Source of the DNA: a virus | IMG/VR virus record: IMGVR_UViG_3300046532_002069 | Span: 1 to 32,099 of that record | DNA length: 32,099 bases | Reading direction: 5' to 3' (one strand) | In this document: positions 1-32,099 of the stretch, piece by piece | Position numbering within the stretch: position 1 is the stretch's first letter | How the letters are laid out: every line of letters starts with the position of its first letter | Position numbers and translations under genes: made by a program | The notes under the pieces: generated by a model | Seen by the model: the letters and a program-made list of their open reading frames with translations, nothing else | Told to the model about the DNA's origin: nothing | The model's database searches: none

Positions 1-1175
1 GCCGCTCTCGCCACCTTCATAAGCTCGGAACCGCCAGAGGTTTCGATTACCTTGTCAAAGTTGTCCCTGAGCAAGTCTTTTATTCTAGGGTCATAGCCGC
101 TTTTCTTGTAAGCAGTCATAACATCCTTTCTGACGGTTTCCATGCCTGCAAGTGTAAACTCTTGTTTGTGCTGACCGTTAGGCTTTAGCTTAGTCAGATT
201 GCTTAGCGCGTTAAGGGCATATTCAATTTCCGGTTGATTGCCGCCTTGAGAGCCAGCAACATACCCAGCGCTGTCCATTATCTCTAACGATTTTAAAACC
301 ATGTCATCTATGGCATCTGGATTAATCTTTTCACCAGCCGCATCAACCATTATGTAAGCTTGCTTTCTGGCGTTTCGTAGGTTCTGTAGGGAAGGGACTT
401 CAACAGATTTCTTGAATAAAGCATTCCAAGTTTTATTTGCGCCTGTTCTTGCTAAGTTAATAAGTGGCGGCGTTGCAGCGCCAAACAGTCCGCCCACAAC
501 CACACCATCCTTTGCCTTGCTCAGCCTGTTTTCAAAGCTACCCTCACCAGCGCCAAAAGCGTATGCGCCGCCATAGCCAGAGCCGTACAAAACGCCTTTG
601 GAAATGGCTTGCGCGCCTGTCTTGGCCATTTGAACGCCGCCTGGAATACTTAAACCGCCTGCCATTTCGCCAAGAAACGACGCTATAGGGTTTTCTTCAC
701 GCCCTGCCTCAGATGCAGCCCTAGCTTTTTCTCGCATATACGTTTGGCGCTGGTCAGCCGTGCCGCCTTGGAAAAGGTTAAGCCTGTTAAGCATGCCAGT
801 TAATTCGTCCATCCCACCCAAAGACACGCCCTGACCACTGCCGATTATGCCGCTAGTCAAGTTTCTTTGGTTGCCTAACTGTTCTTTCAGAGCATCGCGT
901 GTTGTAACGCCATAGATTGTTTCGCCTGTTTTTGGGTCTGTGTATTGCTGGGTAGGGTCTGTAAAGTAACCCTCTGGCATACCTGTCTCTGGATTAAGCT
1001 CTGGCCCAAGCGACTCATCAATCTGATCTTGCATAATACCATTAACGTCAGCATTTTGCTGGGCCATGAATTGCCTAAAAGCTTCCTTTGCACCAGCCTC
1101 ATTTGGCGCGTCTATGTCGTATATCTGACCGTTAGGGCCAGTGATTTCAAACCTGATGTTACCAAAACTAGCCAT
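1..1175 (-). CDS. Internal virion / DNA-ejection-type protein, C-terminus cut by window edge
   Basis: An open frame runs leftward from ATG at 1173-1175 to the window edge without a stop (391 codons visible). The start has AGGA six bases upstream and lies one base after the stop of the preceding gene, so translation is probably coupled. The N-terminus (MASFGNIRFEITGPNGQIYD, then IDAPNEAGAKEAF) resembles the short N-terminal segment of large podovirus internal proteins. Residues around 165-245 are rich in Gly and Ala with amphipathic or hydrophobic stretches (GGLSIPGG, GSGYGGAYAFGAGEG, GGLFGAA), as in phage ejection proteins that insert into host membranes. The rest looks helical. It is the last visible gene of the structural operon, a usual place for ejection proteins. 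The family assignment is inference; a lytic transglycosylase domain could lie in the missing part. Confidence 0.7.
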   Translation of the reverse strand, partial: MASFGNIRFEITGPNGQIYDIDAPNEAGAKEAFRQFMAQQNADVNGIMQDQIDESLGPELNPETGMPEGYFTDPTQQYTDPKTGETIYGVTTRDALKEQLGNQRNLTSGIIGSGQGVSLGGMDELTGMLNRLNLFQGGTADQRQTYMREKARAASEAGREENPIASFLGEMAGGLSIPGGVQMAKTGAQAISKGVLYGSGYGGAYAFGAGEGSFENRLSKAKDGVVVGGLFGAATPPLINLARTGANKTWNALFKKSVEVPSLQNLRNARKQAYIMVDAAGEKINPDAIDDMVLKSLEIMDSAGYVAGSQGGNQPEIEYALNALSNLTKLKPNGQHKQEFTLAGMETVRKDVMTAYKKSGYDPRIKDLLRDNFDKVIETSGGSELMKVARA

Positions 1176-1176
1176 A

Positions 1177-2682
1177 TTAATTCCTTGGTGTAATTGTGGC
1201 AACGCCGCCATTTACGTTGAAAGTGTTTGTACCTTCTGGTGGCCCTGCGCTTTGCTGCTGAACTTCAAAAGCTCTTATTAGCCTTTCTGCTTCTTCTGGC
1301 GTTTTGGCGGCTAAAATAGCGGCAGATATAGGGTCATTTATAATTTCAGTATAAACCCTCATAATACGTCGCACATTTTCTGCTAATTGGGGGGGGTCTA
1401 ACCTGTTATTAAGGCTCTCCATGCTATTTATAAGCAAATTTAATTCGATGTTACTTACTTGACCTAAAGCGCCACCAGTCTTGGATGCGTCACGCATCCT
1501 TTGTAAGCGGTCAAAGGCAACGGTTGTCCTGATAGGGGTTAAAGCTTCCTCTACGTTCACTGCCTCTTGTGATGAAAAGAACTTTAAATTTGCCATAGCC
1601 GCGCCCCTTACGCCTGCCTCTGGTGGGTCAAGGGTTGCTATACGTTGTAAAGTTGTTTTGTCGTATTTGGGATTTTGCGGATCAGAGCCAACAAGTATAT
1701 CAAGAACTTTCTGTCCGTTGCTTAATATTGTTTCATTATCAACAAGCATTTGCTTGGTTCTTGAATGATTCCGCTTAACGGCTTCTAGCGCAACCGTTGC
1801 TGCATCTATTTCTGCCGCGCTGCCTGGTGTTGGCTCAAATTTTAATTCACCGCGATCATCTCTTTGCAAGCCCTTTGCGGGATCATTGCTATCAATGGGG
1901 ATTGGAGAAAAGCCGCTTTTCGCTTGGGCTTTAATTATTTCATTATCAGCACTATTTAAAAGTTTTTCTGGCTGACCTTTTGTGTCTACATTTACGCTTA
2001 CGTTTGTTCCTGATCTTTGGCCGTCAATATGCAATTGTCCTATTTCATCTACTTGCAAGTAAGCGCCTACAGGTTCATCATCTCCTATGTTGAATGCTTT
2101 TTTGTATTCTGCTATCTCTGCTGCTGTGGCTGGCCTCATACTTTTGCTTGAGGCAGCGCTAGGCTTAATTCCTAAAAGAAATTGCTTTCCCTCATCTGAC
2201 TCTGGCTTAATGCCCATTCGCGCCAGTAAGCAAAATTTAGCATCATTAGTATTTACAGCTTTTGGCCTTAGTGAAGCCCTAAGCCTTGCAAGTCTTGACT
2301 GATCCTCAAACGACGCATTTCTAGCTTTCTCAGTTGCTTCCTCTTGCTTGTACTGTGCAAAAGCTTGCTTGCCTGTGATTGAACCAGCCAGAATAGCTTT
2401 GGCTAAATCCTCACGGCCCTTAGAGGCTAAGAATTTGGCGGTTTCATTGCTTGCGCGTGTGTCTTTGCTTGATGCAAGCTTAGCGTCCATGCGCTGTGCA
2501 TAGCCCTCATTTCGGTCAATGTTTAAGCTGTTAGCAGCTTTGCCAAGACGCGCCAGCGTGTCACCAAAACGTGAGCGATTGTAAAACTTTTGCGCTGTCT
2601 CACCTTCTGCGCTTTCGTCTTGCTTCTGCAAGCCTAGACGCTCAAGGAAAGACAGGTTCTTTGGTGGTGGCATATATGTCAT
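1177..2682 (-). CDS. Putative internal virion protein (501 aa)
   Basis: Predicted soluble, mostly helical protein rich in Ala, Lys and Glu, with no signal peptide or membrane segment. The N-terminal part (roughly residues 25-150) is charged and likely coiled. The C-terminal half carries a pattern seen in podovirus internal or DNA-transfer proteins: a long helix followed by a GALGQVSNIELNLLINSM-like segment near residue 410 and a closing helix. The start at 2682 has AAGGA about seven bases upstream, in the 13-base gap after the preceding stop. It sits between a repeat-rich virion protein and the large ejection-type protein, so a role in the internal core or in DNA delivery is likely. No enzymatic motif was seen. 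Function is inferred from position and general pattern. Confidence 0.65.
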   Translation of the reverse strand: MTYMPPPKNLSFLERLGLQKQDESAEGETAQKFYNRSRFGDTLARLGKAANSLNIDRNEGYAQRMDAKLASSKDTRASNETAKFLASKGREDLAKAILAGSITGKQAFAQYKQEEATEKARNASFEDQSRLARLRASLRPKAVNTNDAKFCLLARMGIKPESDEGKQFLLGIKPSAASSKSMRPATAAEIAEYKKAFNIGDDEPVGAYLQVDEIGQLHIDGQRSGTNVSVNVDTKGQPEKLLNSADNEIIKAQAKSGFSPIPIDSNDPAKGLQRDDRGELKFEPTPGSAAEIDAATVALEAVKRNHSRTKQMLVDNETILSNGQKVLDILVGSDPQNPKYDKTTLQRIATLDPPEAGVRGAAMANLKFFSSQEAVNVEEALTPIRTTVAFDRLQRMRDASKTGGALGQVSNIELNLLINSMESLNNRLDPPQLAENVRRIMRVYTEIINDPISAAILAAKTPEEAERLIRAFEVQQQSAGPPEGTNTFNVNGGVATITPRN

Positions 2683-2695
2683 TTGTTTTTCCTTG

Positions 2696-3697
2696 TTAGC
2701 TTGCTTCGCCTAACGCCGTTAAAAAATCTAAGAAGCCTGGATTCTTGGTAGATTTTGTCGTACTGCTAGTTGGCGAAAGCTGACCCAAGCCAGCCGCTTT
2801 AAATAGTGCGTTAAGCTCCATTAAGCTTGCGTTGTTCTGGTCATCTACCAAGCCGCTTGCCGCATCCAAATCACCCTGCGCAACATCTTGCTGAAGCCCA
2901 CCAGCGTCTATTACGTCGCCTGCAAGATTACTTTGGCCTGTGATTAGGTTAAGAAGTGAACCTATGCCGTCATCTATCAGGCCAGCGTTTGCCTTGCTCG
3001 CACCGACCAAGCCAGCACCCTTATTGAGAGCATTGATAATGCCTTGACCGCCAGCATCCACTAAGCCAGAGGCTTGTGTTAATGCATTGTCTATGCTTGC
3101 ACCGCTTGCATCAACTAAACCTAAAGCTTTCTGTAAAGCTCTGTTGGCGTCTGACTCCGCTGCGCCTGCCATAATGCCGCCCATAGAATCGGTTATTCCT
3201 CTTGAAAGACTTTGACCAAACGCTGAGTTATCGCCCACTCGCCCACCAAGATTAAACTGGCTTGCAACCCTGTTTGACGCATCTGTTGCCGCCGTATTCA
3301 GAGCATTCATCAGGGACGAAGCTGTAGACGTATTTAGCCCACTAAGAGCGCTTGCGTCCACGCCCGTATTGACGCCAGATAATGCGCCAGTGTCTAGGTT
3401 TGTACCTACGTTGTATAACCCCGAATTGTCCACAGCATTGCCACTGAGCAAAGAGTTTGCTGCCGTTAATCCAGAGCTTAACGGGTTGCTATTAAGCAGG
3501 CTTAGCAGGCTGTTAATACCCGACGTTTGGCCCGTTGAAAGCCCAGCGTTTCTATCGCCAGTATATACGTCTTGGTTAAAATCCTGTGCTGCCCCTATAG
3601 CGCCAGTAATTGGTTTAAGACCAAAGCCCTGCTCTAAGTCAGCCTGCACATTTGGAGAAAGCTGATTTGTTGTTTTTTCTGTTTTTGAGCTTTTCAT
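2696..3697 (-). CDS. Low-complexity Ser/Ala/Gly/Asn-rich virion-associated protein (333 aa)
   Basis: I do not recognise a named family. The protein is built from degenerate repeats of Leu, Ser, Gly, Asn and Ala, for example ALSGVNTGVDASALSGLN near residues 105-125 and repeated GLVDA(S/G)G segments (GLVDASGASIDNALTQA, GLVDAGGQGIINAL, GAGLVGASKANAGL) around residues 190-240. These have the periodicity of amphipathic helices. There is no cysteine, no signal peptide and no long hydrophobic segment. The start has GGAG seven bases upstream and follows the preceding stop by one base, so it is co-translated with the GNAT-like gene. Position between tail nozzle and ejection-type proteins suggests a virion or internal-core protein. 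This is inference from context only. Confidence 0.6.
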   Translation of the reverse strand: MKSSKTEKTTNQLSPNVQADLEQGFGLKPITGAIGAAQDFNQDVYTGDRNAGLSTGQTSGINSLLSLLNSNPLSSGLTAANSLLSGNAVDNSGLYNVGTNLDTGALSGVNTGVDASALSGLNTSTASSLMNALNTAATDASNRVASQFNLGGRVGDNSAFGQSLSRGITDSMGGIMAGAAESDANRALQKALGLVDASGASIDNALTQASGLVDAGGQGIINALNKGAGLVGASKANAGLIDDGIGSLLNLITGQSNLAGDVIDAGGLQQDVAQGDLDAASGLVDDQNNASLMELNALFKAAGLGQLSPTSSTTKSTKNPGFLDFLTALGEAS

Positions 3698-3698
3698 T

Positions 3699-4115
3699 CT
3701 ACAACTCCATTTGATAGGCTACATACGCCTGCTTGCCGCCATACTGACGAACCCAACGCCACCAAGCCCTACGCCCATAGCCCTCGATAGTTTGACAATC
3801 ATTTCTCTTGGCTTGCTCACGCATTGCTTCAACAGCCATGCCAGCCCAAGACTTCATTTTTTTACCGCCGATAAAGTCAACAATTAGTGTTTTGCTTCTG
3901 TGGTTCTGAACAATCCTAGATGTAAACACAGCCGCAATTTCTTTTGTGTCCTTATCAATCGCCAGCCAGAATATGTAATCCCCGTCAACCGCGCCGTTAT
4001 ACACGTCATCCATAGACATAAGATCAGGGGTTAAACGCACAGCCTTTTCTAAAAACGGAGATATATGAGGCCACAGCGTAGGCACTAGGCTTGCTGGCAC
4101 ATGCTCAATAATCAT
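3699..4115 (-). CDS. GNAT-like internal virion protein (T7 gp13 position and size)
   Basis: 138 residues with the look of a GNAT N-acetyltransferase fold: an N-terminal helix region (PHISPFLEKAVR), a β-strand pair (YIFWLAIDKDTKEIAAVFTSRIV), a strand (TLIVDFIGG), a helix (WAGMAVEAMREQAKRND) and a final strand-turn (CQTIEGYGRRAWWRWVRQYG). T7 gp13, an internal virion protein of similar size, is also GNAT-like, and related small GNAT-type genes occur in podovirus tail and core operons. No clear acetyl-CoA loop (Q/RxxGxG/A) is visible; a GGKKMKSWAG segment is the nearest, so catalysis is doubtful. The ATG overlaps the preceding stop in an ATGA junction. A structural role is as likely as an enzymatic one. 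Confidence 0.65.
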   Translation of the reverse strand: MIIEHVPASLVPTLWPHISPFLEKAVRLTPDLMSMDDVYNGAVDGDYIFWLAIDKDTKEIAAVFTSRIVQNHRSKTLIVDFIGGKKMKSWAGMAVEAMREQAKRNDCQTIEGYGRRAWWRWVRQYGGKQAYVAYQMEL

Positions 4116-4423
4116 CCGATTACAGCGTACACAAATGTTTTGTCTGTTGCAGACGTGTTGCCGTGCGTAATGGTAAAGGTATTCTTACCCCTTGACGAAA
4201 CAAAGGCATTCGCAGACGCAGCGTTAGCCGTAGTCGGCATAAGCAAAACACAACTATCGACGCCAACCTTAAAGTCAGATACAACGCTTGTTGCAGAGCT
4301 TGCAGTAAGCGTTACGCTGCCTAAATTGTTTTGCTTGCCGTCAACAACTAGATTGACAACTTGTGCAACCTGACGCGCATTAGCCCCGTCAGTCGGAAGC
4401 TTGCTAAAACTATTCTGGCTCAT
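4112..4423 (-). CDS. Small β-rich phage structural protein (103 aa)
   Basis: It belongs by pattern to a group of roughly 90-105 residue phage proteins that end in a β-sandwich-like segment. An N-terminal helix (ANARQVAQVVNLVVDGK) is followed by alternating strands (LGSVTLTASSATSVVSDFKV, SCVLLMPTTANAAS, VSSRGKNTFTITHG, KTFVYAVIG). Such proteins are common beside podovirus tail genes, but I know no firm function; minor tail, fibre-associated or decoration roles are possible. Both ends use 4-base ATGA overlaps with the neighbouring genes, so it is part of a tightly coupled tail cluster. No cysteine-rich, membrane or enzymatic motif is seen except one cysteine in SCVLLM. Confidence 0.65.
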   Translation of the reverse strand: MSQNSFSKLPTDGANARQVAQVVNLVVDGKQNNLGSVTLTASSATSVVSDFKVGVDSCVLLMPTTANAASANAFVSSRGKNTFTITHGNTSATDKTFVYAVIG

Positions 4424-5886
4424 CTGCGACCTGATACAGCCGTGTCAGCCGTAATGCCTAAAGCGTTTTGCCAGTTGCCCGTAATGCTAATCCTAACACG
4501 GTGATAGCGCCCGTTTGTCCTAAGCCTGCAATTATTGTTGGCGTCAATCGTTACATCGCTTGTAAATGTTGGCGCGTCTACTTGCCTGCTTCTCGTTCCA
4601 ACCGCTGACTTTACGACAAGGGCAGAGCTTGAGCCGCCAGTTGTGACGTAGGGTGAAACGCTTGTTATCATACTATAGCGCCCCTCTTGAGGTTCAAACT
4701 CAGCCGTTTCCAAAGCAGCCGCCAACGCAGCGCCAGAGAAGTTATGTAGCTTGTTGTCTTTGCTGGCTGTAAGTTGAAAAGATCCACCTTTATATGCGCG
4801 GCTATCTAATGAAGCAGTCAATGCATCTATGCTTGTGCTTATGCTGTCTAAGCTCTCTAGTGACTTACCTAGCGTCAAGCTAACGCCAATCATGTCATGC
4901 GCCAACTCAGCTACGGACCACTTGCCCAAAGCATAGTTGTAAACGATGATCTTGTTCGGCGAACTATTATTAGTGCTGGGGTATGACCACATGACCAACT
5001 GGCGAAGTGGATCAATGGCTGACGTAATTCTGCCAGCATTGCCAAACTCCAAGTCAGCTAGGAAAAACTCATCCACTTTACCAGCGCCAATAGGTATGGA
5101 TTGCTGACCGTTAAACATGAAAAACCCATCGTCAGCGATATAAAATATTTGGCGCGGCCCAAGCGCTGCAATCCCGCCAGCGAACGGAGTTCCTTTTTGC
5201 TCTATTGTCTCAAAGCTAAACACCAAAGGCGAGCCAATGTATTGCATCCGTACAATAGCTTTTTCACAAAACACTGTGCCAAACTCGCCGCCAACTATGC
5301 CCTTAACGTGGCCAGCATTCGGAATGTCTTGCACATCAGCTTGAGCCGTTCCAATCGTATATGACGTAGGATTGTTTAGCTGTGACCAGCGCACCCTGTC
5401 AGGGTGTGTGCCGCCAGAATAAGACACGTTGCCAGTAACGACAAAGTTTTTCACAACAGCTATATACCTAGCGTTTGGAGCTGTTGAAATGTCTGAAAAG
5501 TTTGTGCTGCTGCCTATTGAATATTCTTGTAACGGGTGACTTAGCGAACCAGCCGCAATAACCTTGCCCCCAAAGTCTACAAACTGCCATTGCTCATCGC
5601 TCGCTAGGTTGTAAGCACCGCTTGTACGCTTAACGTCATCTAGCGCGTTTGTCGTGGCGTTTTGCTTGTATAGTTTTGTTTGATCCCCAGCGAAGTTTTG
5701 AACTGTGCTAATGTTTGTTTTTGTAGAGTGAATGCCTCGCAGATATGCCGTTGCAGCGCCTGACATTGATGACAGGGAGCCAAAAGGCGCATAGCCTTTC
5801 GCATCAGGTATTACATTTGTCGCAACGGTTGCACCTGGATTTTGCAAAGGTGGTTGATCAGGAAGCCATTCGCCAAAAGGGATCAT
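4420..5886 (-). CDS. Tail nozzle / hub β-propeller protein (488 aa)
   Basis: Resembles the tail-tube nozzle or stabilisation proteins of podoviruses (T7 gp12 or P22 gp10 type), which close the tail below the adaptor. Visible features are an N-terminal PFGEWLPDQPPLQNPG segment, repeated β-blades (VKNFVVTGNVSYSGG, PDRVRWSQLNNPTSY, GIVGGEFGTVFCEKAIVRM), a conserved-looking QIFYIADDGFFMFNGQQSIPIG segment near residue 255, and VMWSYPS...IIVYNYALGKWS near residue 310. The start chosen is the ATG at 5884-5886: it makes an ATGA overlap with the upstream stop, like its neighbours, and has GGAAAG upstream. An ATG five codons earlier (5901) is less likely. The C-terminal third is Ser-rich β-sandwich-like. 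Fold assignment is by pattern, without structure prediction. Confidence 0.72.
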   Translation of the reverse strand: MIPFGEWLPDQPPLQNPGATVATNVIPDAKGYAPFGSLSSMSGAATAYLRGIHSTKTNISTVQNFAGDQTKLYKQNATTNALDDVKRTSGAYNLASDEQWQFVDFGGKVIAAGSLSHPLQEYSIGSSTNFSDISTAPNARYIAVVKNFVVTGNVSYSGGTHPDRVRWSQLNNPTSYTIGTAQADVQDIPNAGHVKGIVGGEFGTVFCEKAIVRMQYIGSPLVFSFETIEQKGTPFAGGIAALGPRQIFYIADDGFFMFNGQQSIPIGAGKVDEFFLADLEFGNAGRITSAIDPLRQLVMWSYPSTNNSSPNKIIVYNYALGKWSVAELAHDMIGVSLTLGKSLESLDSISTSIDALTASLDSRAYKGGSFQLTASKDNKLHNFSGAALAAALETAEFEPQEGRYSMITSVSPYVTTGGSSSALVVKSAVGTRSRQVDAPTFTSDVTIDANNNCRLRTNGRYHRVRISITGNWQNALGITADTAVSGRR

Positions 5887-7256
5887 GCTGCGTCTTTCCA
5901 AACTACTACGACATTAGATGATGTGCCGTCAGACCATATTTCATTACCAACTGGCGCAGGGGGGTCTAACCAGACTGAGTTATCAACTACTGGCGGTGGT
6001 GGTTTCCATATAAAATCAGGGTCAGACGTGACGCTGAACGACGCTGTAAACGCGCCTACACCGTTAATTACTGCTTGGCTCGCAACCGTTATAAACGCCT
6101 GCGCACTTGCCGTTAGCTCGCCTTTGAACGTCGCCGCGCCGTTGGCTGCAAACGTAGAAGTTGCAGCGAGGCTGGATGTAACTCGCTTGGCTTTTATGAC
6201 GCTAGTGTTGCTGAACGTGCCACTCGCCGTAAGCGAAACGGAAGCAGGCTTAATGACTCCACCAGCCGCGCTAAGCGTAGCCGCCGCAGATAGACTTGCC
6301 GAACCCTCTTGAGCGTTTTGAGCAATAAGCGTTGACGTTGCTGTTAGATCAACAGCGCCGGCTAGAGTTGACTTACTTCCCGCCGTAATTGTTGACGCTG
6401 AGCTTAGATTCACCGCGCCGTTTAGTGTGATCTGTTCTGATGCCGCTAGGCTTGCGCTTGCGGAAACGTCCAACTCGCCTTTAAGCGTCGTAACACCCGC
6501 CGCCGAAATGGAGCTAGAGGCTATTAGATTAGCGCTGACTTCGCCTGACGTATCGCCATCAGCCGCTATGCTAGACGTAGCGCTTAGAGAAGCGCTTGCG
6601 GCGTTGGTTAGTTTAGTGCTTACAGACGCGCTAGACGTTGCGTTTATAGAGCTTGCCGCTGGCTCAACTAGGCCAGCTATTGTTGTAATGCTAGAGCTTG
6701 CCGAAACGCTGAGTGCGCTTCTCAGGATCGACGTTCCGTTAGACGTTATCGTCGCTGTGGCAGTTGGCGCAAATTGCGCTGCATGGGTTTGCCTGCCCTG
6801 CGCGGCTATACTGGCTGACGCTGCTAAGTCTATTCCGCCAGCAAGGATTTGCGTTCCAGCCGCCGAAATGGAGCTAGTAGATGAAACACTTAGAAGCTGG
6901 ACAAGGTTCATCACCGCGATAAAGTTGACGCTAGATGATGCCGTCAGCGATAGGCTTGCCGCTTGGATATGGCTTTGCGCAAATGTGGCTGTACTGCTTG
7001 CAGTCAGCGGTGCGCTGGCAACTTGCCCCAAGCTAGACGCAAAGACAACAGAACCTTGTGTGCTTAGATTTGCCGCGCCTGCCTGTGTGTGCGTGACGGC
7101 AAATGTCGCGCTGGAGCTTGCGGAAAGTGCGGTGGTTCCTAATTCACCGACCGCAAATGTCGCGCTGGAGCTTGCTGTTAGGCTTGACGCGCCTTCGTGT
7201 AAAGCACCGCCATCGTCAGCGAGCGCAGCGGATGCAAGGGGGTTGAATCCTAGCAT
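5883..7256 (-). CDS. Repetitive β-solenoid-like tail fibre protein (457 aa)
   Basis: Starts with MLGFNPLASAAL, a short N-terminal motif common in phage tail proteins. From about residue 20 to 405 it consists of some twenty degenerate repeats of 17-22 residues, roughly SLTASSSISAAG followed by a variable turn (for example LTASSSATFAVGELG, LSASSSATFAVTHTQ, LDVSASASLAASEQI, VNLSSASTITAGSK). Alternating small and hydrophobic residues suggest a β-helix or solenoid shaft. The C-terminal ~45 residues are different: Pro- and Trp-rich (WKPPPPVVDNSVWLDPPAP, IWSDGTSS). Its start shares one base with the upstream stop (TAATG). It lies between the glycine-rich adhesin and the nozzle gene, so a fibre shaft is likely. 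The long opposite-strand frame here is a by-product of the repeats. Confidence 0.7.
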   Translation of the reverse strand: MLGFNPLASAALADDGGALHEGASSLTASSSATFAVGELGTTALSASSSATFAVTHTQAGAANLSTQGSVVFASSLGQVASAPLTASSTATFAQSHIQAASLSLTASSSVNFIAVMNLVQLLSVSSTSSISAAGTQILAGGIDLAASASIAAQGRQTHAAQFAPTATATITSNGTSILRSALSVSASSSITTIAGLVEPAASSINATSSASVSTKLTNAASASLSATSSIAADGDTSGEVSANLIASSSISAAGVTTLKGELDVSASASLAASEQITLNGAVNLSSASTITAGSKSTLAGAVDLTATSTLIAQNAQEGSASLSAAATLSAAGGVIKPASVSLTASGTFSNTSVIKAKRVTSSLAATSTFAANGAATFKGELTASAQAFITVASQAVINGVGAFTASFSVTSDPDFIWKPPPPVVDNSVWLDPPAPVGNEIWSDGTSSNVVVVWKDAA

Positions 7257-8740
7257 TAAACAAACGTAATGTGAATTTTACCGTTCACGCCATTTGTTGA
7301 AGTATGATTTCCAGCCGTGCCACGATCACTATCTGAAGAATTTCCGGCAGTCGTACCAGAGCCGCCCGTTAGAACCTTATTGGTGACATCGGCATGGGAA
7401 TTGTATCCTGAGCCGCCGCCTGATGCGCCAGTATTGGCTGGGCCACCGCCAAAATAACCACCGCCACCAGAAGAAAAAACTTGGTCAGCGGCGTAACTTC
7501 CAGAAATAGCTCCCCTCAAAGAGAGTCCCGTAATGCCCGTATTGTTCCAGTTCGCGCCAGTACCTCCAGCGGTTTGAGTCCCACCCGTACCATCTTGTAC
7601 GCCTTTTGGATTCCCGCCATCTTGACCCGAGGTGCCACCGCCTGCACTACCACCAGAATTATTTGCGCCGAATCCACCCGCGCCGCCGCCGCCAGCGATC
7701 ATCAAAACGTCTGAGCCGTGTGTGTAGTCTGTCGCGCCCTTGCTGCCCGTAAAAAATCCGCTGTAGCCACCACCGCCAGCGATCCAAGTCGAGTTCGTAT
7801 TGGCTGCATTTCCGCCCAGAGCTAACCAAGTTGAGCCAAGTGTCGTGTACCCGCTTCCTTTTGCAATTCGTAGACCGCCCTGCCCAACCCTGAGGGTATA
7901 GGTAGTGCCTGTCGCTAGATCGTATGTTCCCGAAGCGTAGCCGCCAGCGCCACCAAAGTCCTTAGCGGCGGTAGCTGGGGAAGAAAAACCAGTAGTGGTC
8001 TGGCTGGACGAGCCACCCCCACCCCACATTTTGATATTAATAGTTTTAGCTGCGTCTACAGTGAATGTCCAAGACCCGTAGTCGGCCATCGTGAGTGTGC
8101 TGGCTGAAAAATAATGTTTCAACGCGCCATTTACGTTTGCATCAAATTCCATATACCCAGAAAAAACCAGCGAAAGAGTCGAAACTGCTGGGCTAAAAAG
8201 CACACCATCGGATGCTTTTGCACGAAACTTTAGGGTGGTTGTTCCGTGTGCCGCATTGGTGGAGGGCGTTAAAGTGAAAACCCCACTGCTTTCAGACACG
8301 GCTGTAAGAGCCGTTGGCAAGGACGCAGAGTTATATACCGTTGTACCCTGCACTGCGTCCCAATCGTAAGTGATCGGGAATCCTGATTCGTCCACCGCCG
8401 CCATCGTTAAAGTTGAGTTACTCCCAGAAGTAAGAGTGAGAGTCGCGGGGGGCGTAGTGGTTAAAGTAGGCCCGATTTGAGGTCCGACCGCAACTCTCTC
8501 CCACGCGCTGGTTGTCCGTAAGTAAAGTTCGTCAGCAGCAAGGTCATACGCCAGATCACCCTCAGATGGGCTACTCACTGCATTGATTGCTGTCAGATTG
8601 GAGTAGGTCGTTACGCCAGAACCGCCACCTCCACCCGCATCTGCGAAACTAAAAGCACTACCACCCTGAGATGTTAAAACTTGACCGCTAGTGCCGTCAT
8701 TAATAATATTTCCAAGTTTGCTGAGGTCAACCGTAGACAT
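7256..8740 (-). CDS. Glycine-rich tail-fibre adhesin (494 aa)
   Basis: Likely receptor-binding fibre. Residues 1-60 form an N-terminal attachment-type region (DLSKLGNIINDGTSGQVLTS, then a GGGGG linker). About 88-190 look like an Ig- or cadherin-like β-domain (LTTTPPATLTLTSGS...FPITYDWDAVQGTT...FRAKASDG). From about 215 the sequence matches the pattern of the Gly-rich domain family: WTFTVDAAKTINIKMWGGGG, then GGAGGYASGTYDLATGTTYT and LRVGQGG, then many GGGG and GGAGGFG stretches to the end. Comparable polyglycine-helix domains form host-recognition tips in some phage adhesins and in ALK/LTK receptors. The start abuts the upstream stop exactly (TAA then ATG). Domain names are assigned by motif and the receptor is unknown. 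Confidence 0.72.
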   Translation of the reverse strand: MSTVDLSKLGNIINDGTSGQVLTSQGGSAFSFADAGGGGGSGVTTYSNLTAINAVSSPSEGDLAYDLAADELYLRTTSAWERVAVGPQIGPTLTTTPPATLTLTSGSNSTLTMAAVDESGFPITYDWDAVQGTTVYNSASLPTALTAVSESSGVFTLTPSTNAAHGTTTLKFRAKASDGVLFSPAVSTLSLVFSGYMEFDANVNGALKHYFSASTLTMADYGSWTFTVDAAKTINIKMWGGGGSSSQTTTGFSSPATAAKDFGGAGGYASGTYDLATGTTYTLRVGQGGLRIAKGSGYTTLGSTWLALGGNAANTNSTWIAGGGGYSGFFTGSKGATDYTHGSDVLMIAGGGGAGGFGANNSGGSAGGGTSGQDGGNPKGVQDGTGGTQTAGGTGANWNNTGITGLSLRGAISGSYAADQVFSSGGGGYFGGGPANTGASGGGSGYNSHADVTNKVLTGGSGTTAGNSSDSDRGTAGNHTSTNGVNGKIHITFV

Positions 8741-11647
8741 TTATAAGACCCTCACTTTAAGATTTTGTGCTGCAAGCGATTTTATCTGAACCGTTGTACT
8801 TGCTGGAAAACGTGCGCGGTAATCTGTGCCTGCCAAGGCTTGTTCGTAAATCGCGCTTGCGACATAATTGATCGTTACGCCGTCTGAAACAGGAGCCGTT
8901 CCAGCGCTCGCCATATAGGGAGCAATCATCAGATCAAGCGTTGCTCCAAGCGCTATGTGGTTGGCGTCCGTAACGGCGTCTAGCTGCGCTTTGTCCATGC
9001 GATTCTGGGTCGTAGCGAGCGCTTGTTGAAGCGCTGACAGTTCGTTGTTTGTCGTGGCATTGGCCCATGTTTCTGAAGCGTAGGTTGCATTCGTATTGAT
9101 CTGCCATGTGCCACTGTTATTTTTGGCGATAGAACGTGTGCCATTTGTGTTATGAATAACCTTCCAAGTGACGTGATTGTCCGTACTGATAGAGTACATA
9201 ACCGTGCCGCCACCAGCCGTTTGTGCGGCGACCATTGTGTTAATGTCTGTCCAGTTAGTTGTATCTATTTGACCGCTTGAGCTTCCGACCGTTGGAAAAT
9301 AAGCTCCAGTGGGATTTGTAGAGGAACCTACTGAATATTCATAGACGGCTTGCGGATTGTCTGCCAGAACATAGAGCTTTGTTCCGTCTGGATTAATCAT
9401 TGTAGACTTTGGATAACTACTACTGACAGAGTGCGTCAGGGTTGTGGACGTTGAGTCTGTGTCTAAATCCCACGCCGTCGAGAGGTTGAATTGTGTGACT
9501 TTATTGGAGCTTGCAGTCGTAGTGCTATAAAACGGAACAAATAGTTTTGTTCCGTCAGTGCTAAAACTAAAACCCCCTGGAATAGAGCCTACTGTTCCCA
9601 CTTCAATGCGCGGCGAGCCGTAAGCGTTTGTGCTGGCGGTTGTTACATCCCAAGCTGTCGAGAGCGAGTATTCGTATATCATATCAGACGTAAGAGTTAC
9701 GTTGTTGAAGTGTCCGATATACATTTTTGTGCCGTCAGATTTGAACCTCACGCAGTGATATAAAACGGAACCTATCGAAGAAGATAGGGTCAACGAACTA
9801 AACGAGCTAGTGCTTGTTATGTCCCACGCCGTTGCTAAGACAAACTGATAAAGAACATTATTTTGGCCACCAAGAATGTACATTTTTGTGCCGTCGGATT
9901 TGAACTCTATCCCCATCGGGTAATTGTCGTAAAAATTAGTAATGCCGCTGGTTGTACTTACCGAAACACTATCATAACTCGCAGTCGAAGTGTCATAAGC
10001 GGTAGATAGAGAGTATTGGAAAATTTTGTCATGGGATATGTCAACAAAGTACATTTTTGTGCCGTCAGAGTTGAAGGCAAAATCTGTTGCTCCTGAAAGT
10101 TGACTGCTGACAGATAAAGTGTCCGTAAGCGAGCCAGACCCCAAATTGTAACCAGTTAAAAGGCCACTTAACGAAACGCCAGAACCATCACTTACGAACT
10201 CAGTTCCGTACAGATACCAATCGCCTGACGCGATTGCATTTGTGTTCGTGAAGTTTGTAGAGGTTGTGTATGTACCGCTTGCAGCCGTTATGATGGCCAC
10301 GCCGCCGTTGCCCGTCACCCGCTTACCTATGTCAGCAGTCGCAAACGAACCAGTTGAAAGCGTGAACGTGCCACTCCCAACCGCGCTTGGCGTGAGCGTT
10401 GCTCCAGAAAATGCAGAGGTTGCAAGGTTTTGTTCAGTGTAGTTTGAACCAGTTGAGTTCACGTCCCAATTGCCTTTGGAGATTACAGTCGATGTTGAAA
10501 TTTCCTTGAAAACCGAAACTACAGGCACAGGCGAAACAGCCGCCGAAAGCGTTATGCTGGCTTCTTCATTTTGAGTGAAAGTTTTGGTTAATGTTCCTAC
10601 ATTATCAACTCCACCAGCCGCAGCAAACTCTAAACCATTGCCAGCCGAATTGACTTTAATCGCCTGTCCAGAAGTTCCTAGCGCGGGTGGCAGCACAACA
10701 TTGCCGGAGCCGTGGTTTACGATTTCCACAATATCACTGGCCAGCAAGGCCGTGCCAAAAACGACCGAACTACCGTTAGACGCAGTAATATCGTTGCGTT
10801 TCACGCCGTTTACATAGGCCGCAATTCTTCCAGAGCTATACGCTGGAAGGGCTGGGCTAGAGCTTGCGTTGAATGTCGTGTTTCCTGCACTGGCCGTATA
10901 TGCCGTGACAGAATAATCTGTGCCGCCAGCAATAGAGGCCGACAAAACGCCAGAGCCGTCTATTGACAGGTTGGAACCAATCTTGACGCCGCCAAGGGCG
11001 CTGGCGGTAGCCGCTGGTAATGTGTAGGTAGTACCGCCTTGGCTTACATTGCCGCCCATACCGTCGTGAGATGAACAGTAATAATAAAGCGTCGGCGCAT
11101 CTTGCTCTAGCTTGACCTGCATATAAGCGCCAGCCGTGCCGCGTGTGCCTACTTCCGTAATGCCTGTAGTATAAGCCGTCGCGCCTGTGGAATTAGTCAA
11201 AACAGCGGCGTCAGTGCTAAATTTTAATGGATGACTTCCTAAGGCGGAAGTGTCTAATCTATACGTGATAGACGGCAGTAAAGTCATAGTCTGGTTTTCG
11301 GTTCCATCTATAACAAAATTACTGTTTGCAATGGTAACGCTAATGGTCATCATCAGATCATCAGCGTTTGGCGACAGGAACACCGTAGATGTGCCAGACA
11401 GAGATAAGAGCGCACCAGTGCTGCTAGAGCGTAGAGTGCGCGTTAGTGTTCCTCCTGAGTGGGTGAACGTGCCAGTCCCAATTTCCCAAGCCGCGCCATT
11501 AGCCGATTCTATGACGTAACCAACAGTCTTGGCGTTAAGCGTAGCTGGAAATGCTTGAAAACCCGACACAGGCGTACCCGACAAGGTTATTGTCGAATTG
11601 CCTGTAGTCGAAGTGGTTGTTTTAACGCGGTCTGCAAAAACTGGCAT
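8741..11647 (-). CDS. Large multidomain tail fibre with cupredoxin-like domain and β-propeller repeats (968 aa)
   Basis: Domains seen in order. Residues 1-95: an N-terminal segment common in phage fibres (MPVFADRVKTTTSTTGNSTI), probably the virion anchor. About 100-202: a cupredoxin-like domain with candidate type-1 copper ligands H139, C191, H194 and M197 (C-x2-H-x2-M in YYYCSSHDGMGG). About 205-345: fibre-type β-repeats (AAYVNGVKRNDI, SDIVEIVNHGSG). About 505-780: five blades marked by SDGTKM-type motifs near 527, 584, 637, 697 and 753, with YSLSTAWD-like strands, suggesting a β-propeller. The C-terminus (about 830-968) is partly helical (ELSALQQALATTQNRMDKAQLD). It is the longest tail gene and first of three consecutive fibre genes. 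The start has AGGG upstream. Host binding is inferred. Confidence 0.75.
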   Translation of the reverse strand: MPVFADRVKTTTSTTGNSTITLSGTPVSGFQAFPATLNAKTVGYVIESANGAAWEIGTGTFTHSGGTLTRTLRSSSTGALLSLSGTSTVFLSPNADDLMMTISVTIANSNFVIDGTENQTMTLLPSITYRLDTSALGSHPLKFSTDAAVLTNSTGATAYTTGITEVGTRGTAGAYMQVKLEQDAPTLYYYCSSHDGMGGNVSQGGTTYTLPAATASALGGVKIGSNLSIDGSGVLSASIAGGTDYSVTAYTASAGNTTFNASSSPALPAYSSGRIAAYVNGVKRNDITASNGSSVVFGTALLASDIVEIVNHGSGNVVLPPALGTSGQAIKVNSAGNGLEFAAAGGVDNVGTLTKTFTQNEEASITLSAAVSPVPVVSVFKEISTSTVISKGNWDVNSTGSNYTEQNLATSAFSGATLTPSAVGSGTFTLSTGSFATADIGKRVTGNGGVAIITAASGTYTTSTNFTNTNAIASGDWYLYGTEFVSDGSGVSLSGLLTGYNLGSGSLTDTLSVSSQLSGATDFAFNSDGTKMYFVDISHDKIFQYSLSTAYDTSTASYDSVSVSTTSGITNFYDNYPMGIEFKSDGTKMYILGGQNNVLYQFVLATAWDITSTSSFSSLTLSSSIGSVLYHCVRFKSDGTKMYIGHFNNVTLTSDMIYEYSLSTAWDVTTASTNAYGSPRIEVGTVGSIPGGFSFSTDGTKLFVPFYSTTTASSNKVTQFNLSTAWDLDTDSTSTTLTHSVSSSYPKSTMINPDGTKLYVLADNPQAVYEYSVGSSTNPTGAYFPTVGSSSGQIDTTNWTDINTMVAAQTAGGGTVMYSISTDNHVTWKVIHNTNGTRSIAKNNSGTWQINTNATYASETWANATTNNELSALQQALATTQNRMDKAQLDAVTDANHIALGATLDLMIAPYMASAGTAPVSDGVTINYVASAIYEQALAGTDYRARFPASTTVQIKSLAAQNLKVRVL

Positions 11648-11660
11648 TAGCTTACCCTAA

Positions 11661-12074
11661 TTAGGCGATGGTTAAGTCAACAGCGCCAGAGATGAACTGA
11701 AGCGTGTCACCATCTGCGACTGTCTTTTGCGTGGAGATAGTCCCGTGCCAAAGCATATTTCCAGTAGTTACCGCATCGAACACGCCTATGTGTGTAACCG
11801 TCCCGAAAGAACCGCCTGACGCAGTAAAGCTTACAGCGGTTCCATTAGCGGCGGTTGTACCGTCGTTGCTGGTTGTGCCGCCTGTGCCTGTCGCCGTTGC
11901 AAAGTGGGTTTGCTTTCGCGCATAGCCGTTTCCCGAACATTCTGTGCCACCGCCTGCGTCATTCGGGGCCGCTGTGAACAGCGCCAAGTAATGATTGCTA
12001 GGCCGCGTGACAGAGCCGCCTGTCATTAAGTAGTTTAGTAGTAAATTTTCTGAGTGATCGCTTAGTGCTGCCAT
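11661..12074 (-). CDS. Small tail-fibre-associated / Gp80-like phage protein (137 aa)
   Basis: The sequence SNHYLALFTAAPNDAGGGTE near residues 26-46, followed by NGYARKQTHFATATG and THIGVFDAVTTGNMLWHG, matches a widespread family of short phage proteins encoded between adaptor or capsid genes and tail fibres (Gp80-like). It is β-rich, Thr- and Gly-rich, with no membrane segment. An N-terminal helix (SDHSENLLLNYLM) precedes the β-domain. The start has AAGGA about ten bases upstream, in the 15-base gap after the adaptor gene. It is probably a small virion component near the tail or capsid surface. Exact function is unknown to me. Confidence 0.7.
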   Translation of the reverse strand: MAALSDHSENLLLNYLMTGGSVTRPSNHYLALFTAAPNDAGGGTECSGNGYARKQTHFATATGTGGTTSNDGTTAANGTAVSFTASGGSFGTVTHIGVFDAVTTGNMLWHGTISTQKTVADGDTLQFISGAVDLTIA

Positions 12075-12089
12075 TGGTTTGATCCTTTC

Positions 12090-12719
12090 TTAAACCGCAT
12101 ATTCGGAGCGCATAACAAGGGAGCCGCCAAACTTAGCATCGTCGGTATCCCGTTTAATCTCGCTGATTGTGCGAGTAAAAACCTGATCGAATTGTGCTGC
12201 TCGCACGTCATCCATCAGGTAGACGTAAGCCGCCGCAAGCGAGCCGTATAAGTAGGCATCACCGTGGCGACTAAGTATTGTGTTTGACGCAACGCTAGAG
12301 GACAGAGCGTTAATATCGTCGCTGTAAATCATCTCAACTTCCATGATACTGTCAGGTATGGGCCGTAAGCCCACAGACGTGCCAATCACCGTGTAATAAC
12401 GGGGCGTACCAGAGGACGTACTTGAAATAATGTTGTAATAATCAAAGGGCGTGGTGTAATCCAAAACCTTAGTGGGATTGCTGTTGATCTTAATAGTTTG
12501 GATTTTACGCAAATCTGTGGGCAACTCTACAAACTCAGCACCAGCCGTCGTTGACGCTATGACGCGCTTTATCTGCGAGCGAGTGTCTAGTTCACGACCC
12601 ATGCGCTTTTCTGTCATGTCTATAAACGTAGGAATTTTAGCTAAAAAATCAGCGTCGTTTGAACGCCCTACGAAGTCAGCAACAGTAGCTTGAAGCTCTG
12701 TATAAGTTGATAAACCCAT
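12090..12719 (-). CDS. Head-tail adaptor protein (209 aa)
   Basis: Pattern of podovirus adaptor proteins (T7 gp11 or SU10 type), which form the ring between portal and nozzle. The N-terminal helices (TYTELQATVADFVGRSND, FIDMTEKRMGRELDTR) are typical: early Thr-Glu-Leu, then a helix ending in ERK/EKRM and a basic turn. A β-hairpin region (PTDLRKIQTIKINS, PRYYTVIGTSVGLRPIPD) follows, then EVEMIYSDDINALS and C-terminal helices (DAYLYGSLAAAYVYLMDDVRAAQFDQVF, ISEIKRDTDDAKFGGSL). Its ATG overlaps the preceding stop by one base (TAATG). Gene order capsid, small protein, adaptor, fibres supports the call. Confidence 0.8.
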   Translation of the reverse strand: MGLSTYTELQATVADFVGRSNDADFLAKIPTFIDMTEKRMGRELDTRSQIKRVIASTTAGAEFVELPTDLRKIQTIKINSNPTKVLDYTTPFDYYNIISSTSSGTPRYYTVIGTSVGLRPIPDSIMEVEMIYSDDINALSSSVASNTILSRHGDAYLYGSLAAAYVYLMDDVRAAQFDQVFTRTISEIKRDTDDAKFGGSLVMRSEYAV

Positions 12720-13036
12720 TATATTAACTTGCCGCCAGTGGCTTTAAAGGCTTTGTTTTGTTCCAGCCATTTCATCCAAGCTTTCGGGTTATCTTTGGGT
12801 TGCCCAAATTTCTCCAAAAGGTCGTAGTAAACAACCGACGAAAACTCGCCTATTTTCTGTCTGTGCTTTTGAGTGTTGCCAATCATGGAGCCATAGCGCC
12901 ATTCATTTGCTTGCTCTTTTGCTGCGTCCAAAACGGGTTTTGTATCCACTTCAGTCGTGACGTGATCGCCCTCATTGCTGGAATGGTAGTAAGTCTTTTT
13001 GCCCGTAATCGGGTCAGAGCTAAGAAGCTTTTTCAT
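12719..13036 (-). CDS. Conserved small phage protein after the capsid gene (105 aa)
   Basis: Members of a loosely conserved phage family with the same layout occur near capsid genes: a β-hairpin N-terminus (DPITGKKTYYHSSNEGDHVTTEVDTKPVLDAAKEQANE) and a helical C-terminus with PxVVxxxLLEKFG-like and WMKWLEQNKAFKATGGKL segments. The function of the family is not known to me. The start chosen is ATG at 13034-13036 with GGAG seven bases upstream; a TTG five codons earlier would place the start on top of the terminator U-tract and is unlikely. It follows the capsid gene across an intergenic terminator, so it is likely expressed at a lower level than capsid. It is translationally coupled to the adaptor through a TAATG overlap. 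Confidence 0.65.
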   Translation of the reverse strand: MKKLLSSDPITGKKTYYHSSNEGDHVTTEVDTKPVLDAAKEQANEWRYGSMIGNTQKHRQKIGEFSSVVYYDLLEKFGQPKDNPKAWMKWLEQNKAFKATGGKLI

Positions 13037-13049
13037 TGTAATTCTCCAC

Positions 13050-13076
13050 AAAAAAGGGCCGCTAAAAAGCAGCCCT
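13050..13076 (-). terminator. Rho-independent terminator after the capsid gene
   Basis: On the minus strand an 8-bp stem AGGGCTGC / GCGGCCCT (one G-T pair) with loop TTTTTA is followed directly by six T residues. It lies between the capsid stop and the next start. Read-through must be partial, since tail genes continue in the same direction with no clear promoter after it. This would give capsid mRNA in excess over tail mRNA. Confidence 0.8.
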
Positions 13077-13088
13077 CTAAGGTAGTTT

Positions 13089-13115
13089 TGTAGGTTCTGT
13101 AGGTTCTGTAGGTTT
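13089..13115. repeat. Three tandem 9-bp repeats (TGTAGGTTC)
   Basis: Two exact copies and one copy with a final T (TGTAGGTTC, TGTAGGTTC, TGTAGGTTT) lie in the 3' untranslated region, ending at the capsid stop codon and just upstream of the terminator as read on the minus strand. They may be replication slippage or a protein-binding spacer. No function is evident. Confidence 0.75.
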
Positions 13116-14059
13116 TAAGAACCGTTGAGGCCAAGCAACGCAGCGTGGGCCTTTGGAGCTTTCACGATCAATGTCCACTCGGACACGATTGCAAATTTGG
13201 TGGCGTCACCAGTAGAAGCAACGTCTGAAACGCTGAACATACGGCCTGGAAGTGAACCAATGCAAACATAATCAGTATCTATCAGATACATTTCTGAGTT
13301 TGGACACTGACGGTCAACCGTCACACTTAGCTCACCGAAATCAGAAAGATAAAGTGAAACAGACCCAATGATTGACGCCTCTTTTGGCGCTGTCATTGTG
13401 ATTTGGTTTGTCGCCACAGAACCAGCGGACAAGCCTGAGAAGTTTTGCTTGTTGGCTGGTGACATAAGCAGCATGTTTGGTGTGCCGCCGTCTGTGTATG
13501 CAGCAAGCATTGCCGCATCAATTTTAGCCAAAGTCAAAGCCGCTGCCGTGCCAGTTACGTCAGCCGCATCAGAACCGTCACCGCTTGAAGCAGCCATATC
13601 GCTTGGCTTGTCTACATTAGTGATCCAAGAAAGCAATTTAGCTGCTTTGCGCGGGTCAGATGCAGACCGTGCTTCGTTTTTAAACAAAGACTTTTCAATG
13701 TCGCGGCGTTGCTCAATTCCCTTTAAAACCTTGACCATTGCTGTTTCTTTGTCACGACCGGCTTTATCCACAACATCTAGTGTATTGGATACGCTTGCGG
13801 CCTGTACGCTGATCTGGTGGTAATTACCCAAACGAACTGTAGCTTGCGGATTAACGTAGCTATAATCTGCGCCTTCTGCCGCATAGTTGGTATCCACGCT
13901 TGCAGCCAATTCTTGGACCTGCCATTCGTGGAAAATCCCCTTGGTTGTCTCCTTTTGGGAATTAGAAACTAGGGGCGTTTCGTCGGGATCAATTCGATAA
14001 ATTACGTCTGCAAGTGATTCACGTTCACCAACAGCGTTTGTTGAAAGATAAGTAGCCAT
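13115..14059 (-). CDS. Major capsid protein, SU10/DUF5309-like (314 aa)
   Basis: Closely follows the DUF5309 (SU10 major capsid) pattern: an N-terminal TNAVGERESLADVIYRIDPDETPLVS segment, then HEWQVQELA, then NYHQISVQAASVSNTLDVVDKAG near residue 80, a spine-helix region (ETAMVKVLKGIEQRRDIEKSLF), LLMSPANKQNFSG near residue 200, and a C-terminal β-domain ending in EWTLIVKAPKAHAALLGL. HK97-like fold is expected. The start has a perfect AGGAGG seven bases upstream, the strongest ribosome site in the structural operon, in keeping with high expression. The scaffold gene precedes it by 18 bases and a terminator follows it. Confidence 0.9.
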   Translation of the reverse strand: MATYLSTNAVGERESLADVIYRIDPDETPLVSNSQKETTKGIFHEWQVQELAASVDTNYAAEGADYSYVNPQATVRLGNYHQISVQAASVSNTLDVVDKAGRDKETAMVKVLKGIEQRRDIEKSLFKNEARSASDPRKAAKLLSWITNVDKPSDMAASSGDGSDAADVTGTAAALTLAKIDAAMLAAYTDGGTPNMLLMSPANKQNFSGLSAGSVATNQITMTAPKEASIIGSVSLYLSDFGELSVTVDRQCPNSEMYLIDTDYVCIGSLPGRMFSVSDVASTGDATKFAIVSEWTLIVKAPKAHAALLGLNGS

Positions 14060-14077
14060 TTTTGGCCCTCCTAAAGA

Positions 14078-15049
14078 TTAACGAGATAAGAGGTAATCAA
14101 CGGCGTCGTTACGACTGCCTGACTTCCTCAGTTTGTCAAAAGCCTTGCGCTTTTTCTCTGTTGCAGAGCTAGTTGCAGCTTTTGGCTGACCACTCTTGAC
14201 CATCCTTGGAGCTTTCACGATTTTCTTCTTTGCAATGGGCCTTTGGCCCTGCAAGTCTTCAAACTTCATAGCTTTCCTTGCCATGTCCACCAAGCGACTG
14301 TCCAAGGACATGCTCTTGATGGCTGTGTCAGGCAGATTTTTAGATTGTACATATTGCATAATCTCGCGGCCCTCGCGCTCTTGCACGGCTGGGTCACGCC
14401 ACTCTGGGATTAAATCTTTTAGCTTTTCAGCTTCGATAATTCGTGTTTCGTTTTCCACTTTAAGTTGCTCAACCCTAACAGCCTCAAGGTTTTTAAGCCT
14501 TGCGTTTTCTCGCCGTTCAAGTCTTGCAGCTTCGATAGGGTCAACATCGTCAAGCTCACTGATTTGCGCTTCAATGTTCTGAGGCGCTTGGCTTTCAAGA
14601 AAATCAGTTATTTTCTGCAATTTATCCGTGTATTCAACACGGGTTCCGTCAAAAGACGCTTTATCACGGTCTAACGCTTTACGCGCTTCAGACGCTTCTT
14701 GTAGTCTTTTGTCGCCTGTCTTGCCTTTCTGGTACTCGGAAATCAGTTCATCAACTGTTGCCTCGCGTGTTTCTCCATCAAGCTTGACGTTATAAACGTC
14801 TACTGTTTCCTCGACTTCTGTCTCAGTTTCAGCGTCAGTTTCTTCCTCAACTTCTTCATATTCAGTCTCAGCTTGGTCCTCTTGGACGGCCTCAACTTCC
14901 TCTGCTTCAGTTTCGGTGGCCTCTACTTCAGTGTAGGCACTTGGCTCTTGAACTTCATCGCTTGCCTCTGCAGGGGCGTCATTCATATTCAATAGCATAT
15001 TTACAGCATCATGCTGTGAAAGGCTGGGTTCCTGAGGAATACCAGACAT
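14078..15049 (-). CDS. Capsid scaffolding protein (323 aa)
   Basis: Classical scaffold layout. Residues ~25-85 are extremely acidic, with long Glu/Thr runs (TETEAEEVEAVQED, EYEEVEEETDAETETEVEET). The middle (about 110-215) is a charged helical coiled coil (EASEARKALDRDKASF, LERRENARLKNLEAVRVEQLK). The C-terminus (about 265-323) is strongly basic (KKKIVKAPRMVKSG, TEKKRKAFDKLRKSG), the usual capsid-binding end. It is directly upstream of the capsid gene and downstream of portal. GGAG lies seven bases before the ATG. No protease domain is seen. It probably directs procapsid assembly and then leaves the shell. Confidence 0.85.
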   Translation of the reverse strand: MSGIPQEPSLSQHDAVNMLLNMNDAPAEASDEVQEPSAYTEVEATETEAEEVEAVQEDQAETEYEEVEEETDAETETEVEETVDVYNVKLDGETREATVDELISEYQKGKTGDKRLQEASEARKALDRDKASFDGTRVEYTDKLQKITDFLESQAPQNIEAQISELDDVDPIEAARLERRENARLKNLEAVRVEQLKVENETRIIEAEKLKDLIPEWRDPAVQEREGREIMQYVQSKNLPDTAIKSMSLDSRLVDMARKAMKFEDLQGQRPIAKKKIVKAPRMVKSGQPKAATSSATEKKRKAFDKLRKSGSRNDAVDYLLSR

Positions 15050-15073
15050 ATAGAATCTCCAAAAATTATGGTG

Positions 15074-15331
15074 CTATCTGTGCAAGCCGCTCATCTGTTC
15101 ACTGGCCATTTTTCCAGTTTGAACAGAGCTTTCAAAATGCGCTCGGAACTCATCCAACGCCTTTATCAAGTAATACGCTTGCTCCCGTTTGTCGGTTTCT
15201 GACGCTGAGCTTTGCTCAAACGCTGCAAAATACGACTTGCGGATTTCGTCAAAAGCCTCTTGAACCATTGGCTCACGTAAAATCATGGCGGCTCGCTCGC
15301 CGCGCATCCTTTCAGCTTCTAAATCTGTCAT
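15074..15331 (-). CDS. Small helical protein between portal and scaffold (85 aa)
   Basis: All-helical, charged protein (EAERMRGERAAMILREPMVQEAFDEIRKSYFAAFEQ, then DKREQAYYLIKALDEFRAHFES). Similar small helical proteins of about 80-90 residues lie beside portal or terminase genes in many tailed phages; I know no proven function. The ATG overlaps the portal stop in an ATGA junction, so it is likely co-translated with portal. There is no cysteine, membrane segment or DNA-binding motif. A head-assembly or packaging accessory role is a guess from position. Confidence 0.65.
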   Translation of the reverse strand: MTDLEAERMRGERAAMILREPMVQEAFDEIRKSYFAAFEQSSASETDKREQAYYLIKALDEFRAHFESSVQTGKMASEQMSGLHR

Positions 15332-17322
15332 GCTCTAGGCAAATTATCCGAAACGCTGCCGCCAAACGCCATCTTTTGTTGACGTAGCTGCAACTCAGAC
15401 TCTAGCTCAAACTTGCGTAGCTCAAGCTCTGCCATCATTTTCTCACGATCAAGCGCCAGTTGCGCCTGCATTTGTTCTTTCTTCATAGCAAGCTCGGCTT
15501 GGAACTTAGCCATTTCAGTATTATCGCCTGTGTCCTGACTTTGTTCTTCCATAGACTTCGCAAGCTCTTGGTCGATCTTCTCGCCAGAAGAAAAGAATTG
15601 CTCAGTATCCTTAAAGCCAGCCATTTCGGTTATCTTTTTAAGCGTATTCATGTACTGAGAGGGCTTAACGATAGGGTTAATCAACCCTAGCTGATCCATT
15701 ATTTGCTCTTGCTTGCCCATAACTTGCATAAGCATGTTGAGCTTTTCATCTTCACGGCCAGAGCCAAGTCCAACCTCTACAGACAAATCAAAGCCATTGT
15801 GCCAAGCTCTAGGGTCAATGCTGACAAACTCATTGCGAATGCGCACGACGCGCTCACTATCTTGGTGTTTCTGCAATAAATGCAGCACGGCGTCTGCTAA
15901 CTGGCGACAACCCGTTTCAGCAAACACTCTAGCTATCATTTCTACTTTAAGTTGAGCACCTTGGACAGTCGCATTAACAGCGCTCGCCGTTGTGCTTTGT
16001 AACGCGCTCGGATCAAGGCCCAGCGAAGCTTTAGAAAAACCCGTGCGCTGATCACGAACCTGATCCAAATACTCCAACATTGAAAACGCAGCAGACCCAA
16101 TTTGTGGGACCGCCAGAGGTTGCACCATTCCAGGCGAACGCATGCGTACAATTCCACCAGGACGCGACGATAATAAGTCATCTAAATTAACCTGTCCTTC
16201 AACCGCCGAAACACGCGCATTGTTGGTTAAATACAAATTGTCTAACAACTGGCGTAACACAGTTGACTTAATCAACTGCAAATCCTTAACCATATCAGCC
16301 ACAGAACGCCCAACCATGCGGTGGGGCATGAGAACGGGCGACAGAATGGCAAAAGGCACACGGTCAAATGGCTCATTCTCAAGCACTTCAGACCCGTCAC
16401 CCAAGCAAAGCACACGGCGTAACTCTGGGATATTGTCGCCGTCAAAGTCTGCGCGAATATACGCCTCAGTCACCAGCACTTCACGCATGGATGCGTCCAT
16501 AGAGTCGGACATGTCGCCAGATTCAATATCACTGAAGCGAGACTGACGCTCAGCCTCATCGTCTAACCCGCTATCGCCAGCGTGGCGCTCTATAACGTCA
16601 ATGTCGTAACCAAGCTCTACTAAATCGCCAACACGCATCTGTGTACGGTGGGCTATAAATGAGCAATCTTCCATAGATGTAGCGCGGCGGCTGAATATAA
16701 GCTCCTCTGGGGGTATGTTGTCGATTTTAACAGAGCCAGACATAACCTTGCGCGTAATCTCAACATCATAACGCACATCAACGGGCATATCAGGGTCGGC
16801 CTGCATGCTTTCAGTCATATCCTGAGACACCAACTCAATCGCAGGGTCTTGCAGTAATAGCGTTAGCTCATCCTCAGTTAAGCCCTCGTATTGCTCACTC
16901 TCAACGCGCTCACTCTCTTGCCAATAAGCCTTAACTGCGCCCTGAGCGAACAGCAAAGCATCCTTAAACCAGTTGTGAATGACGCGAAAACCCTGATTGC
17001 TTTTGTATATCTCAAAATTAACCAAGTCAGTCGCTTGCTGGGCAGCGCCAACGTCCTCTGGGCCTCGCGGCTCAAAGCGGCAAAACTCATCAGATGATGC
17101 AAACATTTTCATTAAGGACGGCATGATATACTCAATGGTATCGCTGACCTCAGTTGCGACAACCTGTGAACGATCATTGACCTCATTGCCTAGAGGCTCT
17201 CCAAGATAATACCGCATAGTCTCCTGACGATTGCCAGAAAACTCGCTTTCGTGGTAATTCACCGCGCCTTGTATCTCATTTTGTAAAATACTGCGAAAGC
17301 GCAGATCATCCATTTTAGCCAT
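15328..17322 (-). CDS. Portal protein (664 aa)
   Basis: Large podovirus portal. The N-terminus (DLRFRSILQNEIQGAVNYHE, ETMRYYLGEPLGNEVNDRSQVVATEVSDTIEYIMPSLMKMF) matches the conserved portal start in SU10-like and related phages. WFKDALLFAQGAVKAYW, IPPEELIFSRRATSMEDCSFIAHR, and ILSPVLMPHRMVGRSVADMV followed by LQLIKSTVLRQLLDNLYL are typical wing and stem-helix segments. The C-terminus is a long Gln/Met/Lys/Glu-rich helix (about 600-650: AKFQAELAMKKEQMQAQLALDREKMMAEL), the barrel-type helix seen in some portals. The ATG shares one base with the upstream stop (TGATG) and has a weak ribosome site, so coupling probably matters. It follows terL as expected. Confidence 0.88.
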   Translation of the reverse strand: MAKMDDLRFRSILQNEIQGAVNYHESEFSGNRQETMRYYLGEPLGNEVNDRSQVVATEVSDTIEYIMPSLMKMFASSDEFCRFEPRGPEDVGAAQQATDLVNFEIYKSNQGFRVIHNWFKDALLFAQGAVKAYWQESERVESEQYEGLTEDELTLLLQDPAIELVSQDMTESMQADPDMPVDVRYDVEITRKVMSGSVKIDNIPPEELIFSRRATSMEDCSFIAHRTQMRVGDLVELGYDIDVIERHAGDSGLDDEAERQSRFSDIESGDMSDSMDASMREVLVTEAYIRADFDGDNIPELRRVLCLGDGSEVLENEPFDRVPFAILSPVLMPHRMVGRSVADMVKDLQLIKSTVLRQLLDNLYLTNNARVSAVEGQVNLDDLLSSRPGGIVRMRSPGMVQPLAVPQIGSAAFSMLEYLDQVRDQRTGFSKASLGLDPSALQSTTASAVNATVQGAQLKVEMIARVFAETGCRQLADAVLHLLQKHQDSERVVRIRNEFVSIDPRAWHNGFDLSVEVGLGSGREDEKLNMLMQVMGKQEQIMDQLGLINPIVKPSQYMNTLKKITEMAGFKDTEQFFSSGEKIDQELAKSMEEQSQDTGDNTEMAKFQAELAMKKEQMQAQLALDREKMMAELELRKFELESELQLRQQKMAFGGSVSDNLPRA

Positions 17323-17453
17323 CAGTATTTACTCGCTTTAGCCTTAGCTTTTGCCTTGGAGTAAGCCGTGCCGCGCTTCTTGCTAACAGGGCCATCCTTG
17401 GGCTTTACAGGCCCAGACTTACGGCCTGGATTCGGGTTAGAGTAAGTTTTCAT
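17322..17453 (-). CDS. Small basic protein between terL and portal (43 aa)
   Basis: A short Lys-, Pro- and Gly-rich peptide (MKTYSNPNPGRKSGPVKPKD then KRGTAYSKAKAKAKASKY) that overlaps the portal start by one base. The overlap and the lack of space between terL and portal suggest it is translated. The ATG at 17451-17453 lies 10 bases after the terL stop; an ATG three codons earlier is possible. The ribosome site is weak in both cases. Function is unknown; the basic tail would suit nucleic-acid binding. Confidence 0.55.
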   Translation of the reverse strand: MKTYSNPNPGRKSGPVKPKDGPVSKKRGTAYSKAKAKAKASKY

Positions 17454-17463
17454 AATTTGCATT

Positions 17464-18876
17464 TCAAACAATCCAACTGTTATTGCCGTAGTCCAAAGAT
17501 GAACGTGATGCATACGAAGAAACAGAGCCGGATGCGCGAACAGCCTGCCCTGCAAAAGTTAAAACGAATGCATCAGCCAAGTCAGGCGAGCGTAAGCCCC
17601 TGCGCTTCATCTCATCTTTGCCTTCAGCCTTAAATTTACCAGAGCTAAGAACCTTGAAGCGTATGGAGGTTAGCTCATGTATCAATTCTTCTTGCTCTGG
17701 TATTTTGCAATCCTTGGCTTCAAACCACTCACGGCAGTTAAACCAAAGCTCATCTCGTAGGCGCTGATAACGTCCAGCCAATGCTGGGCTTTCAGAAACA
17801 TTCACACCACGCGCAGGCATGCCAAGCTCAATCAACCGATCAACTGCACCAGCGCCAATACCAATCACATCGCAGCAAATTTCGCTAGGACGATCCATAT
17901 AAGGCGTTGCTTCATACTCAGACAAGACAAGCCCGACAGTCTCCATAAGGTCTTTGCCCTGCCACGACTTGATAGGCTCAAGCAAAACATTGCCCTGACG
18001 CTTGCATAGCGCTGTTCTGTCGCTACCATACCTTGCCAAGTCCAAGCCCCAGACAGGGGCGACAGTCATAGCCTCAACATCACGCGCCACAGCGGCGTCA
18101 ACTAAATGCCTTGAAATAAGGCTATCGTCAGAATTAGTCGGGAACTCGCCAAGACAGCGAATTGCGAAAACTGCGCTTTCCTCGCCGTATTGCTGGGCCA
18201 TGTCCTCAATAAAATCGGCAGAGACATATTCAGCATCGGCGCAGCTAACAGTCATCTTATGCCAACGGTGGGCGTTCCTGTGAAATGCATCATAGAAATA
18301 CCCAGATGAGCGGGTGGGGTTGCCAACCATCAGGATTTTGCTGCCAGCCGTGCTGAGAGCGCCTTGGGCAACCTCAAAAATAATATCGTCAACGCCAGAA
18401 CATTCATCAATAACAAAAAGCAGGTTCTCATGGTGAAACCCTTGTAGGGCTTCTGGGTTTTCCTTGCGGCTAACCCTAGCGTGAACGCTGCTGTCTATGC
18501 CTTTTAGCGTGATTTTGTCAGAGGTAATCTCAAGCTGGTCTTGTAAACCTTGGGGCATCTTTCTGGCCCACTTTTGTATTTCATTCCATAACACCTGGTT
18601 AAGCTGATTGGCGCTGTTGGCTGTACACACCACACGGCAAGGGCGCGTGATTAAGTACCACAAAATAACCCAAGAAAGCAGCGCAGACTTGCCCACGCCA
18701 TGCCCAGATTTGCAGGCCACGCGAGAGCTATCACGAACGCCGTTCAGAGCGGCTCGCTGCCATGCTTGGGGTTCAGCGCCAAGGACAGACTTAACGAATA
18801 ACACAGGGTCGCCGTGAAGCTTGAGGAGCGTGTCAGAAAGGTTGGTCTGCTTGGGGGTACGCTGTGGTTTTGCCAT
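17464..18876 (-). CDS. terL: Terminase large subunit (470 aa)
   Basis: ATP-driven DNA packaging motor and nuclease. Walker A is GHGVGKS at residues 58-64, Walker B is LLFVIDE at 152-158 with catalytic E158, and the coupling motif is VGNPTR near 184-189. A C-terminal RNase H-like nuclease begins near residue 275: acidic residues D279 (WGLDLARYGSDRT), D336 (CCDVIGIGAGAVD) and D432/D435 (SPDLADAF) are all present, so both activities look intact. Length is normal. The start lacks a Shine-Dalgarno site: the 20 bases before it on the coding strand are pyrimidine-rich. It is preceded by a 337-base gap with a strong promoter and G-runs, and followed by the small basic gene and portal. Confidence 0.92.
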   Translation of the reverse strand: MAKPQRTPKQTNLSDTLLKLHGDPVLFVKSVLGAEPQAWQRAALNGVRDSSRVACKSGHGVGKSALLSWVILWYLITRPCRVVCTANSANQLNQVLWNEIQKWARKMPQGLQDQLEITSDKITLKGIDSSVHARVSRKENPEALQGFHHENLLFVIDECSGVDDIIFEVAQGALSTAGSKILMVGNPTRSSGYFYDAFHRNAHRWHKMTVSCADAEYVSADFIEDMAQQYGEESAVFAIRCLGEFPTNSDDSLISRHLVDAAVARDVEAMTVAPVWGLDLARYGSDRTALCKRQGNVLLEPIKSWQGKDLMETVGLVLSEYEATPYMDRPSEICCDVIGIGAGAVDRLIELGMPARGVNVSESPALAGRYQRLRDELWFNCREWFEAKDCKIPEQEELIHELTSIRFKVLSSGKFKAEGKDEMKRRGLRSPDLADAFVLTFAGQAVRASGSVSSYASRSSLDYGNNSWIV

Positions 18877-19213
18877 AGGTGAGAGAGCGCCAGAAAAAGA
18901 GGCCCACGGGGGAGAACCGCAGGCCAGTTATGGGAGGAAAGCAGAAAAGAAAAGCATGTATGGGATGAGCCAGCGCCACCACAGGAGAGGAAAAGGAGAC
19001 ACTAGCTCATCATAACAGCGGTATAATAGTCAGGGGGAAGCATGTCAAGGGGTATGGGGAAGGTAGGGGGGGGTGGGGCGAATGTGTGGGGGTATATATA
19101 TATATAGACGGGGGCCAGATCGAGCGACGGGGGGGGCTGCACGTTTAAGGCAAGTTTATGTGCGCAAGATCGCCTTAGAGTGGCATTTAGCCGGACTTTT
19201 GCCGGACTTGTTG
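18877..19213. other. Intergenic region between terS and terL with G-runs
   Basis: No convincing gene. The plus strand is purine-rich from about 18880 to 19010. Between 19033 and 19136 there are eight runs of four or more G (19033-37, 19049-52, 19056-59, 19066-73, 19075-78, 19088-92, 19110-14, 19129-36) and a (TA)7 stretch at 19093-19106. The runs could form G-quadruplexes on the plus strand. A leftward promoter lies at its left part. A packaging (pac or cos) site would also be expected near terS and terL, but none is proven here. Confidence 0.6.
19020..19048 (-). promoter_or_regulatory. Candidate late promoter for terL and the structural operon
   Basis: On the minus strand a perfect -35 TTGACA (19043-19048) is separated by 17 bases from TATACC (19020-19025). 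Transcription would start about 135 bases before terL, leaving a pyrimidine-rich leader. The G-run tract lies immediately upstream of, and partly within, the promoter spacer. No matching operator (ATGAATAA) is seen here, so it may be controlled differently from the early promoters. Confidence 0.6.
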
Positions 19214-19561
19214 CTAATCGTCTGGCTTTTCCGGCGTAATATCAATTAGTTGCGTATCGTCTGGCTCTCTCTCTGGAAGCGAATCAGCAATACGCGCCGC
19301 TACTTCGCCAAGGGCCAGGGCAAACGCGCTGCCCTCACCGCCAAGCGATACTTCCTGAGGCACGAATTTGCTCAGCTTTGACAGCGTACCGGCTGCATCT
19401 ATTTGAATTTGCTCAGCTAATAGCTTGTCTAAGGGATGGCCGTTCTTCTTGCATATGTCCAAAGCGCTGTAGATTTCCTTGCGCAATCGCTGCGTGATAT
19501 GCGCTGCACCGCCTGACCCAACTGGGCGCCCGGCTTTTCTCTGTGGCTTTAATTCGCCCAT
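19214..19561 (-). CDS. terS: Probable terminase small subunit (115 aa)
   Basis: Placed upstream of terL in the same direction. The N-terminus has a basic AGRPVGSGG segment like an AT-hook or the flexible N-terminus of TerS-like proteins, then helices (HITQRLRKEIYSALDICKKNG, HPLDKLLAEQIQIDAAGTLSKLSKFVPQEVSLG). The PLDxLLxxxxxD...LxKLxKFVPQEV layout recurs in phage proteins often annotated as TerS or as hypothetical. The C-terminus is acidic (ERE, DDTQLIDITPEKPDD). A clear helix-turn-helix is not obvious. AAGGA lies before the start at 19561. It may be the first gene of the late region; its own promoter was not identified. Confidence 0.55.
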   Translation of the reverse strand: MGELKPQRKAGRPVGSGGAAHITQRLRKEIYSALDICKKNGHPLDKLLAEQIQIDAAGTLSKLSKFVPQEVSLGGEGSAFALALGEVAARIADSLPEREPDDTQLIDITPEKPDD

Positions 19562-19656
19562 TTGCTTGATTTTCCTTTAAATCGTATTGGTTGCCAAACA
19601 AATATTGATAATCGCCAAAAAAAGCAAGCCAATCACATTTTATATGCATTTTATGC

Positions 19657-19686
19657 TTTACAGGTGTATTCGTTTATGAATAATCT
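19657..19686 (+). promoter_or_regulatory. Candidate promoter of the rightward small-gene island
   Basis: A -35 TTTACA (19657-19662) is followed after 18 bases by -10 TAATCT (19681-19686). The 17-bp operator-like sequence at 19672-19688 covers the spacer end and the -10, as at the early lytic promoter near 29.17 kb. The first gene starts 27 bases downstream. Confidence 0.5.
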
Positions 19687-19688
19687 AC
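19672..19688 (+). promoter_or_regulatory. Operator-like site, copy 1
   Basis: GTTTATGAATAATCTAC matches 15 of 17 positions of the palindromic site GTATATGAATAATATAC at 29164-29180, and the match continues into CCTA on the right. It overlaps the candidate -10 of the rightward island. Probable binding site for the phage repressor or Cro; inferred from the repetition and position. Confidence 0.6.
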
Positions 19689-19712
19689 CTATATAAAGAG
19701 AGAGGAAAGACA

Positions 19713-19862
19713 ATGTTTACAGCAATAGCAATCATCGGACTTTGGGCAATCACACCAACACTAATATTTGCAGCGCTCAGGTTTGACGCTGAGGCAAACG
19801 AAGCGCTTTCAGGTTTGGCAGTTATCCCTTGGACGCTTTTTGGTTTGTATCTGATTACGTGA
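19713..19862 (+). CDS. Small membrane protein, first gene of the rightward island (49 aa)
   Basis: A 49-residue frame with two hydrophobic segments: MFTAIAIIGLWAITPTLIFAAL at the N-terminus (residues 1-22) and LSGLAVIPWTLFGLYLI at residues 32-48, linked by a polar stretch (RFDAEANEA). It is a likely two-pass inner-membrane protein. The ribosome site (GAGAGAGGAAAGACA before ATG) is almost identical to that of three other genes in the island. Its stop codon begins the 78-bp direct repeat. I do not recognise a family. A holin-like role is conceivable by size and topology, but no lysin lies beside it. Confidence 0.65.
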   Translation: MFTAIAIIGLWAITPTLIFAALRFDAEANEALSGLAVIPWTLFGLYLIT

Positions 19863-19937
19863 CGCATCGTTTTGCAGCGCTTCGGCGCTGCATTGCCATG
19901 CGCCAAAGCATGTAACAAAGAGAGAGGAAAGAAAATG
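19860..19937 (+). repeat. Exact 78-bp direct repeat, copy 1 (leader with hairpins and ribosome site)
   Basis: Identical over all 78 bases to 20752-20829. It contains a hairpin GCAGCGC-TTCG-GCGCTGC (19874-19891) with a cUUCGg tetraloop, a second small stem CATGC/GCATG (19897-19912), the ribosome site GAGAGAGGAAAG and the ATG of the next gene. No U-tract follows the hairpin, so it is not a standard terminator. It may act on mRNA stability or translation. Confidence 0.9.
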
Positions 19938-20723
19938 ATTTTAGAGCAAACAATTGCGGCGATGCTGACAGAAAACACTGGTACACATATGCTAGACAGT
20001 GGCGGCGCGAATGGTCGCGCTTGGCAGCAAAACATTGGCAAAACTATTGATGACTTCCGCGCCACTCCTAGTGCAACAGCCGAAATATATGTGCGCGAAT
20101 GGAAGGGCGAGACTGTTGCAGAAGTATTGCCGTGTGTAGATGTGTTTCACCTCTTAACGGGCGGCGCTATAGAATTGGACGAATTATGCCGCGAATTTAA
20201 CGCCTTGCCCGTGGAAGATTGGAAGGGCGAGTTTAGCGGCGTTTCAATGGCTGGAAGTGAATGGCTTGATTTGCACGGCTTTGCCGCAAAAGGCGAGGCA
20301 TTCAATACTTATAATTGGGCAGCAAATCATAGCACCATAATGCAGGGCAGCGAATTGACGCTTGACGGTGAGTATGGGGAAGAAACATATTTACTATTGC
20401 AAATACATGGCGGCGCTGATGCGCGCGGCGGCTATACTGATGCAAGGCTTTTCAAGCTCGATGACCATGCGGAAGTCTACAACGTGCTGACAGAAGATTG
20501 CGGTTTTTCCGCTGATTTGTCTGACGTAGATACAAACACAAAAGATATGTTCACTGGTCAAACCCGTGACGGATTTATATCGCTTTCGTGGCATGGCGAG
20601 TGGATCAACAGCGAAGGAAGCGCCGCAAATAACGCAGACTTACTGGCCTTTGCCACGGCTTGCGGCGCGTCTGTTGATACTTCCACGGTTCGCATCGCTG
20701 GTGATGCATATCTGGACTTTTAA
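19935..20723 (+). CDS. Conserved phage protein of unknown function (262 aa)
   Basis: The N-terminal TGTHMLDSGGANGRAWQQN (near residues 15-34) matches a widespread family of phage proteins with a T-G-x-H-x-x-D-S-G-G-x-x-G-R-x-W signature and no proven function. The remainder is acidic, with a central EFSGVSMAGSEWLDLHGF-like stretch, ETYLLLQIHGGADARGGYTDARLF near residue 155, and a C-terminal half ending in AGDAYLDF. No membrane segment is seen. The start at 19935 is preceded by GAGAGAGGAAAGAAA; the frame is open 21 codons further upstream, but that part is the repeated leader and is unlikely to be translated. Second gene of the repressible rightward island. Confidence 0.7.
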   Translation: MILEQTIAAMLTENTGTHMLDSGGANGRAWQQNIGKTIDDFRATPSATAEIYVREWKGETVAEVLPCVDVFHLLTGGAIELDELCREFNALPVEDWKGEFSGVSMAGSEWLDLHGFAAKGEAFNTYNWAANHSTIMQGSELTLDGEYGEETYLLLQIHGGADARGGYTDARLFKLDDHAEVYNVLTEDCGFSADLSDVDTNTKDMFTGQTRDGFISLSWHGEWINSEGSAANNADLLAFATACGASVDTSTVRIAGDAYLDF

Positions 20724-20751
20724 ATAGATGACAATCGCTATCAAATCACAA

Positions 20752-20829
20752 TGACGCATCGTTTTGCAGCGCTTCGGCGCTGCATTGCCATGCGCCAAAG
20801 CATGTAACAAAGAGAGAGGAAAGAAAATG
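20752..20829 (+). repeat. Exact 78-bp direct repeat, copy 2
   Basis: Same 78 bases as 19860-19937, ending at the ATG of the following gene; hairpin at 20766-20783. The copies lie 892 bases apart and bracket the 262-aa gene, so recombination between them would cleanly delete that gene. A short ATGACAATCGCT at 20729-20740, before this copy, reappears as the start of the 38-aa gene at 21141. Confidence 0.9.
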
Positions 20830-21141
20830 TATTTATATACAGAAGCGAAAACAATCGCCAAAGAAGCGCTAGAGCAAGCTGGCGGGTGCTTTGAAACTGC
20901 CCAAGACTTTTTACACCAATCATGTGATGGGCATGAAGTATCCATTTATTATTATAAAGCCATTCAATTCTGCGCTGACCAGAACACTCGCGATGGTGAG
21001 GATTGGCTAGAGGATTGTGGCGGCTTATCCCAAGAGGGCGACACTTTCGGCTCGATAGCTTGCCGCATTGCTTTTGCAACACTGTTTGTGAGGTCACAAG
21101 ACGCATTAAACGAAATGCAAGACGAGCTTGAGCTTTGTTAA
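20827..21141 (+). CDS. Unknown acidic protein of the rightward island (104 aa)
   Basis: I do not recognise a family. The sequence is acidic and helical, with seven cysteines spread over the chain (ALEQAGGCFETAQDFLHQSCDGHEV, AIQFCADQ, EDCGG, SIACR, and a C-terminal Cys) and no membrane segment. The start at 20827 is set by the repeated leader with GAGAGAGGAAAGAAA; the upstream frame extension encodes the same repeat-derived peptide as before the 262-aa gene and is not expected to be made. It ends in a TAATG junction with the next gene. Small acidic early proteins are often host-takeover factors, which is only a possibility here. Confidence 0.6.
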   Translation: MYLYTEAKTIAKEALEQAGGCFETAQDFLHQSCDGHEVSIYYYKAIQFCADQNTRDGEDWLEDCGGLSQEGDTFGSIACRIAFATLFVRSQDALNEMQDELELC

Positions 21142-21257
21142 TGACAATCGCTGACCTAATCCAAATTGCCAAGCAGACAACGCCTTTAGAATGGCTTGCA
21201 TGCTTGGCGTTATTTGCCGCGCTATTTGCGGCGCTATGCCTGGAGGCTTTGCCGTGA
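21141..21257 (+). CDS. Single-pass small membrane protein (38 aa)
   Basis: A 38-residue frame whose ATG overlaps the preceding stop (TAATG). The N-terminus is polar (MTIADLIQIAKQTTP) and is followed by one hydrophobic helix WLACLALFAALFAALCLEAL at residues 18-37. Its stop overlaps the next start by four bases (GTGA). Both junctions and the open frame favour real translation, but there is no strong ribosome site of its own, so coupling is needed. No family recognised. It could pair with the coiled-coil protein encoded next. Confidence 0.5.
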   Translation: MTIADLIQIAKQTTPLEWLACLALFAALFAALCLEALP

Positions 21258-21391
21258 CACCAGCCGAAAAAATCGCACAGCTACAGCGCCATCGCGCTGA
21301 GCTAAAGCACCAAATTGAACGGCTAGAGGCTAAACGGGTTTACGCCCAGAGCGAGATTGCTATACTGACTAAGAGAGAGGAAAGACAATGA
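21254..21391 (+). CDS. Small coiled-coil protein with GTG start (45 aa)
   Basis: Starts at GTG 21254-21256, with GGAGG exactly seven bases upstream, overlapping the previous stop. A frame extension to an ATG at 21191 is possible but would overlap the membrane protein and lacks a ribosome site. The product is a single charged helix (PAEKIAQLQRHRAELKHQIERLEAKRVYAQSEIAIL) with heptad-like Leu and Ile positions, so a coiled-coil dimer is likely. Its last codons (TKREERQ) also encode the ribosome site of the next gene, and the stop makes an ATGA overlap. Confidence 0.55.
   Translation: MTPAEKIAQLQRHRAELKHQIERLEAKRVYAQSEIAILTKREERQ
21371..21390 (+). promoter_or_regulatory. Repeated ribosome-binding leader (20-bp copy)
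   Basis: AAGAGAGAGGAAAGACAATG here is identical to 19696-19715, and differs by one base from the ends of the two 78-bp repeats. Four of the six island genes thus share the same initiation region. Here it lies inside the 3' end of the coiled-coil gene. Confidence 0.85.
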
Positions 21392-21636
21392 TACCAATAT
21401 TTTCAGACAATCCAGCCCGTGAAATTGACCAGAAAAATAATGCTTGGGAAGTTTTACTAAGAGAGATTTGCACGTCATCTTTAAAGCCTAGCATTGACGC
21501 AGATGAGTTTTGCGACGCTGTACTTGATGAGATGCATACTGGCGAAGCTTACAAAAGCGCAGATGGTACGCCTTTTTATCATGAGATTGGCAAAGCTTAC
21601 ACTACAAGCGGTTTGCCCGTTGTAGTGTCAGCCTAA
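21388..21636 (+). CDS. Unknown small protein, last gene of the rightward island (82 aa)
   Basis: No family recognised. Sequence is mixed α/β and acidic: IFSDNPAREIDQKNNAWEVLLREIC, then DADEFCDAVLDEMHTGEAYKSADGTPFYHEIGKAY. It starts at the shared GAGAGAGGAAAGACAATG leader with a 4-base ATGA overlap. Its TAA overlaps the stop of the leftward gene on the other strand (21633-21636), leaving no room for a terminator between the two convergent operons. Confidence 0.6.
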   Translation: MIPIFSDNPAREIDQKNNAWEVLLREICTSSLKPSIDADEFCDAVLDEMHTGEAYKSADGTPFYHEIGKAYTTSGLPVVVSA

Positions 21637-22148
21637 CGCGCCATTCCAAAGTAATCCCCAAGCGCGTCTAATGCCAATCGCAAAGCCACGATTCCACCCT
21701 TTGGACCGTGGCTTTGTCGTTGCCCCCAATCAGCCGCAGACATGCCTTGTATAGCCACCCATTGCGCTACGCTTGATAGATCTACCCCGATTGCCTTTAA
21801 CGCGCTCATGTAAGCGCTGAACGCCTCTCCTGACGTTTCACCGCCTGACCCTGACCCGTCTACGCGCACGGCTTCATAGTTTACCGTTTTTACGCCACGG
21901 CCTGCCTTATGCCAAATTCTGTAAAGTTCAACGCCAGCATCATATTGCCTTTTCGTTATTTGTTCACGCTGCTTGTATCTGTCTAACAAAGTTTGCGTGG
22001 TTATCCTTGCTCGCTTTGCACCGCCAAGCATTTTTGCATCCACTGGCTCGACGCTGATCCCGTCTGGGCCGGCATGCCAGACGCGCTGATCGTTTGGCCT
22101 CTCGCCGCGCTCGACCGGCTTATTGATCGGCTTTTTTTGTTTTGCCAT
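21633..22148 (-). CDS. DUF6456-like protein (171 aa)
   Basis: The pattern RITTQTLLDRYKQREQITKRQYDAGVELYRIWHKAG, followed by YEAVRVDGSGSGGE, a helix with SAYMSALKAIG and a final GGIVALRLALDALGDYFG, resembles DUF6456-type proteins of alphaproteobacteria and their phages. Function is unknown, though DNA-related roles are suspected. The start chosen is ATG at 22146-22148 with GAGG six bases upstream; an ATG 14 codons earlier (22190) would overlap the previous gene by 71 bases. The N-terminus is very basic (MAKQKKPINKPVERGERP). Last gene of the leftward early operon, with its stop overlapping that of the convergent island. Confidence 0.6.
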   Translation of the reverse strand: MAKQKKPINKPVERGERPNDQRVWHAGPDGISVEPVDAKMLGGAKRARITTQTLLDRYKQREQITKRQYDAGVELYRIWHKAGRGVKTVNYEAVRVDGSGSGGETSGEAFSAYMSALKAIGVDLSSVAQWVAIQGMSAADWGQRQSHGPKGGIVALRLALDALGDYFGMAR

Positions 22149-22311
22149 TTTTTGCCTCGTTGCCTTCGTTTTTCCAGCACTGCTCCGCAAGCTTCATTAT
22201 GAGTCGTTGCCATTGATTGCTTGGAATTTCAGCCACAAGATCGCCATCTTTCCAGACGTTCAGCGCGTTTTCGTAGACGTGCCAGGCGGTGGCGGTCTTG
22301 CGCTCACTCAT
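22120..22311 (-). CDS. Unknown small protein of the early operon (63 aa)
   Basis: Short protein with an N-terminal β/Trp-containing half (TATAWHVYENALNVWKDGDLVAEIPSNQW), a helix (QRLIMKLAEQCWKNEG) and a basic tail (KNGKTKKADQ). The start overlaps the previous gene by eight bases (ATGAGTGA), and its end overlaps the next gene by 29 bases, typical of this operon. No family or catalytic motif is recognised. It may be a small DNA- or protein-binding accessory. Confidence 0.55.
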   Translation of the reverse strand: MSERKTATAWHVYENALNVWKDGDLVAEIPSNQWQRLIMKLAEQCWKNEGNEAKNGKTKKADQ

Positions 22312-22684
22312 TTTTGCACGGAACCGCCGTGTAAATCCAGCCGCCCAAGGCTATTTCAGTTTGGGTCACGCTACACCAACCACGCTTTTGCATATCGTCT
22401 TTTGTGACAAACTTTTTTAGCCTTAGGCTATTGCAGCTCGCCGCTATACTATTGACAGGCATGTCGATATGTTCGACGAGTTGCCCAGCCGTCGACGGGC
22501 CAAGCCAGCGCAGCAATCGCAAAACCTCAAACGCTCGAAGTGGCAAGTCTGAGTTGTTCACCTTTTCCAAATCAATTGGGAGGGGACTGCTGCGAACACC
22601 GTTCTTGTAATCCGCTCTCTCAAACGAGATCATCGCTTCGCCAAGCGTTTGCTCCGATTCGTAACCCTTCAGCATACTATTCAT
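22304..22684 (-). CDS. Winged-helix DNA-binding protein (126 aa)
   Basis: Residues 50-100 look like a winged helix: LRAFEVLRLLRWLGPSTAGQL (helices 1-2), then EHIDMPVNSIAASCNSLRLKKFVTKDD (recognition helix and wing), then a β-ending with GWCSVTQTEIALGGWIYTAV. The N-terminal 45 residues are variable. This suggests a transcription or replication regulator; a late-gene activator is possible because it lies near the end of the early operon. Starts with an eight-base overlap of the preceding gene. Homology to MarR-like domains is by pattern only. Confidence 0.55.
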   Translation of the reverse strand: MNSMLKGYESEQTLGEAMISFERADYKNGVRSSPLPIDLEKVNNSDLPLRAFEVLRLLRWLGPSTAGQLVEHIDMPVNSIAASCNSLRLKKFVTKDDMQKRGWCSVTQTEIALGGWIYTAVPCKNE

Positions 22685-23000
22685 TCTCTATTTCCCATTT
22701 GCGTTGTTTGATCATTTGGATTTGCACGGCGTTCCACGTTGGCAGTTGCGGAGCGTTTAGAAATTTTCTCCGATTTGCGACACCTTCTAATTCCTCTCGC
22801 GTTTCAATTTTCGCCAAAACGAAACCAAATTCTTTTTCTTTTAATTCACTCCAATCAAGACACGTTTCAAGACAGGTCACGGGGACAGGACAGACACCCC
22901 TTAGGGTGGTGTCATGTGTCCTGAACCCTTCCTTTATGACCCCACTGTGTCCCAGCCTTGTCCCAGCCTTGTCCTGACTTTCCTTAACCCGTTGTTTCAT
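22677..23000 (-). CDS. Unknown protein overlapping the GGACA/TGTCC cluster (107 aa)
   Basis: Start taken as ATG 22998-23000, which has AGGA eight bases upstream; an extension to 23042 would run further into the repeats. The first ~50 residues (MKQRVKESQDKAGTRLGHSG, then THDTTLRGVCPVPVTCLETC) are encoded by the short TGTCC repeats and look unlike an ordinary fold. The second half (SELKEKEFGFVLAKIETREELEGV, then RRKFLNAPQLPTWNAVQIQMIKQRKWEIEN) looks like a normal helical protein. It may bind the repeats, as many origin or operator proteins are encoded beside their sites, but this is inference. Ends with an 8-base overlap. Confidence 0.5.
   Translation of the reverse strand: MKQRVKESQDKAGTRLGHSGVIKEGFRTHDTTLRGVCPVPVTCLETCLDWSELKEKEFGFVLAKIETREELEGVANRRKFLNAPQLPTWNAVQIQMIKQRKWEIENE
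22948..22980 (+). repeat. 11-bp tandem repeats (TGTCCCAGCCT)
   Basis: Two exact TGTCCCAGCCT units (22948-22958 and 22959-22969) and a third related unit TGTCCTGACTT (22970-22980). The spacing is about one helical turn, as expected for protein-binding iterons. Inside the 5' half of the 107-aa gene. Confidence 0.85.
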
Positions 23001-23012
23001 AACACTTTTCCT

Positions 23013-23073
23013 AGGACAAACCTCAGGACACGAGGACACCACACCCTATACGGCAGGACAAACCTCAGGACAC
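23013..23073 (+). repeat. Pair of exact 19-bp direct repeats
   Basis: AGGACAAACCTCAGGACAC occurs at 23013-23031 and 23055-23073, 42 bases apart (about four helical turns), in the gap between the primase-helicase stop and the next start. Each holds two GGACA cores 12 bases apart. Confidence 0.9.
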
Positions 23074-23103
23074 AACCTAAACGTGTGTCCCAACAAGCGC
23101 CCC

Positions 23104-24876
23104 TCATGCCACTACAACCTTGCCGCCGCGAAGCGCTAAAACGCCCTTGTCGATCAGCTTTTTGATATGTCTATTTGCCGTCCTCTGGCTGCATTCCAAC
23201 TCCAAGCTGACGGCCTCTTTAAGCTCACTTCTTGGCGCTTCCCCAAACGCATCCACCGTCCTTACTTGGTCAAGCACCACGCTCTGAATGTTCTCTGGCG
23301 ACGCCTTATCAACGGGCTTATCTTCGGTAAGCTCCAGCGCTAGACTTCCCGTTTCGTCGCCCTCATCTGTCACCAGCGAGACAGGCAGCTTGACAAAAGC
23401 CATAGCTTCGGGAGGCTCGGCATCCTTCATTTTGGTGCTTTCTATAATCAGCTTATTGTCGCCCCATGCCGCAACCTTGAACTCAGCATCCAGCGCCCCG
23501 TAGAAAGACGAACTGCCCCTTGCTCTGTCCTTATTTGAATGGCCCGTATGATGAACTACCAGCACACTACAGCCCCACTCTTGCTTTATCTTATCGCAGG
23601 CTTTTATGTACTCCCCGACACGCTCTGAACTGTTCTCGTCCCCCGCCATTGTTCTAGCCAGGGTATCCAGCACAACCAGCGTAGGCTTGCCAACCTTTTC
23701 AGCCATCTTGCTAATTTCGTCTGCCAGCGTCTGCGCGTCTGCTTCCTCGTTCATTATTATTGTGTTATTACTTTTGTAGAACGGCACGTCACCTAATTGC
23801 TGATCATTCACCTTGGCCCACGCCGCAACGCGCCTCGCCATGCCTGCATGACCTTCCCCAGCAATGTATAAGCAAAGCCCTTGCTCTACTTGCTTACCGT
23901 GCCAATCCTTGCCAGCCGCCACGCACAGCGCCATGTCCAGCACAGCAAATGTCTTGCCTGCCCCAGAATTGCCAAACGCCATTATCAGCGCTTCTTTTTC
24001 GAGCATCCCGTCGATCAGCCATTGGGCAGGCTTCATCTTTAAATCGCCTACATGCGTAAACAGCCCGTCACTAACCTTAGCTCGCTGCAAACCTTCCATG
24101 ACCGCTACTACGCCCAGCGTAGCATGCACGTCATTCCAATCCTGACCCTCACCTGATGGAACCGCCCAGCGCTTGCCTGTGGCTTTTGCGGCCTTTATTC
24201 CAGCTTCATCATTGTCTGCCGCAATCACCAACTCTAACTCAGGCCACGCCTTTTCTATAGCTTGCACGGCGACGGGCATATGCCCACTGTCTAGCGCAAA
24301 TATGCATGTTGTGCCTGTCGCTGCGTAGACGCTTGCGCTGGTGGCCCAGCCCTCAGCGACATAGGCTAAGCCTACACCCGTGAGCTTACCCACCACGCCA
24401 AAGCAACCGCTAGACTTATCCAGCCCAGCGTTAAACTTTTTCTTACCATCTGGCGAAATGGTTTGCGTTCCGACGCGCTCTTTGCTGGTGTTGAACAACT
24501 GTATGACTACGTTATCACCACTTAGCTTTGCGCCAAATAATTCAACACCTTTGCGCTCATGGTATAGCTGTGGCGTATCACCGTCACGTAGCAGTTCATC
24601 CAGACTAACACTGGCCTCTCGTAGCGTGATTACGTTGTCTTGCTTGTCGGGCCAAACCCCGTCATGGCGCATTTCTGCAACCATGTCCTTAAACTCGCAG
24701 CCTTGCCTGCAAAATGCTTTAACTATGCCGTTGTGGTTCTTGATCCAAAACCTGTCAGTGCCGCAACAGCAGGGGCATGGGCCATGCCATTCGCCTTTGG
24801 CGCTCTGCTTTAAGCTATACTTTGTCTTTATCGCCTCTGACCATTCTGACCAGTACGCCTCTTGAAAATCGTTCAT
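23104..24876 (-). CDS. DNA primase-helicase fusion with Toprim and RepA-like ATPase (590 aa)
   Basis: Replication enzyme. A zinc-ribbon with C34, C37, C56 and C60 (CPCCCGTDRFW...CRQGC) is followed by a primase Toprim domain (E175 in YVAEGWATSASVYAATG, D221/D223 in IAADNDEAG). Next comes a RecA-fold RepA/DnaB-type ATPase with Walker A GNSGAGKT (302-309), Walker B LVVLD (400-404), VVHHTGH (441-446) and GSSSFYGALDAE. The C-terminus (about 535-590) looks like a winged helix (RSELKEAVSLELECSQRTANRHIKKLIDKGVL). It likely unwinds and primes phage DNA; the host polymerase is then probably needed, because none is encoded. Candidate origin repeats lie just downstream. Starts with ATGA overlap. Confidence 0.88.
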   Translation of the reverse strand: MNDFQEAYWSEWSEAIKTKYSLKQSAKGEWHGPCPCCCGTDRFWIKNHNGIVKAFCRQGCEFKDMVAEMRHDGVWPDKQDNVITLREASVSLDELLRDGDTPQLYHERKGVELFGAKLSGDNVVIQLFNTSKERVGTQTISPDGKKKFNAGLDKSSGCFGVVGKLTGVGLAYVAEGWATSASVYAATGTTCIFALDSGHMPVAVQAIEKAWPELELVIAADNDEAGIKAAKATGKRWAVPSGEGQDWNDVHATLGVVAVMEGLQRAKVSDGLFTHVGDLKMKPAQWLIDGMLEKEALIMAFGNSGAGKTFAVLDMALCVAAGKDWHGKQVEQGLCLYIAGEGHAGMARRVAAWAKVNDQQLGDVPFYKSNNTIIMNEEADAQTLADEISKMAEKVGKPTLVVLDTLARTMAGDENSSERVGEYIKACDKIKQEWGCSVLVVHHTGHSNKDRARGSSSFYGALDAEFKVAAWGDNKLIIESTKMKDAEPPEAMAFVKLPVSLVTDEGDETGSLALELTEDKPVDKASPENIQSVVLDQVRTVDAFGEAPRSELKEAVSLELECSQRTANRHIKKLIDKGVLALRGGKVVVA

Positions 24877-25094
24877 CCCAATACCTCTGGCCTAGCTCTT
24901 GGCCTAATCAGACTGCGCGACGGCATATCTGTCGGCTTGCAAACGGCTAGGCTCTCTTTGTAATGCTTGTAGATTTCTGAATAGATGGACGATAATGCTT
25001 GACCACAGGCTTGCTCAGTGGGGAACAACAGCTTGGTTGTTATTTCCTCACCCTCAACCGTGTAGGCGATTATCATTATCGTCCAGTAAAGCAT
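24873..25094 (-). CDS. Unknown small protein upstream of primase-helicase (73 aa)
   Basis: N-terminal β-hairpin (TIMIIAYTVEGEEITTKLLF), then PTEQACGQALSSIYSEIYKHYKESLAVCKPTD and a basic tail (SRSLIRPRARPEVLG). The layout of strand-pair, EQACxxA helix and a Cys before the end recurs among small phage proteins of unknown role. Starts three bases after the preceding stop with a weak ribosome site; an internal ATG six codons later is an alternative. Its end overlaps the primase-helicase start in an ATGA junction. No function assigned. Confidence 0.55.
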   Translation of the reverse strand: MLYWTIMIIAYTVEGEEITTKLLFPTEQACGQALSSIYSEIYKHYKESLAVCKPTDMPSRSLIRPRARPEVLG

Positions 25095-25097
25095 GGC

Positions 25098-26024
25098 CTA
25101 AGCTGCTACAACTAGCCGCAATTCTTCAGTTCCATATTTCTTCATTATGTTAAAGACTGACTCCTTAACATCGCTGCGAAATTTGTTATGAATTGCAACT
25201 TGCTTGCCTTTAGCCGAATGATGCGAAAGCGCGTACAGGCCGCGCATGAAATAATCGTTGTCCAAAGAGGCTCCAGCCCGATTAATATGAATTTGCCCTT
25301 CCATCATTTGCCGATACAAAGACACAAAAACGTCGGGCCATTCCTTTAGCTCATTTCGGCACAGGCCAGTGTAGACGTTAAAAGCTGTTTTCCTCTCTAT
25401 TCTGCCCGTCATAATTGCCATAGCGTAAGCGGCACGAAAGCCGTTTTGCTTCCACGGACTTCTTCCCGTCTGCGGCGGCTTTATGTCGTGTTCAACTTCT
25501 GCTAAAAGCTCGCCGACTGTATCGCAAAGCACCCGTTGTACGTCGGCTGCTTCTGGATAAACAATAGCTGACGCTGATCTAAGTAAATACTGTATAGGCA
25601 TGCAGACACCCTTTGGTGCGCCGGTTAAATCAACATTTGTCCTCACCTTTCCTTGGTCAAGGATTTTATAAACGCTTATGCTCTTGTTAATACAAACGCC
25701 GTAAGGAAGCGTTAAGCCCGTCTCAATTTGGGCGGTGGCACGGTGCTGCCCATCTGCCAAGTTATACGACCAAGTGTCATCTTCTCGCTTGAAAAAAACA
25801 AGCGGATTAGGGTTTAGCTCCCATCGTCCTAAATTCATTGCGCGAACATATTTTCGATAGGTTTGCTTATATAAATCTCGATTTCCGTCATAGTTTGCAG
25901 CTAAAAGTTTCTCCATTTCAGCCGCCGTTATCCAAGCATTAAAATAACCTTGCGTCTGGTCTAGCTCGTCAGGCGCGTTCATCATTTCGCTATGTTTTTT
26001 CTCAAGTTTGTCAAAAATATTCAT
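25098..26024 (-). CDS. ParB-like DGQHR-motif protein (308 aa)
   Basis: The N-terminal half has the ParB/Srx-like arrangement: ITAAEMEKLL, a helix (RKYVRAMNLGRWELNPNPLVFF), then NLADGQHRATAQIETGLTLPYGVC with the D-G-Q-H-R motif at residues 91-95, then ILDQGKVRTNVDLTG. The C-terminal half is helical (KTAFNVYTGLCRNELKEWPDVFVSLYRQMM, FRSDVKESVFNIMKKYG). DGQHR and ParB-like proteins include nucleases, CTPases and DNA-modification-linked factors; which applies here is unknown. The ribosome site AAGAGAGGAAATAAAA resembles the leaders of the rightward island. It lies between the SSB-like and the small gene before primase. Confidence 0.65.
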   Translation of the reverse strand: MNIFDKLEKKHSEMMNAPDELDQTQGYFNAWITAAEMEKLLAANYDGNRDLYKQTYRKYVRAMNLGRWELNPNPLVFFKREDDTWSYNLADGQHRATAQIETGLTLPYGVCINKSISVYKILDQGKVRTNVDLTGAPKGVCMPIQYLLRSASAIVYPEAADVQRVLCDTVGELLAEVEHDIKPPQTGRSPWKQNGFRAAYAMAIMTGRIERKTAFNVYTGLCRNELKEWPDVFVSLYRQMMEGQIHINRAGASLDNDYFMRGLYALSHHSAKGKQVAIHNKFRSDVKESVFNIMKKYGTEELRLVVAA

Positions 26025-26056
26025 TTTTATTTCCTCTCTTAATGTCTGTAAATGGT

Positions 26057-26668
26057 CTAAAATGGTATCTCATCATCTTGAAAATTGCCGCTTTGCGAGT
26101 CTGTCTTTGGCGCTGTCGGATTGCCAAACGGATCGCTTGCTTCATCTGCAAATGGATCATCTGCCTCGCTAAACGGATCGCTCTCAACGCGCTCTTTAAG
26201 CTCGACAACCTTTACCGCTTCTGGCCGCAACGTGACGCCAGATTTGCCTGCATATTTCCACGGCCGTACGCCGATCATTACGTGTACTTTGCTGCCTGTT
26301 GTAAGCTGAAAGTCTTGCGCTGCTATCGACCCGTCTTGCATGAATTGCTTGGGCTTGCTGCTTGCTTCTCCGTATGATTTTTTCGTTAGCTTAACGATCC
26401 AAGCCTTTTCGTCTTGCTTGAATACATCGCTCAAGCCTTTTGGCGACCAATCGGGCCAGTCATCGCCACGCTTTTCGCTAAAAGATTTTCGCATGACGCC
26501 AGCAAGCTCTTTGGCTTGAGCTTCCGTAACGATCAGGTTTAACTCATATTTACCCTCTTGATCTGTCTGCGTTTCGCATGCAACACTCCGATTTTGCATC
26601 GGGTCAAACTTGTAAAGCTTGTCCAGCTTAGGCCAGAGTGCTTCGACGTTTATCAGTTTGTGGTTCAT
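26057..26668 (-). CDS. ssb: Single-stranded DNA-binding protein-like (203 aa)
   Basis: An OB-fold-like β-rich core (SVACETQTDQEGKYELNLIVT, KAWIVKLTKKSYG, KVHVMIGVRPWKYAGKSGVTLRPEAVKVVEL) and a Ser/Asp/Pro-rich, acidic C-terminal tail ending in DDEIPF. That acidic tip is the hallmark of SSB and T7 gp2.5-type proteins and recruits partner proteins. The start is set at ATG 26666-26668 with GAGAGGGAAAG upstream; an ATG eight codons earlier would overlap the preceding gene. With the RecE-like exonuclease upstream it probably forms a recombination and replication set; a gp2.5-like strand-annealing role is possible. Confidence 0.72.
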   Translation of the reverse strand: MNHKLINVEALWPKLDKLYKFDPMQNRSVACETQTDQEGKYELNLIVTEAQAKELAGVMRKSFSEKRGDDWPDWSPKGLSDVFKQDEKAWIVKLTKKSYGEASSKPKQFMQDGSIAAQDFQLTTGSKVHVMIGVRPWKYAGKSGVTLRPEAVKVVELKERVESDPFSEADDPFADEASDPFGNPTAPKTDSQSGNFQDDEIPF

Positions 26669-26679
26669 TACTTTCCCTC

Positions 26680-27483
26680 TCATTCCAGCCATGCTGGAAG
26701 TTGCGCGACGTGAACTGCAGGCCAGCCCGTCGCATATGTTTCTGTTTGGATTGCCTGTTCTATCCGTGCTAGGATTTCTTCAACTTGCGTTAGGCTGTGC
26801 GCCATAAGCTCTGGCCCAACCTCAACTAAGCTCGTTGCGTAGGGCGGCTCTTTTTCTACGTTGGCGAATAAAAAGCGGTCACACCGTAAGCCAGCAAGCT
26901 CCAAGGTTCGCTTGTACCAAGCCGCTTGAAATGCGTACTTGAGCTTGTACATCTGGCGTTCGAATTCATAAGGCTCAGCGCTGATTGTTGTCTTGAGATC
27001 GACCACAATACCCTGACTTTGGATCATCAGGTCAGGCCGTGCTTTTAACGCCAGTGACGTGTTGTCGTGCGCTGCGAATATGCTGGCCTCTGCCACCTTG
27101 TCTTTGTGGCCCAGCAAAAAGCCTATCTGTGGGCTTTCATGCAATGCATCGACCATGCCGCTAACGCGCTCATAGTCTGCATCAGTCAAGCACACGACGT
27201 TCATTTTTTCGGCGCGTTCAGCCGCTTCTTTCCAAGCATTGCCGCGCCTAGTCTCGCCGCCTTTGATGGGCAGTATTCCATCACCAGCCCAAGCGTGAAC
27301 TGCGCGTCCTATTTGGAAAGCTGGCGTATCTTTATAAGCTCTTGCGCAAAACGCATGGGCTATGCTTTGGCTTAATACAGATTTACCTTTGCTTGAACTT
27401 ACGGATTGCCTACCTTCGATTTCGTCAAGCGCGTGATAGACTTTATCTGATAGGCCATAATGTACACCAAATGAATACGTCAT
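26680..27483 (-). CDS. RecE/Exo VIII-like PDDEXK exonuclease (267 aa)
   Basis: Likely 5'-3' dsDNA exonuclease. The N-terminus (SDKVYHALDEIEGRQSVSSSKGKSVLSQS) and FQIGRAVHAW (H63) match the PDDEXK-like family related to RecE C-terminal and DUF3799 domains. Catalytic motifs: E132 (VAEASIF), ALKARPDLM with D151, VVDLKTT with D162-x-K164, and the following YAFQAAWYKR helix (Q186, Y190). All core residues seem intact. Its start overlaps the zinc-protein stop by four bases. No RecT or Redβ-type annealase is recognised next to it; the SSB-like protein follows directly. Confidence 0.78.
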   Translation of the reverse strand: MTYSFGVHYGLSDKVYHALDEIEGRQSVSSSKGKSVLSQSIAHAFCARAYKDTPAFQIGRAVHAWAGDGILPIKGGETRRGNAWKEAAERAEKMNVVCLTDADYERVSGMVDALHESPQIGFLLGHKDKVAEASIFAAHDNTSLALKARPDLMIQSQGIVVDLKTTISAEPYEFERQMYKLKYAFQAAWYKRTLELAGLRCDRFLFANVEKEPPYATSLVEVGPELMAHSLTQVEEILARIEQAIQTETYATGWPAVHVAQLPAWLE

Positions 27484-27635
27484 TCTTCTTCCTCATCCGC
27501 TGAAATCTTGCCTTCGCCGTTGCAAAACATGCAATCTTCAAGCTGTTCGATTGGCTCTAAGCCTCTGCCGAAATTGGCCCAGCCGCCCACGTCAACCTTG
27601 CCTTGACCGTCACACTCTGGGCATTTACGCATCAT
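27480..27635 (-). CDS. Small zinc-finger protein with two CxxCxGxG motifs (51 aa)
   Basis: A 51-residue frame that encodes CPECDGQGKV near the N-terminus and CMFCNGEGKI near residue 35, i.e. two DnaJ-type CxxCxGxG motifs expected to bind one zinc ion. The C-terminus is acidic (SADEEEE). It overlaps the C5 methyltransferase end by 11 bases (ATGATG start; the second ATG at 27630-27632 is possible) and the exonuclease start by four bases. Similar tiny rubredoxin-like or DnaJ-finger proteins occur in phage early operons with unknown partners. Confidence 0.65.
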   Translation of the reverse strand: MMRKCPECDGQGKVDVGGWANFGRGLEPIEQLEDCMFCNGEGKISADEEEE

Positions 27636-28488
27636 GGATCACCGCCTTGATCGTCTGCCCAATCCGCATGGCAACTTGTGGAACGATTGCGTTGCCTAGC
27701 CCTTTAAGTCTGTCCACCCTTCCGGGTATCCCATTAGCCACTCGACCCACTGAGGGTTCAGTGAGCCAGGCGTTGCCTCCTTTCTGCCCACGGCTCTGCG
27801 TAAGCATTCGTCTCCAATCGCACTCTCTGCCCAGTTTGAGACGTCTCCCGTCATCTTCCAATCTCTTGCTCTGGGTGTCGGCCACATCGCTACTGCTGTT
27901 GCTAGGGAATTGCCTCTTGATGGGATTTTCTTTTCGTCTCCCTTGTGGTTCTTGTACGGCCCTCCTGTTGAGGCTAACGGTGTCGGCCACATTTCGGGCG
28001 ACGATCCAGAGTCTATCTCGTCTGTGAGGTGCGTCCGTGGCGCAAGCTGGAACAACGAACGGCCTGACGGCGTAGGCTTCACGTTCCAAGTCAGAAAGCA
28101 CTTCGTCGAGGCCCATAGAGACATGCCCATAAACATTTTCGAAAACGCACCAAGCTGGTCGTTTTGCTTGAACAATGGAAAATATGTATGGCCAGATATG
28201 TCTGTCATCTTCACTGCCCCTACGCTCCCCGGCCAGTGAAAAGGGCTGGCATGGGTATCCGGCTGTGAGGATTGTTCGTCTTGGGTCTGTGCCTGGAATA
28301 AGTCCATCTGGGTCATTAGCAAGCTCCTTTACATCTGTAGCTATCGGCACGTCAGGCCAGTGTTTTCTCAATATCTTTCGGCTCCAAGGCTCTATGTCGC
28401 AGAACAAGACAGGCTTACTTAAACCAGCCCATTCAAAGCCAAGGGCAAAGCCGCCTATGCCACTGCACAGATCAACGTGCGCCATCAT
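27625..28488 (-). CDS. DNA (cytosine-5) methyltransferase (287 aa)
   Basis: Orphan C5 methyltransferase, with no cognate restriction gene beside it. Motif I DLCSGIGGFALGF (residues 6-18), motif IV GYPCQPFSLAGERRG with catalytic C80, motif VI FENVYG (116-121), motif VIII APHRRDRLWIVA, and motif X GLGNAIVPQVA near 263-273 are all present, so it appears active. The target-recognition part between VIII and IX is about 95 residues, short and compositionally odd (RRAVQEPQGRRKENPIKRQ, SNSSSDVADTQS). A second gene runs in another frame through codons 58-264. Function may be self-protection from host restriction. ATGA overlap with the upstream gene. Confidence 0.88.
   Translation of the reverse strand: MMAHVDLCSGIGGFALGFEWAGLSKPVLFCDIEPWSRKILRKHWPDVPIATDVKELANDPDGLIPGTDPRRTILTAGYPCQPFSLAGERRGSEDDRHIWPYIFSIVQAKRPAWCVFENVYGHVSMGLDEVLSDLEREAYAVRPFVVPACATDAPHRRDRLWIVARNVADTVSLNRRAVQEPQGRRKENPIKRQFPSNSSSDVADTQSKRLEDDGRRLKLGRECDWRRMLTQSRGQKGGNAWLTEPSVGRVANGIPGRVDRLKGLGNAIVPQVAMRIGQTIKAVIHDA
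27696..28316 (-). CDS. Nested out-of-frame gene inside the C5 methyltransferase: WPTP / LNPxWVEWLMGYP family protein (206 aa)
   Basis: Same strand, different frame from the methyltransferase and wholly inside it. The protein resembles a phage and prophage family that accompanies or is fused to C5 methyltransferases: LGAFSKMFMGMSLWASTKCF near 55-73, LTWNVKPTPSGRSLFQLAPRT, MWPTP at 109-113 and 144-148, and LNPQWVEWLMGYPEGWTDL near the C-terminus. The ATG at 28314-28316 has AAAGGAG with a 7-base spacer, a strong ribosome site within the methyltransferase frame. Recognisable motifs in both frames suggest genuine overprinting. Role is unknown; help in target recognition is a guess. Absence of homologues in this frame would refute it. 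Confidence 0.7.
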   Translation of the reverse strand: MTQMDLFQAQTQDEQSSQPDTHASPFHWPGSVGAVKMTDISGHTYFPLFKQNDQLGAFSKMFMGMSLWASTKCFLTWNVKPTPSGRSLFQLAPRTHLTDEIDSGSSPEMWPTPLASTGGPYKNHKGDEKKIPSRGNSLATAVAMWPTPRARDWKMTGDVSNWAESAIGDECLRRAVGRKEATPGSLNPQWVEWLMGYPEGWTDLKG

Positions 28489-28919
28489 TCGACAGCCCGT
28501 TTCGCCAAGATTTCACGCGCTAAGTAAAAATGCGTTTCTGGTGACATTGTAAGAAGGTCTTTTTGATGCTCTGCCGCTAGACTTGCAGGGCATAGCGCCA
28601 GCGCTACGTCACACATCTGCATAACAACGCGCCACGGTCTGCGACTAAACTTGTACCAAAGGACAGGAACCTTGTCGTAAGCTTTCGCCGCTTTTTCGAC
28701 TTGCTCCCACCAACTTTTATCGTGCTGTGTGTTGACGCCAACTCTGGCTTTTACCTCAATACAAAAGCACCAATCAAAGTCGCCATCGGGAATTAAGTCG
28801 CCTCTATCAGCACGTCGGTATTGCTCTATGTCACGCACAAGCTTTATGCCCATATCCTCGCAATAAAGCTTGGCTACCGCACGTTCGTTTGAAGCACCCT
28901 TTTGGCGAACATTAATCAT
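28485..28919 (-). CDS. PDDEXK nuclease, Holliday-junction resolvase-like (144 aa)
   Basis: The N-terminal KGASNERAVAKLYCEDMG (E12), then RDIEQYRRADRGDLI with D41, and CFCIEVKAR with E55-x-K57 give a PDDEXK (Hjc/VRR-NUC-like) active site. Later segments: DKSWWEQVEKAAKAYDKVPVLWYK (helix) and PWRVVMQMC. Such small nucleases resolve recombination junctions or trim phage DNA. It starts with an 8-base overlap of the Cro-like gene and ends in an ATGA overlap with the methyltransferase. Other assignment: a VRR-NUC type repair nuclease. Confidence 0.7.
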   Translation of the reverse strand: MINVRQKGASNERAVAKLYCEDMGIKLVRDIEQYRRADRGDLIPDGDFDWCFCIEVKARVGVNTQHDKSWWEQVEKAAKAYDKVPVLWYKFSRRPWRVVMQMCDVALALCPASLAAEHQKDLLTMSPETHFYLAREILAKRAVE

Positions 28920-29130
28920 GCCCAGATTCCCTCAAGTGACGGTCTAAATTAGCCCAATCATGGACCTTAACTTTCTTATTCGTGATGGCCTCGATTTTGA
29001 TAGCCTTCACAACTGTTGGATAGGTGCTACCTATCAAATACCTATGTAAAGTCGGCTGAGACACGCCTATTTTATTGGCAAAAGCGTTTTGTGACACCCC
29101 TGCCTCTATCAAATATTGATAAAGCTGCAT
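28912..29130 (-). CDS. Cro-like transcriptional regulator (72 aa)
   Basis: First gene of the leftward early operon and divergent from the repressor, the classic Cro position. The N-terminal helix-turn-helix is QYLIEAGVSQNAFANKIGVSQPTLHRYLIGSTYP (residues ~5-38), typical of Cro/XRE DNA-binding domains; the C-terminal part is basic and helical (KAIKIEAITNKKVKVHDW). The start at 29130 has only a weak ribosome site. An inverted repeat GATAGGT-gct-ACCTATC lies inside the coding region and could be an operator. It likely favours lytic growth by repressing the repressor gene. Confidence 0.75.
   Translation of the reverse strand: MQLYQYLIEAGVSQNAFANKIGVSQPTLHRYLIGSTYPTVVKAIKIEAITNKKVKVHDWANLDRHLRESGHD
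29019..29035. promoter_or_regulatory. Perfect inverted repeat inside the Cro-like gene
   Basis: GATAGGT-GCT-ACCTATC, seven-base arms with a three-base spacer. ACCTA also follows both 17-bp operator-like sites. A nearby ACCTATGTAAAG (29040-29051) differs by one base from ACCTATATAAAG at 19687-19698 in the island promoter region. It may be a second class of binding site. Confidence 0.5.
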
Positions 29131-29160
29131 TTGTTTTTACTCAGTTTTTTATGTTTGTTC

Positions 29161-29189
29161 AACGTATATGAATAATATACCTACGTCAA
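29161..29189 (-). promoter_or_regulatory. Leftward early (lytic) promoter
   Basis: On the minus strand -35 TTGACG (29184-29189), 17-base spacer, -10 TACGTT (29161-29166). The palindromic operator lies over the spacer and -10. It would drive the Cro-like gene and the whole early operon. Confidence 0.6.
29164..29180. promoter_or_regulatory. Palindromic operator-like site, copy 2
   Basis: GTATAT-GAATA-ATATAC, perfect six-base arms around a five-base centre, within the early promoter. A 15/17 match lies at 19672-19688. Best candidate for the repressor-binding consensus. Confidence 0.65.
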
Positions 29190-29231
29190 TTAATAAAAGT
29201 GAAAAAGTCGTTAGTCAAACTTTGGGCGCGC

Positions 29232-29260
29232 TTGATCTGTTGCTTTATTCATAAATGAAT
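29232..29260 (+). promoter_or_regulatory. Possible repressor-gene promoter
   Basis: TTGATC (29232-29237), 17-base spacer, then a poor -10 ATGAAT (29255-29260). A second operator-like sequence overlaps its spacer. Weak consensus would suit a promoter needing activation. Assignment is tentative. Confidence 0.3.
29245..29260. promoter_or_regulatory. Operator-like site, copy 3
   Basis: Contains TTATTCAT (complement of ATGAATAA, 29245-29252) within an inverted repeat ATTCAT-AA-ATGAAT (29247-29260). It shares TTTATGAATAA with the copy at 19.67 kb. Lies in front of the repressor gene. Confidence 0.5.
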
Positions 29261-29299
29261 GGTAGGTGTTAAATGCAGAAATAAGTATAGGAGTAAACC

Positions 29300-29956
29300 A
29301 TGCACACGCGCATTTTTGATCAACGCACAAAGCTGCGTATGACACAGCCAGAATTATCTCAAAAAACTGGCATCAGCCAGAGCCAAATAAGCAAGTACGA
29401 AAAGGGAGAGGTATCTAAGCCATCGTATCAAAAGCTCATAAGAATCGCAGAGGTTCTGGGTTGCTGCATCGAAGATATTACCGATAGGGAACAGAAGAAA
29501 ACGCAAACAGCGTTCCAAGCCTTTAACAGCACAGGTCCAGCAGTCTTTATCCCGCTTTACGCGGAAAGACAGAAAATGAACACAGAATTTCAACACGGCT
29601 CTGGTTTCGTTGTGCGCCTTGGGGGTGCTTCACAACAACAAATCCGTAAGCCAAGCTTTTTAGACTACAGCGAGACGGCCTATGCCGTTACGACGTACAG
29701 CGAAAATATGTTGCCGCGCTACAAGTTAGGTGACGTATGCTTTGTTGATCCAAAGCTAAGCGCTCAGCAGGGCGATGATATATGCGTCTTGTTTAACGTA
29801 GACGCTAAGCTTGTAGGGCTTATACGTGAATGTGTTGAAGTGAGCGAAAGTACCATAAGAGTGCTGGACTTGCAGACCAACAAGACGATTACGTTTAAAA
29901 CAAATGAATTGTACGGTGTACACGTAATCGTGGGTACGCAAAAGTACAGAGGTTAA
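29300..29956 (+). CDS. CI-like repressor with degenerate S24 domain (218 aa)
   Basis: Residues 7-62 form an XRE helix-turn-helix (RTKLRMTQPELSQKTGISQS, then QISKYEKGEVSKPSYQKL). The C-terminal part (about 125-212) has the S24/LexA fold pattern: YSENMLPRYKLGDVCFVDP, then SAQQGDDICVLF. The usual catalytic GDSM is replaced by SENM (N136 at the Ser position), and the expected Lys segment reads LVGLIRE without Lys at the aligned place (nearest K170). It may therefore dimerise but not self-cleave. AGGAG lies six bases before the start. Rightward, divergent from the Cro-like gene, followed by the adenine methyltransferase. Confidence 0.82.
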   Translation: MHTRIFDQRTKLRMTQPELSQKTGISQSQISKYEKGEVSKPSYQKLIRIAEVLGCCIEDITDREQKKTQTAFQAFNSTGPAVFIPLYAERQKMNTEFQHGSGFVVRLGGASQQQIRKPSFLDYSETAYAVTTYSENMLPRYKLGDVCFVDPKLSAQQGDDICVLFNVDAKLVGLIRECVEVSESTIRVLDLQTNKTITFKTNELYGVHVIVGTQKYRG

Positions 29957-29973
29957 AAAAATGGTAAGCTGCA

Positions 29974-30633
29974 ATGAAACAAAACATATCTCATGCCGTA
30001 ATGTCACAACGAAACCCAAACATGGATACATTTGACAATTTTCCAACACCACCTTGGGCGGTACGTGGCTTCATCGACAGTCAATTAATCGGTTCACACG
30101 ATCTCTCCAAAAGTAGTTGCTTGGAGCCTGCATGTGGACAAGGTTATATGTCTGAGGCTCTTAAAGAGTACTTTGCTGAAGTGGTTAGTTTTGATATTCT
30201 TGACTACGGTTATGACGATATGATTCAAACTGATTTCTTGAATAACTCATTAGATGACAACTCATTTGACTGGGTAATAACCAATCCGCCATTCAAGGCC
30301 GCAGAAGATTTTATATTTGAAGCTCATAGAGTAGCTCGTGTTGGTGTAGCTATGCTAGTGCGTACTGTTTTTATAGAAAGTGTGGGCCGTTATGAACGCC
30401 TATTTCTAAGAAAAGTGCCCAGTTTTTTTGCACAATACGTCGAACGTGTTGCAATGGTGAAGGGACGACTAGACCGTAAGGCGTCGACCGCCACTGGGTA
30501 TGGTTGGATCGTTTGGGAAAAAAATAAACCAATAGAAAATTGTACTTTAAAATGGATACCACCCTCTAGAAAGCGATTGGAAAGAAACTCAGATTATGAA
30601 GAAATTTTTCAAAAGGAACTTTTTAGTGCCTAA
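29974..30633 (+). CDS. DNA N6-adenine methyltransferase, orphan (219 aa)
   Basis: Class-I methyltransferase with motif I LEPACGQGYMSEAL (residues 50-63), SFDILDYG as the motif II acidic strand (D74), and motif IV TNPPF at 103-107, the N6-adenine signature. An N-terminal FDNFPTPPWAVRGFI is typical of phage enzymes of this kind. It follows the repressor by 17 bases on the same strand, so it would be made in the lysogen. It looks more AT-rich than the early operon, a hint of separate acquisition. Its stop lies nine bases from the convergent integrase stop. No restriction partner is seen. Possible roles: protection of phage DNA or altered host gene expression. Confidence 0.8.
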   Translation: MKQNISHAVMSQRNPNMDTFDNFPTPPWAVRGFIDSQLIGSHDLSKSSCLEPACGQGYMSEALKEYFAEVVSFDILDYGYDDMIQTDFLNNSLDDNSFDWVITNPPFKAAEDFIFEAHRVARVGVAMLVRTVFIESVGRYERLFLRKVPSFFAQYVERVAMVKGRLDRKASTATGYGWIVWEKNKPIENCTLKWIPPSRKRLERNSDYEEIFQKELFSA

Positions 30634-30642
30634 AAATCAAGT

Positions 30643-31761
30643 TTAACCAACCTCAACCACATAATCATCCACCAGCACGTCTACAGTATTAATACGGCGA
30701 TAGTGCTTTGACGTTGTGGCGCTGCCTATTGTGTGGCCTACAAGCTTCTGGACGTGATGCTCTATCACCCCACTGTCGAGCAAATGGTTGATGTAAAACC
30801 GCCGCAAGCCATGCCAGCCGAAATTCTCAACGCCAGCGCGTTTCTGTGCAGGCCAAAGTATATTTCTTGCCGCGCCTGTGTTTGTGTAGAGCCGCCCAGC
30901 CGAATTAATGAACAGGAAATCATTATCGCTGCTATTAGCGGCTCCCAGCTTCATCTGAGCCAGTTTAACTTTAAGTTTGTCACTCAGCTTAACCTTGCGT
31001 GTGCTGCCCTTTGTTTTGGTGGGCATTAGCTCACGGTCTACAGCCGATAGCTTAACGTCCACTAAGCCGCGCTTCACAGCGCCCCAAGACAGCGCTAGTA
31101 TTTCAGAGATTCGCATGCCTGTCTCAGAGCCAAACCTGACCATGACCTGATGCTCAATCCTGTCGCAATGCAGCAAGGTTTTCTGAACATCTTTATAACA
31201 TGGCGTTGGAAGCTGCCGCGCTTCTTGGCGGTTTAGCTTGTCGATTTCATCGCGGTTAGGGATTACGTCAATCAAGCGCTTCAAGTAGAAAAACTTGAGC
31301 ATGCGAAAAACTGATTGCACGATGCCCTTAACTGTTGGCGCTTTTAAGTCAGCTTTTATTTTATCTTGAAATTCATTAATCAGCCGCCCGTCAATCTTAT
31401 CAATATCCACATCGCCAAGGAATGGAAGTATATGGTTGTGAATCTGCGCTTCTATGTGGCGTCTACGCTTCGGGCGTATCTTATCGTCAGCCGTGTCCTT
31501 GCCAGATTTAAAGGCTTTAAGCTGCCTATCTAGCTCTGCAAGGTAAAGCTGGTAGTTGTCCTTGAGCTTCGTTTTCTGGCGTGGGTGTTTTACCTTCCCA
31601 GCGATTAGCTGACGTACAAACGCCTCTGGGGTTTCCCCCAGCGGCTTAATCACGCGCTTGTACTCCACTCGACTAAGAGGGTGCGTAAATCTCACCTTGT
31701 TCAAAGCTTGGTTGTAATTGACGTGGACTCCATCCACTTTCAAAATCCTTGGCATTGCCAT
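30643..31761 (-). CDS. int: Tyrosine-recombinase integrase (372 aa)
   Basis: Site-specific recombinase that integrates and excises the phage. A core-binding domain (about 65-170; KDNYQLYLAELDRQLKAF, HNHILPFLGDVDIDKI) precedes the catalytic domain. Catalytic residues: R217 (SETGMRISEIL), K in TKTKGSTRK near 251, H317-x-x-R320 (WHGLRRFYIN), H343 (LVGHTIGS) and Y354 (SKHYRRI), all present. The N-terminus (about 1-60) may be an arm-binding domain. GGAG lies seven bases before the start, inside the preceding gene. A promoter and direct repeats lie upstream. No attP core could be identified without the host site. Confidence 0.9.
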   Translation of the reverse strand: MAMPRILKVDGVHVNYNQALNKVRFTHPLSRVEYKRVIKPLGETPEAFVRQLIAGKVKHPRQKTKLKDNYQLYLAELDRQLKAFKSGKDTADDKIRPKRRRHIEAQIHNHILPFLGDVDIDKIDGRLINEFQDKIKADLKAPTVKGIVQSVFRMLKFFYLKRLIDVIPNRDEIDKLNRQEARQLPTPCYKDVQKTLLHCDRIEHQVMVRFGSETGMRISEILALSWGAVKRGLVDVKLSAVDRELMPTKTKGSTRKVKLSDKLKVKLAQMKLGAANSSDNDFLFINSAGRLYTNTGAARNILWPAQKRAGVENFGWHGLRRFYINHLLDSGVIEHHVQKLVGHTIGSATTSKHYRRINTVDVLVDDYVVEVG

Positions 31762-31948
31762 AAAATATCTCCTCTACTATTTCACCGTCAAGACTTCTCA
31801 TGCTTTTAATGAAATCGTCCTGCACATCGCTGAAGCTCTTGCCGCTTATGCTGTGTTCTGCTTTGCTCATTTCATTAAAAATACGTCTTAACTCTCTCAC
31901 CTCTTTTATTAAGCTCATGCCTCTTTCAGTCATATTTATTGCAGTCAT
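31673..31948 (-). CDS. Small protein upstream of, and overlapping, the integrase (91 aa)
   Basis: First gene after the candidate integrase promoter; it overlaps the integrase start by 89 bases in another frame. The N-terminal half is helical (TERGMSLIKEVRELRRIFNEMSKAEHS), followed by an acidic segment (SLDGEIVEEIFYGNAKDF). The last 30 residues are encoded in the overlap. No helix-turn-helix is apparent. By position it could be an excisionase or directionality factor, but nothing in the sequence proves this. An ATG five codons later (31933) is another possible start. The ribosome site is weak (GAAAG). Confidence 0.45.
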   Translation of the reverse strand: MTAINMTERGMSLIKEVRELRRIFNEMSKAEHSISGKSFSDVQDDFIKSMRSLDGEIVEEIFYGNAKDFESGWSPRQLQPSFEQGEIYAPS

Positions 31949-31962
31949 TTTTTTACACTTTC

Positions 31963-31970
31963 TTATTCAT
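31963..31970. promoter_or_regulatory. Operator core next to the integrase promoter, copy 4
   Basis: TTATTCAT (ATGAATAA on the minus strand) directly downstream of the -10 of the integrase promoter. It shares only the 8-base core with the 17-bp sites, so repressor binding is less certain. Confidence 0.35.
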
Positions 31971-31999
31971 TTATATGCACAGAAGAATACCACAGTCAA
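31970..31999 (-). promoter_or_regulatory. Integrase-operon promoter
   Basis: On the minus strand -35 TTGACT (31994-31999), 18-base spacer, -10 TATAAA (31970-31975). Transcription would begin about 15 bases before the 91-aa gene. Confidence 0.65.
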
Positions 32000-32001
32000 C
32001 G

Positions 32002-32021
32002 AAGTCCGTGCAAAGTCCGTG
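32002..32021. repeat. Direct repeats AAGTCCGTG upstream of the integrase promoter
   Basis: AAGTCCGTG occurs at 32002-32010 and 32013-32021, eleven bases apart (one helical turn), just upstream of the -35. They could be integrase arm-type sites or an activator site. Confidence 0.6.
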
Positions 32022-32099
32022 TCGTATATACAAATTAATTGCACCTTGGACACAATAAAGCCCTTATAATGCCTGCAAGTAAGGGCCATCTCGTTGCAA

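Follow-up and report, generated by a model that had tools for sequence, protein, structure and literature searches.

Genes and features of the phage genome

The window analyzed here was the whole stretch of an IMG/VR record (G000, 32,099 bases). It encodes a large terminase subunit (TerL), replication genes, and the following genes next to the regions of interest.

19214..19561, − strand: terminase small subunit-like gene (TerS), divergent from the island, called by position and size
28912..29130, − strand: Cro-like HTH protein, 72 aa (Pfam HTH_3, 8e-9)
29300..29956, + strand: cI-like repressor, 218 aa, with HTH_3 and degenerate Peptidase_S24 domains
30643..31761, − strand: tyrosine integrase (PHROG integrase, 7e-30)

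The TerS-like gene had no Pfam or PHROG match and is syntenic upstream of TerL in the relatives. The repressor matched a PHROG transcriptional repressor (7e-18) as well as Pfam HTH_3 (2.8e-13) and S24 (1.9e-4), the last under the curated cut-off. The residue in front of the invariant M137, where the catalytic serine of an S24 domain is expected, was N, T, V, Q, H, or S across the repressor homologues; this position was placed by motif reading only, with none of the solved S24 domain structures aligned to the C-terminal domain. This variation suggests loss of the catalytic serine, and, by this reading of the motif, RecA-type self-cleavage is probably absent from the repressors of most of these phages. 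The repressor protein alone had no close relatives in IMG/VR, no close phage was found by DNA comparison, and a scan of bacterial genomes with the repressor alignment returned HTH-domain matches in unrelated bacteria only, which points to no host. The window contained no Rfam family and, according to ARAGORN, no tRNA. Two DNA methyltransferase-like genes are located at 27625-28488 and 29974-30633, the latter immediately following cI in the same orientation. Between TerL and TerS (19036-19140), the sequence is strongly G-rich and includes a (TA)n run; this stretch, with similar G-runs in L029 and L153, may be a packaging (cos/pac) region.

Upstream of the divergent TerS gene starts an island of six short rightward genes, two of which are followed by a stem-loop.

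19713..19862, + strand: island gene 1, 49 aa, terminating at the TGA with which the first stem-loop starts
19860..19905, + strand: stem-loop copy 1 (covariance model R1, 70.9 bits; fold z −2.49)
19935..20723, + strand: island gene 2, 262 aa (phrog_11344, 1.3e-21, unknown function)
20752..20797, + strand: stem-loop copy 2, identical to copy 1, beginning 28 nt after the stop codon
20827..21141, + strand: island gene 3, 104 aa; homologues in G008, L124, L152, L193, and L154
21141..21257, + strand: island gene 4, 38 aa, predicted to be hydrophobic; homologues in G001 and G005-G007
21254..21391, + strand: island gene 5, 45 aa
21388..21636, + strand: island gene 6, 82 aa, the last gene of the rightward island

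The proteins of 49, 38, 82, and 104 aa had no Pfam or PHROG match, the 262-aa protein matched PHROGs of unknown function only, and the 45-aa protein gave weak Pfam matches only.

An 18-bp palindrome at three sites in the window

The original prediction had placed one 17-bp palindromic operator at two promoters, that of the early genes and that of the island. These 17-mers and the sites that resulted from the present analysis are as follows.

29164..29180, + strand: earlier 17-mer palindrome, GTATATGAATAATATAC, overlapping Ocro
19672..19688, + strand: earlier 17-mer, GTTTATGAATAATCTAC, overlapping Oisl
29245..29262, + strand: operator OcI, TTATTCATAAATGAATGG, upstream of cI; top site genome-wide, 22.9 bits
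19666..19683, + strand: island operator Oisl, GTATTCGTTTATGAATAA; second site genome-wide, 17.1 bits, with equivalents in relatives
29158..29175, + strand: operator Ocro, TTCAACGTATATGAATAA, at the leftward cro promoter; third site genome-wide, 10.1 bits

Both 17-mers are indeed present. They differ at 2 positions and were the only loci of the window within 3 mismatches, with 0.03 matches expected and none of 100 shuffles reaching the match count. The four bases CCTA that were thought to follow each of them are in fact CTA, the first C being the last base of the 17-mer itself. A search with the core TWTATGAATAA yielded a third copy on the other strand between cro and cI (29245-29255), and when the cro-cI and TerS-island gaps were compared side by side for all genomes, a recurring palindrome, TTATTCAT-nn-ATGAATAA, became apparent. 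This 18-bp unit is the conserved one; it starts 6 bp upstream, in plus-strand coordinates, of the 17-mer register. The arms GTATAT and ATATAC of the 17-mer are not kept in the relatives, even in the nearest one (L112), and GTATAT-N5-ATATAC was rejected as the binding unit. What stands of the original prediction is a palindrome shared by the two promoters, albeit in a shifted register, and the stronger third copy upstream of cI (29245-29262) had been missed.

The sites of the window were scored with a matrix derived from the cI-side operators of other clades, leaving out the window's own subclade. After OcI, Oisl, and Ocro, the next-best site had 6.9 bits. With this matrix of relatives' operators only, the score of Oisl was reached by none of 200 random windows and by only 4 of 20,000 random sequences matched in composition to the AT-rich gap. 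Ocro is weak, since 47 of 200 random windows contained an equal or better site; its score is unremarkable when taken alone, so that this site was called on the basis of its position. Three sites of the window are above background, all of them palindromic and all at inferred promoters. Chance AT-richness as the source of the motif was rejected on the basis of the shuffles.

Recurrence of the palindrome in related phages

A search with TerL yielded 80 related viral contigs, of which 8 with an immunity region were fetched, and further contigs were reached with an alignment of the relatives' repressors. As far as the contig ends show, the relatives have a common gene order: TerS (−), island (+), replication genes (−), cro (−), cI (+), and int (−). 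By a simple count with the consensus, the sites with the highest scores fell into the cro-cI and TerS-island gaps in most genomes. A stricter test used a symmetric matrix with counts from the cro-cI regions only, from which the tested genome and, outside clade A, its whole clade were left out. The best site in the TerS-island gap ranked first or second genome-wide in 7 of the 9 testable genomes, with shuffle counts from 15/2000 to 0/2000. G001 and G003 failed this test (shuffle p values of 999/2000 and 236/2000). Evaluation of these numbers needs to consider that the seed consensus had been picked after viewing all sites, that the relatives are metagenomic fragments that are not independent of each other, representing perhaps 4 to 6 independent clades, and that clade C contributed 4 of the 9 tests.

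A matrix-free test compared the cI operator of each genome with the rest of the same genome. The island gap of the same genome contained the best other match in 5 of 9 cases and one of the best three in 8 of 9, with G003 as the exception. The island site of G001 had 14/18 identity to its own operator, G003 possessed a weak candidate only, and Oisl resembles OcI at 15 of 18 positions. Operators of clades A2 and C (G005-G007) matched their own gaps at 14 to 16 of 18 positions compared to at most 13 for the gaps of other clades. The top island-gap sites were kept although the flanks and the island genes differ between the relatives, and the operator was also present at further loci of which the island only is available (L019, L021, L022, L029, L030, and L034). 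The recognition helix of CI was SQSQISKYEKG in the window, clade C, and G008, SQSQYSKIERG in clade A2, and SQANISKIEKG in clade B.

These comparisons bear on the question of whether the palindrome may be bound by a host regulator or be a general feature of AT-rich promoters. Its core is AT-rich and some of the gaps have a very low G+C content, which speaks for such an explanation. On the other hand, composition-preserving shuffles rarely reached the scores of the sites, the sites are concentrated at cro, cI, the island, and int, and the operators differ between clades but match within them, alongside changed recognition helices of CI. An origin of the palindrome outside the phage's own regulation is for these reasons highly improbable, and the preferred reading is that of operators for the phage repressor.

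Three further observations concern the immunity region and the operators. In L112, exonuclease, RusA, and integrase are more than 90% identical to those of the window (26057-31948), cI is 65% and cro 74% identical, and the operator has a changed right arm; the immunity region has apparently been swapped or has diverged rapidly. A small open reading frame is located between the operator-bearing promoter and cI in the cro-cI gap of most relatives (G001-G008, L112, L117, and others) and is absent from the window. Half-sites with TATGCA in place of TATTCA occur at the island promoter of L031 and at the int and cro promoters of L117 and L121 (TTATGCAGATATGCATAT; TTATGCAAATCTGCATTA), possibly indicating a repressor of changed specificity.

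Position of the putative operators relative to inferred promoters

All promoters were called as consensus matches only. Those of the window that are overlapped or flanked by the palindrome are listed here together with a candidate site in front of the integrase gene.

19657..19684, + strand: inferred island promoter, TTTACA-16-AATAAT, 10/12 consensus matches, overlapped by Oisl
29184..29189, − strand: inferred −35 motif (TTGACG) of the cro promoter; TTGAC aligned in most relatives
31963..31980, − strand: candidate weak integrase operator, ATATAAATGAATAA, over an inferred −10 motif, with TATTCTTCTGTGCATA just upstream in the same promoter

The relatives possess a −35-type hexamer (TTGAC, TTGCA, or TTGAT) one promoter distance upstream, and the palindrome lies within the spacer except in clade C, where it directly follows the −10 motif. 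At the cro promoter, the operator is between the conserved TTGAC and the inferred −10 motif. Such positions within or beside the inferred promoters would imply a geometry of steric repression. The notion that both sites occupy the same place relative to their promoters was correct insofar as each overlaps an inferred promoter; the asymmetric flank, however, is reversed relative to transcription because cro is read leftward and the island rightward.

Alternatively, the site in front of the island may control the leftward terminase or late operon, instead of the island or in addition to it. The gap between TerS and the island is divergent and common to both directions, and clade C contains extra weak sites nearer to TerS with scores of 9.8 to 10.3. 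The main site of the relatives, in contrast, is in or beside the rightward −35/−10 pair and 22 to 48 bp before the first ATG of the island, compared to a distance of 75 to 106 bp from TerS, and the candidate for a leftward promoter in the window (19597-19569) does not overlap with the site. Control of the terminase genes is thus unlikely, and control of the island remains the preferred assignment.

In front of the integrase gene, ATATAAATGAATAA/CTATAAATGAATA(A/G) over the −10 motif is conserved in the window, L112, G001, and G002, and strong operator sites are present at this position in clade C and L128. With these sites, weaker ones in the case of the window, the predicted regulon probably comprises cro, cI, the island, and int.

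Which of the two DNA-binding proteins of the immunity region would use the island site needs to be considered as well. Cro-like proteins of lambdoid switches usually share their operators with CI, and CI and Cro cannot be told apart from sequence. If Cro alone and not CI acted at this position, the island would be turned down late in lytic growth instead of being silenced in the lysogen. Oisl, however, resembles OcI and has a much higher score than the weak Ocro, and a lysogen-wide role of the repressor is suggested by the integrase sites. An exclusive action of Cro is accordingly improbable, leaving CI, perhaps together with Cro, as the favored candidate for binding to Oisl.

Stem-loops between apparently exchangeable island genes

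Some island genes of the window are separated by direct repeats of 84 nt (two copies, 98% identical) together with a ribosome-binding leader common to both. The first 46 to 49 nt of the repeat fold into a stem-loop of two parts, which is present in the islands of the relatives as well. Covariation was computed for 9 sequences, with 4 pairs changing on both sides compared to 0.5 in shuffles, and for 22 sequences, with 5 pairs compared to 0.7. With few exceptions among about 40 copies, the element starts with the TGA that terminates the preceding gene. It was also found in L093, L094, L096, L019, L022, L029, L153, L165, L212, L214, L217, L226, and others. Both copies of the window are followed by the ribosome-binding leader only; by inspection, a promoter-like TTGACC occurs after only some elements of a second phage group.

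This second, distant group (group II; TerL about 46% identical) was reached by a pattern scan for the same stem-loop. Cassette families are common to both groups and occur in permuted order. The 262-aa gene of the window has a homologue with 74.5% identity in the group II contig L184, the TerL of which is 46.5% identical, and the 104-aa gene has one with 81% identity in group II contigs. The island apparently looks like an array of swappable gene cassettes bounded by stem-loops. Cassettes of integrons possess attC sites with the core boxes GTTRRRY...RYYYAAC and depend on an IntI. The element found here has the ends TGAC...GTCA/GCCA and is without attC core boxes, and the integron class was rejected on the basis of this sequence.

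The functions of most of these cassettes are putative. Cassette F5 of the relatives is ArdA (Pfam PF07275, 100.3 bits compared to a cut-off of 27, 2.2e-28); the family is present in the islands of G002, G003, and L019 and absent from the window. ArdA in some islands fits early lytic expression, and the island could plausibly supply antidefense functions early. At the island promoters of group II (for example, those of L153, L156, L183, L204, and L226), a different palindrome is present, GATATC-N5-GATAT(C), in some arrays at two promoters. It is tentatively proposed, with some doubt, that the island is a cassette platform: promoterless accessory genes, some of them for antidefense, would be exchanged between distinct phage lineages via the stop-codon stem-loop and expressed together from one promoter, which would be gated by the phage's own lysogeny regulator (TTATTCATnnATGAATAA here, and possibly GATATC-N5-GATATC in the second group).

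A model for the regulation of the island

To understand the biological meaning of these sites, they can be combined into one model. A CI-type repressor, perhaps Cro too, would bind to TTATTCAT-nn-ATGAATAA at promoters in different parts of the genome. These are the leftward promoter of cro and the early genes, that of cI, the rightward promoter of the island, which is situated between the terminase and replication genes at a distance of about 9.5 kb, and probably also the integrase promoter. In the lysogen, the bound repressor would block RNA polymerase at the island promoter, and the island would be silent. Upon infection or induction, all promoters with an operator would open together, and the island, an exchangeable array of short genes that have no promoters of their own and are linked by stem-loops, would be transcribed as a second early operon against the direction of the rest of the genome. 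That the repressor silences the island in the lysogen by means of dispersed 18-bp operators, and that the island is an early operon upon infection or induction, is considered very likely. The original prediction of a repressor-controlled island within the lytic programme is supported in this respect by the leave-out comparative genomics, which links Oisl to the immunity region at the level of sequence.

In this way, a hypervariable accessory island of a temperate phage could be switched off in the lysogen and still be ready at infection: the downstream genes would be replaced over time, and the promoter would retain an operator recognized by the repressor of the same phage. In case of ArdA-type cassettes, silencing would stop the prophage from disarming the restriction systems of its own host. 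The combination of a repressor operator with a stop-codon stem-loop could serve to flag antidefense candidates in contigs of uncultured phages.

Comparison with known systems

The C1 repressor of phage P1 has operators at dispersed lytic promoters; a promoter of ref is occluded by one of the C1 sites, and ref acts like a gene of the lytic cycle (PMC4713147). One repressor with operators at remote promoters is the common feature, and the likeness is a functional one. The remote target here is a reverse-facing hypervariable cassette island in an integrase-carrying phage of about 32 to 37 kb. The master repressor MrpR of SPbeta acts on a short motif, SPBRE, which is repeated in intergenic promoter regions of the prophage (PMC10516654), again a master repressor with a repeated motif at promoters; MrpR, however, has a tyrosine-recombinase fold, whereas the protein described here combines an HTH with a degenerate S24 domain and is predicted to use a palindromic operator.

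The stoperators of mycobacteriophage L5 number up to 30 per genome, are oriented with transcription, and are mostly away from promoters (PMC6550527). They are similar in providing many sites for one repressor and in that motif and repressor diverge together between relatives, but the phages of this study have 3 to 5 palindromic sites, all at inferred promoters. With 3 palindromic sites above background at inferred promoters of the window, a stoperator class of about 20 to 30 asymmetric sites was rejected.

The PeSL elements of T4-type phages, in the account that cites them (PMC4503421), combine a promoter with a stem-loop and mediate gene shuffling. Going by that account, conserved intergenic stem-loops between shuffled small genes are shared with the island, but most boundaries of the island are without a promoter, the loop starts at the upstream stop codon, and there is one promoter that is predicted to be repressor bound. 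In archaeal viruses, variable antidefense genes are located behind a conserved upstream regulatory sequence that is a strong early promoter (PMC11065993). A conserved upstream sequence marks such variable genes there as well, while the element here is predicted to be the operator of a bacterial phage repressor. No description of a repressor operator coupled to a shuffled cassette array was found in searches of open-licence papers.

The repressor gene adjoins its own operator in an immunity region with a divergent cro, and the same operator is present at remote promoters and recurs in the relatives. As a predicted dispersed-operator regulon, the system is to be placed with those of P1 C1 and SPbeta MrpR and not with the stoperators, and remote operators are already known from these two regulons.

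Follow-up and report, generated by a model that had tools for sequence, protein, structure and literature searches.

It has long been asked how phages can exchange single small genes and keep their reading frames intact. The T4-type phages are said to contain mobile regulatory cassettes, the PeSLs (Arbiol 2010, Comeau 2014), in which a repeated stem-loop regulatory sequence was reportedly proposed as the basis of modular genome shuffling. To judge from the titles cited in PMC4503421 and PMC5931544, the T4-type PeSLs are composite promoter-terminators. In the cluster K mycobacteriophages a conserved 13-bp start-site block termed SAS (GGGATAGGAGCCC) precedes several genes, and just upstream of part of the SAS lie the ESAS, 17-bp imperfect inverted repeats that stay with the same gene family (PMC3203893). 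The RNase III site R1.1 of phage T7 is a 49-nt hairpin that drives maturation and protection of the phage mRNA (PMC8708148). Phage genomes are usually without repeats (PMC3945230).

The element described here, which we call a linker, is found in a stretch of 32,099 bases of viral DNA (the window) and in a number of its relatives. Like the T4 PeSL it is a repeated stem-loop at the boundaries of shuffled genes; unlike it, the form present in the window has neither promoter nor terminator signature and starts at a stop codon, and its hosts are unrelated small phages. Its resemblance to ESAS and SAS is that a start-site block occurs four times in the window and is accompanied by a hairpin at two of these places. 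The block is however AAAGAGAGAGGAAAGA and not the SAS sequence, and in contrast to ESAS the hairpin takes in the stop codon of the gene before it and keeps its place at the junction as genes come and go, one cargo family (F7) being present both with and without it. Since the defining features of both systems fail, the linker is a member of neither, although these are its nearest counterparts among repeated structured gene-boundary elements. As an intercistronic stem-loop of about 50 nt it is also similar to the T7 RNase III sites. We know of no report of those sites serving as repeated gene-swapping joints.

Results

Two identical units within one operon

The window is from a marine phage. The record contains portal, large terminase and primase/helicase-type genes, together with an exonuclease, a Gp2.5-like annealing protein, a CI-like repressor and a tyrosine integrase. 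The nearest portal in GenBank is only ∼50% identical. A rightward island adjoins the leftward terminase gene, and here two consecutive genes are preceded by the same 78 bp, letter for letter (19860–19937 and 20752–20829, spaced by 892 bp), as the original prediction had it. The UUCG-capped 7-bp hairpin (GCAGCGC-TTCG-GCGCTGC) and the ribosome site ending in ATG that it described are both present. Even at three allowed mismatches the window has just two occurrences of the hairpin motif, against a chance expectation of 0.11. The purine-rich ribosome-site block AAAGAGAGAGGAAAGA occurs four times in the operon (at 19695, 19917, 20809 and 21370, one with a single mismatch); it is also found without the hairpin in other phages (L014 and L015; L and F numbers refer to relatives and to cargo gene families), and was rejected as a defining part of the unit.

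The unit had been read as a gene leader. It does end at the next ATG, that of a 262-aa gene in copy 1 and of a 104-aa gene in copy 2, but it opens with the TGA of an upstream reading frame, a 49-aa ORF in copy 1 and an 8-aa mini-ORF in copy 2. As it runs from the upstream TGA to the next ATG, the unit is an intercistronic joint from stop codon to start codon and not merely a leader. The features of the region are the following.

19657–19684, + strand: promoter-like site upstream of the operon, TTTACA-16-AATAAT (consensus scan only)
19713–19862, + strand: 49-aa ORF that opens the rightward operon; bases 1–3 of copy 1 are its TGA
19860–19937, + strand: stop-to-start linker copy 1, 78 bp, the same as 20752–20829
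19860–19905, + strand: two-tier hairpin of copy 1, with outer stem from the TGA stop, internal loop, inner stem of 7–8 bp and UUCG loop (covariance model R1, 65.9 bits; fold z-score −3.95; compensatory pairs in relatives)
19906–19937, + strand: leader part of copy 1, with purine-rich ribosome site at 19917–19932 and ATG at 19935
19935–20723, + strand: 262-aa accessory gene, cargo family F17, PHROG 11344 (function unknown); behind a linker in L075 too
20728–20754, + strand: 8-aa mini-ORF MTIAIKSQ, ending at the TGA of copy 2; contains a 24-nt remnant (20728–20751) of the start of the 38-aa gene (alignment to 21141–21164)
20752–20829, + strand: stop-to-start linker copy 2, 78 bp, the same as 19860–19937
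20752–20797, + strand: two-tier hairpin of copy 2 (covariance model R1, 65.9 bits)
20798–20829, + strand: leader part of copy 2, with ribosome site at 20809–20824 and ATG at 20827
20827–21141, + strand: 104-aa accessory gene, cargo family F7; homologues in L047, L048, L058, L049 and L067
21141–21257, + strand: 38-aa gene, with which the constant part of the operon begins; homologues after accessory genes in L027 and L048
21254–21391, + strand: 45-aa gene, with overlapping starts and stops and without a linker
21388–21636, + strand: 82-aa gene that closes the rightward operon; its ribosome-site block at 21370 has no hairpin
26057–26692, − strand: putative Gp2.5-like ssDNA-binding/annealing protein, possible recombination agent (PHROG 112, E 1.7e-11)
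26680–27483, − strand: putative exonuclease, possible recombination agent (PHROG 412, E 2.6e-52; PF12684)

Distant relatives of the 262-aa protein (∼32–36% identity) occur in phages of Gordonia, Mycobacterium and Erythrobacter. Its predicted fold (mean pLDDT 74) matched no solved structure, and the above-chance matches were mainly to uncharacterised phage proteins.

Occurrence in related viruses

Searches with the portal and the 262-aa protein gave 50 related loci, several with divergent copies of the unit. A covariance model based on 30 copies, together with two search patterns, raised the total to 44 linkers, 43 well formed and one decayed, in 33 virus records. These fall into two lineages, the large terminases of which share only ∼46% identity; compared with the window, terminases are 73–82% identical in one lineage and only 43–47% in the other. 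Five cargo families (F0, F2, F5, F7 and F17) are common to both. The hairpin is missing in 9 of the 17 relatives whose sequence covers the region. The 18-bp inner hairpin alone was found in eleven IMG/VR contigs without the full unit. Among GenBank phages a nucleotide search with the island found no match, and the linker at low stringency gave short chance matches only. Seven pattern matches in bacterial genomes all lack outer stem and context, and were taken as chance. The window region matched none of 4227 Rfam models up to E 5, nor did the linkers of L088, L027 and L066 match in Rfam.

Anatomy and secondary structure of the linker

The linker folds as a two-tier hairpin. Starting at the stop codon, which forms part of it, there is an outer stem of up to 8 bp, then an internal loop with conserved G–C pairing in its middle, an inner stem of 7–8 bp and a variable loop. 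The UUCG hairpin of the window is thus the upper half of a larger structure, the lower stem of which holds the stop codon. The second stem of the original prediction exists in a different place: the conserved one is the outer stem TGACGCAT/ATGCGCCA around the UUCG hairpin, whereas the local CATGC/GCATG pairing is absent from several copies. In the predicted fold of the L088 linker a local CATG/CATG hairpin competes with the outer stem. TGA forms the first three bases in 39 of 40 hits, and in 37 of 39 well-formed copies it exactly closes an ORF of at least 45 aa, the two exceptions being the 8-aa remnant of the window and a contig end.

In a structure test (A4; 25 distinct sequences) 94.4% of cells pair, and slid versions of the structure are far worse. 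Changes on both sides are found at four pairs (4–46, 5–45, 8–42 and 16–34; seven cells), which none of 500 shuffles reaches; in most sequences pair 5–45 does not form. The first search pattern prescribed the inner stem, which was free to vary in L041, L048 and L062 (found by model or homology) and in L099–L102 (second pattern); where these freely found copies vary in the inner stem the pairing is kept, except for one cell in L102. G–T wobbles occupy five pair positions (25 cells), as against two positions (7 cells) for A–C, where six cells are at the A of the stop codon and one position is locked by that codon. The excess of G–T over A–C favours a + strand (coding-strand) RNA over a DNA palindrome, and the compensatory changes and G–U wobbles support an RNA structure.

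What follows the hairpin takes one of two forms. In form A, that of the window, a short A- or purine-rich leader of ∼30 nt connects the hairpin to the next ATG. In form B (12 copies) TTTACACTTGACC-N17-TATC comes next, together with a GATATC-type palindrome resembling the one at the front of the operon, with the next gene starting after ∼125 nt; this combination of hairpin and promoter-like sequence is the nearest match to the T4 PeSL. Because the two forms differ after the hairpin, the constant part of the linker is the hairpin attached to the upstream stop codon, the leader being exchangeable for promoter-like sequence. In form B (for example L066:7673–7800, L088:4687–4815 and ten more) the GATATC-N5-GATAT palindrome overlaps the presumed −10 region. 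Occurring both there and before the first gene, it is probably a shared operator.

Recoding of the stop codon in the manner of a SECIS was rejected. Counting on from the UGA, the fourth codon is TAG in most copies, and the spacing up to the following start codon varies and does not keep to multiples of 3; in the window the frame from the UGA into the next gene happens to be open.

The inner hairpin of L066 copy 1 (7350–7370), with loop CCGGTTTGG, reads exactly as the reverse complement of the one with CCAAACCGG in L068, L069 (minus strand, 308–362), L073 and L078, as if the palindrome had been flipped.

Turnover of genes around the joint

It had been proposed to look for other genes behind the unit in related phages. 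They are there: at least 27 cargo gene families occur around the linker in at least 28 different upstream–downstream pairs, to which four further copies bring additional pairs, and its complete absence from relatives is excluded. F0 is found with six different upstream genes and F1 with five different downstream genes. Six copies share the downstream gene but have different upstream genes, and in these identity is 24% over the last 20 nt of the upstream coding sequence and steps up to 95% over the 20 nt that begin with the stop codon. As the step is at the first base of the stop codon, the joint coincides with that codon.

The hairpin is nevertheless dispensable. The gene pair F0–F7 has it in L048, has a decayed version in L047 and none in L058, and F7 lacks it in L049 too; it is also absent from about half of the relatives. 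The idea of an exchangeable expression cassette stands in large part but not as a whole. Genes are added and turned over at the unit, but the form in the window has no promoter of its own, no promoter-like site being found inside either copy, and the unit belongs equally to the 3′ end of the upstream gene. With the same kind of gene pair present in L058 without a hairpin, a self-contained cassette is not what the comparison reveals.

The decayed linker (L047:6278–6400) has lost its outer stem and follows an F0 gene with a disturbed end, while the near relative L048 is intact. The cargo behind the linker includes a gene of the ArdA anti-restriction family in L026 (6200–6700; PF07275, E 7.9e-26), L031, L062 and L080, and a GP88 gene (PF17338) in L086. 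Such content suggests that the island serves for accessory or counter-defence genes.

An insertion scar and homogenisation of the copies

In L017, L021 and L075 the 262-aa gene is directly followed by a homologue of the 38-aa gene. In the window the 24 nt between the 262-aa gene and copy 2 (20728–20751) are a copy of the start of the 38-aa gene, and none of 2979 random stretches scores as high. Given this remnant and the uninterrupted order in the three relatives, the simplest history would be insertion of a linker plus the 104-aa gene at the start of the 38-aa gene.

The perfect identity of the two copies in the window points to recent duplication or conversion, as had been suggested, and more generally copies within one genome are more alike than those between genomes. 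The F8 genes of L026 and L027 are 96.3% identical, yet the hairpins behind them only 83.7%, while the two main hairpins within one genome are 97.9% identical in L026 and 93.8% in L027. Linkers within a genome are also closer than with shuffled labels (p 0.0004), but that permutation test is confounded by phylogeny and the F8 comparison is consequently the better evidence for homogenisation. As loops differ within single genomes of the second lineage (L066, L078, L079 and L088), there would be a tendency toward homogeneity that is not complete.

Discussion

We consider it probable, although by no means secure, that the linker is a structured stop-to-start element of the mRNA whose conserved sequence also provides homology for gene swapping. 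The transcript of the unit would fold into one two-tier hairpin of 46–49 nt that holds the UGA of the upstream gene in its foot, and the short purine-rich ribosome site after it would serve the next gene. The hairpin itself would act on the mRNA, separating and protecting the cistrons. By analogy with T7, its most plausible role may be that of an endonuclease processing site of the RNase III kind or a shield for the 3′ end. At the level of DNA, 50–80 bp recurring at gene boundaries, precisely outside the coding sequence, would present short homology to phage recombination enzymes, so that genes could be gained, lost and reordered without harm to reading frames and the copies in one genome would tend toward homogeneity. 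Phage Rad52-like recombinases are active on short, diverged homologies (PMC3945230); this, the annealing protein and exonuclease of the window and the size of the hairpin lead us to propose the double role. The element would be under selection as RNA in each operon and act as a standard joint for homologous exchange either as a by-product or as a selected benefit. Conservation suggests the processing or protection role, and gene turnover suggests the role in swapping, with homologous recombination as its presumed agent.

The main alternative within the transcript is that the hairpin serves for termination, attenuation or antitermination and so sets transcription of the operon at each linker. 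In twelve copies a second promoter-like sequence and GATATC-type palindrome follow the hairpin, as would be expected at the end of a transcription unit. An intrinsic terminator, with GC-rich stem and T-run, was however rejected since the T-run is absent behind the hairpin, and by sequence signature there is no terminator-like site anywhere in 19500–21700. With only ∼30 nt to the next start, form A leaves no space for a promoter; without a terminator signature either, transcripts must run through the hairpin, and the downstream genes need this read-through. We therefore think transcription control unlikely.

The remaining explanations place the function in the DNA, or deny it. The genes might be true mobile cassettes, moved by a recombinase acting on a folded single strand as the integron integrase does on attC. 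As with attC, the genes are closed at the 3′ end by an imperfect palindrome, form a promoterless array in one orientation and show high turnover; one loop (L066) is the exact reverse complement of the common one (L069), and a tyrosine recombinase is encoded in the window. But unlike attC the linker includes a ribosome site for the gene that follows, and membership was rejected because the GTTRRRY core is in no unit (RYYYAAC is found only as a loop match in some). The window recombinase is far away and matches the general Phage_integrase family PF00589, a family-level domain match. One upstream gene can be found with different loops, and one loop with different upstream genes, which means that the hairpin is not strictly tied to one gene, and the wobble asymmetry favours a transcript. 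A dedicated recombination site is thus quite improbable; equally so is a stop-anchored hairpin acting across lineages as an integron-like exchange site without integron parts, at which a recombinase or annealing enzyme would prefer the folded strand. A selfish or miniature element of the REP or MITE kind, inserting at stop codons, would account for a repeated palindromic unit that is found at a given gene pair in one genome and missing there in another (L048 and L058). Yet the linker is limited to gene ends in one operon and one orientation, includes a ribosome site, has only two copies in the whole window and is unmatched as a full unit in bacterial genome contigs, and we regard such an element as more improbable again. 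That the repeat is a functionless local duplication or an artefact of assembly could be argued from the perfect identity of the two copies; but independent contigs have two or three copies in the equivalent place, with conserved structure and compensatory changes, and this explanation is scarcely credible. The presence of copies at the equivalent place in relatives likewise makes an assembly error in the window unlikely.

A structured mRNA element read as a joint for homologous exchange would tie a feature of the message to genome mosaicism: it has no Rfam family and fills precisely the interval from stop codon to start codon at sites of gene turnover, and it looks like a standard connector for gene swapping among these viruses. 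It also flags an island of accessory genes, including the ArdA family, in uncultured phages, and can be used as bait for more of them.

Two further observations were made in these genomes. In the gap between terminase and island of the window (19040–19130) there is a G-rich stretch and then an alternating TA run, with similar G-rich stretches in the equivalent place in L058, L066 and L088; this is possibly a packaging or replication region. Behind homologues of the 262-aa gene in L016 (3742–3810) and L022 (2468–2545) there is a different two-tier hairpin, present in single copies in the stretches seen. Its outer stem is GATTGYAT/ATGCAATC, and the two examples have differing inner stems and share ATGCAATCCCGCRTG; it may be a second, unrelated type of linker.

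Follow-up and report, generated by a model that had tools for sequence, protein, structure and literature searches.

The window analysed here is the whole stretch of 32,099 nucleotides of the IMG/VR virus record IMGVR_UViG_3300046532_002069. It carries genes for a portal, a major head protein, a scaffold and a terminase (17464-18876), together with genes for an integrase, a repressor-like protein, an exonuclease VIII-like protein and a Gp2.5-like single-strand binding protein. On the basis of the structural genes, the integrase and the repressor-like protein, the window can be assigned to a tailed phage of the temperate type. The early region also contains a gene for a C5-cytosine DNA methyltransferase (27625-28488; Pfam 1.4e-34). 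Beside the terminase gene lies a non-coding-looking stretch (18860-19213) with many G-runs and a ATATATATATA tract, in the region of which CCCCC occurs 11 times in 208 nt on the other strand; this is possibly a packaging or regulatory region. The locus considered in the following comprises the gene of a primase-helicase and a cluster of GGACA/TGTCC repeats, or iterons, found directly 3′ of it, at a distance of 13 bp from its stop codon, with these features:

23104-24876, minus strand: primase-helicase of 590 aa, with Toprim_3 at residues 172-252, AAA_25 at residues 280-448 and a predicted C-terminal winged helix
23107-23298, minus strand: predicted C-terminal winged helix, residues 527-590 (AlphaFold2 model), the proposed iteron reader
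23149-23187, minus strand: predicted recognition helix, residues 564-576, in which R569 was aligned by eye with the Q/V position of an A2 clade described below
23014-23090, plus strand: iteron set 1, with GGACA at 23014, 23026, 23034, 23056 and 23068 and TGTCC at 23086; contains both 19-bp direct repeats
22975-23013, no strand: AT-rich gap between the iteron sets, a possible melting region (64% AT, versus 48% in the cluster and 52% in the window)
22985-22997, minus strand: IHF-like site AAACAACGGGTTA, with one mismatch to WATCAANNNNTTR
22883-22974, plus strand: iteron set 2, with TGTCC at 22948, 22959 and 22970 (11-bp steps) and at 22917, and GGACA at 22883 and 22888
22886-22923, minus strand: hairpin, with an inner stem (22893-22913) around CCCTAAGG and an outer stem made of the inverted iterons CAGGACA/TGTCCTG
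22677-23000, minus strand: 107-aa ORF downstream of the helicase, part of a 121-aa ORF (22677-23042), whose first codons traverse set 2 and the hairpin

Read in the orientation of the helicase gene, set 1 (23090 to 23014) is followed by the gap with its IHF-like site (23013 to 22975) and then by set 2 (22974 to 22883), within which the hairpin (22923 to 22886) is found. The original prediction had proposed a candidate replication origin in this cluster, based on seven GGACA and five TGTCC copies between 22883 and 23090 where less than one would be expected by chance. Both figures are confirmed, the expectation being about 0.3-0.4 copies per 208 nt (57 copies on both strands of the whole window; mean of 44.9 in 100 shuffles). 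The same applies to the exact pair of 19-bp repeats 42 bases apart (23013-23031 and 23055-23073), to the 11-bp tandem array (22948, 22959 and 22970), to the switch of strand orientation along the cluster and to its overlap with the 107-aa ORF, with six copies inside this ORF and six in the interval from the helicase stop to its ATG. Outside the cluster, the next best 208 nt of the window hold three copies, and no 208-nt stretch in 60 first-order Markov simulations of the window contained more than four. If any 5-mer is admitted, however, the densest one in the same simulations has 7-14 copies and, since the word was not chosen beforehand, the 12 copies alone are not decisive. Decisive evidence for the cluster comes instead from comparison with the sequences of relatives.

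The 590-aa protein matches Toprim_3 (1.1e-8) and the RecA-fold domain AAA_25 (1.5e-41) of Pfam. The AlphaFold2 model of the full chain (pLDDT 83.4) has T7 gp4, Twinkle and RSF1010 RepA as its best Foldseek matches, with the likeness to RSF1010 RepA appearing both in structure (1g8y, TMt 0.72) and in sequence (phmmer E 0.0016). For residues 527-590, helices are predicted at 527-541, 549-560 and 564-576 and strands at 546-548, 580-583 and 586-589, and the same order of elements is obtained when the C-terminal domain is modelled alone (pLDDT 85.8). We read this predicted helix-strand-helix-helix-strand-strand order as a winged helix; the matches of the model in the PDB are weak (Foldseek, best E 0.014). 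TOPRIM domain, helicase and predicted winged helix are, in other words, all contained in one protein. Among named phages, Roseobacter phage CRP-406 has the nearest protein (42.5% identity), a hint that the host is a marine alphaproteobacterium.

Relatives of this protein were drawn from IMG/VR, from a species-level genome set and from phage and plasmid records, keeping the best 80 of 165, the best 80 of at least 489 and the best 80 of 124 matches from the three listings. Among the matches listed, 239 loci extend at least 300 nt past the helicase stop. These include at least six contigs twice (L007/L188, L008/L186, L009/L187, L012/L189, L015/L190 and L017/L026), a duplication that does not affect the 53 representatives obtained by clustering at 80% identity. 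Five representatives come from named phage records (L020, L022, L023, L024 and L025), one from a genome contig, one is the window itself and the others come from IMG/VR. In the 239 loci listed, the density of repeated 7-mers peaks 0-200 nt past the helicase stop, with means of 33-41 versus about 8-15 elsewhere, that is about threefold. Moreover, a 6-mer occurring at least five times per 200 nt is found behind the stop in 36 of the 53 representatives versus 12 of 932 control segments from the same loci (Fisher p 2e-42, kinship being removed by the 80% clustering only). By this 6-mer measure the array is absent from 17 of the 53; in the clade of L069, L078 and L091 (55 loci), where four members per cluster were looked at, the helicase has the C-terminal domain and these members have no array. 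Adjacent copies in the same orientation are 10-12 bp apart in 56 of 140 spacings of up to 40 nt, and 5 bp apart in 18 of 140. An array arising by chance, or as a coding artefact of the 107-aa ORF, would agree with the 7-14 copies that some 5-mer reaches in simulations, but its recurrence in 36 of 53 relatives versus 12 of 932 controls, and the six window copies located outside the ORF, reduce the probability of this explanation to almost nothing.

The word of the array varies by clade. CAGGACA is found in the window, L004 and L033, GGGGACAT in L031, AAAGACAT in L029, GCGGGACA in L039 and L041, GATGCG-type words in L037, GCGCTTCAC in L046 and TGGAA types in L020 and L044, with TGAACCA, CGGTACA, AGGGTCA, AGGGGGC, GGTAAC, TACTAA and others further off. 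Conservation in relatives, whose absence the original prediction had named as evidence against an origin, thus extends to the position and layout of the array, but not to its word. Among nine further loci outside the 53, hand-picked from the lists of relatives, an array stands right behind the stop in five: Rhizobium phage 16-3 (CGTGACA, 13 copies), Caenibius plasmid p1 (TGCGGAA, 12), Roseobacter phage CRP-823 (CTACAAA, 11), a Manatee Spring phage (TGGGACA, 8) and a K. pneumoniae phage-like plasmid (TGCCGCA, 6). It is absent from the other four, namely Salmonella houtenae (L266), Corynebacterium phage phi674, Caulobacter phage GB2A and Vibrio phage 1.210.O. Nothing on the origin of phage 16-3 was found in the part of the literature accessible to the search. 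The K. pneumoniae record pKp_Goe_795-4 (L263/L271) is circular, 17 kb long, and carries a terminase, a capsid, a tape measure and an integrase along with the helicase-iteron module; it is an excised prophage or satellite rather than an ordinary plasmid. No other replication initiator is listed in either circular 'plasmid' record carrying the module. In L183, an array of 11 GTACAA copies lies about 1.7 kb beyond the end of the helicase gene, and its cluster mate L174 has no array; some origins may therefore have been parted from the initiator gene.

Clustered repeats also mark pac/cos or parS-like sites in other replicons, and the array could in principle serve packaging or partition. This function is very improbable for the cluster, however, given that the terminase gene is 4 kb away, that the window encodes an integrase and no partition gene was seen among the proteins scanned, and that the place of the array is tied to the helicase across families.

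Further elements accompany the arrays. Folding of 22880-22925 gives -12.7 kcal/mol (z -3.56); the window hairpin has a bulge and is counted by neither of the two hairpin scans, which consider perfect stems and palindromes, respectively. In 36 of 53 representatives, a perfect hairpin with a stem of at least 8 bp occurs no further than 400 nt from the stop; most of these hairpins are located 0-300 nt behind it, and they are rare elsewhere. Palindromes centred on YCT(W0-3)AGR with at least three flanking pairs, here called CTWWAG hairpins, are present in 29 of 53 representatives versus 6 of 932 controls. The window site was scored against WATCAANNNNTTR, which we take to be the IHF consensus and which in its strict form is found in only 3 of 53 regions. 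In the three families distinguished among the relatives (A1, to which the window belongs, A2 and A3), these elements are unevenly distributed: the IHF-like WANCAANNNNTTR is seen in 7 of 14 A3 regions versus 17 of 231 controls, and the exact DnaA box TTATCCACA in 6 of 25 A2 regions versus 2 of 453 controls. The window region has no DnaA box and does have the IHF-like site. AAAAACAAYGACTTAG, considered as a third element, is more plausibly an IHF-like site, frequent in A3 alone (within four mismatches, 8 of 14 regions in A3, 3 of 12 in A1 and 3 of 25 in A2). On the whole, comparison supports the candidate origin well, by way of same-place arrays in most relatives with 10-12-bp spacing and, in addition, of two sets round an AT-rich gap, the hairpin and the DnaA boxes or IHF-like sites of some clades. 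The GC skew lends it no support: its sign stays the same at 22.9-23.1 kb, and the genes of that region are mostly on the minus strand.

The 107-aa ORF had been suggested to encode the protein that binds the cluster. This part of the original prediction finds no support, as the protein has no Pfam, PHROG or NCBIfam match, its conserved part in the A1 family is the C-terminal half and the arrays of other families stand beside different downstream genes. A better candidate for the binder is the predicted C-terminal winged helix of the primase-helicase. Among the 9 A1 representatives in which a search by pattern found the ORF, 7 (the window, L029, L031, L039, L041, L020 and L044) have a reading frame that stays free of stops deep into the array or across it; in 3 of 12 the search found none. 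The origin may thus be translated as a variable N-terminal part, and the array may be embedded in coding sequence, chance being also possible.

The position of the array between genes would also suit an operator for the downstream genes, bound by the winged helix or by a phage repressor, with replication starting elsewhere. Winged helices are indeed common in regulators, the weak Foldseek matches of the domain include MarR- and IclR-type proteins, and in several A2 phages a Cro-like or 'transcriptional regulator' gene lies ahead of the helicase. Nevertheless, up to 14 copies over about 200 bp, together with a hairpin and the DnaA boxes of A2, constitute an origin-like layout, and the array stays in place while the downstream genes differ between families; an operator is accordingly considered unlikely.

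The word of the array changes together with the predicted recognition helix. Specifically, when the core is held fixed, word similarity tracks the similarity of the last 100 residues, with partial rank correlations of 0.35, 0.11 and 0.38 in the three families (permutation p of 0.06, 0.055 and 0.0045), the Mantel results for A1 and A2 being borderline and the A2 effect small (0.11). In an A2 clade with the helix SAK[Q/V/T]Y, GGTAAC is present in 12 of 13 Q loci, the 13th (L124) having neither word, and GGAAC in 13 of 13 V or T loci, so that Q versus V/T matches GGTAAC versus GGAAC in 25 of 25 word-bearing loci. A tree of the core, from which the C-terminus was left out, shows six changes of the helix residue and six of the word, and the two agree in all 25 scored loci; independent pairs on strongly supported branches are concordant in 3 of 3 cases, too few for significance alone. 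Helix types and words also switch in an A3 clade, 11-12 times according to its core tree, where some of the branches concerned are weak. The A3 triplet before YKQ was rejected as a universal code: SQT occurs with TACTAA in 25 loci and with TAATAA in 10 loci of a distant clade, TST occurs with TAATAA in 2 loci, and 46 of 107 motif-bearing loci are without any word.

Near-identical pairs (mostly above 90% over 2.7 kb) have an excess of differences in two islands, the recognition-helix codons and the array. In L206/L204, for example, TACTAA is changed to TAATAA in most copies, with much of the IHF-like stretch and the hairpin unchanged. Since the array adjoins the gene of its proposed reader, recombination could pass both on together and so give the appearance of co-evolution. 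Array and wHTH-coding gene end might then be a single recombination cassette, co-varying by linkage only and bound by another protein, in agreement with their adjacency and with the repeated switches among near-identical cores. In L206/L204 and L132/L164, however, the last 60-75 nt of the gene, located between the islands, are at background identity (96-97%), which favours co-evolution over mere linkage; in L216/L218 and L224/L235 the last nucleotides of the gene between the two islands are not at background identity. Moreover, the helix SQRTANRHIK and the word CAGGACA are common to the window, L004 and L033 despite a whole-protein identity to the window of only 52-58%, and no downstream protein common to all families was seen. 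Linkage as the sole cause is therefore rated improbable.

The reading that we prefer, with a probability of roughly 80%, is that the cluster is the replication origin of the phage and that its initiator is the primase-helicase whose gene ends beside it. The C-terminal winged helix would bind GGACA-type iterons in the two sets flanking the AT-rich gap, each helical turn being occupied by about one protomer, and host IHF (in the window) or DnaA (in some relatives) would assist in shaping or opening the DNA. Crowded together in this way, the RecA-fold (SF4) helicase domains would assemble on the opened gap, making a separate initiator or loader unneeded. Subsequent unwinding would expose the CTWWAG hairpin, and on it the TOPRIM domain may synthesise the first primer, in the manner of RepB′ at the ssi hairpins of RSF1010. 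Iteron binding, helicase loading and origin function are what we infer from the sequence data, and priming at the hairpin is speculative.

Several known systems share part of this plan. The helicase of P4 alpha belongs to SF3. In PMC4234260, P4 alpha is described as a single protein with a TOPRIM-type primase, a helicase and a winged helix that binds repeats at its own ori. The 590-aa protein resembles it in the TOPRIM primase domain and in the C-terminal winged helix, predicted and with weak PDB matches, whereas iteron binding is putative here, the observation being the co-variation of helix and word. In contrast to P4 alpha, it has no SF3 helicase but a RecA-fold SF4 helicase (AAA_25, of the RSF1010 RepA/T7 gp4 type), and the window family has a hairpin with a CTWWAG centre. 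For the SaPI/PICI Rep and SCCmec Cch2 proteins, PMC6092414 and PMC7581432 describe iterons directly behind the helicase gene that are read by its C-terminal domain, and for the SaPI/PICI Rep-ori two iteron sets round an AT-rich region. Likewise, iterons lie immediately 3′ of the proposed initiator gene in the window and in 36 of 53 representatives, and two sets flank the gap of 64% AT, a point checked systematically in the window only. The helicase type is however another one and, unlike a satellite element, the window encodes a major head protein, a scaffold, a portal and a terminase. As the SF3 and satellite features do not apply, the 590-aa system belongs to neither the P4-alpha type nor the PICIs.

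The IncQ plasmid RSF1010 is described as having iterons, the RepA helicase and hairpins where RepB′ primes, with RepA, RepB′ and RepC as separate proteins (PMC4234260). A RepA-fold helicase, iterons and hairpins are found here too, the use of the latter in priming being putative; the difference lies in three separate proteins there, with RepC as initiator and RepB′ as primase, versus one fused TOPRIM protein here. ORF904 of pRN1, according to the same source, unites primase, helicase and winged helix in one chain and has a cis stem-loop element directly 3′ of its gene (PMC4234260). The combination of domains in one protein and a cis element 3′ of the protein's own gene are features common to both, but pRN1 has an AEP primase, an SF3 helicase and a 100-nt stem-loop with no iterons. 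T7 gp4 and Twinkle, the best Foldseek matches, also carry a primase, or its remnant, and an SF4 helicase in one chain. They are not known to have an origin-binding winged helix. The table of PMC4755419 gives no initiator for them. The 590-aa protein joins the helicase type of RSF1010 and T7 gp4 with the plan of P4 and SaPI and, by analogy, would work like them.

No publication on the origin of this primase-helicase family was found, a weak sign of novelty, as most subscription journals lay outside the search. A bolder proposal, which we regard as possible though with the odds somewhat against it, is that these proteins are self-sufficient SF4 primase-helicase initiators of a new build, recognising their own origin through the fused winged helix, loading themselves and priming at the CTWWAG hairpin, and that recognition helix and all iterons switch jointly and repeatedly between phages that are otherwise nearly identical, as though some pressure favoured divergence. 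Such a pressure might arise from incompatibility between a phage and resident prophages, or from the need to escape satellites that borrow the initiator.

If the preferred reading is true, the origins of a large group of mostly uncultured phages could be found by a simple rule, that is, by looking 0-300 nt behind the helicase gene. The P4/SaPI layout would also occur with helicases of the SF4 type, whose recruitment to origins usually depends on other proteins. Finally, these phages would supply protein and DNA variants already paired by nature, and a recognition code could be read from them and tested.

Follow-up and report, generated by a model that had tools for sequence, protein, structure and literature searches.

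Two overlapping genes on the minus strand of this viral DNA very probably encode the two halves of a single heterodimeric C5 cytosine methyltransferase, split along structural domains in the manner of M.EcoHK31I. The first, alpha (287 aa; 27625..28488), is identified as a C5 cytosine methyltransferase catalytic (large) domain with motif X by PF00145, phrog_363, hhalign and AF2; the second, beta (206 aa; 27696..28316), lies nested in alpha's +1 frame and is assigned as the small-domain subunit from its match to phrog_1008, its nesting and purifying selection. Coordinates refer to the window, that is, the whole 32,099-nucleotide stretch of DNA that was analysed, which is a virus record of IMG/VR.

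In the mechanism we propose, alpha would supply the large catalytic domain, with AdoMet binding, the catalytic Pro-Cys, the Glu-Asn-Val motifs and a C-terminal motif X helix, and a disordered linker would replace the usual small domain. Beta, whose translation in the +1 frame would be driven by a strong internal ribosome-binding site of its own, would be that missing small domain, comprising the variable region that reads the DNA target together with motif IX, which normally organises this region. The two chains would assemble and re-create the complete enzyme; as both would be needed for this, neither should methylate alone. Selection on both genes, the partition of motifs, the arrangement in relatives and the predicted disordered linker are established by computation, and we infer that the chains associate physically, that they depend on each other and that beta recognises bases.

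Two selected genes in one stretch of DNA

The beta frame runs from ATG to TAG and contains, in order, a conserved N-terminal part, a variable region and a motif IX-like end; MWPTP occurs at residues 109 and 144, and LNPQWVEWLMGYP forms the end of the protein. Alpha codon position 2 is beta codon position 1, and 621 of alpha's 864 bases are shared. Alpha matches PF00145 (1.4e-34) and phrog_363 (3.5e-66), and beta matches phrog_1008 (4.2e-27) with no match in Pfam or NCBIfam; an Rfam scan of the whole window gave no match. An earlier note on this DNA had described a complete second gene overprinted on the methyltransferase, and its coordinates, the 206 residues, the two MWPTP motifs, the ending and AAAGGAG seven bases before the ATG all proved exact on translation. 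That this is indeed a second gene is borne out by the phrog_1008 match, by a nested open frame in nearly all homologues and by selection.

The Shine-Dalgarno sequence AAAGGAG (28324..28330, minus strand) lies within alpha's Val-Lys-Glu codons. Its predicted anti-SD duplex is strong (-7.9 kcal/mol), compared with a weak one for alpha (-2.5), and alpha's ATG shares bases with the stop codon of the preceding gene; for these reasons alpha is probably translationally coupled to the upstream gene, and beta probably starts independently. The position of the beta Shine-Dalgarno sequence is conserved: of 48 nonredundant loci, 43 have AAG as the Lys codon and 34 have GAG as the Glu codon, as against 46% AAG and 33% GAG elsewhere in alpha. 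Changing AAT to AAC within alpha is silent for alpha and turns the beta ATG into ACG.

The length of the nested frame is not explained by alpha's coding content. When alpha's codons were redrawn synonymously under the window's codon usage, the beta frame was open in 0 of 20,000 cases (mean 9.5 stops); permuting alpha's own codons left it open once in 20,000, and across 48 nonredundant relatives the mean fraction of open redraws was 0.0005. Ordinary C5 methyltransferases, however, have a +1 open run of at least 150 aa in 5 of 32 cases (median 60), so openness alone is weak evidence and a first step only, and as the only evidence for beta it was rejected. A separate observation concerns one canonical C5 methyltransferase (L357:1501-2475) that has a 212-aa open +1 frame lacking homology to beta, which may be chance or another overlap.

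Substitution patterns in the two frames are more telling. The mean third-position difference in alpha is 0.49 before the overlap and 0.59 after it; within the overlap it is 0.28 in the catalytic part, 0.53 in the variable part, where differences occur at all codon positions, and 0.13 at the motif IX end. We then counted isolated differences in 32 disjoint pairs, with the overlap divided into first, middle and last parts. Changes silent in alpha were also silent in beta in 31/292 cases in the first part (expected 3.1%, p = 3e-9), 6/22 in the middle (expected 3.1%, p = 4e-5) and 8/14 in the last (expected 4.3%, p = 3e-8), and the reverse test, for constraint on alpha, gave 31/124 (p = 1e-19), 6/180 (p = 0.57) and 8/26 (p = 3e-5), respectively; the pairs share some ancestry, and the tests depend on an alignment that is more difficult in the variable region, but the effect sizes are large. 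Control regions outside the overlap gave no beta signal, and 83 non-independent pairs showed the same pattern of constraint. These two-way tests and their controls establish that both frames are genes under selection and that over alpha residues 166-240 beta alone is constrained. Hence the synonymous-site comparison across homologues that the earlier note had proposed finds constraint on beta throughout the overlap and on alpha in its first and last parts, and its suggestion of joint constraint on the two frames at either end of the overlap holds, in the drop in third-position differences as well as in the silent changes.

It could be argued that the nested frame is spurious, a by-product of methyltransferase codon bias, and the frequency of long +1 runs in canonical enzymes given above speaks for this. 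Yet the beta frame never stays open in synonymous redraws, alpha-silent changes are also beta-silent far above expectation, and the variable region is conserved in beta and not in alpha. The probability left to such an artefact is negligible, and within the alpha/beta family it is already refuted.

Division of domains and motifs between the chains

Alpha contains, in this order, motif I (VDLCSGIGGFALGFEW; 28429..28476, outside the overlap), motif IV (GYPCQPFS, with the catalytic Cys and an invariant Pro-Cys; 28237..28260), motif VI (ENV; 28132..28140), motif VIII (APHRRDRLWIVA; 27997..28032) and motif X (GLGNAIVPQVAMRIGQTI; 27649..27702), all on the minus strand. Motifs I to VIII were placed by alignment with M.HhaI, with further support from hhalign for VIII, and hhalign of residues 1-169 against canonical C5 methyltransferases gives 2e-44 over motifs I-VIII. 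Motif X lies directly past beta's end, in a helix (residues 270-286) within a region of pLDDT >90. The AF2 model of alpha matches M.HhaI and M.HaeIII, and its large domain and motif X helix are confident (pLDDT mostly >90); residues 189-264, which include most of the stretch coding for beta's variable region and motif IX, fall below 50. Likewise, the middle 75 codons (aa 166-240) are predicted to form a mostly disordered linker. A PSSM of canonical motif IX found no match in alpha; the chain that holds the catalytic motifs has neither this motif nor a recognition domain. Because motif IX is absent and the stretch in question is an unconstrained, predicted-disordered linker, alpha is only the catalytic half of a C5 methyltransferase. 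The earlier description of alpha as keeping motifs I to X thus does not stand for motif IX, since a motif IX-like segment is in beta instead.

The variable region (27769..27993, minus strand) encodes the alpha linker (aa 166-240) in one frame and beta's candidate recognition domain in the other, and only beta is under selection there. In beta it is headed by WPTP boxes, which number from 0 to 6 per protein; here the two MWPTP boxes occupy residues 109-113 (27978..27992, minus strand) and 144-148 (27873..27887, minus strand). The motif IX-like segment SLNPQWVEWLMGYPEGWTDL follows (27705..27764, minus strand), lying over alpha's EPSVGRVANGIPGRVDRLKG, with both frames constrained. The motif IX PSSM, built from 27 canonical motif IX segments, picks out LNPQWVEWLMGYPEGWT in beta with a score that 0 of 3000 shuffles reach, and a motif IX-like segment is the sole part of beta that hhalign aligns with canonical enzymes, in an alignment that is short and weak (E 0.083). 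AF2 folds beta alone poorly (pLDDT 51), and this model was set aside as a basis for fold claims; comparison of the beta sequence and profile with solved structures gave no meaningful match. For both reasons beta's identity as a small domain rests on a short motif and its position. Taken together, hhalign, AF2, the placement of motif IX and the WPTP-headed variable region argue that alpha is the large domain with motif X and that beta is the small domain. Target recognition that alpha lacks is therefore most likely supplied by beta, as had been proposed from the sequence, since the variable region is selected in beta only and alpha has no recognition domain.

Two further features of beta deserve mention. 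Residues 1-100 (28017-28316; SG..., LWASTKCYLTWK...) are conserved, overlap alpha's catalytic motifs up to VIII and have no known relative outside the alpha/beta family. Among betas, the segment NTMDHLPQRSKEAL occurs at differing positions and beside differing neighbouring cassettes (in an alignment that includes L010, L041, L053 and L061), and whole cassettes distinguish the beta of L048 from that of L023. The WPTP-headed cassettes thus seem, by sequence comparison, to be mobile. A tentative extension, which we hold to be possible rather than probable, is that beta serves as a swappable specificity module in which WPTP cassettes are gained, lost or moved, changing the methylation specificity, with an alpha linker that tolerates any sequence. 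If so, overprinting would be a means of holding catalysis and specificity within a single short piece of DNA.

Relatives, annotation and genomic setting

The overlap of alpha and beta is found, in the same relative frame, in the window and in all 84 close relatives. A stop was crossed in two BLAST alignments, that of the L076 alpha and that of the L003 beta, for which profile searches found the beta frame to be intact. By profile search, nested loci made up 131/131 in IMG/VR, 78/80 in GTDB (by record title from Alphaproteobacteria, Clostridia and Bacilli, Bacteroidota, Acidobacteria, Chloroflexi and others) and 12/13 in public phage or plasmid records; further genome loci from Actinomycetota and Pseudomonadota were nested in 34/34 cases, with motif X in alpha, and all six E. 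coli prophage or coliphage alphas that were checked together have a nested beta. So that the survey did not depend on beta searches alone, 60 bacterial loci were selected through their alpha gene, and in this set beta was present in all 22 intact alphas with a phrog_363-type C-terminus and in no canonical methyltransferase; two loci (L310 and L337) are broken copies with remnants of both genes. Homologues of the nested frame therefore exist, as the overprinting proposal demanded, and stops in that frame of relatives are essentially absent. A Roseovarius chromosome carries five alpha/beta copies (L103-L107) with identical scores, presumably repeated prophages.

There are also exceptions. In a Bacillota locus (L159:2251-3560) and in Gordonia phage Jumbo (L092:1679-2600), alpha ends after motif VIII, and the beta frame has motif X in addition to the variable region and motif IX, which is the M.AquI layout; these two loci may be intermediates between split and nested forms. 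In another locus (L108), the alpha stop lies just upstream of motif X. Beta was neither alone nor fused in any of the exceptional loci, and no single-frame alpha-beta fusion was seen in any locus tested. The part of the earlier proposal that has the beta family fused to phage methyltransferases is for this reason unsupported.

These observations bear on two other readings of beta. It might be a separate regulator or accessory factor, such as an anti-restriction or nuclease-binding protein, that is made and selected and acts outside the methyltransferase; beta's lack of a Pfam or NCBIfam match and of a confident fold would be in keeping with this, as would its conserved and unexplained N-terminal 100 residues. 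We regard such a role as improbable, because every beta in the loci examined came with an alpha that overlaps it, because motif IX is exactly what alpha misses and beta has, and because motifs IX and X stand together in the beta frame of the two loci in which alpha ends after motif VIII, as expected for a methyltransferase half. It is less probable still that programmed frameshifting joins alpha and beta into one chain. The frames come close at the 3' end of beta, where the junction LKG/LKGLGN is near-continuous, but beta starts at a codon of its own, which in most cases closely follows an in-frame stop, and its Shine-Dalgarno sequence is conserved; furthermore, two shifts would be needed, and the conserved segment that one of the frames has before motif X would be lost. 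The heterodimeric enzyme is thus the explanation that we prefer.

The inner gene has been treated unevenly in public records. Depositors annotated it in phages Diva, Lily and K1ind2 as an 'internal gene' or an Mte8-like protein, with no function given beyond methyltransferase; in C72C1, R9.1, HB10c2, KlebP_265, Nitzel and PhiXhv-2 it is absent from the annotation and the frame is open. In all five E. coli genomes examined, RefSeq calls only alpha and leaves the inner gene unannotated, again with an open frame. In E. coli Ec1117 (L399:3863-5032), RefSeq records two pseudogene pieces where the alpha frame (3818-5029) and the nested beta are open. An overlap known from one bacterial enzyme is common in phages and prophages, and its second half is usually missed by annotation. 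If the heterodimer model is right, cloning such methyltransferases as a single gene would yield an apparently dead enzyme. To our knowledge, long same-strand overlaps in which both products are demonstrably selected are not often documented, and here constraint on one stretch of DNA is partitioned, acting on both frames in the catalytic part, on beta only in the recognition part and on both again at motif IX.

The pair lies behind a Cro-like gene, and next to come are an exonuclease VIII-like gene and the gene of an ssDNA-annealing protein, a context that is an early lytic (recombination) operon of a temperate phage. An upstream PDDEXK gene (PF24608, Holliday-junction-resolvase-like) was considered as a restriction-modification partner and rejected, as the two are not linked in relatives (a homologue is in the flanks of 14/71 only); the linked restriction endonuclease of a Type II restriction-modification system is not evident. 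Given this position in an early recombination operon behind a Cro-like gene, and with no evident restriction endonuclease partner, the simplest reading is that the pair is likely an orphan methyltransferase that shields phage DNA against restriction by the host early in lytic growth.

Three other genes in the window may be recorded here. A second DNA methyltransferase gene (29974-30633, plus strand; phrog_799, 1e-47) adjoins a CI-like repressor. Directly after alpha, a gene for a 51-aa protein with a DnaJ-like CxxC zinc-finger pattern (27480-27635, minus strand) is matched by a homologue in the flanking DNA of just 1/67 relatives. In the structural gene region, a 968-aa protein (8741-11647, minus strand) has no PHROG match.

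Comparison with known split methyltransferases

It is useful to consider the pair in light of related arrangements. Beta and alpha match phrog_1008 and phrog_363, respectively, both labelled DNA methyltransferase, and the entries make no mention of the two being overprinted partners. The same overlap is present in Paenibacillus phages Diva (gp49/gp50) and Lily (gp62/gp63) and in coliphage K1ind2 (ORF29/ORF28); the beta of the Paenibacillus phages is distant, at about 32% to the beta described here. A limited search of the literature found no general description of the overlap, which does not exclude that one exists.

M.AquI alpha/beta (CYCGRG) is likewise a C5 methyltransferase that occurs naturally as two chains, with the break near the variable region. 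It differs in that motifs IX and X are both on the small subunit, whereas motif X here is on alpha, past beta's stop; the two exceptional loci described above (L159 and L092) look M.AquI-like in this respect.

The closer likeness is to M.EcoHK31I, in which the small gene lies inside the large gene in another frame; the nested small gene here and in relatives repeats that arrangement. M.EcoHK31I (YGGCCR; Lee, Kam and Shaw 1995, cited in PMC3404938) consists of two polypeptides; as the citing source describes this C5 methyltransferase, its large chain bears motifs I-VIII together with X, and motif IX alone is on the small chain (PMC3404938), so that by published description its partition agrees with that of alpha and beta. 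Furthermore, C5 methyltransferases split between motif VIII and the TRD reassemble and work (PMC3404938; PMC5944983). There are also differences: here the pair is a phage early gene with no evident restriction partner, and the recognition region, which we place in beta, is predicted in M.EcoHK31I to be in the large subunit according to the published summary (PMC3404938). This mismatch qualifies membership of the M.EcoHK31I type and does not cancel it, because the placement in the large subunit is a published prediction and not a defining property. What sets the present family apart is its broad spread, a recognition region in beta rather than in alpha, and the absence of beta from RefSeq annotation of E. 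coli prophages. With the layout that can be checked in common, the alpha/beta pair looks like a phage member of the M.EcoHK31I kind.
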